Assembly (NCBI RefSeq): GCF_963675165.1
Contig: NC_087378.1
Span: forward strand, 5,203,205-5,267,204
DNA from: Halichondria panicea
Taxonomy: Eukaryota > Porifera > Demospongiae > Suberitida > Halichondriidae
Direction of reading: 5' to 3'
DNA length: 64,000 bases
In this document: positions 1-64,000 of the stretch, piece after piece
Numbering within the stretch: the first letter of the stretch is position 1
Layout: each line of letters starts with the position of its first letter
Program-made: the position numbers and the translations under genes
The notes under the pieces: generated by a model
Database searches by the model: none
What the model saw: only the letters and a program-made list of their open reading frames with translations
What the model was told of the DNA's origin: nothing

Positions 1-938
<938 letters not shown>

Positions 939-1493
939 ATGAAGTTTAGTAAGAGTGTCACTTCGTCAAGAAGAAAGTGCCGTAAGAGGCACTTTACGGC
1001 CCCTTCAAGCATCAGAAGGAAGCTGATGAGTGCACCTCTCTCCAAGGACCTCCGCAATAAGTACCATGTTAGGTCGATGCCTGTGCGCCGTGATGATGAA
1101 GTAGTGATCACCAGGGGACATTTCAAGGGCCAACAACCCAGCAAAGTGTTAACTGTATGTATTTAATTGTGCTGTATGAATTTCGATAACCAGCAACTTT
1201 TCTGATGTACAGGTTTATCGTAAGAGATGGGTGCTTCATCTTGAACGAATCCAGCGGGAGAAAGCTAACGGAGCTTCTGTGAACGTTGGTATCCACCCTA
1301 GCAAGGTACCATTCAATATTCTCATAAGTTTTCAGATACTACTTTTTTTATATAGGTGGAAATTACTAAATTGAAGCTGGACAAAGATCGCCGCAAGATT
1401 TTGGAGAGAAAGGCCAAGGCAAAACTTGCTGAAGAAAAGAAAGGAGCGGGAAAACACAAAGAGAAAGATGTGCAGTCAATGGACACTTCTTAA
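939..1493 (+). CDS. RPL26: 60S ribosomal protein L26 (uL24)
   Basis: Ribosomal protein L26 of the large cytosolic subunit, sited near the peptide exit tunnel. Exons 939-1154, 1213-1305 and 1356-1493 join in phase 0 to give 148 residues (human 145). Seen: [19 protein letters not shown] at the N-terminus, the KOW-type segment ([20 protein letters not shown], then [20 protein letters not shown]), [10 protein letters not shown] and the basic C-terminal helix with [16 protein letters not shown]. Splice sites are GT-AG and the introns are about 50-60 bp. The stop is TAA. Strong expression is expected from its role; a pyrimidine-rich leader lies just upstream. No abnormality is seen. Confidence 0.97.
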
Positions 1494-2096
1494 CACTTTT
1501 GTGGAATGGCGAATGTTTTGAAAGAGAAAATTGTGTTTACTCAAGTCATAATTATGTTACTCAAGAGTATAATACTCTTGTATACGTACTGTAAGCTTAT
1601 AGCGCGAAATTTTCGAGGCATTTGAATTTTGTGGAATGGTCTCGAAATAAATTTCGTGGGGTTGACTGCTTACCGGAATATACCAGATAATATTAATAAT
1701 TGTAAATAAATGTTTGTGTAGGGCTAAATTAACCTACGAAAAAACAGCAAAAATTTCGTGCTATAAGGTATTTCATTGTGCCAAAACAAATTTTTGTGCA
1801 TGACGTGCATACCATAATTATAATGGCGTTGGTGTATATTGTCGTGTAGCTTTGTAAGTGATATATGAGTGTATATAATAATTATATATACATGTAGATT
1901 TAATCCCATAATTATGCTATAATTATATCTTCGTTCTAATTACAGCACCCCTATAAGATGTACTTGACCATAATAAATTATGTGGTTGTCTACACAGCAA
2001 AATTTTTGGGTTCTGTAATTAGTGTGTTCATGATCAATATGTCTTGAGAAACCAATCAAATTGTTACATAAAGAAACATAATAATGCACCTAGCAC
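1494..2096. other. Convergent intergenic region RPL26 / oxidase, with a MITE
   Basis: Between the convergent 3' ends of RPL26 and the oxidase gene. It holds a short palindrome at 1562-1580 (CAAGAGTATAATACTCTTG), one palindromic repeat (annotated separately) and AT-rich sequence. I see no coding exon. Confidence 0.5.
1599..1770. mobile_element. MITE-like palindromic element, family A
   Basis: The left end TATAGCGCGAAATTTTCGAG is matched in reverse at the right end (AAATTTCGTGCTATA). Related copies lie at 5954-6194 and 6628-6790, with a half copy at 12100-12176. The centre shares CTTACCGGAA-like sequence with those copies. No ORF; non-autonomous. Confidence 0.7.
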
Positions 2097-3219
2097 TCAA
2101 AGATTTGCCTGTTTTCTATACTGTTTCTGAACAATATCTCCTATGTCTTTAGCACAGCCCCAGCTGAGAACAACCCCTTGTCCACCGTGACCATAGCAGT
2201 GGATGACGACGCTTCCAGTGGGCCCAGTCTCTGTATCTAAACGTACACGACTCCTCAAAGGCCTTAATCCAGACCAACCACCTAATATCTGAGCTTTGCG
2301 TAGGCTTGGATTGAGCTTGAAACATCTTTCTAAGATTCCTTGTGTAGTTGAAGAATCAGGTTCCTCACTGGCATTTCCGATTTCAGCCGTTCCGCCTAAA
2401 ACAACGGTGTCAGCTCGTGGAATAATATATGTCAAGTCAAGACCTATTTCATCAACTATGAAGGCAGAAATCCAAGGAGCCTTGACCAACAGTCCTTGGC
2501 CCCTGCATGGTTTCATATCATGCTCTTCAACAAGGTTGCCAGCTCGCATACCAGTGCAGTTGACTACAATATCATAGGTTGAAAGCTCATTCAGTGACTC
2601 AATTTTACGCTTTATAATTGTTCCACAATTTGTCAGAAATTCTTTCATCATCCATCTCATATAGTTGGAGCAGTCGACTATGTAGGTGGTGAAGGCCCAC
2701 AATTCAGTACAAGCAGGAGGTGCATTAGCTGTAATTGCCTCAGTGGATTTTGGATTAACCCGCCTAAAACCAAACACACACTCTTTCCACCACGGATCAT
2801 GTGCATCCTCATAGCAGGTCAAATAGCCAGTCCTTAAACAAATCTGGATTTCGGCATTGACTTCAGAGCGATAAATGGAATGAAATTTTGCGAATGTTTC
2901 ACGGGTCCATTTCTTCATGTTTTCTTGGTATTCTGATTCACCACTGTCACGTTCACTGTATTTTAATACGAACCTGCGTAGATTAATGTTTGCAAGCAGG
3001 TACTACTCACCTCTCTTTAAGTTCCTCACTCAGGTCAAAGGGCCATAAAATCATTCCTGTCAGATCAGAGGCAGTATCAGGAGTAAACTTGTCTGCTATC
3101 AAATGCACTTGCACCATATCAGGGAATTTCTCTGTGATATGCAGGGCGGCAGAGAGCCCAATTACTCCAGCACCAACCACAGCAATACGCAGTTTCTTGA
3201 GTGTTAATACTGTAGACAT
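2097..3219 (-). CDS. D-aspartate / D-amino-acid oxidase
   Basis: FAD flavoenzyme oxidising D-amino acids to 2-oxo acids, ammonia and H2O2. Exons 3219-3011 and 2973-2097 join through a split Arg codon to give 361 residues, close to DDO/DAO (341-347). Seen: N-terminal dinucleotide fold VVGAGVIGLSAAL (about residues 14-26); WAFTTYIVDCSNYMRW in the middle; VNCTGMRAG; DLTYIIPRADTVVLGG; the substrate-arginine region GLRPLRSRVRLD; and the FAD signature HCYGHGGQGVVLSWGCA. The C-terminus ends in -ANL, close to the SNL and SHL peroxisomal signals of human DDO and DAO, so a peroxisomal site is inferred. Acidic (DDO-like) versus neutral (DAO-like) substrate preference cannot be settled by eye, so no symbol is given. 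Divergent from the myosin light chain gene. Confidence 0.92.
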
Positions 3220-3523
3220 AATGTCTTTTCAACTTTGTTATAAGCTATAATTATTTTTGTGCTGACGTGACACAGTCATCTGTCCAGTTCAGCGCATGCG
3301 CAAGTGCTGGGCACACTTAACCCCACCCATGTACTTAGTGGCCCACAACAATTTTTGTGTGAGGTCATTAATAATTCCTTTGCGGTTGCTATTCTACTAT
3401 CAAGTATTAAAGAAGCGAGATCAAGAAGGCCAGTCACGTCAATCGTCTAGCTATAGCGTCAAGCAGCTACACAATTGTACCAGTACATTTCTACTTTATA
3501 TCCTGATCTGTAAAAAGAACAAA
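3220..3523. promoter_or_regulatory. Divergent upstream region, oxidase / myosin light chain
   Basis: 304 bp between the two start codons. It includes GCGCATGCGC at 3293-3302 (an NRF1-like palindrome) and presumably both 5' UTRs. No TATA box stands out. Its role as a shared promoter is inferred from position only. Confidence 0.35.
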
Positions 3524-4813
3524 ATGGTAAGCCTATGCGCTAAATCGAGTGTTAGCTTGGTAGTCTGATTTCAATAATAGCTAGACTGTAAATTTAATAA
3601 TAAATTAATCTAGGCTAGTTTTATGAATTGTCGTTGGACCAAATCATGTATGGGTTGTGGCAGTTCGTGTTGCCTGTAATTGTTAAACTCTACAGAGTCG
3701 GGCACGAGCAGCTGGCAAGAAGCACCCCAAGAAGCGTGGGCAAAGAGCTACGTCAAACATCTTTGCGATGTTCGATCAGGCTCAAATTCAAGAATTTAAA
3801 GAGGTAAGACATTTGTAAGACAGTTGTCTTTATGTCCAACAAGTAAGCTTTACACAGTAAACATGTAAGATGATCAACTTGTGTATCACATTTCATATTC
3901 ACTCCCACTCGATAAACTATCTGATAGCTAACCTGTGTACCCTTCACCCACAGGCATTCAACATGATCGATCAGAACAGAGATGGTTTTATTGACCACGA
4001 GGATTTAAAAGATATGCTTGCTTCTCTTGGTGGGTATGCTAAAGTAAACAACTGTTGTTTATTGCTATGCTAATATTGCAATGCCTACAGTATTTCCTAT
4101 AGACTGTTGATGGGTGTCCCTTACTGTATCCAGTAGCGAGTTCAAAGCTTACCTAGTATGTGTGTGTTTGCAGGTCAGGAACCTGGCGATTCGGTTATAG
4201 ATGGCATGATGAAAGAAGCACCTGGACCTCTAAACTTCACCATGTTCTTGACTCTGTTTGGAGAAAAACTTACCGGTAAGTTTCATGATTATCTATAATT
4301 ATACCCAGGTACGTAGTAACTACATCAGGAGTGCAAACTCATTTTGCTGTTGTCCTTATATGGTCACAGTTTGGTATTGTGTTATGCACACATTCTTGGC
4401 ATGTCTTTAAGGTGATTGTATTGTGCAGAAGTGTTGAATACGCTTTGTGCATGTAGGTACTGATCCAGAAGATGTGATTCGAAATGCTTTCGCTTGCTTT
4501 GACGAGGAGGGTTCTGGAAAAATCAGTGAGGATCATCTTAGAGAACTCCTAACCACTATGGGAGACAGATTCACTGATGCTGAGGTATTGACGTACATGT
4601 AGTTGTGTAAATCAGTGGGTGTCCATGTATGTTGTATGTGGTATGTTTACCCCTACTCAGTGCTGTAGTTGGGTATACGATACATATTATAATTATGGTT
4701 GCAACATGCTCCAGGTTGATCAGATGCTTCGCGGTGCCCCAGTAGACAGTGCTGGAAACTTCGACTACAATGCATTCACTCGAATTCTCAAGCATGGCAC
4801 CAAGGATGAATAG
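3524..4813 (+). CDS. Myosin regulatory light chain (MYL9/MYL12 type)
   Basis: Regulatory light chain of non-muscle/smooth-muscle type myosin II; it binds the heavy-chain IQ motif and, when phosphorylated, activates contraction. Six exons (3524-3526, 3696-3803, 3954-4029, 4174-4275, 4457-4584, 4715-4813) give 171 residues (human MYL9: 172). The first coding exon is the ATG alone, directly followed by its donor. Seen: basic N-terminus and the kinase target [15 protein letters not shown], with the Thr/Ser pair at residues 20-21 equivalent to human Thr18/Ser19; a canonical EF-hand loop [12 protein letters not shown] (43-54); degenerate later EF-hands including [12 protein letters not shown]. The phosphosite and Ca/Mg loop are intact, so it should be a working, phosphorylation-regulated chain. 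Confidence 0.96.
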
Positions 4814-5220
4814 ACACTGTCAGTATCAAACCCTCTATTTTATATTACCTGTTGATTCTATATATCGGACACAGCAGTAGCATTTTAGCATTTAGTACAA
4901 GATTCTGGAATAGGATGTTTTGAAACTGTCATTCTTAACACATGTAGCCAATCATGTTACATGTAAGTAGTTAGTTGTTGTAACTTTTAATTACATAGCT
5001 GTTTCATGGCATAGACCAATAGTTTTGGCCATGTCGATCTCATAACTAAAGTATATTGTACATACATTCATAGAGTATATCACAACCTGACCATGGATAC
5101 AAGAATAATTATGTTTACAATCTTGTAACTAAGATGAGTGTATAATCACAACCTGACTATGGTATATATAGCTAGTACATACAAACAGCAGCGATTTTTT
5201 TATGAACACTTATTTCGCAT
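4814..5220. other. Convergent intergenic region, light chain / mtRF1
   Basis: Some 407 bp between two convergent stop codons, probably both 3' UTRs. AT-rich, with two similar stretches (CACAACCTGAC at about 5081 and 5148). No ORF or RNA gene is recognised. Confidence 0.45.
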
Positions 5221-8200
5221 TTATTCACCACTCAAACCAATTATTAGCTCTTCTTCCTCTCGTAGCCTCAGCTGAGCTATAACAGTGTCTAATGTGTCTC
5301 CTCCAGAAAGGAACTCTTCCACACCATGAGTAGTGTAGCCTAGGCGATGATCAGTCACTCTGTCTTGAGGGAAATTATACGTTCGAATCTTCTCAAATCG
5401 CTCTTGTGTCCCCATCTGTTGTCGGCGCTGCTCACTTCTCTCTTGCATTAATCTCTGACGCTTCTGCTCATAAAGGCGAGCATGAAGAATCTTCATGGCT
5501 TTAGCTCGATTCTGTAAGAGAATACATGTGCCACTGTGTTTGCTTAAGATATACATACCGTACGTATAGGTTAATTACTCATGCACAAGGAATGTACAGC
5601 TAATACAACTCAAGCCCGAGCACAAAAGTTGTATTAGCAGTACCACCATGTGTGTCAAAACGTAGGAATAATGTCTGTATATCCAGCGTTAAGATTTCTA
5701 TATACGTGGTGGATATAAATTATAATGTATTATATCCTGTGGATATAACCTCAGTCCCACACTGTAATCGGCCTGGGACTGAGGCTAAGACAGTGTATAT
5801 AATTATTATCTATAGTGCATATACACATCCAGCGTGGATACCGTATTAGTAAAATCTTTTGCAAGTCAAACACATAATTATGTGAACTTTGCAAGAGTTG
5901 ATCAATTCGCAACAATAAAATCGCAAAACCTAAATAAGTACTGGTATTTAAATACCGTATAGCGCGAAATTTTCGAGGGGCTTAATTTTCGCGGATTTCG
6001 TGGGTTAAAATTCTACACAAAAATTAAGTCCACAAAAATTGTTCTTTAATTAGAATTACCTGCTATAACATGCAAAGAGATTTAAATGCGTGGCTTCCGG
6101 TAAGCAGTCATTCCGCAAACATTGTGTAACGAAATGGCTTTTAGAGGCCAATCCACGAAATGTAAGTACCTTGAAAATTTCGCGCTATAGGGTATACACA
6201 ATCCTTGCCAGAACGCAATAGTTAGATCACAAAGGGTCAATTTTCCTGATTAGGTTCATTCGCAAAGGTTTTCACCCGCAAATATTCTAGTATTACTGTA
6301 ATACGGTATACACATTACATGTGGATATAGATGCAGTCTCGCAAGCCACTCCTCTTCACACAAAAGAAAGGTCTGGCAACTGTGTGTATGTGGAGTCCCC
6401 TGTGCCGCCAATCGTATTGTAGATTTGTAACCATCAACCAACTCGTATCATAAAACCACACCCACATGATGTCATGCGTTTGTGGTTTATAACTGTAAGC
6501 AGAGTCATGAGTTGTTTCCTCGAGGTGTACAAGCTGTAAGTAAGCTGCTAGGGTATGAAGTGTAACAGTGCTAACAAGTGTTAATCGTGTTCAGAAAACT
6601 TCGCTAAAAGAAACTAGTATATATAGTATAGCGCAACATTTTTGAGGCTCTTAAATTTCTCTTAAAGCATTTTGTTGAGTAAATTTCATGGGTTCTGCTT
6701 GCCGGAAGCCATGCCTTTAATCTTTGCACATTATAGCAGAACAATTTTCGTGGACTTTCGTAAACAGCAACAATTTCGCACTATACGGTAATATAGCAAC
6801 TAGTATAGTCTTCAGGCTCTTCAATAAATACATACAATAATGTATTTGCGTTATTGCATGTTAAATTCAAAGGTCAGGCTTGCCGTAAGTATTTTTACTT
6901 TGACCTTCAGATCTCCTCTGGTATAAGGTTATTACATACATATCACATAGATTTGATATCTACACATAATTGTATCCACTTGTAATGTGTATACATCTAT
7001 CCACATGGGATTATAAAGATACATCCACACGGGACATATTTATTATACCCACGCTGGATATACGTATAATGTGATGCACGCTGGATATATCCCCTGCAAT
7101 GTAAATATAATTATGTGTACTACTCTAAAATTGTAATTATATCCACACTGGATATACATATACATTATTCCCGCAAAAGCATTAGTTTTGACACACACGG
7201 CACCCAGATATATAATACATTGTATAACTAGAGCACTGAAGTGCAAACCCTCGGCATCAATTTGAGGTTTAGTGAGTCTCAGCCTCGAGTCAAAGCCGCG
7301 TGTACATCTAGGTCAACGTGCAGGTTCGCTTTTGTTTGAAATCTGTTGTGTTGAGGCTATTCATATTACAAACACAGTGCTATCGCATCCAGGTGAGTAG
7401 ACTCAGAATACACAGAACAACAGACAGACAGACTGACCGACTACTACGTATACCCCGTGGTGCCTCGGGTTAATTATACCAACATGTAAGTGGTTACTAT
7501 ATACAGCACTTCATCTATCACGATACAAGGTGCACTGCATGGCACTAGATATGGCACTGGATGGCGAACGCTACCTTGTGTTGGGACTTCTCATCCTGGA
7601 TGCTGATTACAATCCCAGTCGGCAAGTGTGTGAGACGAATGGCACTGTCAGTGGTGTTGACATGTTGACCACCCGCTCTGTGGACAACAATAATTATGCT
7701 TTAATTCACAGAATAATAATCTTACCCAGAGGCTCGCATTGTGTCAATCTTTATGTCACTGGGACTTATCTCCACTTCAATCTGAATCAAAATCCCAAAT
7801 GACAACTGCCTGCCGATGTGGACTAATAAACTTGTAGTACATTATATCTCCTATCATCAAGCAAAAAATGCATTTGTCAGATAACCAGCAGTTTGTACAC
7901 TTTCTAGGCCGGATCATCCTTATTACCTGTGTTGGTTGAGGTAGAATGACGATACTCATGGTGCTGGTGTGTACTCTCCCCATCCCCTCAGTGATAGGCA
8001 CTCTCTGCACCCGGTGCACTCCCACCTCATGTTTGAGCATTCCAAACACCTCTCCACCACTCACACTAGCAACTGCATGCTGACCAATAATGGACATTAA
8101 AACGTTGAACGCAAGTACTGTAGAGACACACACACGTAAAGAAAGGTTTACAGATAAGTGTAAATTTCTATTTCTGTGTATCAACTCTTACACTAGCGCG

Positions 8201-9603
8201 ACTATTATACTGTGCATAAAACTAACCTTTTACCCAAAACTAACCTTGTACCCACCAGCATCACTTCTATCAATGGACAACTGCTCAAATGCCCACATTT
8301 TATAGCCAGCAAACCTGAAGTATAAATTCAAGTTATACATTCCAAACCATGAGGTCTTTCTTACCTCTGATACATTTGAAAGATTTCAGCTGCAAATAAA
8401 GATGCCTCAACACCACCAGCACCTGCATGTAAATGTACAAACTCAACCCTGAATCGAACAGTATCTTCCAGGTTCTAAAAAGTACAGGTATATACCTGCT
8501 CTCACTTCGAGTATGGCGCTGTGATTGTCTGCTTCATCTCGTGGCAGCACAGATTCTATCAGAAGGGTCTACTAAGGTATTAAAATTGTTAACATAATTG
8601 ATTTAGGTTCAATACCTTAATTTGCTCCAGTTCTCTGTTGCATTGCCGCAACTCCTCCTGTGCCAGTTGCTTCATGTCGCCAACTTCAGAACACAAATGC
8701 TGAAGCTCACCAATTTCCTGTAAAATAGTTTTTTTAAACCACCACACTTCAAGAATTGTTTGAAAGTTTACTTCAGATTTGCCTTCCAATTTCTGAACAA
8801 GTTTCACGACAGGTTCCAACTTAGACAGTGACTGATAAAGACTAGGGAGGTCCTGTTGGCTGCCAGAGTTAGCCTTTTCTACGAGTGCCTTGTATTGGTC
8901 CATCAGCCTTGATACATGTGCCCATAGGTTAGGCGTTAGATCAAGCTTTGCTCCAGACGACAGCACTATGAAAATTCAAAGGTAATTATTGTGCAAAGAC
9001 TACAGGCTCATTGTGTGCAACCACTGATAGACCTAAAGGAGGTCCGACAACCATGCGTCTAACATTAACTAAAACAGCATTTTCATATAACTTGCCTGTA
9101 TAGAGGTACGTGTTGCACTCTTAGACTCATATTGCATAGGTCTAGTTTTAGCAATAGGAGCTTTAACTCTCTCAGAAAAATCTGTAAAGACAAGTTTTAT
9201 ATGCTGATTCAGCATGCTAGGTGCACAGTTGTCGGACCCCTGGATTTAGACTAGCGTAGTCGCTAACTTTAAAAATATTAGTTTCAGCTTTGAGTCCATG
9301 GTAATTAGTATACCGTAATTGATGTATTACAAAGTGGCACTTAAATTATGGTGGCGTTGACAACTTGTATCGCAGAACATTATTTTTACACACTACACAG
9401 CTACATACAGTCCAGGGGAACCATGAGCAGTGCAACGAAAGGTCCGCAAAGACTGTGTGGACCATCTGTTCTGCAACAGACAGTCCAGGGGGACTGATTA
9501 TTGTGTAACACATCTCACCCCTCATTGCCTGTTGCAGTGGCAGAGATTTGGCTATCAATGCTCTGATGTGGAGGCTTGATATTCTCCTCATCCAATTCAT
9601 CAC
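5221..9603 (-). CDS. MTRF1L: Mitochondrial peptide chain release factor 1
   Basis: Class I release factor that reads UAA/UAG in mitochondria and releases the peptide. Ten exons: 9603-9519, 8965-8772, 8717-8616, 8568-8496, 8422-8365, 8314-8245, 8079-7927, 7781-7726, 7677-7575, 5511-5221; phases agree and give 394 residues. Exon 1 encodes an Arg/Ser/Leu-rich leader ([20 protein letters not shown]), a likely mitochondrial presequence. Then the helical domain, [36 protein letters not shown] (codon-reading PxT as PIT), [16 protein letters not shown] with the catalytic GGQ, and [14 protein letters not shown] with DRVTDHR. The PxT loop has no insertion, matching MTRF1L (mtRF1a) rather than vertebrate MTRF1. 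One intron (7725-7678) falls just before the GGQ. The last intron (7574-5512) is about 2 kb and full of small repeats. Confidence 0.94.
5840..6307. mobile_element. MITE-like element, family B, split by a family A insertion
   Basis: The ends CCGTATTAGTAAAATCTTTTG and the inverse of AATATTCTAGTATTACTG flank direct and inverted 'TTTGCGAG / CTCGCAAA' motifs. An uninterrupted relative at 21295-21478 lets the insertion point of the family A element be placed near 5954/6194. Lies in the last intron of mtRF1. No ORF. Confidence 0.6.
5954..6194. mobile_element. MITE-like element, family A, nested in family B
   Basis: Near-perfect inverted ends: TATAGCGCGAAATTTTCGAG on the left and its complement (GAAAATTTCGCGCTATA) on the right, with a central CTTCCGGTAAGC. 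Sits inside the family B element. Confidence 0.75.
6628..6790. mobile_element. MITE-like element, family A
   Basis: Diverged copy: TATAGCGCAACATTTTTGAG on the left, CAATTTCGCACTATACGG on the right, and a central GCTTGCCGGAAGCC. In the last mtRF1 intron. No ORF. Confidence 0.65.
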
Positions 9604-10075
9604 ATCACAGATTTTACAGGGTAGAGTCTAGTAAAATACGATGACTGGGTGATTTTCTTTGAGGGACCACTCCACTATAGCTAGCACTGTAGAAGAATAC
9701 ATAGATATGGCGTGATATGGGCACACGAATTATGTACGCACATAAATGCAACAGTAGCACGTTGCATGGGATCGCCATTACTGTGGCTGTATAATCAAGG
9801 ATTCGAGGCTATCCATCCCACTAGCTAGTGCGGCCTGGTAATCGAGGTACTTAAGTAGCCTCGATTACTTAGAGTGTATGGAATCAAGGCTAAGACTTAG
9901 CCTAAATCCACGCATCAGAGTAGGTCCGACAGGCGACAGGCGCGGTGCAGCTCAAGTAATTAGCCCTTTGATTACTCTCAGCAAAAACATACGACGTGGA
10001 CGGATAATTATTCAAAGGCTAATTGCCTGAGCTGCACCGCGCCTCCTCTGTCCACGCATGATCACTTGCATTGCA
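9604..10075. repeat. Intergenic hairpins upstream of mtRF1
   Basis: Upstream of mtRF1. It contains a hairpin TAATCGAGG/CCTCGATTA at about 9838-9866 and a longer inverted repeat whose arms are about 9939-9970 and 10008-10043 (shared core GGCGCGGTGCAGCTCA). No coding sequence. The inverted repeat abuts the minisatellite. Confidence 0.5.
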
Positions 10076-11248
10076 TGCACCGTTGCATCTGTTGCATCTG
10101 TTGCACCGTTGCATCTGTTGCACCGTTGCATCTGTTGCACCGTTGCATCTGTTGCACTGTTGCATCTGTTGCATCTGTTGCACCGTTGCATCTGTTGCAT
10201 CTGTTGCACCGTTGCATCTGTTGCACCGTTGCATCTGTTGCACCGTTGCATCTGTTGCATCTGTTGCATCTGTTGCACCGTTGCATCTGTTGCATCTGTT
10301 GCATCTGTTGCACCGCTGCATCTGTTGCATCGTTGCATCTATTGCACCGTTGCATCTGTTGCACCGTTGCATCTGTTGCATCTGTTGCATCTGTTGCACC
10401 GTTGCATCTGTTGCACCGTTGCATCTGTTGCATCTGTTGCACCGTTGCATCTGTTGCATCTGTTGCACCGTTGCATCTGTTGCATCTGTTGCACCGTTGC
10501 ATCTGTTGCACCGTTGCATCTGTTGCATCTGTTGCATCTGTTGCACCGTTGCATCTGTTGCATCTTTTCCACGGTTGCATCTGTTGCACCGTTGCACCTG
10601 TTGCACCGTTGCATCTGTTGCATCTGTTGCATCTGTTGCACCGTTGCATCTGTTGCATCTGTTGCACCGTTGCATCTGTTGCATCTGTTGCATCTGTTGC
10701 ACCGTTGCATCTGTTGCACCGTTGCATCTGTTGCACCGTTGCATCTGTTGCATCTGTTGCATCTGTTGCATCTGTTGCACCGTTGCACCTGTTGCACCGT
10801 TGCATCTGTTGCACCGTTGCATCTGTTGCATCTGTTGCACCGTTGCATCTGTTGCATCTTTTCCACGGTTGCATCTGTTGCACCGTTGCACCTGTTGCAC
10901 CGTTGCATCTGTTGCATCTGTTGCACCGTTGCACCGTTGCATCTGTTGCATCTGTTGCATCTGTTGCATCTGTTGCACCATTGCATCTGTTGCATCTGTT
11001 GCATCTGTTGCACCGTTGCATCTGTTGCACCGTTGCATCTGTTGCATCTGTTGCACCGTTGCATCTGTTGCATCTGTTGCATCTGTTGCACCGCTGCATC
11101 TGTTGCATCGTTGCATCTGTTGCACCGTTGCATCTGTTGCACCGTTGCATCTGTTGCATCTGTTGCACCGTTGCATCTGTTGCACCGTTGCATCTGTTGC
11201 ATCTGTTGCATCTGTTGCACCGTTGCATCTGTTGCACCGTTGCATCTG
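10076..11248. repeat. Minisatellite of mixed 9-bp and 8-bp units
   Basis: About 1.17 kb built from GTTGCATCT (9 bp) and GTTGCACC (8 bp) in irregular order, roughly 130 units. Neither unit contains a stop in any frame, so several frames on both strands are open for about 340-420 codons; these are repeat artefacts, not genes. Rare variants occur twice: a block with CATCTTTTCCACGG at about 10562 and again 296 bp later, and CACCGCTGCATC at about 10312 and again at about 11090. They show internal block duplication. A degenerate trace (GCAACAGGTGCAACACATGC) is at about 13726. Confidence 0.95.
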
Positions 11249-12099
11249 GAAATCCAAGCAAATGTTTGCTCTGCTGTCATGAGGTTAAGTAGAGGGTTCA
11301 ATTCTCGAACCTTGGAAGGATGGTAAGTTGTCTGACAGTCTGTTCGTACATGATTTTTAATGTGCAATTAATTCATGGCAGTCATCATTATTATTATATA
11401 TATATATAGCCTCCTCTGAACTGAAACAAACTCCTGCATCCTCCTCTCAACAAATTCCTGCATCCTCCTCTCAACAAACTCCTGCACGTGAGGCTCACCA
11501 GAGCAGGAATGTGAGGCAAACAGGTGCAGTTACATTGAAGAAATAATTGTATTCTCCTGCCAAGTTGTGTAGGTCTCCCAAGAAGAAGCGATGCACGAGA
11601 CCACACCTCTCACTTTCTTTGAATGGATCACCTTCAAGTTCTGAGGCAGAATTACACACCTCTCAACAGATCACCTCTCAACAGATCACACCAATTACAT
11701 CGGACAATGATGAAGTTGAGTTTACTACACGGTCCGACGTTATTGAGCATTCCTCACTACTTAATCCTCAAAAGAAGAGAAAAGAGAGAGCTCTGCCGAC
11801 ACCAAGAGGAGTTTTTACTAGCACTCCAATTAACAAACATTCTGTGGCTGCTCTCAATCAATCAATTTCTCCAATCTGCCACAAGATTAAACCGAGAAAG
11901 CTACAAAAACATTTTGAGGGCAGTCGTCATGATGCAGATGAAAAGACCTCCATTTCATCCATTACTCAAAGGCCACATCAGGATCCCCCAATGCTTGAAT
12001 TGCAGCAAAAAGTCTCCCCTGGTAAGTGAGATAGGTCGGCCGGGACCAGCTATAATTATGCATGCATCTATATAAATTATAGGTTTTCACGATTGTGCA

Positions 12100-12176
12100 A
12101 AATAACAGCAATAATTTTTTAATGGAGGTTCCATTTTGTGGACGTTTTGTAGAATGTGTTTCGCGCTATACGGTAT
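12100..12176. mobile_element. Family A MITE, right-end fragment
   Basis: Ends in TTTCGCGCTATACGGTAT after TGTGGACGTTTTGTAG, matching the right end of family A; the left end is missing. In the first intron of the PHD pseudogene. Confidence 0.5.
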
Positions 12177-12589
12177 AGACTCTCGGCTCTTTGAATTACG
12201 GTCACCTCTCTATATATATAATTATACCTTTTGTTTCGCTAGGCACGAATTAATTGGCATGCATGCAGGCTGTTAAAGCAGCCACCTTGCTATTGCGGCC
12301 ACTGCATGCGACACTGTCCCTATATTTTATAATTCTTATAATAATACATGTACATACATGCATACATTATGTACATTATATAGGGTGACCGGACTATAAT
12401 AATTATAGTATGTCAATGTTGAGCTCGAATGCATTATTATAAATTATGCATGCAGAACAACAGATCATAGCTATTGAAGTGGTTGACTCGGTCATCAAAC
12501 TCAAGAAAATACCAGGTAACTTTTCCGGCATAGTCCATATAAATTATGTGAGGATGCATGCATGATTATACCACCAGCATGCATTAGTG

Positions 12590-12815
12590 CGTTTTGGTGC
12601 TGCTTTTTATGAGAGGTGCATTTTAAAAAATAGGTGGTGCAATTTTTGGAGAGGTACATTTTTCAGAGAACGACATTTTGCACAGAGGTGCGTTTTTTAG
12701 AGAGGTGAATTTTGTAGAGAGACGTTTTGTACAGAGGTGCGTTTTTTAGAGAGGTGAATTTTGTAGAGAGATGCATTTTGTAGAGAGGCGCATTTTTCAT
12801 AGAGCGTTTTTTCAG
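12590..12815. repeat. Degenerate short tandem repeat
   Basis: About a dozen imperfect units of around 17 bp resembling AGAGAGGTGCATTTTGT, with variants TGAATTTTGT and CGTTTTTT. Lies in the intron before the PHD exon. Non-coding. Confidence 0.75.
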
Positions 12816-13604
12816 CCAACTCCACCCATCATGTGGTTTGGTCAAGACAGCAGCATCTAAAAAATGGCTTTTGCAAACGTACCTCTGCTTTCAAGCGTGA
12901 AAGTAAAAATCATGCACACATGCATGCATGCACTGTCATGCACACAGTAATTTGTTTTCTCAACAGCAACATTTTATTCATGCACACGTCACCATGCCCA
13001 TTAATATTTTGTGCTACTGTATATAATTATACAGAAGACGAGAAACACTGCCAGCAAAATTAATGTGGAGGGAAATTTACGAAGAAGGGAAAACGCATGT
13101 GGGTCGGGTGTGAGGCTGACTCATGCTGGCGATGGTATCACTACACCTGTGTAGGTTTGAAGGAGCTGCCTTTCGAGAGCCAAGTTTGGATATGTCCAAG
13201 CTGTCATCCACCAGCTGGAAAGTTATCCGTGATTAACTGAATAATGCCAAAACTAATTGTACGGTATATACTATTATTATCTATTTACCCAGTTATGGTC
13301 ATAATTACATGCATAATATGTTTGATTTGTGGCATTATAATTATTATAATCCGTTGTCACCATCGTTCAGCCGGTCACTCTTTATCTGCATGGTAAACAT
13401 TCAGTATTACCGGCAGAGAACTCTGATACTGATACTGACATAGAGCACAGGATCCGATTCACATTTTAGTCAGGGGATAGCTGGCCAGATTGACTTTCTA
13501 TTATTAAATAGTCTAGAGCAAGGAATCTAGGTTAGTATTAAACTCCGAGCTGCTATATATAGCGCCTTTGCATACGGGTTGGATTTGCCTGCACAGTACA
13601 GTGT

Positions 13605-13648
13605 AGCCTCGATTCCAAGCCGTTGTTCAAGGGGCTGGAGTCGAGGCT
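13605..13648. repeat. Short hairpin with TAGCCTCG ends
   Basis: TAGCCTCGATTCCAAGCC is followed by its approximate inverse, GGCTGGAGTCGAGGCTA. The same TAGCCTCG end motif recurs at 13978, 25615 and 55322. Confidence 0.55.
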
Positions 13649-13819
13649 AAGTACAGTGCAGTGTTGCTAGACTGGAAACCACGCCCATAGTATAAATCAG
13701 CCGCCCTTCCTTGGGCCTGGGGGCTGCAACAGGTGCAACACATGCAACAGTTGCATTTTTTGTTCTTAATATTCGATCTACCCAAATCAATCCACAAGTG
13801 AGAATACAACAGGCAAATT

Positions 13820-15345
13820 AATAACCAAAGTATGAGAGGTGAATAGTGCCAAAAGAAAACGAATTTGCTGTGTTAGGAGGCGGCGGTGTTTACTTAGTGG
13901 CGGCGGCTTAACCTCGAGGGTGGCGGCAGGTGTCAGTTGTTGATGGCGGCGAGTGTTAGTTGAAGGCGGCAATGTGGTAGCCTCGTTCCCAGGCCTTACT
14001 TTTTCTTGCTGTTGTCACTGTTCATCCATAAATCACAAGAAAGTCATAGTGAGGCAGCAAAGAAAGAAATGGGCGTACAGTTAAGAAAAAGTAAGGCCTG
14101 GTTTGGGAAATCGCGTGATCCACAAGGATTTTTATGAACGTGGGCGATATGTAGCCCACAATCGTGACATAAGGTATTCTCCCACGCATTCAGAGTTAAT
14201 AAAACTGTACTGAGACAACCACCCAAGCTGTGCTGCAAGTCAGATCAGAGAACCAGCGTGGCCAGCTCTGGTGGCAGTAGCTACCTGCTATATGATAATG
14301 ATGACTAAGCTATTCTTGATCTATACTAGCATGTAGAAAGACACAAGAAAAGGTAATAGTCTGATAGAATCTGAACACACAATCTAGACTAGTAGATCAT
14401 CTAGCTAAGCCTAAGGTATATAGCTAGCTATAGTGCTTGCAAACTTCCAGTTCCAAGTCCATGTCCAGCTTGCTGCAGGCAAAGTTTTATTAGTCATAGA
14501 TATCTGCGTGGGCAGTCCAACATCTCTAGCTCAGCATGCCCACGCTCATTTTCACCCTTCTACCACCCTTCTACCCTCACGCGACTTCCCGATACAGGCT
14601 CTCCTTTTTCCTAACTCTACGTCTATTTCTTTCTTTATTCCTCCAATTAATACCGTATTTTATCTCATTGAACGATTAAGACAGTATTTTATCTTATTGA
14701 ACGATCGTGATAAAGAACAGAAAAAGGAGAGCCTGTGTAGAGGCTAGCAATGTGGTTGGTGGCGGCGGCTTAGCCTCGAAAATGTAAAGGCCAGCCGTGA
14801 ATATAGATGAGGTTAGAACCACTTGACCTTAGCTAATAGAGAAACAGAGGGTTGCTCCTGTGCTAGCTAGCCTCGAGACCATGAGCAGCCTGATATCAGG
14901 TCAGCGCTAGAGCAACTGTCTGGACTGGTCTTGACCACTCCACAATCCCTCCCAGACACTAAAAACAAGCTTGAGAAGTAGTCTGCCAAGATAACTTTAA
15001 TGTCAAGTGGTCCAACATTATCTTATTCACATCCACATTAATATATTCGAGGCTAAGCCGCCTCCACCAAGTAAACACCCGACGTAACCTCGAGATTAAG
15101 CCGCCGCCACCATAGATAGAGTCTCATGCCGCCACCAAAAAACACCAGCCGCCACCATAGATAGAAGAAGGAAACAGCCTCCGCCACATTCGAGGTTAAG
15201 CCGCCACCACCTAGTAAATACCCGCCGCCACCTTCGAAATTAAGCCGCCGCCAGCAAGTAAACACCCGCCGCTACCAAACAAACACCCCCCTCCTAAAAA
15301 CATCCTCCTTTTGGCACTACTCACCCCTCATACCAAAGTACACAT
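13820..15345. mobile_element. Foldback-like element with GC-rich repeats in both arms
   Basis: The left arm (about 13820-13980) and right arm (about 15040-15345) are inverted copies. Both carry CATAC/TTTGG flanks, AGTGCCAAAAG, and repeats of GGCGGCGGCTTAACCTCGA with GTGTTTACTTAG. Between them lie a second inverted pair (AGGCCTTACTTTTTCTT, 13993/14103) and a related diverged copy near 14580-14735. No convincing ORF. GC content of the arms contrasts with the AT-rich surroundings. Confidence 0.6.
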
Positions 15346-15510
15346 GTTAATTGGACATGGTCGCCAAACAAAGATTGTGGTTTGGTTACAAATCATTATA
15401 AAGATCTCATTTAACATTAGATCTACCAGGAGTAACATGATTTGTGCTCCTGGTTATAATATATACAGTGCACTAACTACTCATTTATTTTGAAAAGTTT
15501 TTAGTTCTGA

Positions 15511-18467
15511 TTAGAATGTTTTCTGATCAATGACTCTCTGGCCATTTTCATCGTATTCTTTTTTAGAGATCCACATCTTCTTGAAAGTGTCCAAAGCTGC
15601 CAAAATGGAGCCCCTGTAGACATAAAGTATGCACAACACCGGTAATCATATACATGGCGATGCACACTGACTTACCCCATCCAGGTGGAATATAGTCGGT
15701 CCTGGTGAGCCGATATCTAGATGAATGTAGACGGTTTATACACATAATACATTATACCAGGAGTTCGTGTACACATGTATACCATGTGTGCATTAGCAGC
15801 AGACACTTACTCTAATTTTAATGTCTTTGGGTGTCTCTCTCTTTATTTCAGCCAAAAGTCGATCACCAAAACCTATTACCACGAATCAGAGCGTTTACCT
15901 TCACGCACACAAGTCACGTACCTTTAAATAATGTGGAGCCTCCAGAAAGCACTATATTAGAATAGAATGTCTTCCGTAGATCAATATCAGATTTTCTGAT
16001 TGAGTATGCCAATACCTGCAGTATTCAAGTGTTAATAAAACTTTATTATACAGTAGACTCTCGTTAATCCGGTTACCCTTGGGACCACGCTAGCTCAGGA
16101 AATAGCCGCGGCTTAAAAACGACCTTACCTCGAATCTAATGACTACTTTTGCGGTTCTTGTCTCGAGGATAATGTAGGATAATGAATCATTCTGTTCTCT
16201 ATTTAAGTGTAATCCAATTTTATTTGCTAAACCACACCCAAAACATCATATCCGGCCGTAATATACGTATAAAATTACATTGAAAACTTGTTTGGGACAA
16301 CCAGCACTGGCCGGTAAACGGAATAGCGAGTGGCCGTACTTGAGGGTGAGTTTTGTGCAGTAAACATATAGCTAGCATTCCGTGCCAAGCCAAATGGCCG
16401 GTATATCAAGGTGGCCGTACTTCAAAGAGCCGGAATAGCGAGAGTCTACTGTAGTTTGTATTTATGAAATCAACCAATCTCAAGGGCTAGAATCACACAC
16501 ACACACCCCACATGATACATGTAACATTTCTGACCTGATGGATTCCTTCACTCTCCTCTCCAATAAGGTAGGGATGAAAAAGAAGCTCTGGTGCTCTAAA
16601 CCGCGCACGGCCAACCTACATTTTCAGTGGTATACAGGTTGGGCAAAGCTGCATATGTACGTACGTCTATAACAGATCCATCAGGCAGCTTGTACGCAAG
16701 CGTTTCATTGTCAATTTGCTCCTGAAAATAACAATCAATCAAGCAACCAGACATACAAAACAGTACAACTCATTACTCACATCCTTTTGAGGCTGCAATG
16801 TGACATGGCACACTTTCTGTTCAAAGAAGTTAAAAGAGCAAAATGAACACTTACTGTACTACGTAACCGTCAAAATGCACACGGGTATGACAAATTTTAA
16901 CATAATTATTGATGCATCATGTCACCTCTTTCATCTGTCGGACAATCTCAAACTCTGAAGACGTTTTAAAGATGAAACCTTCTCTTCTGAGCAAGCTCTG
17001 CAGGTAGCGTGTCACATCTCGACCAGCCACGTCAGTGCGCATGATAGAATGAGGGAGAGAGAACCCTTGATAGATGGGCACTGCGTGAGTTACACCATCC
17101 CCACAGTCAAGAACAACGCCAGTAGTCCGTCCAGTTGCATATCTACATTAAAAAGCAAGAAAGTAATGTGAATACAGTGATTTGTGCCCTGGCTATGGGA
17201 AATATTTTGTATCTTCAGTGGCATTTGTTGGGGCGACCTTTCATTTTTCTGAGACAAAAATCACCATAATTATAAATTAAAGCAAAGCACCAACGTACAG
17301 ACTGAGAACAGCTTGCATTGAAATGTACAGTGCTGGAACATTGAACGTCTCAAAAAAGATCTGCAACACCAAGACATCATTATATAACATATACACACAT
17401 GTACATGTGATAGATCAACACTACCTCTGCAGCTTTAACTCTGTTTTTCCGTGGATTCAATGGAGCTTCAGTTAGTAATACTGGGTGCTGTAACAATGAC
17501 AAACAACATGGCAACACTGACACTTTAGATACTTCCTCTCTCAAAGGGGTTATAATTATTATGACTTCTTTAAGAGTTAATTACATCTACTCTTACAACT
17601 ACACATTTTACTGCCACATACGTCTTCCGCTTGAGCCTTCAGTTGATCCTTAGAGTACAAAAACTGTGACAGAGAAAAAAGTATCAATTTATCCAAAGAA
17701 GTAGTCATACTCACATTCCATATCTGCTCCATGTCATTCCAGTCGGTCACTATTCCATGCTGCATGGAACGAAACTATGAGGTAAACAAATTTAGTGTTA
17801 TACACATGTACCTCAATGGGATACTTGATATTGAGCAGTCCTCTGTGTTCCTAATGAGAAAAGAAGACACATTTCAACATGCACTGAAAACAAATTTTTA
17901 ACAGATCCCGTCGAGAATTTTAATGGAACTAAAATAGCTTAACATGTACAATCCTATCTAAGAGGTACTTACACTGACTCTATAGAGACTTTATATCTGT
18001 GCTTCTATTATGAAACAGCTCAATATGCATAATAATCTATAACACGTACACTTGTGAATCCAAGATTGATTAAAATTACAAAGTGAACATATTTTTCTAT
18101 TCAAGTTGCATACCTCTGCCTTGGTACCGATGAACATATCGCCTTCCAAGCCTCCTGCCATTAATCTGACGTGCTTGGGACGACCAACACTACACACAGT
18201 GGAGTATATTATTGACAAAACGATGATCCAAAATATCGTTTGCTTACTAGCTTGAGAAGTGTAACTTGGGATACTCCTCCCCAGCAAAGCCAGCCTTGAT
18301 GACTCCAGACCCCTACAATTTACAAAGGGGTGATAACACACTTGAAACGGTCACCACCAACATTAACATACATGTACAAGAATCACAAAATAAACATTGG
18401 TTTAAGTTCATGTTTGGCTTACATTATCGATCACAATAGGCTGGCTTGCAAAAACGTCATAAGACAT
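15511..18467 (-). CDS. ACTR1A: Centractin (actin-related protein 1, dynactin subunit)
   Basis: ARP1, the short filament of dynactin that links dynein to cargo. Sixteen exons: 18467-18423, 18312-18248, 18189-18114, 17850-17812, 17759-17715, 17663-17622, 17487-17425, 17360-17299, 17142-16926, 16816-16781, 16721-16665, 16615-16535, 16015-15922, 15872-15811, 15716-15676, 15613-15511. They give 375 residues (human 376). Seen: [39 protein letters not shown] (ARP1-specific), [20 protein letters not shown], the phosphate loops DNGSG and [22 protein letters not shown], and the C-terminus [14 protein letters not shown] ending QKTF. The match to ARP1 over actin or ARP2/3 is clear at both ends; vertebrate A/B paralogue identity does not apply. 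A 402-bp pogo-like MITE sits in the intron between exons 12 and 13. Confidence 0.95.
16051..16452. mobile_element. Pogo/Tigger-like MITE, family C, copy 1
   Basis: Inverted ends CAGTAGACTCTCGTTAATCC and its complement (CGAGAGTCTACTG), each flanked by TA as expected for TA-target transposons. Internal blocks (GCCGCGGCTTAAAAACGACC, GGTAAACGGAATAGCGAGTG) recur in the copies at 23257-23682 and 61524-61850. About 25 bp near the left end present in copy 2 is absent here. No ORF. Confidence 0.8.
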
Positions 18468-21294
18468 CTTTAATGACTGACTCGATGGTACAGTGGATAT
18501 CGATGGTACAGTATTGAGAGCAGAGTCGAGTCAGAGGAGCAGAGTATCTTTGGACACATACAATTTTACTCATAAGTCCTTTAATTGGAACAGGGTGTGT
18601 TTTATTTGGAAGAAAGATACGGAATATAAAATACCTTCATAGCCAACGCGGTAGTTAAGTTGTTGCCACCAGGTACAGTACCCAAAATGAAGTTCAGTTT
18701 ACGATCATTCGGCACTCACACGTCAATTGAAGTGTCATTGAGAGTCACATTATTCATAATTTTCTTGTAAGTGAAATGCATGCACCCTACAGTCTATTAT
18801 ACACACTGCCCCCTCCCTGGTACATGGTCCCAGTGCCTGAATCTTCAAAAAGTAGTTCATGCTGTTCAGGGGGTAGATATTATCTTATGTCGTGAAACAT
18901 GTGGTCCCCAGAAATATCTAGATCAAGCTATAATATTTGGTTTAGCATAGATGAACAGTTAGAAGGAAGGTACCCTTGAGTAACATCCGCGCTACGCTGC
19001 GGTTTAATCGAGGCCATCACTATTTGTACACACAGTTGATAATAAACTACAAGCAATATGTGCTTAATCTGTGCAACTCACTTTTAATTCATGGTCTATA
19101 AGCTTACCTATTGCAGTAGTCATAACCAGCACGCTGACATGTTACACGTTCCATTAGCGCCTTGGGAACTTATAACTTTATTAGAATGTCTCTTTTTATT
19201 GGGTGTGGTCAGTCAATTTAGCAAGAACTACACATGGCTCACAGACTAGGCGTGTTATAAATTGCTGAAAGAGATGTCTCGAGGAAACACCACTTTCTTA
19301 TTTGAGGGGAGTTACCCAGTAAAATAAAATAATACCCTCATTCATGGCCGTAACGCGGATAGTTTTTTAGGCTCCATTGCAGATTCAATGTAAAAGCATC
19401 ACGTGCACCCACTCCGTTACCAATCCCTCTAACTCTTCAATCTATGGTTTACAGGGACTGAATATTTCAGGTACTTCCCGTAATATTAATTTTGGTCCCC
19501 TATTTGTGTTGAGGTTGACCTTCATAATAATTATTGTCATAAATTTATCGTACTTACTGAAATTCAAAGTTTCAATTGGATTCCTTGTTAAAAAGCGCTT
19601 CTACAGTGGCGGATCCAGGAATGTTGATAGGGGGGTTCCAAAACGGTTAAAATTTTACAAAAGAAAGGTCATCACTTTTCCTAAGCAATGAGCATACGCA
19701 TTAGAGAGCGCTGCCCACATATTAATTGCATGACATCAGCATACGATCACAAGCTGAGTTGCTAGTTGATCTCCAGCGTATTCTTGTGTGAAAGGGGGGG
19801 TTCCATGGAACCCATGGAACCTGTCTGGATCCGCCACTGTTCTATGAGTATCTAATAGAATTGGCATAAGCTTCAACCAGCTAAAAGTTAGCATTTTCCA
19901 TGTATAAATCCCTGTATACAGGAAATGTTCGCGGGTACAAATGTTCACTATTTGGTTTCAGAGCCCTCAGTAGAAATTTTGGGTTCTAATATTTGCAGTT
20001 CGATGCCAGGAAACCACACCCACCAATAGCTTTGCATGTGAAATACCAGTGAGTGGGAGGTTTTTAATTTTCATGTTACTGCCCTACCCTTCCCGTTGTA
20101 TAAATATAAATGAAGCCATAATTAACCACATACCTTCTGGGGCCGAACTCAGACTTTAGTCCATTGACAGTATACATGTGTTGCAGCGCTCTGTTAGAAG
20201 CTTAACAATAGGGACTTCCTTGAGACAGCTAGCTGTTAGTCTAAAAAGTGCCACTCACTAATCTTAGCGCCAGAACAAATTCTTCGTTGCTCTCCAAATG
20301 CGCCTCCAACACCGTTCGCCGTCGCTATAAATAAGCGCCATCTACAGTTCACATATGATAAGCTGCCACCAGAGCAAGCCTGGTCCTTTTAAAAACATGA
20401 CACAGACTAGCAGAGACACTTTATTGAAAGGGTCTCCGTAAAAATGGTATACGAATGCATAAACAATAGACATGCAGACACTACAATTCCGAGGAAGATG
20501 CGGATGCGCTTTGAAAATATGGCCCCTGTCTTCCTATCCACTGCACCTGCAGGATCATGCACTCGACCCACTATCTCAGGGATCCCAGAGGTAATCAGTG
20601 GGGAGAGTGCAACAAAATTAATGCTTGTGCTGTTATCACTGACAACTGTTTAATAGCAGCGGATCTTGACTTTTCTCCGATTAGGCCCTGATAAATTATG
20701 CTTTTTTTCTATGAAACATGTGCCTATTATTCTCAAAAAAAATCTGATTTTTCCCCTGACATAACAAAGTTAAGACTAGACATAAACACAGCACACAACT
20801 GACGCAAGACATACTTAATTATATCGACTTAAACTGATCTATAATATTCAACCACCATTTTTGACATGAGAATGTCGTTATACAAAACTTAATGTAATGA
20901 TCTTTGCCAAAAATTGGCATTGATGCTGTTATTCTAGGCACCAAGAGTTCATGAACTCTTGTAGGCACCTATTACGCTAAATTATTCCGAGCATAATATA
21001 TCAGGGCCTATAGCCCTAATTGTAAGCCTTTGGTTATTCTAGCTATTAATCTACTCTGCAGTTTTATATGCTAATTTTTTCTTCATGAACTGTTCAAATC
21101 TCTTTTTACAGCAATTAATTTTGGTCATAAAATTGTGTGTCCACGTACAAAGTTTGGGCAAACCATATCCACTCCCACTCCTGATATTCAGTGGATAGCT
21201 AGCCATTAGGGTTGTGCATGGCAATTGCTGATTTTGCATAATTATAATTAATACGTACAGTACACATAATCTACAGTGATACACAGTGTAGTAT
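18468..21294. other. Intergenic region, centractin to lipid phosphatase
   Basis: About 2.8 kb. It holds a family E MITE (19604-19839) and a palindrome at 20936-20968 (AAGAGTTCATGAACTCTT inside a GGCACC/GGTGCC-like frame). Open frames such as 20444-20653 lack family features or splice logic. The first coding exon of the downstream phosphatase may be here but I could not identify it. Confidence 0.4.
19604..19839. mobile_element. MITE-like element, family E
   Basis: Ends CAGTGGCGGATCCAGGAA and the inverse of TCTGGATCCGCCACTG; a G-run followed by TTCC lies inside both ends. A relative lies at 45852-46204. No ORF. Confidence 0.7.
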
Positions 21295-21478
21295 ACCGTA
21301 TTACTAGAATGCTTTGCGAGTATCAAACGTATGCGAGCTTTGCGAGGGTTGATCAATGCGCAACAATAAATCGCAAAACCTAGTAAATATTTACACACGA
21401 TCCTGGACAGAACGCAATAGTTAGATTGCAAAGGGTCAACTATTCTGCTGATTTGGCTCATTCGCAAAGGTTGTCTCA
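21295..21478. mobile_element. MITE-like element, family B, uninterrupted copy
   Basis: Starts ACCGTATTACTAGAATGCTT and ends in CTCATTCGCAAAGGTTGTCT. Matches 5840-6307 on both sides of that copy's nested insertion and shares ends with 48668-48895. No ORF. Confidence 0.65.
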
Positions 21479-21555
21479 TAACAGATGGATTGAGACTATG
21501 GCGTATTTAGAGTTTTCATACAGAGGAACTGTACTCGAGATCACTCATTTTGTAG

Positions 21556-22787
21556 GTTACTTGAAGATGCATCACCATATGAAAGAACCATTCATCAAGA
21601 GGAGCTGTGGTTGTATAAGAATCCTGTTTCTGAAGATGATACAGTACCTACTTGGTTGTTATTTGTAAGTCACAGTCAGTGGAATGTACACCAGTCAGTC
21701 TTTCACTGCAGATTATGGCCATTGGTGTACCGTTTGCTTTCATTCTATCCAATTACTTTGCAACTCAAGATAAAAACGACTTCATGCAAGCTACACTATG
21801 TGAGTGCATGTTGTACGTTGCCTGGCTACCTCAGTTTTTTAATACCCAACATTACGCCAGGTTGGTGTCAGTAGGGTTGAGTAGTTGGTCTGAATAGAAA
21901 TTGAAGTATATTATATATTATATACGTTGTGTTTATACCATTTCCCAGGTTTTTCTCTAACTGCACTCTTAACTGGTACCATACTTAACATATTGAAGAT
22001 ATCTGTTGGCAGGTAAGAAGTTGTCATACTGTAGCAACCTCTTTTTCAGACCCTTTACGCACAGGCCAAGACCTGATTTCTTTTACCGATGTTTTCCTTC
22101 TGGAGAAATGACACCAGACCTTCACTGTAACGGAGATGAGGAAGTATTGAAGGAAGGTCGAAAGAGCTTCCCAAGTGGACATAGTGGATGTGAGTGCTTT
22201 TTGTCCCGTTTCTTTATAATGAATCCAGACATTTTGAGAAGAGCGCCCAAATTATAGTTGTATTATGAAGCACCACTAAACTTTCAGCATGTTGACGTAC
22301 ATCAGGCTACATATAATTATGTGTAGAATAAAAGTTCATCTCTGCCCTCCTCATACACTGTTCAGGGATTTTTGCTTGCTTTGGCTTTCTCTGCCTCTAT
22401 CTCGGTGCAAAGCTGCAATGCTGTAGACCAGCTGGTAGGTCTCAGGGATGGAGACTCTGTGCAATGGTAACTCCTGTTGTGGCTGCTTGTGTAGTGGCTA
22501 TCACAAGGATCCAAGATCATAAACATCACACTGAAGGCAGGTTTACATTATACAGTTGTACCTACTGTATATAGCCAGCTATTGTTGGGTTCTTTGTACA
22601 ACAATGCCATGTGATTCCTTCCTGAACAGATGTGATAGCTGGAGGTCTCATTGGCTCCCTATGTGCCCTACTCTGCTATCATCATTACTACCCTCCACTG
22701 TTCCACCTGAACTGTCACTGTCCTTATACACCTGACAACATAGAAAATGGACTGAGTGCGAAGTCTAGTAATGTAGTGATATCATAA
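21556..22787 (+). CDS. PLPP4/PLPP5-like lipid phosphate phosphatase (first exon not found)
   Basis: PAP2-family membrane phosphatase that dephosphorylates phosphatidate-type lipids. Exons 21556-21664, 21712-21799, 21949-22012, 22065-22189, 22366-22536 and 22630-22787 give about 239 residues; the N-terminal exon is missing from my reconstruction. Seen: [20 protein letters not shown] (PLPP4/5 hallmark), motif 1 KISVGRPRP with DFFYRCFP, motif 2 [10 protein letters not shown], and motif 3 as [13 protein letters not shown], where the usual SRxxxxxH has Ser replaced by Thr but keeps Arg and His. Hydrophobic segments flank the motifs. The fifth intron begins GC (GAAG|GCAGGT) rather than GT; the family alignment requires this join. 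The stop lies 67 bp from the convergent BORCS7 stop. Confidence 0.88.
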
Positions 22788-22854
22788 CAATCATCAATCT
22801 GTAATTCTTTGGATATAATAATTGTTATTTATAGGTTGGTGGGTGATGATTACT

Positions 22855-24137
22855 CTAGTGCATGCTTATGAGAGTTTGCATTTGATTCCGAATAACTGTA
22901 GTTTCTTCCATTTTGTGGCCAGTATTGTTCGCTCTAGAGAGAAGTTTTTATACAATAATTAGATAAAACCAATTCTTTTACTCACAAATCCAACGCTGTC
23001 TCCAGGAGCTTTTCCATTTGCCGAAGATTCTGCAGTTAGAAAAACTGTGCCATAACGTCTCATTGATCTTACAACAGTTACTATGCTAGTCTTATAGCAT
23101 GCATGTACTACATTTACACCAAACTCTCTCCACTATGACAGTCACATAGGAAACAGGATCATAAACATTAACAATGTGCATAAGCACAACTAAAAATTAG
23201 GATTTTCCAGTGACGCACAAATAGAACTATAATTCCAGTTTGGCGCTTAGCAATACGGTAGACTCTCGTTAATCCGGTCACCCTTGGGACCATGCAGCTT
23301 GGCCGGAATAGCGAGGTAGCTGCAGCTCAGGAAATAGCCGCGGCTTAAAAACGACCTTACCTCGAATCTAATGACTACTTTTGCGGTTCTTGTCTCGAAG
23401 ATAATGTAGGATAATGAATGCTGTTCTCTATTTAAGTGTAATTCAACTTTATTTGCTAAACCACACCCAAAACGTCATATCCGGCCGTAGTACACGTATA
23501 AAATTACATTGAAAACCTTGTTTGGGACAGCCAGCACTGGCCGGTAAACGGAATAGCGAGTGGCCGTACTTTAGGGTGAGTTTTGTGCAGTAAACATATA
23601 GCTAGCATTCCGTGCCAAGCCAAATGGCCGGTATATTGAGGTGGCCGTACTTCAGAGAGCCAGAATAGCGAGAGTCTACTGTAGAACGAGTAGCTGTTTC
23701 CACAAGGCTATCATAGATCAGCTGTACATGTAGCCTCCGCTTAAGGCCGCGTTATAGTTTCTTTTAATTACCTAAGTGCCAGCAAAAAATAATTACTTGG
23801 CACTCAATTGGAGTAAATTGGCGCTTCAATCTATTAGAGTGGTGCTGCTGCAATTAGAAGAAAGACGGTAAGTATTATAATTATTATTAGCTTACAGATA
23901 ATGTGTTCTCCATTGAAACCTCTTGGCCTGCCATTTTCTTCGCGGATTTCATCAGCATCTGTAGGAAATATCTTGGAGCTAGATCTAGCTATGGCTATAA
24001 CGTACCTCTTTGGATCCTGAATGTTGGCATAAGTTTCTTGCTAATTTCCCACAATCTGTGATCTCATGCTGGAGAAGTAATGTTATCCTGTCTTTAGTTA
24101 CCTTACTGGGCTTCTCTGCTGCTTTAGTACTGGACAT
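22855..24137 (-). CDS. BORCS7: BORC complex subunit 7 (BORCS7-like)
   Basis: Small coiled-coil subunit of BORC, which recruits Arl8 to lysosomes and drives their outward movement. Four exons, 24137-24006, 23958-23896, 23029-22986 and 22933-22855, join in phase to give 105 residues, the length of human BORCS7. Seen: LLLQHEITDCGKLARNLCQ, matching the EKVTTCGTDVIALTKQVL region; MLMKSAKKMAGQEVSMENTL, matching QAARNMVLQEDAILHSEDSL; then NLRQMEKLLETALDL and a helical tail ending MQTLISMH. All splice sites are GT-AG. The exons are too short to stand out singly, but four phase-compatible exons and overall similarity support the call. The third intron position (between 23896 and 23029) holds nested repeats. 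It shares a 206-bp divergent promoter with SLU7. Confidence 0.82.
23195..23870. mobile_element. Family F element carrying a family C MITE
   Basis: The right end, GTGGTGCTGCTGCAATTAG then AAGAAAGACGGTA, and internal GATTTTCCAGTG, GGCTATCATAGATCAG and GGCACTCAATTGGAGTAA match the element at 53266-54193. The left end is degenerate. In an intron of BORCS7. Confidence 0.55.
23257..23682. mobile_element. Pogo/Tigger-like MITE, family C, copy 2
   Basis: Nearly full match to 16051-16452, with the extra CAGCTTGGCCGGAATAGCGA near the left end. Ends GTAGACTCTCGTTAATCCGG and its inverse; the first bases are diverged (CGGTAG). Inserted inside the family F element. Confidence 0.75.
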
Positions 24138-24343
24138 AGCTAGCATCAAAGGTATGTCTCAGTCTAGCTCTTGCATTAGATCTGCTGTAGATCGTAGATC
24201 TACAAATTAGCAATGAGGAAAAGATCGACCCGAATGCAGATTCCTGAAGTTGGATGTGCTCTAATTGGAGCACATCCAACTTTTAGAAGCGTGGATCTCT
24301 CTACTCGAACTCGCGTACTAGAGAATATCAAATAAGATTTAAA
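24138..24343. promoter_or_regulatory. Divergent promoter BORCS7 / SLU7 with a perfect palindrome
   Basis: 206 bp between the two ATGs. It contains a perfect inverted repeat: 15-bp arm AAGTTGGATGTGCTC at 24247-24261, 6-nt spacer, and the exact complement at 24268-24282. No other hairpin this perfect sits in the window's promoters. It may be a factor-binding site, a recent micro-inversion product, or a 5' UTR hairpin of SLU7; the sequence alone does not decide. Confidence 0.5.
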
Positions 24344-27300
24344 ATGGCAGCATCTGGTCAAAAGTTGTCCAGAGATGATTGGCGAAAACAGAAAGAGCTT
24401 GAAGAGGCAAGAAAAGCTGGTACTGCTCCAGCAGAAGTTGATGAAGAAGGCAGGTGGGTTTTAGCTAGTACAGTGCAGTGTAGCTCGTCTTTCTTTAATA
24501 TGCTCGTCTTTTTTATTTTTCAGAGACATCAATCCTCATATCCCGCAATACATTTCTCAAGCTCCTTGGTACGTGACTCTAGGACGGTAAGTCGTTTTAT
24601 AATTCGCTTGGTAACTTTAGATTGGCACCTTCACCAGCAAATCAGATTGCAAATGATTTGTACGTATAAAAGATAATCCACCAGTCCCATCCCTTGCGGA
24701 TGTAGGACTGGCTAGTGAGCCTATAATCTGGACAGCGTGGTAAATGTTAATAAGACGCTGTTCATATGATGTTTACCGAACATTAAGTGCACCAAATTGT
24801 TGGTTAGCTTTATGTAAATGGTCACGAAGTAGGCTCAAATTTTTCTCCTCCTAGACCTTCTTTGTCTCACCAGCGACCACAAGAAGACAAGGAGAAGCGC
24901 TTTGACGGTGTGAATAAGTGGTACAAACGTGGCATTGATTCTTCTAAGACAGCCATAAAATTCAGAAAAGGAGCATGTGAAAACTGTGGCTCGATGACAC
25001 ACAAAAAGAAGGATTGCTTAGAGGTATATATATAATAGCAATCTTGCTTTTGAGGAATATAATAATTAGGGGATGTTTCAGTGGTTTGTTTTCTAAATTA
25101 ATGTTTTCAACAGTAGTTTATATTCCCTTGCTTGTCTCCATAAGCTAGTTGGACGGTTACTAGGTATTCACTATTCTGAGGAAACGCATGCACACTATCC
25201 AATAGATACCGAGGCCGATTTTTTTTAAATAATTATGCGACCTGGTATCTATTGCATGGGTGATAGTGTGCATGCGCTTCCCCAGAATATAGGGAATCCG
25301 GCTCTCTTTTCATTTTTTAGCTGGCCTCTAATATTGCGTTGGTTGTGAAGAGTTGCACACTAGTCAGACTACAATGATCGAATGGTCAGGATGTCTACAA
25401 TGATCGAATGGTCGGGATGTCTGAGCTTGGTTCCATCAGGATGTCTGAGCTGCTGCTGACGAATACAACCCAACCATACCACCATCGTGGAGGTAAATGA
25501 GAGCCTCTGCTGGCTTCAGACTAGTTTACAAGCCTTCTCAATCAACGCAATAGAGGGCATCACAGAACAGAACTCAGCCATGGAGATTAAGGACTCACCG
25601 GACTAGTTTACAGTTAGCCTCGTTCCCAGGCCGATCCGTCTCCAATTGAACGCTATGTCGACTCTTAGGCCTGGTATTGATTGTATCTGGGCGTGGTTGG
25701 AATTCGCTCAAACAAGCGAATTCCTTAGCAAGCTAGCTAACTAGCTACCTGTGACTCGACATGGAGACTTCAGTTCTGGAAGGCCTTACTCTCTTGAAGG
25801 AACAGGCCCAGGCCCTCAAGTTCCTGTCTGAGGGAAGGGAAGTGTTTGTGTGGTTCCCAACAGGGTATGGCAAGTCTCTCTGCTACCAGTTGCTACCATT
25901 TTTTGATGGACTACAAGCTTGGTAGGACCAGCGCTCCCCTTGTCCATCGAAATCCAGAACTGAAGTATCCATAGTCGAGTCACAGGTAGTTAGCTAGCTT
26001 GCTAATATAAACACTAAAATCGCTTTGGAATTTGCTCGTTTGAGCGAATTCCAACCACGCCAAATACCAGGCCTAGGAGTCGACCTAGCGTTCAATTGGA
26101 GACGGATCGGCCTGGGAACGAGGCTAGTTTACACTACTAAGTTTGTAGTATGAATACCCAAAGTGGGGCTCATGCACACTACCGTATAGCGAGTAATTTT
26201 CGTGGGGTAAAAAATCGTTCAACTCGAGAAACGGTGGTTTTCGTGAGTAATAATTTTGTTTAATCTCGTTGCCTGCCTGCATTTCTACGTTCCGGTAAGC
26301 CACGCCTACGTTAAAATTTCGGGGGGGTCAGCTTGCCCACGAAAATAATTTTACCCCACGGAAATTACCCACTATACGGTATCACCCACGTGCAATAGGT
26401 ACCAGGCTTTCTTTTCAACATAGCCAGGAACAAGGCTAGACGGTTACATACATGTATGTTTCTGTGCAGTTGGTTATAACCATTATGCTATTGTGAACTT
26501 TTAAAACAATCTGTCATACAGAGGCCAAGGAAGGTGGGTGCAAGGTTTACTGGAGATGATATTAGGCCTGATGAACACGTCCAACCAGACTTTGAGTTCT
26601 CCTATGATGCTAAAAGGGATCGGTGGAATGGGTACAACACAGATCAACATCAAAAAGTCGTTGAAGAATTTTCTAAGGTTGAGATGGCCAAGCGACAATT
26701 GAAAGCCGAGAAACTCCAGTCAGAGCTGCTCTCAGGGAAGCTTTCTGAGTCCTCTATGAAGGTATAGTTGTTTAGTCAGTACTTTCTTCCCTTTCCACTG
26801 TACTGTGCTGTTAAGCCTGTTGGTTAGCCAATTAAAATTGTGTTAGTAATTGTATTTCTGGAATACAGTATATTGTATATTAAACTTAGTGTGGTAGTCA
26901 CTTGTACATATACATAGTGGTGATATCGTGTTCCAATGTAGCATTCATTCCACCCAGGCTGTGACCAATGACAGTGACGACAGTGACGATGAAGAGAAGT
27001 ATGCCGACCAAGCTGATATGGCAGGTACTAAGTTTGACCCTAAAACTCGAACTACAGTACGAAATCTGAGAATCAGAGAAGATACTGCTAAGTACCTGTA
27101 CAACTTGGACCCAAACTCTGCTTACTACGATCCAAAGACTCGCTCTATGAGAGAAAACCCTTTCAAACACTCAAGTAAGGAGTCTCTGCAGGCCAAATTT
27201 GCTGGCGACAATTTCGTTAGGCAAGCTGGAGACGTTAAAGACTTCGCCAAAAGTCAAAGTAAGTGAATGTTTAACATCTATAAATTATTGTATCAAAGAT

Positions 27301-28687
27301 GTTCGTCACATATCTACTTTTTCTTAAGACTGCACGTCTGCAATATTCAGTTTACTTTTAGAATCGCATGCTGTTTTTATGTTGATTACAGTGTTTGCTT
27401 GGGACGCATTTGAACACGGGACTGACATCCACTCTTTGGCTGACCCTACTAAACTCGAAGTCATGCACAAGGAGTTTAAAGTCAATAAGGGGAGCTTCAA
27501 AGATGAGCAACAAAAGAGCATTCTAGAGCAGTATGGTGGCGAGGAACACCTTGATGCTCCCCCCAAAGAGCTGCTGCTTGCCCAGACAGAAGAGTATGTG
27601 GAGTACTCAAGACTTGGAAATGTGATTAAAGGGCAGGAGAAAGCTGTGACCAAGTCCAGATATGAGGAAGATGTATTCACTAACAACCACATTGTGAGCT
27701 TCTCCTCTCCATGTATTGATACACACGCCATGTTCAATCTTATATTATACTTAGGTGCCTTAAAGTATGTGCCAATCTGCAATATTTTTATCTAAATCTA
27801 ATGCCAAGAGCATCCATTACTTTGCACTTGTTGTATCATAGACCAAGTTTAGTGCCAATAATCACTCTTTTTACTGACGCGTTACTACTACTGTATACCA
27901 AGATACCGACAGCATAATTATGCAATAAAAGTACATGTACACTTTGTACAACTTGCTTCATGTTCTGTTTCAATACAGACCGTTTGGGGCTCATACTGGG
28001 AGGAAGGTAGATGGGGGTATGCGTGCTGCTACTCGCTTGTCAAAGGGTCTTACTGCACTGGAGAGTCAGGAAAGCTTGCCAGAAAGGTATCTACGATGTA
28101 ACAGAGATCCTATTACACACTATTGACATGCGATAGAAAACTTAAATTGAAGACTTGCTAGCCTTCCCAGTGCAATCTGACTGTGTTTTTTTTTTCTTCA
28201 CCTGTATGTAGGCCAGCCAACATGCAGTGTTTAGCACCACAAACGAGCAAGCATCTTCGGAAGAAGAAGACAAGCCTGTGACCCTACTGGAGCAGCACAA
28301 AACCAAGATGGATAAGAAGAAGAAAAAGAGTAAGGAAGACCAACTAAAAGAGGAACTAGAGGAAGAAGTGGCCAAGCAAGAAAGATTAAAAAAGGTACAT
28401 AGCTGAACTGTTTTGTACGCTTTGCACTGTCTATTTCAATACGCCGAAGATTCATGACCGTGCAACTTGCATATTTACAAAGGATTGATCATTTATTCTG
28501 CTTGTAGGCATTGAGAGTTGAAGAGGAAAGAGGTAAAGATATGACAAAAATCCTTGCGATGGATGAACGCAAGAGACCTTATAACTCAATGAAGGCTGAT
28601 GAGTCCAGAGAGCCTACTGAAGAAGAGATGGAAGCCTACCGCCTGAAAAGAAGAAGGCAAGAAGATCCAATGGCAGACTTTATGTAA
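24344..28687 (+). CDS. SLU7: Pre-mRNA splicing factor SLU7
   Basis: Second-step splicing factor that helps choose the 3' splice site in the spliceosome. Nine exons: 24344-24453, 24534-24596, 24855-25023, 26522-26761, 26958-27258, 27392-27693, 27979-28086, 28212-28394, 28508-28687. They give 551 residues (human 586). Seen: [29 protein letters not shown]; the CCHC zinc knuckle [18 protein letters not shown] (about residues 98-115); [65 protein letters not shown]; a Lys/Glu-rich segment; ERKRPYNSM and [19 protein letters not shown] at the end. Intron 3 (25024-26521) carries three palindromic elements, one holding a helicase fragment. For exon 5 an alternative acceptor at 26942 would break the frame. 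Confidence 0.95.
25178..25285. repeat. Hairpin element
   Basis: Inverted arms: GGAAACGCATGCACACTATC and CAATAGATACC face GGTATCTATTG and GATAGTGTGCATGCGC. Related sequence flanks the element at 26181-26380 (GCTCATGCACACTA on the left, GCAATAGGTACCAGGC on the right) and occurs near 55390-55460. In SLU7 intron 3. Confidence 0.6.
25615..26127. mobile_element. Foldback element (family D) with captured RecQ-like helicase sequence
   Basis: Long inverted arms of about 190 bp, each beginning TAGCCTCGTTCCCAGGCCGA and continuing through CTCCAATTGAACGCTA, GGAATTCGCTCAAAC and CACCTGTGACTCGAC-like sequence. The arms extend into coding-like sequence: the left arm reads ATGGAGACTTCAGTTCTGGA, the right arm reads ATGGATACTTCAGTTCTGGA on the other strand. 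No transposase. In SLU7 intron 3. Confidence 0.8.
25761..25925 (+). pseudogene. RecQ-like helicase 5' fragment inside the foldback element
   Basis: A 54-codon ORF starting ATG at 25761 and ending TAG at 25923-25925. It encodes [20 protein letters not shown] then [17 protein letters not shown], which is the Q-motif region and Walker A (motif Ia side) of a RecQ-type DEAH helicase. RecQ helicases unwind DNA 3'-5'; this piece has only the start of the first RecA-like lobe and no DExH box, so it cannot be an active helicase. The ATG region is duplicated in inverse orientation at about 25950-25970. Likely a captured gene fragment. Confidence 0.7.
26181..26380. mobile_element. MITE-like element, family A2
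   Basis: Ends ACCGTATAGCGAGTAATTTT and its inverse (AATTACCCACTATACGGT), with inner GTGGGGTAAAA arms. Centre TTCCGGTAAGCCACGCC resembles family A. A sister copy lies at 61848-62077. It interrupts a copy of the hairpin sequence seen at 25178-25285. Confidence 0.7.
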
Positions 28688-31230
28688 TGACAATTAATTT
28701 TTACAGTAACTATAATTCGATTAAACCTCTTCATGTTTGTACGTATCATTGCACAATACCAGGAGTCATGCACTCCTGACAATACTTAAGTCTTAATTTA
28801 AGTCTTAATTTTTCAATCATTGCGAAAATGAATGTTGAGTTTTAATGGACATGGACACACTGCACAGCAGCTGGATGAGATATTGCTCTTCATGGGGATC
28901 TGGAAGGCGTTAGGCATGGCCATATATCTTCTTAATCTACCAACCACAGTGCAGTGGGTGTAGTAACACAGTATGGTCCAATAACATGATTTTCTGAAGC
29001 TTACAGAGAGTCCTTTCAGATGGTGTGTTAAAATCAAAAGTCTATTTTGGGCCTGGTTTTGAAAAAATACCGTGGGTATACCCCATGGAACACTGCATCA
29101 GGGGGGGAAAACACTATACACTACTCCACCAGCTAGGAACTCCATAGGGAAACCACAGTCATGTACTCACATAATTCTTATTTTGGCGAATTTAGGTACA
29201 TGTACGTGAACTGCCGTAAATTCTGATGTCAGTGGACAATACTACATATATTCCTGTTTTCATGCAGTTGCTAGGTCATGCCCAGGGTGTAAAGATAATT
29301 CCCTCTGATAAATCCCCAGCCAATCACATGCATGTGGTTGGCTTGCTAGTTAGAGCTGACAACTGGTTGGTGTTTTTCATCGCTAATGTGTTGCTGTTAT
29401 ATAAACAACCACATACCCAACATGTTTGGATATATTGAAGCTCAATCATTCACCTGAAAATGGCTGTGCAGTGTAGCATATTGCATAGCCAATCACATAT
29501 AATAGGAGATATAATTCAGTACAGGGCTAGCTCACTGTACTAGCTCACTGTACTAGCTCATTTTGCTGGTATACACCCTGCATTGCAATGTAGATAGTAA
29601 AGAGGTAGATATAATATTTTATGGGCAACTAAAATATTCTGGAAAATCTACGTACGTGACAGTTTTCAAAGATGCAATTTCACAACTACAGTGCTTGCAG
29701 CCTAGAGAGTAAAAAACGCAAATTTGCTGGTATTGGTACTTATGTGAATATCTTGTGATGGGAACATTTCTGATATATACCATTGTGTAGATAAAATAAT
29801 ACTCTATAAAATATACCCAAAATTTTTTCCATGGAAACCAAAAGTATGTGGTGGTTTATATAAAAGCAATAGTGGACAATCGCTTAGCGATGGAAAAGAC
29901 CATTGTCGGCTAAGGTGGCTAAGGTAGCACAACATTCCTAGCTGAATAGTTTATGTATTACAAACTGATTACTACTCAATTATCAAGTTTTTTGGGTGCC
30001 TTTTCGCTTAGCGATGGAACTCAAAAAAATTTGTCGGCGAAGGTCTAATTGTTTTTGTATAAAAAAATTTGTCCACATTTCCACTACAACAACTTTTGGG
30101 AAATATTTTTAAATAATGTTGTAGCTTATTCACACCTATACAATGGTATCAGCACAAATTCTTCTGTACATTGTATGTGATCACTATTATTATAAATGCA
30201 TGCAGCTGATGTCAAATTAAAAACACAAAATGCCTTATTTGCCAAAATACCCACTATAAGTTATAGTTATTATTTACTACTTCCCAGTATAATTATGGCT
30301 AATTATGGCTAATTATTATATACTTCTCGAATGCATACAATAAAAGTTCATCTTCAATTGTGATCACTTCAGTAACTTGCAACTGTACTATATATATGGT
30401 TGTAGTCTATACGTTTGTTATCATTCCTGTTAGCCTGGTACAACAGAAAGGGAGACGAGGAGGATCGAAGGAGGCGACAGAAAAGAAGAAGGAGGAGGAG
30501 AAGGAGAAGAGGAACGATAAGGAGAAGATTAGAGAGCTAAAAGGAAAGAAGAGGAGAAAGAGAAGCACTGGAGAGCAAAGTGGAACGAGAAGAGGCGCCG
30601 GAGAGCAAAAGGAAGAGGAAGAGAGGTGTTGGAAAACAAAGAAGAACGAGAGAGAAGAGAAGAGGCGCTGGAGAGCTAAAAGACGGTGAAAGAGGATCGA
30701 GGACAAACACAGAGGAAAACTTGCTATAGTGACTTTGTTCATAATGCAATTTCGTGATGCTCTGTATAACCTAAAAAGGCCTTGGGGGAAGAGAAGCTAG
30801 GGGACGACAGGGAAACAGAAAACCACACACAAACAATATTATTATACAATAATTATACAGACCATAACCATAATTATAAATAATTGATTATAGAAGTTCT
30901 ATAAGTGTATCGTTAATTAAATGGAAAGAGCTAAAACAACAAAAAGCTCGCGAGTGTGTACGCGATGGTGCATGTAGTCTTGCATGCTTGTTGTTGGGGG
31001 TGCTGCTCAATTTCAATTGCACCTTCTTAAAATCTCATCCCATTCGTTCATGTCAATCACATAATTACTCACAACATGCTGCAAAATTTACAGTTTACAG
31101 TTATTACAATTATATAGGGCTGATGTTATATAATAAAAAATATATATATATAATTATACGGAGCAATTCCAAATTTAGGGCAGCGTCAAGCTAATAATAA
31201 ATTACAATAGTCAAACTTGATGATGATGCG
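28688..31230. other. Convergent intergenic region SLU7 / adhesion GPCR
   Basis: About 2.5 kb between two convergent stop codons. It holds a hairpin near 28763 (AGGAGTCATGCACTCCT), a direct repeat of TCGCTTAGCGATGGAA (29880 and 30004) and a purine-rich tract (30443-30715). Short ORFs, for example 28813-29037 on the minus strand, show no family features. No RNA gene is recognised. Confidence 0.4.
30443..30715. repeat. Purine-rich low-complexity tract
   Basis: Almost entirely A and G on the + strand, with loose repeats of GGAGAGCAAA and GAACGAGAAGAGG. Open on both strands (Lys/Glu-rich one way, Ser/Phe/Leu-rich the other) purely because of composition. No splice or start context supports a gene. 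Confidence 0.7.
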
Positions 31231-34200
31231 TTATTGTGCAATGTCTATTTTGAAGTCAGATGTAACCATTTCAATTTCGGAATCTTGTTCGTGTGAATTT
31301 AATCGATTGTGCAGTTCCATTTTGAAGCGATCGCCATACGCCCTACTTCTTCTCCTAGAAGGAGGTGTGGCCAAAACTGGTGGACTAGCTCCGTCTAGAA
31401 ATTCATCATCAGAGTCAGCTGAAACATAACCTATCCCGCTCACACTGTGAATGTGGTATGAAGATCTCGTTTCTGACTCTTCAATTGTAGTGATTGGTTC
31501 ACCAGGTAGCTTTTTTGGCGATCGGCTCAATTTCAATTGGTCGACTAAGATCCCAGAATCAGCAGTAGATTGGTCCTCTCGAGTGTTGATATCTGACATT
31601 GGTGCGTGCACAGTTGATAATGAACTTGCTGGTAAGTTATTACTGGCAGTCATGGGCATACAAGGATGCTGAAACTGATCTGAATTGAGGAAGATATCAA
31701 ATGTATTCTGCGGCATAATGTACATAACGTCCCATGAGTTCATATTGAGTCTAGCCTCCCTATCAAGAGCCTTCAATGCTTCAAGGTGATCAGCACCGTC
31801 AAAATCAAAGCTTTCATCACTATCAATCTCATCTCCTGTTTTCCGAAGCGAGGGGTTTCGTGAAACGCGTCGAGAAAGGTTTCCCATCTCGTATGTTCCA
31901 TCCTTTGATTTCCTCTTTTTACAACCACAAGTTACAAGCCATAGATTACGTGTTTCTTTCGCAAAGACAACGAAAATCAAGAAAATGAACAGCCCTTGAA
32001 GTGAATTAAAGATGACAAACAAATATTCAATGTAATTAGAAGTTCTCAGAACAGTAAAAGCACCGAATATCCACGTAAGACCGAATATAAGGATCACAGC
32101 AAGGATCGTAAAGATAGTTCGAACAGCAGCTCTCCTCTTCTTTACCTTGTTTCTATTTCGGAATTGCTTCGTGCTGTACCTCAAGATGATGATGAAAGCT
32201 ATAAAGAACATAATAAGGTTGAAGATTAGGATGCCAGCAATAGGCCCAAGGAATGACGCATAGAAGACAACACTATGGCTGATGAAGCAACTGTAATGTG
32301 AGAGAGAAAAATCAGTATTTCATTATCCAGTGACATTGATAGTCGATAAAGACTTACAATTGTTGATGAATGCTGAAGCTTCTGTCAATACCAATTGGCA
32401 CTACTACAGCTGGAATAGGCAACACTGCAAAAATAATAAATTTAATAACAGGAGTTTCTTACTAGTGAAAAAGCAGATCAACTAACTTACACCAACAGAT
32501 GAGTGAAGCGATGACAAAGTACGCAACAGAAGTCTTTGTAGCTGAAATGAGTTTCTGGAACATGAGCACTGCCTCCGCAGCCATCCACATCAAAGCTACT
32601 AGAGTGAAGTAGTGGATCAATGCAGAGATAGACACACACAGCTCGAATATCTCCACCCTTGCAATACCACATACAAATGCCACCAGCATCAGAGCAACAG
32701 ATAAACAGAACTGGATACGCAACACTGTAGAATCTCGTTTGCGAAGTTTACTGCAGAAACATTAAAGTTTGCTGACTTTAGCTATATTTATAGTAGCACA
32801 TACCTTTGCAATTCATACTAAAACATAATAATGGCACAAGAGTAGTCTACGTTACTAGTAGTATTTACCTGAATAGCAGTAATGTAATGACTGTCAGTGC
32901 TAGTCCCAGCAGTGATATACCAACTCCCACAACAACAATAGTGGAAAGGATGGGTCTTTGAAGCACTGGTGCTTCTGTAGGCTTAATACGAACATCCTAC
33001 AAAGCATGACAATTTAGAGTGATTAATAGTTCCACTAGGAAAGCTTCAAAACTCACCAGCAACACTGCAAAGTTAGTCAGGTGGCTACAGGAACAAGTAA
33101 CGACACCGTCCTTGTCTGATTCCAATTTGCATCCATTGGTGGTCCAGTTTCCTCTTCCACCTGTAATGAGATAATTATTATGTACCATTATCATTTTTCT
33201 GTGTTATAATTTTTAGTTTTCACTCACCAACAGCTGAGAAATCCCAAGACACACAAATTGGGTCAGAATAATTTCTATGGGTGACTGAAATAGTGTAGTT
33301 TATCGACTCCTTTAGATTCTTGATGGTTCTTTCTGATACAGTTGCCATTATAATGGGTGAAACTTCATGCGAAGCTGGACTCCTCAACACCTCAGTGCCA
33401 TTTGAAACAATGATGGGAAACAAGACACTCTTTTCATAGTAACCAAAGTAGAGTCCTATTGTATCGTCTGTTAGTTGTGAGGGGATCGAGTGAGGCAGAG
33501 AAATTGAGGACAAGAAAGTTCCTTCATCACCACTGCTTGAGGACAAAAGTCTCGCAATCACTTTTTGATCCGGGAGATGCACAAATGTAACAGTCTTTCT
33601 TTTCAGCTCATTCGGAGGAAAGATTTCATCAGACATGCCCTATGATGAAAACAATTTGTAATTAGAGTGTAACTATCAGTAAATTTCAGTAATACCTTTT
33701 CTACGGAGAATCCTAGGAAATTGTGGTTCTGATTCAAACTTTCAAATCCATCAACCTTGATGAGGCCCTCTGTGATTGCCTCCACAGCTCTGACAAGTCT
33801 ATTTCGAAATGAGAGACACAGTGTTAAATATTCTGAGCACACATACATGTACTATACTTACTTCACTGACTCTTCTTGTACTACATTAACTGGCCACTCC
33901 GGGAAGTGTAGTATGTCAACCACAGTCAATATCAACTCGTATGTCTGCAGAGCAAAACCTATTACTAAAATGTTTTCTAAGCATCAGCACGTCAATGCAT
34001 TATGACTTTAAGCATGCAATACTTGCGTAAAAAAACTTACCTCTGAATCGATAGTTGCAACTCCATTCGTCACATTCCTAGAATAGCCATAGAAAATCGT
34101 GTAGATTGGCCCAATAAATTCGCTCAATCCATCTGGGTTTTCTTTTCTGAGTCGATGAAGAGCTTTTATTAACTCCCGAAGATATTCTTTAGACAGACCA

Positions 34201-37200
34201 CCATCATCATCGGGCAGATTCTGTATTGAGAGGGTATATATCACATATAAAATTTGTAAGTCTTCATTGGCACTATACCTTGATAACATGTTTCAAAATA
34301 GCCTCAACACTGGCGTAACAACTCTCTACTTCAGGAGGACCCCAAACACCCTCAGGGCTACAACGTCTTGAAGCACTGCTATTGATGCATTCAAGAACTA
34401 CAACATCATTAGGGAATGCTTCTGGCCATTCAAAGTACCCTCGAGATGTGTCCGTATTTCCTCTCACGCACACAACTGTAAAATGTAAGCAGCAGATTGT
34501 TTGTGACTACTGATACAGACATTTTAATCAACCTGGCATTATAGGTATGATTAACCATCTCTTACCATCTTCATCATAGATCGCCACGGTTGCCCTCTGT
34601 GTACTCTCTGGAGTGTTGACTCCCACACTCAAGCTGGTAACAACAATGTCAAACCTCTCCACACTCTCCACAAGACGATCATCGAGCACTGACACCACAA
34701 CACATAGCGTTTTGTTCTCCTGACTAGGACTGAACTCAAGATTCCTCTCCAATGGGACATAATCGTGATCTACAGGTAACATGAGATCACCAGGTGTATT
34801 TAATTCTAGTACTCACAAATTCTCTAGAAAGGCTACAATTAGTAACTATAATTATTATACATAGTTGAACATGCATAGTTGATTTTAAAACTCACTGGCA
34901 GTTGCAATTGCCAGAGGACTGTTGGAAGATGCTGTAGCAACTGTGACGGTCACATTCCTCTCAATTTCCCCAGAGAGTTCCACGCACAAAGTGACACTTC
35001 TCTCAATTTCAATATCTTCACTAACATTAAGTAATAGCTCAACAAATCCCACAGTCACAATGTCGTTATCAATGATGTTGACAGTGCTGGTGTTGTCAAT
35101 GACAATGACACGAGGTGTGTAGCTGGTCGCTATGACTGTAAAGTATTCGGTAGTCTCAAGGATCGAATCGTTTACGATACTGATGAATGCACAACGTGTG
35201 CTGGTACCAGATGAAGGAGGAAATACAAGAGAGGCAGGGTCGCTGAAGGTGTAATCTGCCTGACCACCTGTGGGAAGGAAACCAATTAATGTATATCCGA
35301 TCTATCTATTGAGTAACACTAGCAATTATCTGCATGCACATCGAACATTCACGGTTTAATTACGCAAAAATAATCTATCTGCATGGTCACATTAGGCTGA
35401 CCTTGTTGGGCAGTAGCTGGCTGTGTTGAGATAAAGCATTCCACTTGAGTTTCGGTTCTCCCGGTCAACTCGATACACACCTGAGCTGGCCCCTCTCCTT
35501 CCTCCACTTCGTAAGAAGGCGCTCCAAATCTCAGAGTGGCCTCATCATCATCAATAATGGTCACAGTGGCACTTGGAATGTGGACACTGACTCCAGTGGT
35601 ACTTTCATCAATATATAAACTGACAGTGAAAGTCTCATTGGCTTCATATATGATGTCATCTATGACAGTGAAGTCTGCACACAGAGTTTGGTTGTCACTC
35701 TCAGATGCTTGAAACATGAGCGCAACTAATCTCACACTGGTGTAGTCAGCGCCACCTATATAGAACAAAAATGAGTGAAATAGAGCTAGATTCTAGTACA
35801 TTTTGTATTAAGTTTATCATTGAGACAAGGACATACCAGTTGCTGTGTTGGAACTGGTGGAGAGCATTACAGAGATACTCTTCTCAATGCGACCAAGCAG
35901 CTCCACGCATACTGGCTGGATTCTCTGGGCCTCCATGACTTCATACTTGCGTTCCTGAATCCCCATTCTCACTCCGTCATTGTCTAAGATGTATACATCA
36001 GCCACACTAGCAGCTGTAGTGTGAACCACACTGTCCTGAGAGGTCAAGAACACTTGGAACGACTCGGTGTTTTCCAAAACATTGTCATCGTTGAGGGCAA
36101 TAGACACACACTGCCTTCTAAGGCCCGTGTGGGAGATGCTCTCGTTGCGGAATAACGTGACATTGGATATTGCACGGTAATCATCATTCGGAGTAGCTGT
36201 AGTGAGGAAATAGGATATGTTAACGAATTTCACTTCTCAGATTGTATTACAGTAATAATATACGAAAGCAAAGCAACAGCATCTAGAATTTTTCACAGAT
36301 GATAGTTGTTAAACTCGACATAACTATGCGATGACAGAGGAGATTTTGCCCTACATAATAATTAGTGTATGGTTCAATTGATACAACTCCATGTGTACAC
36401 ATTTTCCCCAAATTTCTCTCTCTTACCCAGTGCCCCCTCTGCAGATGGTCTGGTAGAAACAAGAGCAGATACTTCTATCACAGCTATGCCCTTCATCAGA
36501 GCACAAACTTCAACGGCACTTCCCTCTTCATCAGAATATTCAGCTGCCTCAAATACCACTTCCACAACTGTGCACACACAAAATTAAGGATCAACAGGTA
36601 CATTGATTAGGTGGAGGTATACTATACATTAGTCAATAGTGCTTACTGTATCCACCACTTACAGTCATTGTCAGAGATGACAACAGTCAGCGTTCTGTTA
36701 ATCCCAACCGTGACTTGAGAAGATGAAATAACACGCAGCTCAATCGAAAACTCTTCCGGATTCTCAAGAATATCATCATCTATCACTGAAAAATCAGCAC
36801 ACTGAGCTTCTGTGATGTGGGCAGGGAATACAATGGGAACAGTCTTTGTGATGTAATCATCACCAGCCACAGCAGAAATGGGAAATGTTTGAAATAGAGC
36901 ATTAATGTCAAAGTCCGCCTCCCCGGAGAGTCGGGCACACACGTGTACTATCTCCTCGTCCTCAGACACAGATATTGTGCTCATTTCCAAGGTAATGGTG
37001 ACAACTGTTTGATACAACATTATCATGGGCATCAACATTAGTAATGTGCAACTTACAGTCATCGTCTTGGATAGCAACAGTGGCAGATGACTTTGTTTGA
37101 TCAATAACAATACGTGGGTCATTCGTTTGCAAGCTCAGATCCAGCTGCTTACTGCCACCCTCTTCTGTCACACTATCGTCAATGATTGTGATAGTTGCAC

Positions 37201-40200
37201 ACTGGGGACTGGATTCCGGCTTATCGGCACTGAGCCTATCAACAGGACTTAGCTGATACAAGGCAGAAAGCACATCTTCACTTGTTGGGGGGAGCTCAAT
37301 GGTTAATCCCTGAGTCTCAAAATCAACACCCTCTGTGAAATAAAGTATATTGAAAGTTACATGTAGCAGTTAACGTAGCAAAACCCCTTCACAAACAGCT
37401 ACTCTCCTACAAATATATGTAAGGTTCAGTGACGCCCCTAAGGACACATTCTAGTTGTTAGGTTGCAAACTTGTAGGTCTCACATATATTTGAGCTTGCA
37501 TGCATGTGTGTCTTTAAATTTACCTCTCATGAACTTTACTACGATTTACCTTTTGCAGTAACCTCCCTGGTAGATATGGTCACAGTAAATGGCTTGGTGG
37601 AATACCCTCGCAAGAAGAGACACACCTCAATATCCCCAACTCCCTCATTGACAACAAATGACTGCTCGGTAAAACCAATAGTTACCTCTGTGATGAGAAC
37701 AGATACCAAAAATAATTAAAAAGTTACACTCGAGGGCGACATTACATACCATCATTCTCCCTGATGATCACCGTAACAGTGCTGTGTTGAGTGACCTGTA
37801 CCCGTGGGTCATCTGGTATCAGTTGAAGCAGTAATTGCTCATCCCCCTCGACAACAGGGTCATCAAGCAGAGTCACACTGATGCTCGAACTTTGGATCTC
37901 CACTCTCTCTCCCACACTTTGGGTATTAAGAATATTGTTTGCGAAGTATATGGATTCCCCCCGAGCCTCATAATCTTCATGCTCTGTGATAGATGAATAG
38001 AAGGAGGAAGTATAATTATAATTATGTTATTTATGTACAGATAGTTTTGTATAACTGTTCATGAATTTAAATTCAATACTGGGATACTGTCACATGCAAG
38101 GGTGTGCCTGTGAACGGCATGCATTTGAGGGTGGGTACAAACGGCTCAACCCATGAATACCATTAACACATTCTATGCAGTGCTTCGGTTGATACAGAGA
38201 ATGACTACAACAACCATCATGGCATGCAGGTGCTTTTAAATATGTACACAGTTATGATAGCAGTCGAACATTTGCTTTGGAGCTCTAAACTCTGCTACAA
38301 TCAAGAGAAGTGAGTACCTGTAGCTGTTCCATTGACAGGGACCATTGATACTGAAACGGGAATGTCAACTTGACCTGATTGGCTTATGATCAGTTGGGTG
38401 CTCGCTGCGTTTCCTTCCTCTCTGACCTCAATTGTAGGGTCAGAAAAGAAAAATCCTATCCTCACAACTATAAAATAAGCAAGGCACTAATTATTATTCA
38501 CACGTACATAGCAATGACATGTATTTATACGTACACAGCGAATATTAAAGAATGTGTTCTCACCATCATTATCACGGATCAGGATGTCAGCAGTGTTCAT
38601 CGTGAAGGACACCAAACTATCGAAATAATCCACCGTCACACTGAATGTTTCTATTTCTGTTTCAAAGTAAGGGTCATTTTTGATGTCGATCAGAGTGCAT
38701 GCAGTGGTGGCATCAGGCAAGAAGATAATATTTTCAACTTCACGTGTAAAATCACCACGATCTCCATCAAAGACTGCAGGGAAAGTGAGTAAAACGGATA
38801 CATAAAGTATTTCTGGCAAAACCACACTTAAGCGGACAATGGTCCAGCACTTACAATTAGCAGTTCCCTCGAATAGAGTAGTCTCTACTACGATTGTCCA
38901 CTCCATTTCTCCAGTCCTATTGACACAGATGCTGATTTCATCTTTTGCTTGCCCTTCATTGAATTCGTATTGACTTTGTAGCAGGCTGAGTTGAATGTCT
39001 GCATGCATGCACCAGAAAATTTAAATCAGCACGAGAATATCTCAAGAGAAAAATTATTAAGAGTTAAGTTACTGAGTCAGCGACACATAGCAACTACATG
39101 AATGTTTACGCAGGCTTCAGAGAACTGCCAGGATTCGAGAATACATGTAACCTAATACCAGTGCGAATATGAATGCAGTCTAGACAAAAGATAAACAACA
39201 ATTATACCATTACCATCCAGATTATTACCAGTTTGTGATAATTACCTGCATGTAACTACAAGTATGACCTTCACTAGAAACACTTTGCGCCAAAACATTC
39301 ACTCCTACTCATATCTGACAACCACCCTTAGTGTCTTCAAATGACTAGCGCAAATCTATAAGGCTTGGGCCACACATGTATGTATGCTAGGCCAGACAAA
39401 ACAGTAGCACCATACGAATTAATAAACATACCATCATTGTCCGTGATGCGAACAACAACACGAGGTTTGGGAACAGAAACTTCCAGAGCCTCATCTTTGT
39501 AGATTTCGAAACCAAATATCTCTTCTCCCTCGTAGACTGTGTCCTCGATTATCGGTATCGTGAGACAATGTTGCTGTCCTGCATTGCTGGGAGTGAACTC
39601 CAAGACAATACTGTTGCCGGCAAAATCATCGCCATTAGTAGCCGGTCGGACTATATCTGTGGAAAGAGAAATAGTAATGTGCAGTACACCAGCTACAAAG
39701 TTTGGCTGATGCAAGCAAGAATTAAGTACCTCATGTGATCCATACAAAACGACAAAATTGGTTTTCTTGTATTATCTATCTCTGACTAACAGCATTATAG
39801 CGCAATTACTTTGAATGAGCTCAACAGGTTTCCTGGTCCTCAATGTAACGCTGAAGTTGCCACCCAACTGTTCCGGCGTCATGAGCAAACAAGTTGTGAC
39901 TGAGCCACCCTCCATCACAGTGTACCCATTCTGGTCGAAGGACAACACTACTCTCCGAGCTGTAAACATAGATTTATAGCATAATTGTTAAGCAGCAATT
40001 AACTAATCTGGTGCCAAACAACTAAAAGCAATTAAACACATGGCGCACAAATATGTAATAAATTAACAAGCAGCATGCATACCATCGTCATCTTGTATCG
40101 TCACTGATACCCGAGAAGTATCCACAGAAATTCTCTCTTGGGAAAAGGCATTGCTGAAAGCAAAGTAGAACGCCTCCTCATTCTCAAAAATCTCATCATT

Positions 40201-43200
40201 TTGAACTGAAATTGTTGAACACACAGTTGATGTTTGCACAAATACCAACTCTCTATTGATTGCAGGTGAGAAGTCTTCATTTTCTGTAAGAAAAAATTCG
40301 GTCCATAAGTACGTACAGCACATGCATGTACATTGTAGGTGCAGCTAGTTAGACGTACCGCCTAGCAAAAAACCTCAAGAGACATATTCGCGTATGCATT
40401 TGACCACAATATGCCATGTATAAGCATAGACAGAATACAACAGCACTATATAATACCTATAGATCTATCTAATGCTTGGTGTTACCTAGAGCAGTTCCTG
40501 GACTGGTGTTGTACGCAACAGTGACAGTCTTTTGTGATGTGACAATGTTCCCATTGCTGTCAGTGATCTTTCCACAGACTTGCACAAGACGTTCCTCCTC
40601 AGACACCACCAATGTAGAGGTGAGGGGAGCCATGATACCAACTGTAGAGAGGCACATTATCTTTATGACAGTGAATACAACAAAAATGGTGTTTGTTTTA
40701 TGGCACGATGGCAAAGTCGGTTTTATAGTAACAACGTGAACAAGCGTTCTCATACCATCATCATCCTGAATTCTTATGACAGTCTGTCGTGGCAGTACAG
40801 CGATAAATTGGTTGGTATTGCCTGTAGGTTGCAGTAATAGAGTAGCATATTCCTCATCTTCAAGTACTGCATCATTTTCGAGTGTAACTGTAATGCACTC
40901 AGTGTACTGTGCAAAGAATGACAGTTGTCTATTGTTCACGTTGTAATCGTCATCATCTGTGAAAATGTATCCATGTGCAAGCAATGCAAACACTCATTCC
41001 ATAGCATTAGCACTTGATGTTTACCTAATGGCATCTAAGATAGACAACATCTCAACACATTCCAGCTGGCTATTCAGTTACCTGCAGTCTGTAGTCCGGT
41101 TACTATTGACGCAGTGATGGTACTTGAGAGCATTCCACTGAGCACGGAGGCACACACCTGAAGGCTGCCACTGACCTCAGATACAGTATGAGCAGTTTGA
41201 TCCCAACCAAGAATCACACCTACATGTACATAATTATTATGACCATAATTATTTTATAGCATGCTGAGCACATAAATTTCAAACACATAAAACTAGAGTG
41301 ATGGGCATGATGTAATACTGGCAATAATACTCAGCTGTCACATAATAGTTTTGCATGTGTGTCATGCAGTTGTCTCTCACAGGAAGAGTATATTATAGAC
41401 TCCATGGCACCATTCAGAAATTGTAATCATTACACACACCGCCAGATAAACTGATTCACACGCACCAGATTAAGCATAGCAACAATGGTTTAATTTATGC
41501 TACAGATTAAGTTGAAGGACATGCACAGGAATGCAATCTAGGTCATATTTTCATTGCTTAATGACTTACCAAACTATGAATACAATGAACTTGGCCACTT
41601 AGCATTTTTATTGTGTATCTAATTCAACATTGATTAGCTATCATCCTTTCTCTTCATGATCGATTCAACAGCTTGTCTTCTAAAACAGTGGCTACACTAT
41701 AATAATAGAATCATGGTACATACTGCATCCCTCGCTCATAACTCTTAAACATACTGTATAGCTACAAGTATCCCATAAAATGTAGGCTATAGCTATAATT
41801 TATAACACATGTTGTTTTAGCCACACCAGTTCTTGGAAAATGATTTCGCCAATTAATTAAATTGTGAGGCATTCCTAGTAATGATAAACTGGCCCTAAAC
41901 TGCAGTGAACATTGCACCCAATACTAAAGTCTATCTAATAGGGATTACTAGTGCATGTATGTACCTGGCAGTGTTGGTATGGTGTCCACTCTCCACACCC
42001 ACAGTCCCTCCTCCCCAGAGTTCCCAGTGTCAGTGATGTCCAGTACATCCTTAGTGCCTGACGAGGGAAGGGTGGTGTTTTGGTCACCCCAGCTGAGGCC
42101 CACTTGAGCAAACGGGGAGCCAGAAAGTTGCATTCCTCCAGTTAAGTAGTACACGATGATGTAGGACTGCGAGCCACTCGTAGCCAGAATACATTGAAAT
42201 GTGTTTGTCTATGATAGTGGGACACAATATAAACAAAGCATTCAAACACTGACATACCAATCAAGCCAAGACTATAGAGTGCATGCGGAATGGCCATCCA
42301 TGAAAGTTAGAACAGTGTAGGTACCACAGGAATTTCAGGAATATCAATTTTAGCTATAGGTCAGTTGAAAGGTTGAAACTCTACGCTGATATAAGAGCTT
42401 CCCCACACACAAGCTCTACATGCCTCATTGGGTGATGTCAGAAGCTGAGCAATGCTAACACATTGTCAACACACGTTCCAATCCTCTGACATACACAGTT
42501 CTCAGTAAAACATTAAAGTTAAATCAACATAGGGTACTTACTTCCATAGCACTGCCGATTCCTTGCATGTTTTCCCATGTCACGACAACAACTGATGAAA
42601 CTGCAGACAATGTACTTGGCAAAGCAGTTCTGACAACCGAGGTGGCCTTAGTGAGATCAGCAACATCCACAGATTCTTTAAAGTACACCTGGCCACTCTC
42701 TGAGTAGTTGTAACTGGTCCAAAATGGTGCTATCAGGGAGGGATCAGAGCGGAATGTCCCAGGGAGAAAGTCGAAGTCTGCTCCAAGAGATATCAATCCA
42801 TTAGAATTCACCTGAAGTCAATAAGACATATGACACAATCCTGCATAAAAACCTACATAGCAAACTTCTCGTGTGAGTAATTAATGTGTACCGCTCACTG
42901 CATAATGGTCACATCACAAGCATATATAGTTATAAAATTATGTACATGCATGTAAAAAGGGATTGACTGTGTACCTGTAAAGAACTCCTTTAATACTACC
43001 TGCAGCAAACTACTACTGTAGGGAATGATGAATAATGTTGGACAACAGGCATGATAGGCTAAAATTCCAGATTAGTAACTTAGTCTACAATAATTTTGCA
43101 CAATGTACGGCGCTCGACTCTTCTACGTGTGTTACGTAGGTACATCCTCAGAGTGCAAAAAAGAGAAGACACTGGCTGGTGATAATTATGATACAAAGAA

Positions 43201-43815
43201 AGGTTTGGCATACATATAATGTATTTGCACTCTAGTTCTATAGATGCACAATAAATAAATTATTATACATGTAACGTATTCGCATCAATTTTGCTTCCCT
43301 GCCACAAGTACAGGTCAAATATAGCAGTAGCACATTGATTCAGCTGTTGCTTGAGCTTCCAATACAAATAATGTAGGTGATCAAAAATAATGTATAGGTG
43401 ATTGATCCATAAAAGTGGACATTAGTGGCCGGTACAATACCATCCGAACCAGTATAGAAAACATGCATACCAAACACACAAACAGTCGCTCGCAGTAACC
43501 TCTATGGTTTTAATTGTTGTCTGCATAACATGCAGCCCATGCACAAAGGGTATAGACTGTATACACATGCAGGCCGGAGCAAGACAGCTATATAGATTTT
43601 GCATGTTATAATTATAATTATGATACACTCACATAGATTGAGTTGAACTCAAGACCATTGTATCTAAATGAGTTGCTGAGCTGGAGAAGAGAGCTAGCAG
43701 TCTGTCCTCGAGGAACCACTCTCTCCCCATAACTGAAAAAACTTGAGACTGAAACAGCTTCAGCTTGAAGTGCAAGCAGGGTCAACACAAGAGCATATAG
43801 ACCTAGTCTTTGCAT
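31231..43815 (-). CDS. Adhesion GPCR with NIDO and eleven calx-beta domains
   Basis: Giant surface receptor: 31 exons, about 2,428 residues. Order: signal peptide (1-20, MQRLGLYALVLTLLALQAEA); NIDO (about 25-232; NSNGLISLG, LIAPFWTSY, WENMQG); eleven calx-beta domains (233-1565), most ending in an xxDND/xDDDG turn such as VTIQDDDG or VRITDNDG; hormone-receptor-like domain (1566-1631; FEWPEAFP, RRCSPEGVWGPP); GAIN (1632-1925) with GPS CVSWDF, TTNGC, CSCSHLTNFAVLL, keeping cleavage triad HLT; 7TM (about 1937-2180) with FTLVALMWMAAEA in TM3, FGLTWIFGAF in TM6 and FNSLQGLFIFLIF in TM7; Ser/Arg-rich tail of about 245 residues. Exon 1 is 43815-43633, the last 32290-31231; the 30 introns keep frame. 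Calx-beta domains suggest calcium-dependent adhesion and the GPS a tethered agonist (both inferred). ADGRV1 is the nearest concept, but it lacks NIDO and has far more calx-beta repeats. Confidence 0.93.
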
Positions 43816-44382
43816 CCTTGGTTCGGATTTTATCTCAAAACTCTCTTCAACCACTTTCAGGTCGCTACAAATGCACTCCAGTCATTTGGAGTGTTTATTA
43901 TAGCATGCAACAGTTTAACAGTGAATTCTTTCAGCATTCTATGGCCGCCCACTACAGACAGCAGTATGACACTTACCGACAATAGTTCTGTGTTTACACC
44001 AATTTAACCACATTCATCAGTACCCACTCACTTGCTACATTTTAGGTCTTTGATGGTCAAATTGTGGTATCTAATAGCTGTGGAATGTACAAAGCTTATG
44101 GTGGTGTAGACATAACCATTAACTTTCAACATTCAACTGAAGCACCAGGTCTAAAGCGATTAATAAGGTAAATCTTGGCAATAAACACTGAGCAAGTAAG
44201 CTAAACACCCAGGTGCTATCATAATTTCGTTTGAGTCACTGGATAGACCATAAATATTACAGCTCTGTCGATTGATCATAGTGAAAATGGAATCATGATA
44301 AATCAATTAGAGAAATAACAAATTACACAAGAATGTACAACAAATTACTCTCCTACTCTCCCTCCATACAACAGTGCAGTTA
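43816..44382. other. Upstream region of the adhesion GPCR / downstream of GTF2F1
   Basis: 567 bp between two genes on the same (minus) strand; should contain the GPCR promoter and 5' UTR and the GTF2F1 3' UTR. An in-frame GTG at 43854 upstream of the chosen ATG is not needed, since the signal peptide starts well at 43815. No TATA box or repeat stands out. Confidence 0.4.
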
Positions 44383-47300
44383 TCATGAGGGTGGCTGCTT
44401 TAATGACAGATAAAGCTTCCCTTTAATCGTCTGTTTCTCGACATTCTTAAGGTTCTGTATTATCTGGTGCAACTGATCCACAATTTTCTTCTTGTCCATA
44501 TCAGATTTCTTGCTAGTGAACTTTCTCACAAGATCCTTAGATGTGATTGGCCTTCGAGACAGATAATGCTTTACTTCTTCGTCGGTTATAGTACTTAGGG
44601 AGAATTCCTTCTTGGGTTTTTTTGGAGGTGGCTGAGGGGAAGCGGAGGGGGCATTGGACGAAGTGTCTGATTGTCTCTCTCTCTCCCGTTTTACTCCTTT
44701 GAGACTGCTATCTTCACGGGATGTCTTAGGAGACACAATGACTGGGTCTGGGAATAATCAGTCATGATTATAATTATTTATAAAAATGATTACTGTGGAA
44801 CACACTAATGGGAAGGGCATCATACAAAATACCGTGTGACATGGATTAGTGACCAATTACATTCATAACGGATAACTAAATTATCAGTGCATGGAATGTG
44901 TAACCTGAGCCACTGATAATATTCACTAACGTATATGTAGTTCCACCATTCAACTGTTCCGGATAGCCACCAACAGCAACAACATTGACCTTAATGGGAA
45001 AGCATCCCAGGAATGAATGAACATGGGTTCTAGGAGCCAAATACAAAGTAATCTACAGATGTGCACACTTGAGAGGGTGCTAATGTGGGAAAACAGCAGG
45101 AGTAATTAAGTTATTGTCCAGAAGCAAGGCCGATAGATAGCAAAACCACAATTTGGTTGTCAGCTGAATATCATTATGCTTCTACCTAGGAGGAGACTGT
45201 AATCATTCATACAACCTGTACAGCCAGCCAGAACAACAAGGACTATAGCAAAGACAATAATTATAACCCAAGTATGAAGATTTTCCGCTGGTGGAGCATA
45301 GCAGCATAATGATATTCATAGATGCCAGCCTACTGTGGTCTTGTGGCTCTGGAGAACTGTTGTGCAAGCCAGGTAGAGGCAACAGCAGGCGCACATTCAT
45401 TAACACCTTAACATTTCTCAGAGGAGTATTAAACCACCTGGTGGTGTGGCAAGTAAAAGGAGTGCATCACATAATACTAACTATAATGCATCAATAGGTA
45501 AGCACATTGCCAAAAGCTAATCCAAAATCTGTCTAGGTATGAATGTTTCTACAGCTTATCTATACCTTTGATCGTGTGCATGCCTTATCTAACGGCAGAG
45601 AAGGTTGGACATGCGTCATAAGTCATGTGTGATTTTCTTCACAACACTCCCAACGTTACAATAGATACCGCATGTGGAGGAGGTCCGACATGCTTGCACG
45701 AATCACTACAAGTTCAGGTAATTGTGGCCAATTATAACGATTTTGAAAGCTTTGCACTCAGAGATTCTGTTCTTAGTCTCTATAAAGCCTTCTATAAGTT
45801 TGCATTGACAACAAAAATGCCAGTTCATTAAACAATCTGATGCACGTGATGCAGTGGCGGACACAGGAATATTGAATATTGAAAGAGGGGGGGCTATCAC
45901 CAGAAAATTTGCAAAAAAAAGGTCAACTGTTTTTCGAGTGTAGCAATTTTACTAAAAAAAAAGGTCAACAACCTTTTGGTTGGGTACTGTATGTTCAGCA
46001 GGATAGACTAGCTAGCAGCACATTAGGACACCAGACTAGCTAGATTCAACAGCCTACAACTAAATGGTCTGCTGAAGCATAGCACGTGACATGATTGCTG
46101 TTCTAAGCTCTAAGCAATACCCACTTCGGTAAAATCCAGGGAACGAGCCAGAGCTGCAGTCTGTCTAGATGGAGGGGGGGGGGGCTACTTGTATCCGCCT
46201 CTGTGATGGTGGTCCAACCTCCTCTGATCTAACTAAAAGTTACTAGGAAAGGTCAGAAGTAAAGTAGCAGACCAATTAACAACGGTCTGTTGGCCAATAT
46301 CTTGTCATTGGTCATTGGCTGTTAGCACTTAATACAGAATGGTTTTTGTGTGCACACATCCCAGCAGCAGTTTCCTTTGAAGAATTAACACTTCTAAAAC
46401 AGCTGTTTAAGTCAGAGGGTGTGACAGACAACCCAAAACACGGTCTAGTACAAACATCACCAATTAGTAAACTGAAAACATTTAGCAAATACAATACAGA
46501 ATCTTCAAAATGAAGCCACAGAACGCAATGATGTATTTACGTACTCAACCTGCACCACTAACAGAATGTTTATTACATCAAAAGACAGTCATAATGGGGA
46601 ATAACAAAGGGAACTAGGATGCACTCAACAAATAACTCAGTCCCCATTGTGAGCATAAAGTGCCTACAGTGTCATAGCAAAACCTACGTACAAGTACATG
46701 TGCACCAATGCTCACCTTTGTCAAATGGTTTCTCAATGTCAATCTCATCATCTTCCTTCTCAGACTCAGTCTGTCCGGATTGCTTCTTTATTAAAGCATT
46801 GAGCTCCTTGCCTACATGTAAGTCACAATAAGCTAAATGCACGTTTCTTAACGGTACAGGTATGCACTTCTAAGTGATAATTATGGTGAATGCTATCACA
46901 AACAGGTTTTTAGTACAAGTACTGTAGTGCTAGAAATGTATGCGTGATACGCTATTTATGTGAGCGGCTATCATATCGCATACTTTTGTATAGCACAATA
47001 AATGATTGAGAAACTAAGTTAATTGCGAATATCGCAATTTTATGCTCATACACAATTTCTAGCACTACGGTACGGTGCATGTAAATCCACTACAGCGAAA
47101 ACATTCCATTGTTACTTCTTTGTGTCCAAGGACAATCTCGTCTGAGAACTACATGTATTAGTGTAGTACCTCCATGAAATACTCACTACTCGATTTTGAT
47201 TTGCCTACAGGGACTCTACATACCACGCTATTAACGATTACCTGTATCTTATGGTGACCCATCTCAATTCTACAGCCCCTTTGGTCTACAACAGTGCCCA

Positions 47301-50300
47301 CCTTCCTCGGTGAGCTCGTCCTCACTGGAGCTCTCACTGAACCCTTTGTCAATGTCTCCCTCTTCGGCCCGCTCCACCTCCTCATCATCTTTCGGTACCT
47401 CTTTTATCGCCTCTTTAGCCTGCAGGAAAAATAAGGAGATACATGTACGTCAAAGTAGTATTATCTCTATGTTTGAGACATGTAATTGATATTACTAACG
47501 TAAATACAGTCTGACCACCATACCTTGGATTATGTTACGATTGAATTAATATTAATGGGTGCATGAGAACATACAGTAATGATAATTTTATTCATATAAA
47601 ATATGCAACCAAGGCAACACTTCCTCCATATAAAATATGCAACCAAGGCAACACTTCCTCCAGATAGAGCATTGTGCGTGCAAACCACGTTATGTCAACA
47701 ATTTCGTGAAATTGAGATGCTGTTCGCACTAAAAGAGGAAGTTAAAGTTCAACTGTAGACTGTTGGACGCCTATGCATGTAGGTGTAATGAATGACATTT
47801 GATAGGTTACTGCTAAATAGAGATTCTGATTAAGACTAAATTCTATGAAGACTATAGTCAATGTACATCGCAAGCATTCGCATGATTATGGTGTATTAAA
47901 AATTAATGTTTAATGATCGAAATACGTAACCACATGCAGTCACAAAATCACTCATTTAGATACAAATAATAGGCCACAACAACTGAAATGACACGGCATC
48001 ACCACGCTGGCTTCCTTTTTCTCAAAATTGAATCCCTAGTGCCTAGGAAACTCATTGACAGTAGGACAGATATTAACCATGCAATTATTGGACTTGTAAA
48101 TGTGTGGGTTACAGTGACAACTCCGTTCCCACATATTACTAGTTGTTTAGAATAATAATTATGAGTTCCCCCCGAATATACCATGGATTTGTATCTTGTT
48201 GAGGTTATAGAACATCCATTTATGCATAGGAATCTTCTCCACAGAATAAACAACAGTGAACGTGGGGAATCCATGAACATAGCCTCTATGTACGACAATA
48301 GAGTTCCATTAAAGATCACGTTCGTAGACCACACAATATCAACCTTGAGTTGTACATGTACATTGTACAATCACGTACGAGAGTGTACGTTAAGCAAGCT
48401 AACATTGTTTATTTTATTCTATAGATACCAGTAATTATACAGTCACTTGAAGAATGCTTTGTACTAATTCATTGGTTTTTATAAGAGTTTTACACATGTA
48501 CGTAGGCACAAATCGGTCAGTGTAACGCTTTATTAAATTACACCAAATCGGTGTTGTGCTATGCCCTTCTCATAACAGCACCAACTGCCCTGAAACATAA
48601 ACCTCATATTTAAGAGTGCATGCAACATACCATGGCAACAAGTAAGTAGGATGGGCAGGTTGGTTGTCCTATTACTGAATGTTTTGCAAGTATCAAACAT
48701 ACACGCATGCACGTTTTGTGAGTGTTAACCGTTTTGGAAAACCTATATCAGTGTACTTGTACGACACCACAAACCATCGCAGATAGCAAAAGTTAGATAA
48801 GTTAGAATGCGTAATCTAGAGCGCAAAAGTTAGATAGCAAGTAGTGGCTAATTAGCAGAGGTTTTTCACTCGCAAAACATTCTAAAAGTACGGTTGCTAA
48901 GACAACCGTAATTTCATGGCTAAAGCATTCTCACAGTTACATGCACCTTCAGTTCTAGCCATGAACCATTCATACTAATTTCGATAAGGGTTTATTAACG
49001 TGGAGTAGTGATTACCTAAATATTAGCTAAGTGACCAAATGCTAACCAAGTTCAAGCCACCAGTGGTCACAACAAGGGATTCAGTTAGGTCGAATATGGT
49101 GCGAGTGTTGCAAATAGCCAATAATGTAGTATCTCGAAACACCAAAGAAGTTTTTGCTTACAGTGTGCAGCAAAAACTTAGTGTGCCGGTTGGGGATTAC
49201 AGCACAATACACACGCTTGTCAACACATTGAAGTTAATTTAATGTGGTCCGTGCAAACTAAACTATGACTTGAGATTACAACACATGTACCAACCAATCT
49301 GCAATCCAATGTAACCTGATCTTACCTTGTGTACTACTAACCAGTAGTCCGCTACACAAGCTAGCTGTAACTTGATTAGTGCTGACAAATCAAACTGCTA
49401 GAGTGTATTTAGCGGTAAACAGACATGTACGTACAGACGTGTACATGTAATTAATTGAATCCACTGATGTACATGACTATACCACGCATATTTGGTGGAT
49501 CGACTCGCACTTGCCGAAAATTCTTTTGTCATACACTCGCACTATAAAAATGTTCAATAACTCAAATTTACAAAACAGTAGCATGCACTGTGCAATAATT
49601 CATACACACATACAGTAAAATAATTGATAAAACACATGAGCGTGGAATTGGGGGCAGCCTGGGAGTGTTTCCATATGCACACATGTAATTGGCAACCAGA
49701 GCCAAGAGCTGACTTCCACCTTTATGCTAATTTAGTTAATGCATTAAGATGTGAGGATCACTGACTAGTGCCTCTATCAACAACACTCCAATGTGCCAAT
49801 TTACCAGGAGGTACACCTCCGTTACCTGCATGATACATGTAAATACTAGTACAACACATTATACGTACACCCCCTGTATCATCAAACAGTAAATCCACTG
49901 GAGGAAGAATCAATTTTGAACTGGAAATACTACATCATGTAGGGTGACACAAGGTAGATTGATAAAGCGCTCTAATAAAGATGATAGCTTTAGAGTGAAA
50001 ACAGATCTATGAGTGAAAATCAGCATCTTAATCCTAACGATGTGGCCCAAAAATTATGAACAGCAGTACTGTAACAATACAATAACATAGTAGAATTATG
50101 CAGAAAGAGTTGGTGCACAGCCTAACAGGAGAAGCAAGGCTCCCACAAGACCCAGTACCATCTTTTTTTGGCTACAGACTATAAATCGAATCTGATGGCA
50201 ACGACAAAATTTTCTATTGAGTACTCTACTGTGTTCTGTGTTGATGAAAACTTGTACTGCTTAGCACTCAGTAGGACTCATTACGCTCGCCCTAATTATT

Positions 50301-53300
50301 TTAATAGAGCCACGGTGACACAATTGCACCGTGCGTACATTGTAGCATGACATCTGATCATAATTATACAGCTCCTGGTAAGATAGCATGATTAACAGTA
50401 TCAGTTTGCACTGCCATATGGTAGACAAACACCCTGACTGGGAATGTGGGCTAAGTCCGACATGCTCTAGTACTCAAAAATGAGCCCACCCCCAAACTAC
50501 CATTAGAATGCATACTGGTATTTGCCATATTAAAAACAGGAAACACGTAACAAAATAGCGCTGTATAATATTATTAGTGGGCAATGTTATTGTAGAGAAC
50601 ACTGGCTACATAACCGTTTTGACTACTGTCCAACAAGAAACATAAACACTTCAGTATTCCTTCATAAAAAGTAAACCAAAGCAACAAAGAACAAGGTAAC
50701 AGGCATGCGATCATTACATATCACACTTTGCAATGAAGATGTCATCCCAGGATCAATAACAAGCCACAACACCTTGCTGTGACAGTTATTGACTTAACTC
50801 AATGATCAAGAATGTGACAAGCAAAAATTAAAGCAAACATAGCCGCATGTTTAGCACTTGGTGACTGAGAAAAAAAGATCAAGCCTTGCACTGTCTACCT
50901 TCATGCACAAGCTAGTACATGTACATGCAAATGGTGCTGTTGACCAGCATAATTATTATTGATTTTGTAGATGAGGTAAGAAGGCACATGTAAGTCGCAA
51001 TACCTGCTAAACTAGTAATCTCTGCCAAGGAGTGGGATGGAGTGAGAGGGAGGCTCTATATTTATAACAGCATAGTTTCGTGGGTATTAATTTCTGCGAA
51101 TGAGAGTAAAATCGCAAAAATTTGTACCAGCAGATACATGTAATTGAAAAATACAATGAATCTCAGTAAAACCACTTGGCGAGTAATTAGAAACGTTATT
51201 AATTTTGAGTAAATTTATACGAGCTAAACAGTAAAATTGCAGACATATCTACCTGTGAAAATATGTCACCTTAAATTAAGGTAGCCATGAACTTAAAATG
51301 CACAAAATCTACCCTCAGAAGCTAAGCCTTCCCTATCACCTTATAATCTTTCTCGGATACTGATGAAGCGTCACTCATGTAGTCCACTTCCCAGGACTCC
51401 ATATCACCCTCATCCGTCTCTTCTCCTCCCTCAAATGCACCTTTATTTTTAGAGAGCACTTTCTTACGAGACTTGGTTCTTCCCCCACCTGTTGAGGAAG
51501 ATACATGTAAATACTTTCACAACAGTAGGCACAACTAGGAAGTGTGGTAAAGAGCATCAAAATTCCACATCAAATGACCGTACCTTCATTGCCACTTGCG
51601 TCTGATGAGACAGCATCCGACTCACTGTCTGTCAACATCTGTGGTGGGATCAAGATAGGAAACACGACTTTGCATGCGGTTGTCATTAACCTATACACTG
51701 TACATGTACGTGTTGACGTTGTAATCAGAAGGCAAATGCCAATGTTGCAGTTGAACTCAAGAAAGCACTAACCAGTTCTCCCGAAGACTTGCTTTTCTTT
51801 TTCGAGACCCTTTTCCCTTCAGCCCCAAGGTGAGTTTTATCATCACCCACACCTTCCTGATCCCGCAGACGCTTGCTCACCATCACGGAGAAGTAGTTGA
51901 GTGTCTTGTTGCGCTTTTCAAACTGAGCCTCAGCTTCTTCCTCATTCAAAAAATTGTACTTGACAGGTGGGATGAAGTCATACCTGCAAGAGAATAGAAA
52001 TGGGCTCACAATGAGTACATGTACATGTATAACCTAACAGCAAACAGTCCACCACAAAATTAATGACCGGCCGCTTCAAGCGGGAGTCTACTGTACAGCG
52101 AGAATATATTTCGAGGGTATAAACTGTCGCGGGTTTAATTTTCATGGAGTACATGTAGTGCCGTATGCATGCATGCGATATTAAATTCGCAGTTATAAAT
52201 GTTCGTGGTACATGCCTAATCCACGAAAACCACGAACATTTATACCCTCGAAATATACTCGCTATACGGTATTCACTTTTGGAAACTTTCAACACAATAC
52301 TTTTTTACGAACAGATTTTAACACACAAAAATAACTTGTTCAAAACTACATTACAGGGTAACCGAAGGTTAAACTTAATGCTGAATTTAGCGGTTACTAA
52401 ATTATTGATGAATAGGAGCCCCATCCTGCTTTACAACTGCAACGATAAATTTGGAATGCATTATGGGATCATAATTAAATTTAAGCATGATTTATGGGAG
52501 AAATTTTTCGTATTTTTCGTTGTAGAGCACAGGATTCTCGTTAAAAGGGCATTAAGGGGCATGGTACCCTGCTTCAATTATGACCACATGTAGCTATAAC
52601 ATTTTATTATTAGGCTAAAAAACTTTTAGTATAGCTAGCTTTCTAGTTGTTCCAAGTCAACATGAGTCCAGTACAGTAAACTGCTACTGAACATACTGTT
52701 ACTGAAATAAGTTTGATGTGAAGATACTGTGTTGAGGACTGAGGTACAGATTTAGGTATCTCTCTCAGTGTGTTCATTGTGTTTTGTCAGCCCATCAAAT
52801 ACTCCCCTCCTTTCTTTTTCTGCTAGCTAGAACCATGGAGCATCATTTGCTATTAATGCACAATAGGTTCTATGTGACCATTCTGAACGAATATTTAGAA
52901 TAAAACTGGGTAGTTCATACGAAAATTTAAACCAACGAAGATTTCAGTAGATGGGCGGAGCCTGACAGGCAGCAAAGCCACAGGATGCCTTACCCCTCTA
53001 ATATTCAACATTGCAATTTGTACATGTAGGTACATGTATGTATGGACTGGCACAAACTTTGCTTTTTGTATTCATGATCCTTTATCAACTTCTACGTGAA
53101 TTATTGCGCATGCGCACAATAGCATCAAGTGCATACAGTTCAGACAGCAGAGACGGTCCAAGGCAGCTCAGATAAGGACTTGTGAGGCCATACAGGTCAG
53201 GTCACAGCAGCTAACTTGATAGACAAGCACAGTAATGTTTACGTTTGGGTCCAGCAGTAGCCATTACCGTCTTTCTTCTAATTACAGCGCCACAATTTGT

Positions 53301-56004
53301 GATTTTCCAGTGGTGTACAAGTAGAACAAGAGTACTACAGTAGAACCTCGATTATCCGGCTTGGCAATTTTTTTTTTAATAATTCAGAAAATGGGCGTGT
53401 CCCCTTAAATGCGCATGCGCATTGCAGCTGGTACTATGGAGACAGGCATGCTTATCTTCTGCGCATACGCAGACAACCATGTGGCACTACTGTTTATCAA
53501 TTAAGTAGGTGGATCGCGGCATGGTTTATCTATTCGATTATCCGGCATATTCAGTTATCCGGCTTGCCTCTGGAACCAAGGTGTCTGCATGGTTCCACTA
53601 TAGTAGCTGTTTTCATGAGGCTATCAAAGATCAGTTGTACATATCGCCGCCTCGCCGTGTTATAATTTCTTTTCTGCGCTAGCAACAAATACCGTATATG
53701 CTTGATCAGAGGCCGCTCTTGTATAAAGGCCGCACTCAAATAGTAGCCTCCCTTGCTAGCAAAATAAAACACTTAGTAGCCGCTCTCAAATAGTAGCCTC
53801 AGTGAACTTTGACTCTAGCATTTCTGCACGTGGCAGCCAAAACAAATTATTAATACTAGCAGCTAGCTACATGTACGTAGTTACTAGGTACATATAGTAG
53901 CTTGTTAGTGCTTCACAAAGACTTTCTCATGGCAGAGTTCAAGTTTACGCAGGTGAAAAGAACTTTTGATGACAGTTGAATTAGTTGGAGCTAATAAACG
54001 CTGCTCTTGAACAGTGGCCTCTCTCAAATTGTAGCCTCCTCTTCCAGCAAAATGAAACATTTAGTAGCCGCGGCTCCTGATCAAGCATATACGGTAATTC
54101 CAGAATTTACTTGGCGGCGCTTAATTGGAGTAAAATAAAAATTATATACTTGGCGCTTCTATTAGTGGTGCTGTAATAAAAAAAAAGACGGTATACATGT
54201 ACTGAAAACGTCTTAGTGATAACCCTGTTAGGCCTGATAACTCAGCTACTTCAGCAATCGGCATATAGTTAGGTGTACATAAAATCGAAGCAAATTGAAG
54301 CAAAGAGCTTAAACGAGACACAGACACTCCTGAGGCCAGGCAGGCACGCCTCCATTAGATCTAGGACGCAGACACACTTTACAGTGTGCATACTTATATA
54401 CACATGTATAATACGAATAGGGGCCCCTGATATGAACAAACAACCAACAAACAGCGGTAACGCACGGCAATGCTCGCCCAATAATATTGTGTATTCTCCC
54501 AGTATAATAGCCAACTTACCAGCTCTCAATTGGGTATGCCTCAAATGCTTTGTCTTCAGACACTGTCAAAATGTAGTAGGAGGAACTACTGTTCACTGTG
54601 CCCTCCTTGCGTCCAACGAAACTGCAGAGTTAAACATGTAGCATGAATATGCACATACATGTAGCAATAAAGACCTAATCAAAAATAGTAAGAAAATACC
54701 AGGCAAGGCTGCATTTAGGGGGTGGGGTAATTCTCCTCCCCCCCCTTGAGCCTAGTTTCGCCTCCTCCAGGATCAGCTTCATTAATAGACATTTTGCACT
54801 ACTATGACTTGAACAATTGTCGTTTGGCATTGCATAGCTACGGGGGGCTTTGCCGCCCCTAAACATTTCACATTCCTAATTCCCCCCCTGAACCAAAATG
54901 CAGCTCTTCCAGGTACATGTAAGCTAACATAAGTATGTTTTACCAGCCCAAAAATCCATGCTCTCATCCTTAAATTTAAAGCCACCGATGGATAGCGGTG
55001 GCCCGACAGTGTCCACTATGTTAGTGTGTAGTGTATTTACTGTTTTCCTTCACGTTTCCTCTCCTTGAGCACCCAAGGCTGGTCGTCGGGGTTAGCTCTT
55101 CGTATGTCATAACCCCTCTTCCTTTTTCTGACCTCCTCTCGTCTTTTCTTGCCAAACTCACTTCCTTCGCCTTCTTCAGGATTACCATCTTGTCTCTTTA
55201 CAGCCTTTCGATCAAGAGTAGGCTGCGCATTGTATGTGGGTAACTTGACATTTTGTAGCGACTAAGACAATCATTACCAAAAATCTGTAGTAGAGGCTAG
55301 AAGGGGTTGAAGTTAGAAACTAGCCTCGTTCCTAGCCAAAATTTTCTCTATTATAACGTTATCAGTAGGTCGAAAAGATAACTTGGCAGGTATCTATAAT
55401 ATTATTGCATGGGTATCTATTGCATGGGGTGTTTGTGCGCATGCGCTACATGTAAATCATTTCCCAGGGGAATCTGCTCTAGGTTAGTAGAATAATTATT
55501 GATAAGTACTGTCAACTAGTTCGTTTGCTCCAATAACACACTTGTCTCAATGGCATCACCTGAATTCGTCAAGCCAGAAACGAGGCTAGTTAGTAACATA
55601 CAAATTGGAGGTTTTAATATTTAAACAGGCAATCGTTTCACACTATGCGCAATCAAAAACTAGAACAGTCATTGGATTTAAAATAGCGAACACTACACAT
55701 GTTCTCAGTGACTCTTGTTGCGACTGAACAACTTACTGTATGTATTGCGGACACATTGTGAATGAAGGCTTAGAGCAGAACATAGCATGTCAAATTGGTA
55801 AATCCCTTACATTGGTTAGTGTTTCCAGGTCACATTTGTGAGGTGGTTTGAATCTCATTACATGCCAGTTCTTGTCTATAGACCTGCATAATCGAGTTCT
55901 CAAGTAATCAGTAAACATACAATGCAGTAAGTTTCTTACTTCCCTAGCTTTACTCTGTATTCTGTGGAGGATCCTTGAGGAGAAGAACTTTGTGCTGCCG
56001 CCAT
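44383..56004 (-). CDS. GTF2F1: Transcription initiation factor IIF subunit alpha (RAP74)
   Basis: Large TFIIF subunit, which binds RNA polymerase II and stabilises the preinitiation complex. Ten exons: 56004-55940, 55883-55811, 55261-55041, 54621-54520, 51983-51773, 51638-51584, 51488-51340, 47419-47302, 46811-46716, 44747-44383. They give 484 residues (human 517). Seen: N-terminal RAP30-binding domain (NWHVMRFKPP; KRGYDIRRANPDDQPWVLKE; SSYYILTVSEDKAFEAYP; WYDFIPPVKY; RNKTLNYFSVM); acidic centre with MESWEVDYMSDASSVSEKD and SESSSEDELTEE; Lys/Ser/Pro linker; C-terminal winged helix (SLSTITDEEVKHYLSRRPIT, LVRKFTSKKSDMDKKKIVDQ, KGKLYLSLKQ) that contacts the FCP1 phosphatase. Introns between exons 4/5 (2.5 kb) and 7/8 (3.9 kb) are far longer than usual here and hold repeats. 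Divergent from CNNM. Confidence 0.94.
45852..46204. mobile_element. MITE-like element, family E
   Basis: Starts CAGTGGCGGACACAGGAATA with GAGGGGGGG inside; ends in a G-run, CTACTTGTATCCGCCTCTG. Matches 19604-19839 in ends and in the inner G-run position. In the last GTF2F1 intron. Confidence 0.6.
46923..47071. mobile_element. MITE-like palindromic element
   Basis: Inverted ends: AGTGCTAGAAATGTATG on the left and CATACACAATTTCTAGCACT on the right, then ACGGTA. Internal TATCATATCGCATAC / GCGAATATCGCAAT is also near-palindromic. In a GTF2F1 intron. Confidence 0.65.
47303..47663. repeat. Short tandem duplication (47596-47663) downstream in the intron
   Basis: Two adjacent copies of about 34 bp (ATATAAAATATGCAACCAAG then GCAACACTTCCTCC) at roughly 47596-47663, in the long GTF2F1 intron. 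The interval also covers the exon at 47302-47419, annotated with the gene. Nothing else is seen. Confidence 0.55.
47664..51339. other. Long GTF2F1 intron, mostly featureless
   Basis: Holds a family B-like palindromic element at about 48668-48895 (GAATGTTTTGCAAGTATCAA and its inverse), an open minus-strand frame at 47999-48370 (discussed as a finding) and a family A-like fragment near 51066-51110 (GTTTCGTGGGTATTAATTT). The remainder is AT-rich with many TACATGTA palindromes. No exon is recognised. Confidence 0.4.
52093..52271. mobile_element. MITE-like element, family A3
   Basis: Strong inverted ends: TACAGCGAGAATATATTTCG then AGGGTATAAA, mirrored by TTTATACCCTCGAAATATAC then TCGCTATACGG. Directly left of it, AAGCGGGAGTCTACTGTA looks like the right end of a family C element. 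In a GTF2F1 intron. Confidence 0.7.
52850..52940. repeat. Dispersed repeat, copy 1
   Basis: TTAATGCACAATAGGTTCTA, CGAATATTTAGAATA and GGTAGTTCATACGAAAATTT recur in order at about 58371-58475. No inverted ends seen. Confidence 0.55.
53338..53603. mobile_element. Tigger/pogo-like MITE
   Basis: Left end CAGTAGAACCTCGATTATCC; right end GCATGGTTCCACTA with flanking TA. Inner ATTATCCGG/CCGGATAA pairs. This end type is known from pogo/Tigger elements; no transposase ORF is present. Confidence 0.7.
53691..54095. mobile_element. MITE-like element, family G
   Basis: Inverted ends ACCGTATATGCTTGATCAGA and its near-complement (TGATCAAGCATATACGGT). Inside, AGTAGCCGC and AGTAGCCTC recur in direct orientation. 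No ORF. Confidence 0.7.
54690..54915. repeat. Imperfect inverted repeat with G/C runs
   Basis: GGCTGCATTTAGGGGGTGGG on the left faces ATTCCCCCCCTGAACCAAAA then TGCAGCT on the right. Interior CTCCTCCCCCCCC and GGGGGGCTTTGCCGCCCC. In a GTF2F1 intron. Confidence 0.45.
55322..55588. mobile_element. Foldback/MITE-like element, family D
   Basis: Starts TAGCCTCGTTCCTAGCC and ends in its inverse (GCCAGAAACGAGGCTA). Interior carries GGTATCTATTGCATGGG, also found at 25178-25285. In the second GTF2F1 intron. Confidence 0.6.
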
Positions 56005-56256
56005 GACAGATTCTGACTTAACTTTTAAGTAGGGCGGAGCCTACCCCACCTGGCACAGTCTTTCAATAAGGTAATAATCACTCTGGGTAATAATTGCCTG
56101 TGGATCATGTGATTGTGTCAGCCTCCTCTGAACTTTAACCTTTGAGTCAGCACAGATACATTGTACATGTTGTAACCTGTCCTGCTAACGTACGTACGTA
56201 CGTACCTTCAGCTTCAAACATAGTAGAAGTTATCACTTTCTGCGTGATTGCATTTA
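56005..56256. promoter_or_regulatory. Divergent upstream region GTF2F1 / CNNM
   Basis: 252 bp between the start codons. Contains a run of ACGTACGTACGTACGT at about 56189-56204. No TATA box stands out. Shared promoter use is inferred from spacing. Confidence 0.35.
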
Positions 56257-59200
56257 ATGGCTGCAGGCTCAAGGAGCCATTTATACAACCAGAAGACACA
56301 GACGTTGTACGTTTGCAAGCATGGCGTTTGGCTGCTAGCTCTCCTATCTCTGTTCCAGTGCTGTGGTGCTAGTTCTGTTGTATCAACTCGTCTGACTGGC
56401 TACAGACCTGTAGAAAAGTACAGAGGCATTGACGATGATGGCGTGTTCAATATTTTAGGTGAGTTTACTTTTAAACTGTTGCATATTGAAGTACTAAAAT
56501 TTGTGGATTTGTGTTGTATACAGGTCAGCAGAATTTATTTGCTATAGACATCTTTATAATTAGTGCACGTGCAAGCTATAAGCTAACCCTTAATAAGTAC
56601 ACGCAGGTAAAATCTTTCCAATTTTGTCACGTCACGTCACGCCTTTCCATGCCTATTCATGCTTTTTTCACTCTCCAGCTGGCAGCAATGTCACCTTTCT
56701 TTTGTTTGGAGAAGGTATCAACAACAACACTTACATCAAGTTCACTGAGAGCCCAAGCTCCTGTAATGATCGTGAAGTAGACAGAGTGGGCGGCAACCGT
56801 GTTCTACCGTATCCCCCGAATGATAATCGAACTGATTCTCCCAACACTCAATATAGCTTGTTCTTCAACTTGTTTTCATCAGAACAAAGAACATACTACT
56901 TTTGTTTAGACTTCGATGGTAATAACAACTATAAGCATCAAGGCTCCGATACATGGCTTACAGTAGTTGTTCAGATTGACGCCTTGCCTCTCTGGGCCAA
57001 AATTGTCTTCATTATTACTCTGATGATTCTCTCTGGCCTTTTCTCTGGTCTTAACCTTGGACTTATGGCTTTAGACCCAACCACACTTAAGATTATCAAA
57101 CAGAGTGGCACTAAACGACAACGAGTGTATGCCAACATCATTTTTCGTGTTCGAAGGCATGGAAACTACCTACTGTGTACTCTGTTGCTTGGAAATGTTG
57201 TAGTGAATAGCTCACTTACAATTTTGCTAGATGAAGTACTCCCAGGTGGCATATACGCTGTGCTTGCTTCTTCACTTGCTATTGTTGTTTTCGGTGAAAT
57301 AATTCCTCAGGCAATTTGTTCTCGGCACGGACTTGTGATAGGAGCCTGGACTATCCCACTCACCCTGATATTCATGGTCCTAACTCTTCCTTTATCTCTT
57401 CCTTTTAGTTTTGTCCTGAACTTAATTCTGGGAAAGGAGGTAGGGGCAGTGTACAATCGGGATCAACTGTTGAAACTGCTGGATGTTACTCAAGAACATC
57501 ATGATATGGTGGAGGACGAGGTCAAAATTATCACTGGTGTGTTGGCTTATAAGGGGAAGGTGGCTGAGAAGGTCATGACCAAGTTTGAGGATGTGTACTT
57601 TGTCAGTGTGGATAGTATGCTTGACTTTAAGCTGATGCGAGAGATTTACGATTCTGGCTTTAGCCGAATTCCCATTTATGAAGGAGATAAAAACAATATT
57701 GTTGGACTATTATACGTTCGTGATTTGGCGTTTGTTGATCCTGATGATCAAACTGCAGTCCAAGCCCACATGGAGTTCTACAAACATGAGCTCCAGTTTG
57801 TTTGGCATGACACTAAGCTGGGAGAGCTATTAAAAGTTTTTGTGTCTGGCAAGTGCCATATGGCCGTCGTGCAGAAGGTCAACAATGAGACTGAAGGAGA
57901 CCCTTTCTATGAGAATGTTGGTGAGTTTCGTATTATAGGCATCGAACGACATTCGTAATTAGTGTATGTGTTGTGTACATGCCAATTAACGATTGTTCTC
58001 ATCAAATCTGCAAGCCATGTTGTTGTCTTGTGCCATCTGATTGTGATTTAATTCCGTAGTGTTGTGTGTGTAAGTGTAAGATGCAAAATAGACTGGTTTT
58101 GAAATGTATGTACACTACCGTATGGTCTAATTGCTCATGCCGTTTTCAATCAGGAGTGGTGACTCTGGAGGATATACTAGAGGAAATACTTCAGCTGGAG
58201 ATTGTGGATGAGACAGACAGATTCAGTGAGCTTGTACTATGCGCGCATGCACACACACACACCACACACATGGTGTGGGCATGCAACGCATACCATAAAA
58301 ATGGAATATTTTCGTATCATCTAAGTTTTCCGTTTTTTACGTATCAGAGCATTAATCCAAAAATTAAATTGTTAATGCATGATAGGTTCTTCGTCAACCA
58401 TTCTGAGCTGTTGTACGAATATTTAGAATAGGAAATAATTGGTGGTTCATACGAAATTTGCACCAACAAAAATTACCTCCTATACGTTCCTAGGTAGCTG
58501 CGTATAATTGACATTATTCTATACGTTGCTGATTTTGTACGTAGCTGTGTATAACTATTGCTTCTGTCCTTATACTACATAGTACGTACGCAGCACCCAC
58601 TAATAAACATTGTGCCCTCTTTTACTCAGCTGATAATCAGAACAAGAAACTTAATTCAAGGAAGAACTTCAATGTGGCTGAGTTTGACAATCCCTCGGGA
58701 GAAGACACCCTCTCTTCGCAACAGAGACTGGCAGTCTTCCAGTTCCTTTCCACAGGTACATGTATAGCATTCTGCATAGTCACATATAGGTATACGTAGT
58801 TGGTGTTTTCCTGCAAATTTGAAATTGTTAAGACCATGTGCATGAAAATGTCATCGGTTTCTGTACTTTTGCATGAGAGCCCTACATAATTTTGTTTGAC
58901 GATCCTTATTATGCCTCGGTTGCGCATGCGCAGCGAGGTATGCAGTAGTGTGTGTGTGGATAGTGTTACAGCTACTCAATGATAAATAAAGGGAAAGCTT
59001 CCAGTCACGTTTTCTTGGATTGCACAATTTGTGGAATTGTAAAATTAATAATGCTTCGTTCTCGAGTTATGGCTAGTTTTGCTCACTTTGAAGGCTGTTG
59101 GAGACTTTTCAGACTCTTGCATAACAAATGGCTATACTACCTGGTAGGTAGCTCTGCACTAGCTATTGGTAGCTGCAAGAGTGAGAAAAGAACTGCAAAA

Positions 59201-60459
59201 CCACACTGTTTCTCATTTGGTTTGCAGCACCATTAATAATTATGGACTTTGAACTTTTGGTTTCCTTTTTAGCAATAATCATAGTCGATCATTTCTCACT
59301 CTTTTTCAACCAACATTCCCTGCTCTGATTCCCTACATGTACTGTAATGAACTGTACATGTGTGTGTATTTAATAATAGTCTGTAGCACTGTAGCTTCGT
59401 TGCTTATAAAGTTTTGGCGCCTCCACTGAGGGAGGCATCAGCACCCACGGTGCTTTCATTATTAAATATAATTATGAGCATTGGCCCTATTTAGCCATAA
59501 TGTCCCTCAATGCAACCCCTTAAATGTGAGACCAAATCCTTTGAGAGGAGAAGCTATCATTTTTCACACCCTAATCCTGTATTATTGTTTTTTCAGTTGT
59601 TGAACCTTTCCAGAAGAAGTACATTTCACACAATGTTCTGAAGCGTCTTCTTATGAAGAGTGTGGTTCGAAAAATATCACTAGAGGAGTCAAACAGAACT
59701 AACCTGCAGCTTTACACCACCGGAAATGAAGCTAGCTTTTTCACCTTGGTTCTTGAAGGGTGTATGGAAGTACATATTGGCAAAGATGAGCTCACATTTG
59801 ATAGCAAGTCCTTCACATACTTTGGAGCACAAGCTCTTCTTAACTCTACACTGGACACACCCACTGAGTACATTCCAGACTACACTGTGCGTCCAAGTGT
59901 CGACAGTATCGTGATCATCATTACTAAGCGACAATACCTTGCTGCTGTAGAAGCATCCCGATTCGTAGAGGAGAAAACTGGCATCTCCATTGAGGCGAAT
60001 GGGGGAGCCATTGAGAATCCGAAACGAGATGTATTTGCTAAAGAGTGGGAGCTAGCTGAGGACCAAGATCTGGGAGATTCACAATTATCGACCGGGCTTA
60101 GCTCTATAACTAAGTTCCTAAAAAAAAAGCATAAGCACTCCCAGCAACCCTCTGATAAGCGGCATTTACTGACTCAATCAAGCGAAGATAGTTCTGAATC
60201 CCAGCATTCACAATCTTTGCACAAAGCTGTTACTGTAAAGCGTTCAGTAGATGTTTTGGAAGACAGATATAAATGGTTGTCCCCACCTGAACAAAATGGA
60301 GAGAGCTTGCTGGAAACGCGGAGTGATGGCGATGTGTCAACTGAATTAAGTGTGCTGCCAACTGAAGTGCAGGACTATGAGAGTGAACCCAATGCAAGTT
60401 ACTTCAGAACTAGTGTGGGCAGAGAGGAATGGGCTCACAACACCTCCACGGAGGTTTGA
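56257..60459 (+). CDS. CNNM-family metal (magnesium) transport mediator
   Basis: Plasma-membrane CNNM protein, a family linked to Mg2+ efflux. Five exons: 56257-56458, 56679-57920, 58154-58225, 58630-58755, 59597-60459; 834 residues (human CNNM2: 875). Seen: N-terminal hydrophobic signal (VWLLALLSLFQCCGASS) and extracellular domain; DUF21 transmembrane domain (about 172-350) with FSGLNLGLMALDPTTL, LLGNVVVNSSLTILLD and VVFGEIIPQAICSRHG; CBS pair (MTKFEDVYFV; FSRIPIYEGDKNNIVGLLYV; GVVTLEDILEEILQLEIVDE); cyclic-nucleotide-binding-like domain (FFTLVLEGCMEVHIGKDELT, SFTYFGAQALLN); hydrophilic tail. The ATG at 56257 is chosen over an upstream in-frame TTG. Paralogue number within CNNM1-4 is not assignable. 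The intron before the last exon contains a 550-bp repeat. Confidence 0.94.
58371..58475. repeat. Dispersed repeat, copy 2
   Basis: TTAATGCATGATAGGTTCTT, CGAATATTTAGAATA and GGTTCATACGAAATTT parallel 52850-52940. In a CNNM intron. Confidence 0.55.
58911..59460. mobile_element. Probable non-autonomous repeat element bounded by hairpins
   Basis: Begins with a strong palindrome GCCTCGGTTGCGCATGCGCA then GCGAGGT, followed by a TG run, and ends with two small hairpins (GCCTCCACTGAGGGAGGC; AGCACCCACGGTGCT) and TTTCATT. No ORF is supported. Its nature as a dispersed element is inferred from this structure; no second copy is in the window. In the last CNNM intron. Confidence 0.4.
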
Positions 60460-60709
60460 GTCTGACTTGTTTTGATTGTGTTCTTTATAATATCTACTCG
60501 TGTTTGTATTCTACTTGTGTTTGTATTCATATTATAATTATAATTATTTATTATGTATACACTGCAGACATTGTATTTCTCCTGGCATAGCATATAAATT
60601 ATACTTATCCGCATTCCTAAGTTTTCAAAGTACAATGTAAGAGCAATGGTCATAGAGCCAATCAAGTCCACAGGGAAAATTGAAGAGTGCATGCATGCAT
60701 GGGTATAGA
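60460..60709. other. Convergent intergenic region CNNM / VIP36-like lectin
   Basis: 250 bp between convergent stops. Contains a duplicated TACTCGTGTTTGTATTC / TACTTGTGTTTGTATTC at about 60495-60528 and AT-rich sequence. No gene. Confidence 0.45.
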
Positions 60710-63700
60710 CTAAAAAAATCTCTTCTTGTTTTTCTCTTGGTGCTTGACAAAAGCAAATCCTCCAACAACAGCTGTTATGACTCCCAACACTAAGACAATG
60801 ATGAGCACAATGGAGATAATCTGATAAGCTTTAGGACTCAGCCAGCCTTGAACGTCCTTCACATGATCTGTGTACAGATGTATGTGTGCGTTTATAGAGG
60901 GGACGTGGATTATGTAGCAGAATGTTACTATAATGACAATAAACACACCTCTAGGTGATTCAGCATTCTTAGCCTTAGGCTTGATAGTCGACCAGTCCGG
61001 GGCCTGCACACAAATTGTTATTGTGGATCAACGCACGTACGGTGCATGCATGGATGGCTGGGCCATCTGATATACTAGAAAAGTATGAGTAGGACCCTAT
61101 AATTACCTCAAAGTCTGGTTCATCTGAGTTGTCATCTACATCATATACCCTCACAGAGATGATGTCATGGTTATCTGCATATTGTATAATCATTAATACC
61201 CATTGTCATGTGTGCATGCGCATGCAAATTCTGTTATTGTGAGAAACTAGTTGTGAGTGCAGGCAACACACAGCTAGGAGAATAGACCATCCACAGACAT
61301 TATTTAGCTCTACAACGACCACTATCCTCCTCAACACACACACACACCTGCCAGATCACCAGTGGCTGCTGTCGCCCCAAAATAGTAGCCCGTTGGTAGA
61401 TCAACGTCGTTCACAACAAAGCAGGTTTTCCAGTCATCATTCCCATCAATGTTTGTCATTACCTATAGTGAAGAAACAAAAATTATTATCTGAAGGAGAC
61501 AATTAACGCCAATACCACTGTATACAGTAAACTGTAACAGTGCAGCTTGGTCGGAATAGCGAGGTGGTGGCATTTCAGGAAATAAGCCGCGGCTAAAAAA
61601 CGACCCTGCCTCGAATCTAATGACTGATTTTGTGGTTCTGTCTCAAGGATAATGAATCATGCTCTCTATTTAACCAATCTGCCAAACCACACCCAAAACG
61701 TCATCCGGCCGTAATAATTAAAAACCTAGCCAGTATACGGAATAGCAAGGGTTGAGTTGTAAACATCTAGTTAGCAATCCCTGCTAAACCAAATGGTCGG
61801 TATATCGAGGTGGCCGTACTCCAGAGAGCCGGAATAGCGAGAGTCTACTATAGCGGGTAATTTTCGTGGGGTAAAAATTCGTTAAACTTGAACAGCAGTG
61901 ATTTTTGTGAGTCAAACAATAATATTTATTTTGCTTTTATTATTGCGTGCACTGCATTGCATGCGTTCCAGTAAACACACCTAGATTTCGTGGGTAAAAT
62001 TTTTGTCGAGGTCAGCTTGCCCACAAATAATTATAATGAATGTTTTACTTCACGAAAATTACCTGCTATACGGTAGCTAAATTAATACACAAATTATTAG
62101 CTTTTATCCAAGCTACAATATACTGTCAGAGGAGGTACGACGGTACAATAAGCTAACGTGATTGCCATTCTCTGCAGTAGAGGCCAAAAAACAAGAGTAA
62201 AAATTTTTTCTAGAGTCTACAAGTAAAAAATTATCAATGCTCATGCTCAGATATTGCAAATGCATAATATATAGACACAGAAGAATTGACTTAGGTCAAG
62301 TACGTGGTGATTGATTGAAATTGGTACTTCACATCTTAGAAAAAAGAACGCAAATGTACTCACTCTACAAAAGTATACTCATTATAATAATATTCATTAT
62401 CCTTATGATTGGTCACGTGACTGTGTGCAATACCTCTTTTTGTACACTGATTCATTGCATGCATTTGTACATGGTAGCTCACCATCACTTGTCTGTTGAT
62501 GTATGAAATAGCAACAAAAGTATCCTGCTGGGAATTCCGAAATTTCACCTGAAGAAAAGCACAAACTCGTGATCATAGCTAAGGCATAGCTAAGGCACAC
62601 AAACTGCGGCCTTTTTTTTGATAGGCAGCATCAACATACAAAAAAGCAAAAAAATTTAGCCCATCATAGTAAAAAAAAGGAGCAAGCGGGGGGGGGTCAA
62701 AACCGTAGCAGACGGACCTGAACAGTCAGTGTTGCCAAGCAACAAACACAGTACACATAGCTTACAGAGCATCCTGCCATTTGACTGTGAGTGCCATCTC
62801 GGTCATGGTCATAATGAACAGAGCCGTTGTTCACCATTGCTGAAATATACGGATGGTCATGCTGTGTGGGAATTGGTAGCAACATGTGTAGTAATTAAGA
62901 CTGCCGTGTTTGTCACAGAGCGCACTCTATACCATTATATAATCTGTTATATTAAATGCATGCAACACAACGTACAGCTTGTCATAGACAATCAAGCACA
63001 CTCACCACATGCTCTCCATTATGGTTGCTATAGGTGTCTAGAAACACCCCAAGGCCAGTAAAGTAATCACGGTTACCAAGCACAGGCCCCTTCTCCCCTC
63101 TTTCCTTAGTGTACCATATCGCAGAGCCATCCCCAAACAAAGTCTTGCCTTGACCGTGGACTGCAAAGTGAATCAGAATCTCCCAGTTGTGCATCACCAC
63201 TGGCTGAAAGAGAAAAAAATGGATAGATACTAGGACTTCATTATTATAGCGTACAAAGACATGGGAATGGGATAACTCAATACTTTGCAGTACAACTCTC
63301 TACCCCATGAACAAAAGCACTTCACAAAAGATGACAAGAACAGTGCTACAATTAATGTCTGAATGGTTTTTTTGTTTTATTACAGTGACATCAATATTGG
63401 ACAATAGCATTAAAAGTAAGGTTGTAGGATTATAGGAGCCATTTTCATATCACCCCAGACCTTTAATGATCCACGAATATATGGTGGTCCAGGCAGATTC
63501 TGATTCAGAAGCTACACATCCCAAAAAATCACCGGGGCTTGCTTTTGATTTATACAACGTACGACTAGTGTAATCATTACCACGGTGTTCCAAAGCATTC
63601 CGTTTTTGCTCTGTCTGTCAGGGGTAAGCCTCACGTAGTTGGTGCTCACCACAGTGCTGCCTCCAAACTCCCAGTTAGGAACGTCCATACCTGTGCCTGA

Positions 63701-63905
63701 AATAGACCCCTACATTCAAGAATACCAATTTTTAGAGTATAATGGTCGCACCATGATATGGCTGTGTCAAAGAGTATTCTCTTCTGTAGTATCCATCTTG
63801 CTCTATGCTGTCAATCATTTGTCCTGCGTCTTGCGCACAAAATACTAAGCTCAGTAAGGAGCATACTACTAGGAGGAAGGCTGATGAAGAATAAATAGTA
63901 CACAT
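60710..63905 (-). CDS. VIP36/VIPL-type L-type lectin (cargo receptor)
   Basis: Type I membrane lectin that binds high-mannose glycans on cargo in the early secretory pathway. Nine exons: 63905-63752, 63696-63581, 63203-63006, 62861-62766, 62548-62483, 61462-61348, 61174-61107, 61003-60949, 60867-60710; 341 residues (LMAN2: 356). Seen: signal peptide (SSAFLLVVCSLLSLVFCAQD); REYSLTQPYHG; lectin domain with DVPNWEFGGSTVVSTNYVRL, GQGKTLFGDGSAIWYTKERG, GLGVFLDTYSNHNGEH, ISAMVNNGSVHYDHDRDG, LPTGYYFGATAATGDL and DNHDIISVRVYD, keeping the sugar/Ca residues Asp, Asn and His; a single TM helix (IISIVLIIVLVLGVITAVVG); and a cytosolic tail ending KKRFF. The tail resembles ERGIC-53 KKFF and VIP36 KRFY, so ER-Golgi cycling is inferred. 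LMAN2 versus LMAN2L is unresolved. Confidence 0.94.
61524..61850. mobile_element. Pogo/Tigger-like MITE, family C, copy 3 (degenerate)
   Basis: Shares GGAATAGCGAGGTGG, GCCGCGGCTAAAAAACGACC, CACCCAAAACGTCAT and the right end GGAATAGCGAGAGTCTACT with copies 1 and 2. The left end (CAGTAAACTGTAACAG) is diverged and the interior shortened. In a lectin-gene intron. Confidence 0.65.
61848..62077. mobile_element. MITE-like element, family A2, abutting family C
   Basis: Ends CTATAGCGGGTAATTTTCGT then GGGGTAAAAA, mirrored by GAAAATTACCTGCTATACGG. Very similar to 26181-26380. Its left end merges with the right end of the family C copy. Confidence 0.65.
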
Positions 63906-64000
63906 GATATTATATAGACTGAGATCTGAGAGTGTTGAGTCAGCTAAGAATTAGGGCAAAGGTCACAAAAACATTATGTGTGGGTGGTGTGTTGAGTCAG
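63906..64000. other. Right edge, upstream of the lectin gene
   Basis: About 95 bp of presumed 5' UTR/promoter. Contains a repeated GTGTTGAGTCAG (63933 and 63989). No gene starts here that I can see. Confidence 0.3.

What the first reader, a model, noticed from the sequence alone, without database searches (positions are those of the whole stretch)
31231..43815. Adhesion GPCR with a NIDO domain, eleven calx-beta domains, a hormone-receptor-like domain and GAIN/GPS
The 31-exon reconstruction gives an unusual order: signal, NIDO, 11 calx-beta, HormR, GAIN-GPS, 7TM, long tail. Established: ADGRV1 combines many calx-beta domains with a GPS and 7TM, and NIDO is found in nidogen, tectorin and mucin-like extracellular proteins. 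I know of no described receptor with NIDO plus calx-beta plus 7TM. This could be a lineage-specific matrix or calcium-sensing receptor.
Basis: partly seen in the sequence, partly recalled or inferred. Interest (0 to 1): 0.75.

Follow-up and report, generated by a model that had tools for sequence, protein, structure and literature searches.

The report
Adhesion receptor with unusual domain mix
The region holds one intact animal gene for a cell-surface adhesion receptor whose outer part joins a nidogen-like head to a calcium-binding rod of eleven repeats, a combination not found described in the papers seen; it looks like a new mix of known parts rather than a new kind of receptor.

Summary
A 31-exon minus-strand gene (43815-31231) joins through 30 of 30 GT..AG introns into 2428 residues without internal stop. 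NIDO, Calx-beta, GPS and 7tm_2 pass Pfam cut-offs; 11 of 11 Calx-beta segments pass singly. HRM stays below cut-off (15-18.4 of 26.2 bits). The cleavage triad HL/T is present. Of nine side-chain Ca2+-ligand positions of NCX1 CBD1, seven are acidic in at least 10 of 11 repeats. NIDO fits the gene by phase, codon usage and start; no transcript was available, and a NIDO-only isoform is not excluded. By 7TM score it is not an ADGRV1: ADGRG2 93.5, ADGRV1 46.6 bits. The same genome has Calx-beta receptors without NIDO hit, a NIDO-Calx-beta gene without 7TM match, and a NIDO-EGF-SRCR receptor, which suggests domain shuffling. I rate it a new variant of a known kind. No other animal genome was searchable. 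A 2021 Halichondria figure legend lists NIDO, Calx-beta and 7TM among domains of its receptor families, so precedent is not excluded.

The parts
43633..43815 (-). exon 1: ATG, signal-peptide-like start MQRLGLYALVLTLLALQAEA (by eye and hydropathy; no predictor run), start of the NIDO region
   Evidence: hydrophobic windows at residues 5-27; codon score
42542..42811 (-). exon 2: NIDO first half
41965..42208 (-). exon 3: NIDO second half, ends in phase 1
41082..41219 (-). exon 4: Calx-beta 1, first part
40756..40956 (-). exon 5: Calx-beta 1, second part
40486..40641 (-). exon 6: Calx-beta 2, first part
40083..40283 (-). exon 7: Calx-beta 2, second part
39810..39959 (-). exon 8: Calx-beta 3, first part
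39432..39656 (-). exon 9: Calx-beta 3, second part
38855..38998 (-). exon 10: Calx-beta 4, first part
38564..38773 (-). exon 11: Calx-beta 4, second part
38318..38467 (-). exon 12: Calx-beta 5, first part
37750..37983 (-). exon 13: Calx-beta 5, second part
37550..37687 (-). exon 14: Calx-beta 6, first part
37057..37332 (-). exon 15: Calx-beta 6, second part
36663..37004 (-). exon 16: Calx-beta 7, whole domain in one exon
36427..36567 (-). exon 17: Calx-beta 8, first part
35837..36196 (-). exon 18: Calx-beta 8 second part and Calx-beta 9 first part
35402..35755 (-). exon 19: Calx-beta 9 second part and Calx-beta 10 first part
34896..35267 (-). exon 20: Calx-beta 10 second part and Calx-beta 11 first part
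34566..34769 (-). exon 21: Calx-beta 11, second part
34279..34475 (-). exon 22: hormone-receptor-like (HRM-like) domain, below Pfam cut-off; then start of GAIN by position
34041..34220 (-). exon 23: GAIN, by position only
33862..33944 (-). exon 24: GAIN, by position only
33696..33798 (-). exon 25: GAIN, by position only
33228..33639 (-). exon 26: GAIN, later part aligns with ADGRG2; start of GPS
33057..33160 (-). exon 27: GPS core with C-S-H-L/T-N-F-A-V-L-L (expected cleavage between L1917 and T1918)
32869..32996 (-). exon 28: linker and TM1
32491..32750 (-). exon 29: TM2, TM3 and start of TM4
32358..32424 (-). exon 30: end of TM4, extracellular loop 2
31231..32290 (-). exon 31: TM5 to TM7, intracellular tail of 238 aa, stop
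41220..41964 (-). intron 3 (745 b) between NIDO and Calx-beta 1: read-through of exon 3 meets a stop after five codons and the intron holds two AATAAA/ATTAAA hexamers, so a short NIDO-only isoform cannot be excluded

Best explanation
One intact gene encodes a self-cleaving adhesion GPCR. Shown by sequence: a signal-peptide-like start, NIDO head, a rod of eleven Calx-beta domains with Ca2+ ligand positions kept, a weak HRM-like domain, a GPS with the cleavage triad, 7TM and a 238-aa tail. Inferred: the rod is stiffened by the Ca2+ outside the cell and holds the NIDO head away from the membrane, where it binds matrix or a neighbouring cell; GAIN cuts itself at HL/T; pulling on the held N-terminal fragment, or its release, exposes the tethered agonist TNFAVLL, which turns on the 7TM and a G protein. 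Ca2+ is a structural cofactor rather than the signal. The gene arose by shuffling of phase-1 modules in a genome that has other NIDO, Calx-beta and SRCR adhesion receptors.
For: Gene model with 30 of 30 GT..AG introns and 19 consecutive phase-1 introns over the Calx-beta rod and both its borders. Pfam hits. With codon usage trained on exons 4-31, exons 1-3 together score 0.24 bits per codon in the proposed frame against -0.20 and -0.34 in the other two, and intron 3 scores -0.51 to -0.57; between the nearest in-frame stop and exon 4 there is no ATG, and no minus-strand frame of 60 aa or more lies inside intron 3. The upstream neighbour on the same strand is the end of a TFIIF-alpha gene at 44383 (52.6 bits), so NIDO begins its own gene. 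Ca2+ ligand positions of NCX1 CBD1 (PMC3386913, passages), placed by eye through the profile alignments: E385, D421, D447, E451, D498 and D500 are acidic in 11 of 11 repeats, E454 in 10 (Lys in one), D446 in 7 and D499 in 5 (Asn in the rest). GPS and the stretch after it align with ADGRG2 and ADGRG6. The HRM-like domain ends 324 aa before the 7TM match, within the 280-330 reported for HRM-GAIN-7TM (PMC12716839, passages). Related architectures in the same genome.
Against: No transcript or protein data. HRM below cut-off in both scans. The first part of GAIN has no Pfam hit. NIDO finds no solved relative by sequence up to E 0.1. The acceptors of exons 2, 3 and 4 score low (3.1, 3.9, 1.7; median of 30 is 8.7), though exons 16, 17 and 25 score as low; one antisense frame of exon 2 is also slightly positive in the codon test (0.049). 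Ligand, G protein and Ca2+ affinity are unknown; no structure was predicted and no signal-peptide predictor was run.
Confidence: 0.65

Rival explanations
1. Two genes, or mainly two transcripts: NIDO exons 1-3 make a small secreted protein, and the Calx-beta receptor starts elsewhere.
For: Intron 3 is 745 b, read-through of exon 3 meets a stop after five codons, and intron 3 holds AATAAA/ATTAAA hexamers at offsets 352 and 470; the acceptor of exon 4 is the weakest of 30 (1.7).
Against: No ATG lies in frame between the nearest upstream stop and exon 4; exon 3 and 4 phases fit; codon usage is shared. Of 68 GPS hits in the genome this is the only one with a NIDO hit within 20 kb upstream on the same strand, at 8.9 kb, which is as expected for one gene but does not prove it.
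Confidence: 0.07
2. A true ADGRV1 (VLGR1) orthologue that gained a NIDO and lost EPTP.
For: Calx-beta rod plus GPS plus 7TM; ADGRV is described as the adhesion subfamily shared by animals, choanoflagellates and filastereans (PMC12716839, passages), so a sponge copy could be expected.
Against: 7TM alone: ADGRG2 93.5, ADGRL2 87.8, ADGRE1 85.5, ADGRV1 46.6 bits. No EPTP in the protein nor a hit in the genome (where nothing rang in the controls either, so absence is not shown). That ADGRV1 has EPTP and no HRM is recalled.
Confidence: 0.08
3. A self-recognition receptor: its NIDO-Calx-beta ectodomain is a membrane-bound relative of secreted NIDO-Calx-beta or aggregation-factor-like proteins, binds them or itself with Ca2+, and reports contact.
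For: The same genome has a gene at C2:281-268 kb with a signal-peptide-like start, a NIDO hit, EGF-like and somatomedin-B-like stretches (by eye) and 28 ORFs matching my Calx-beta profile, and no GAIN or 7TM match in the 10 kb beyond. Demosponge aggregation factors with a Calx-beta domain are tied to adhesion and allorecognition (PMC10815962, one passage).
Against: Membership of that C2 gene in the aggregation factors was not tested; no polymorphism, binding or expression data; the host was not identified by any tool.
Confidence: 0.12
4. A peptide-hormone receptor working through the HRM domain.
For: HRM-like match just before GAIN.
Against: Score below the family cut-off; more than 1500 residues of NIDO and Calx-beta lie outside it.
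Confidence: 0.04

Closest known systems
ADGRV1 / VLGR1
   Same: Array of Calx-beta domains joined to GPS and 7TM.
   Different: 7TM scores much nearer ADGRG2/L2/E1 than ADGRV1; NIDO at the head, HRM-like domain, 11 repeats, no EPTP hit. The detailed layout of ADGRV1 is recalled.
ADGRG family (ADGRG2, ADGRG6)
   Same: Best solved-structure matches over the later GAIN part, GPS and 7TM (162.2 and 156.7 bits).
   Different: No match outside that part; identity of the two 7TM pieces used is 28.6 and 26.6%.
Calx-beta adhesion GPCR cluster of the same genome (C1:16.39-16.47 Mb)
   Same: 7TM pieces 39.9-42.8% identical; Calx-beta matches upstream in four of five loci.
   Different: No NIDO hit in the cluster; the tree puts the window gene outside the clade that holds the cluster, with weak support (SH-aLRT/UFBoot 73.4/56 and 58.5/69).
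NIDO-EGF-SRCR receptor of the same genome (C2:6.94-6.97 Mb)
   Same: NIDO hit at the head, GPS, 7TM pieces 37.5% identical.
   Different: EGF-like and SRCR stretches in place of Calx-beta, two GPS hits and two HRM matches below cut-off.
NIDO-Calx-beta gene of the same genome (C2:281-268 kb)
   Same: NIDO hit followed by many Calx-beta matches.
   Different: EGF-like and somatomedin-B-like stretches between (by eye); no GAIN or 7TM match.
NCX / CALX regulatory domains CBD1 and CBD2
   Same: Calx-beta domain and Ca2+ ligand positions (profile E 4.9e-24).
   Different: Cytoplasmic regulators of an exchanger; here extracellular repeats.

Membership tests
Adhesion GPCR (class B2) | 7tm_2 domain with seven hydrophobic helices | tested here: met
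   7tm_2 107.8 bits, cut-off 20.6; hydropathy peaks over residues 1935-2184
Adhesion GPCR (class B2) | GPS with H-L/T or H-L/S cleavage triad | tested here: met
   GPS 56.5 bits, cut-off 22.5; CSHL/TNF
Adhesion GPCR (class B2) | Full GAIN domain | tested here: inconclusive
   later part aligns with ADGRG2; earlier part has no family hit
Adhesion GPCR (class B2) | Self-cleavage and tethered-agonist signalling | not testable with these tools
   needs expression
ADGRV (VLGR1) | 7TM nearest to ADGRV1 | tested here: not met
   ADGRV1 46.6 bits against 93.5 for ADGRG2; by score, not by a tree
ADGRV (VLGR1) | Calx-beta array | tested here: met
   11 of 11 over cut-off
ADGRV (VLGR1) | EPTP/EAR repeats (recalled) | tested here: not met
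   no EPTP in the protein; the genome search found none but does not show absence
HRM-GAIN-7TM module | HRM domain before GAIN | tested here: inconclusive
   18.4 bits, cut-off 26.2; spacing 324 aa fits 280-330
Calx-beta domain | family score and Ca2+ ligand residues | tested here: met
NIDO domain | family score over cut-off | tested here: met
   113.5 bits, cut-off 25
Sponge aggregation factor | Calx-beta plus the factor-specific domains | not tested
   no model for those domains was run

The most novel reading that the evidence does not exclude
A contact receptor for self or matrix: its NIDO-Calx-beta ectodomain derives from secreted NIDO-Calx-beta adhesion proteins of the same animal, binds them in a Ca2+-dependent way, and turns the pull of cell-cell aggregation into a G-protein signal, which would be a receptor for sponge-type aggregation.
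Probability: 0.12. Interest if true: 0.75.

Novelty: new variant of a known kind. Interest (0 to 1): 0.37.

Why it matters
It suggests that a Calx-beta rod occurs on an adhesion GPCR whose 7TM is not of the ADGRV1 kind, so Calx-beta receptors may have arisen more than once, and that NIDO is used as a head domain by more than one adhesion GPCR of this animal. If its ligand were the animal's own Calx-beta adhesion proteins, it would give a testable link between cell aggregation and G-protein signalling in an early-branching animal. If not, it remains a well-formed example of phase-1 module shuffling.

Tried and rejected
Counting twelve Calx-beta domains was rejected: the sixth is matched in two stretches. 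An ADGRV1 identity was rejected on 7TM scores; the tree could not test it because I had no ADGRV1 sequence, and it left the window gene on a weakly supported deep branch. A solved relative of the NIDO head was sought by sequence and not found. A search for EPTP gave nothing, and nothing rang in the controls either, so it is no proof. Structure prediction was not used: the tool takes proteins that the DNA gives letter for letter, and this protein is spliced from 31 exons.

Paper searches that bear on the architecture: 442 papers with two or more of four terms, 20 listed; 2 papers; 'NIDO domain' with 'Calx-beta': 0 papers; 2 papers, both off the subject by title; 38 papers, 15 listed; 119 papers, 12 listed. 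Nothing that I saw in these listings or in the passages read describes NIDO with Calx-beta on a 7TM receptor; unlisted papers were not seen. [quoted passage not shown] the figure itself is not held. Searches on aggregation factors: 2 papers; 40 papers, 12 listed.
Full report
The finding is real. I read the minus strand, set the exon borders by eye and joined them in a script: 31 exons from 43815 to 31231 give 2428 residues and one stop at the end; 30 of 30 introns are GT..AG and all phases fit. Introns 3 to 21, which cut the Calx-beta array and both its borders, are phase 1. Pfam gives NIDO 113.5, Calx-beta 394 in 12 stretches, GPS 56.5 and 7tm_2 107.8 bits, all over cut-off, and HRM 15 bits, below its cut-off of 26.2. 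Cut into 11 segments, 11 of 11 match Calx-beta over cut-off, from 35.0 to 73.6 bits; segment six is hit in two stretches, which explains the twelve.

Does NIDO belong to this gene? There is no transcript. The case from sequence: the upstream neighbour on the same strand is the end of a TFIIF-alpha gene at 44383, so the NIDO exons begin a new gene; exon 1 has a signal-peptide-like start (by eye and by hydropathy; no predictor was run); between the nearest in-frame stop and exon 4 there is no ATG; with codon usage learned from exons 4-31, exons 1-3 score 0.24 bits per codon in the proposed frame against -0.20 and -0.34, and intron 3 scores -0.51 to -0.57. Against it: intron 3 is 745 b and holds poly(A)-like hexamers, a read-through of exon 3 stops after five codons, the acceptors of exons 2, 3 and 4 score low (3.1, 3.9, 1.7; median of 30 is 8.7), and one antisense frame of exon 2 is slightly positive in the codon test (0.049). 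A NIDO-only isoform remains possible.

What the parts say about function. The GPS carries CSHL/TNFAVLL, the cleavage triad and a tethered-agonist-like stretch, and phmmer aligns this and the 7TM with ADGRG2 (162.2 bits), ADGRG6 (156.7) and ADGRL3 (140.8). A Calx-beta profile made from the 11 repeats finds NCX and CALX regulatory domains best (E 4.9e-24, 17 sequences matched). The side-chain Ca2+ ligands of NCX1 CBD1 as given in PMC3386913 (passages; I449 left out; E454 by implication, as its change to Lys replaces Ca1) were placed by eye on the alignment: six positions (E385, D421, D447, E451, D498, D500) are acidic in 11 of 11 repeats, E454 in 10 with Lys in one, D446 in 7 and D499 in 5 with Asn in the rest. 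D498-D500 were placed through the CALX alignment, since the NCX1 alignment ends earlier. So the rod very probably binds Ca2+. That Ca2+ is a signal is not shown. The HRM-like domain ends 324 residues before the 7TM match, within the 280-330 reported for the HRM-GAIN-7TM module (PMC12716839, passages).

Kinship. By 7TM alone the best solved matches are ADGRG2 93.5, ADGRG4 90.5, ADGRL2 87.8 and ADGRE1 85.5 bits; ADGRV1 has 46.6 (28 sequences). A 7TM exon of a receptor in the C1:16.4 Mb cluster also prefers ADGRG2, and ADGRV1 is not among its 18 matches. The receptor is therefore not filed under ADGRV, though its rod may work like that of ADGRV1. A tree of two 7TM pieces from 15 loci, the window gene and two human sequences puts the window gene on a deep branch with weak support (SH-aLRT/UFBoot 58.5/69 and 73.4/56 at the nearest nodes), so it does not say whether the Calx-beta rod was gained once or twice within this genome.

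The genome. The window lies in a 131 Mb genome. Hit tables give 110 NIDO, 68 GPS, 164 7tm_2 from 150 scored of 227 candidates and 151 Calx-beta matches from 150 scored of 645 candidates; the last two are lower bounds. Of 68 GPS hits, only the window's has a NIDO hit within 20 kb upstream on the same strand (8.9 kb); seven more, at four loci, have one 23 to 77 kb away. One of these, C2:6.94-6.97 Mb, reads as NIDO, EGF, SRCR and EGF stretches, two GPS hits and a 7TM; one SRCR was confirmed (55.9 bits) and two HRM matches are below cut-off (16.6 and 19.9 bits). Two others, C2:6.97-7.02 and C11:2.00-2.08 Mb, look alike from hit positions and close 7TM pieces only. A cluster at C1:16.39-16.47 Mb has five 7TM loci, four with Calx-beta matches upstream and none with a NIDO hit. 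A gene at C2:281-268 kb has a signal-peptide-like start, a NIDO hit, an EGF-like and a somatomedin-B-like stretch (by eye) and 28 ORFs matching my Calx-beta profile, with no GAIN or 7TM match in the next 10 kb. So NIDO, Calx-beta and 7TM occur in several combinations in this genome, and the window gene is most simply one result of shuffling.

Novelty. The Amphimedon survey (PMC4302439, passages) reports 40 adhesion receptors, 28 with GPS and at least 8 with HRM; its domain figure legend names neither NIDO nor Calx-beta, and one search counts 0 of both words in it. The 2026 review (PMC13197933, first 300,000 of 412,533 characters held) has no NIDO. The survey of choanoflagellates and kin (PMC12716839, passages) has no NIDO and names ADGRV as the adhesion subfamily shared with animals. 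The Halichondria panicea survey (PMC8242945, section 13 read) found 57 GPS receptors, and its legend to a figure of five receptor families lists NIDO and Calx-beta among other domains; which receptors carry them cannot be read. Searches gave no description of the combination in what was listed. I rate it a new variant of a known kind.

Noticed in passing
G000:C2:6940745-6969897 (-), L018-L020: Adhesion GPCR with a NIDO hit, EGF and SRCR stretches and two GPS hits before one 7TM; two look-alikes by hit position at C2:6.974-7.022 Mb and C11:2.000-2.079 Mb. Pairs of GPS hits 3-4 kb apart also at C3:3.98 and C15:3.87 Mb.
   Followed up: partly
G000:C1:16390000-16467000, L009-L017: Cluster of five adhesion GPCR loci with very similar 7TM pieces, four with Calx-beta matches upstream.
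   Followed up: partly
G000:C2:268128-281948 (-), L022-L023: NIDO gene with EGF-like and somatomedin-B-like stretches and 28 ORFs matching Calx-beta, many in a tandem array of about 406 bases per unit; possibly aggregation-factor-like. Its upstream neighbour reads like SMC3 (by eye).
   Followed up: partly
window 9964-11367: Short tandem repeat open in several frames on both strands (ORFs of 342-442 aa made of CNRCNGATDATV- or LLHRCICC-like units).
   Followed up: no
window 56597-60459 (+), 27328-27795 (+), 2097-3002 (-), 44383-44757 (-): Neighbour genes by Pfam: CNNM metal transporter, SLU7 splicing factor, FAD-dependent oxidoreductase, TFIIF-alpha.
   Followed up: partly
G000:C6:2382998-2383231 (-): A weak Calx-beta match (32.1 bits) inside an open frame reported as 10065 aa long, odd for an intron-rich genome.
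   Followed up: no
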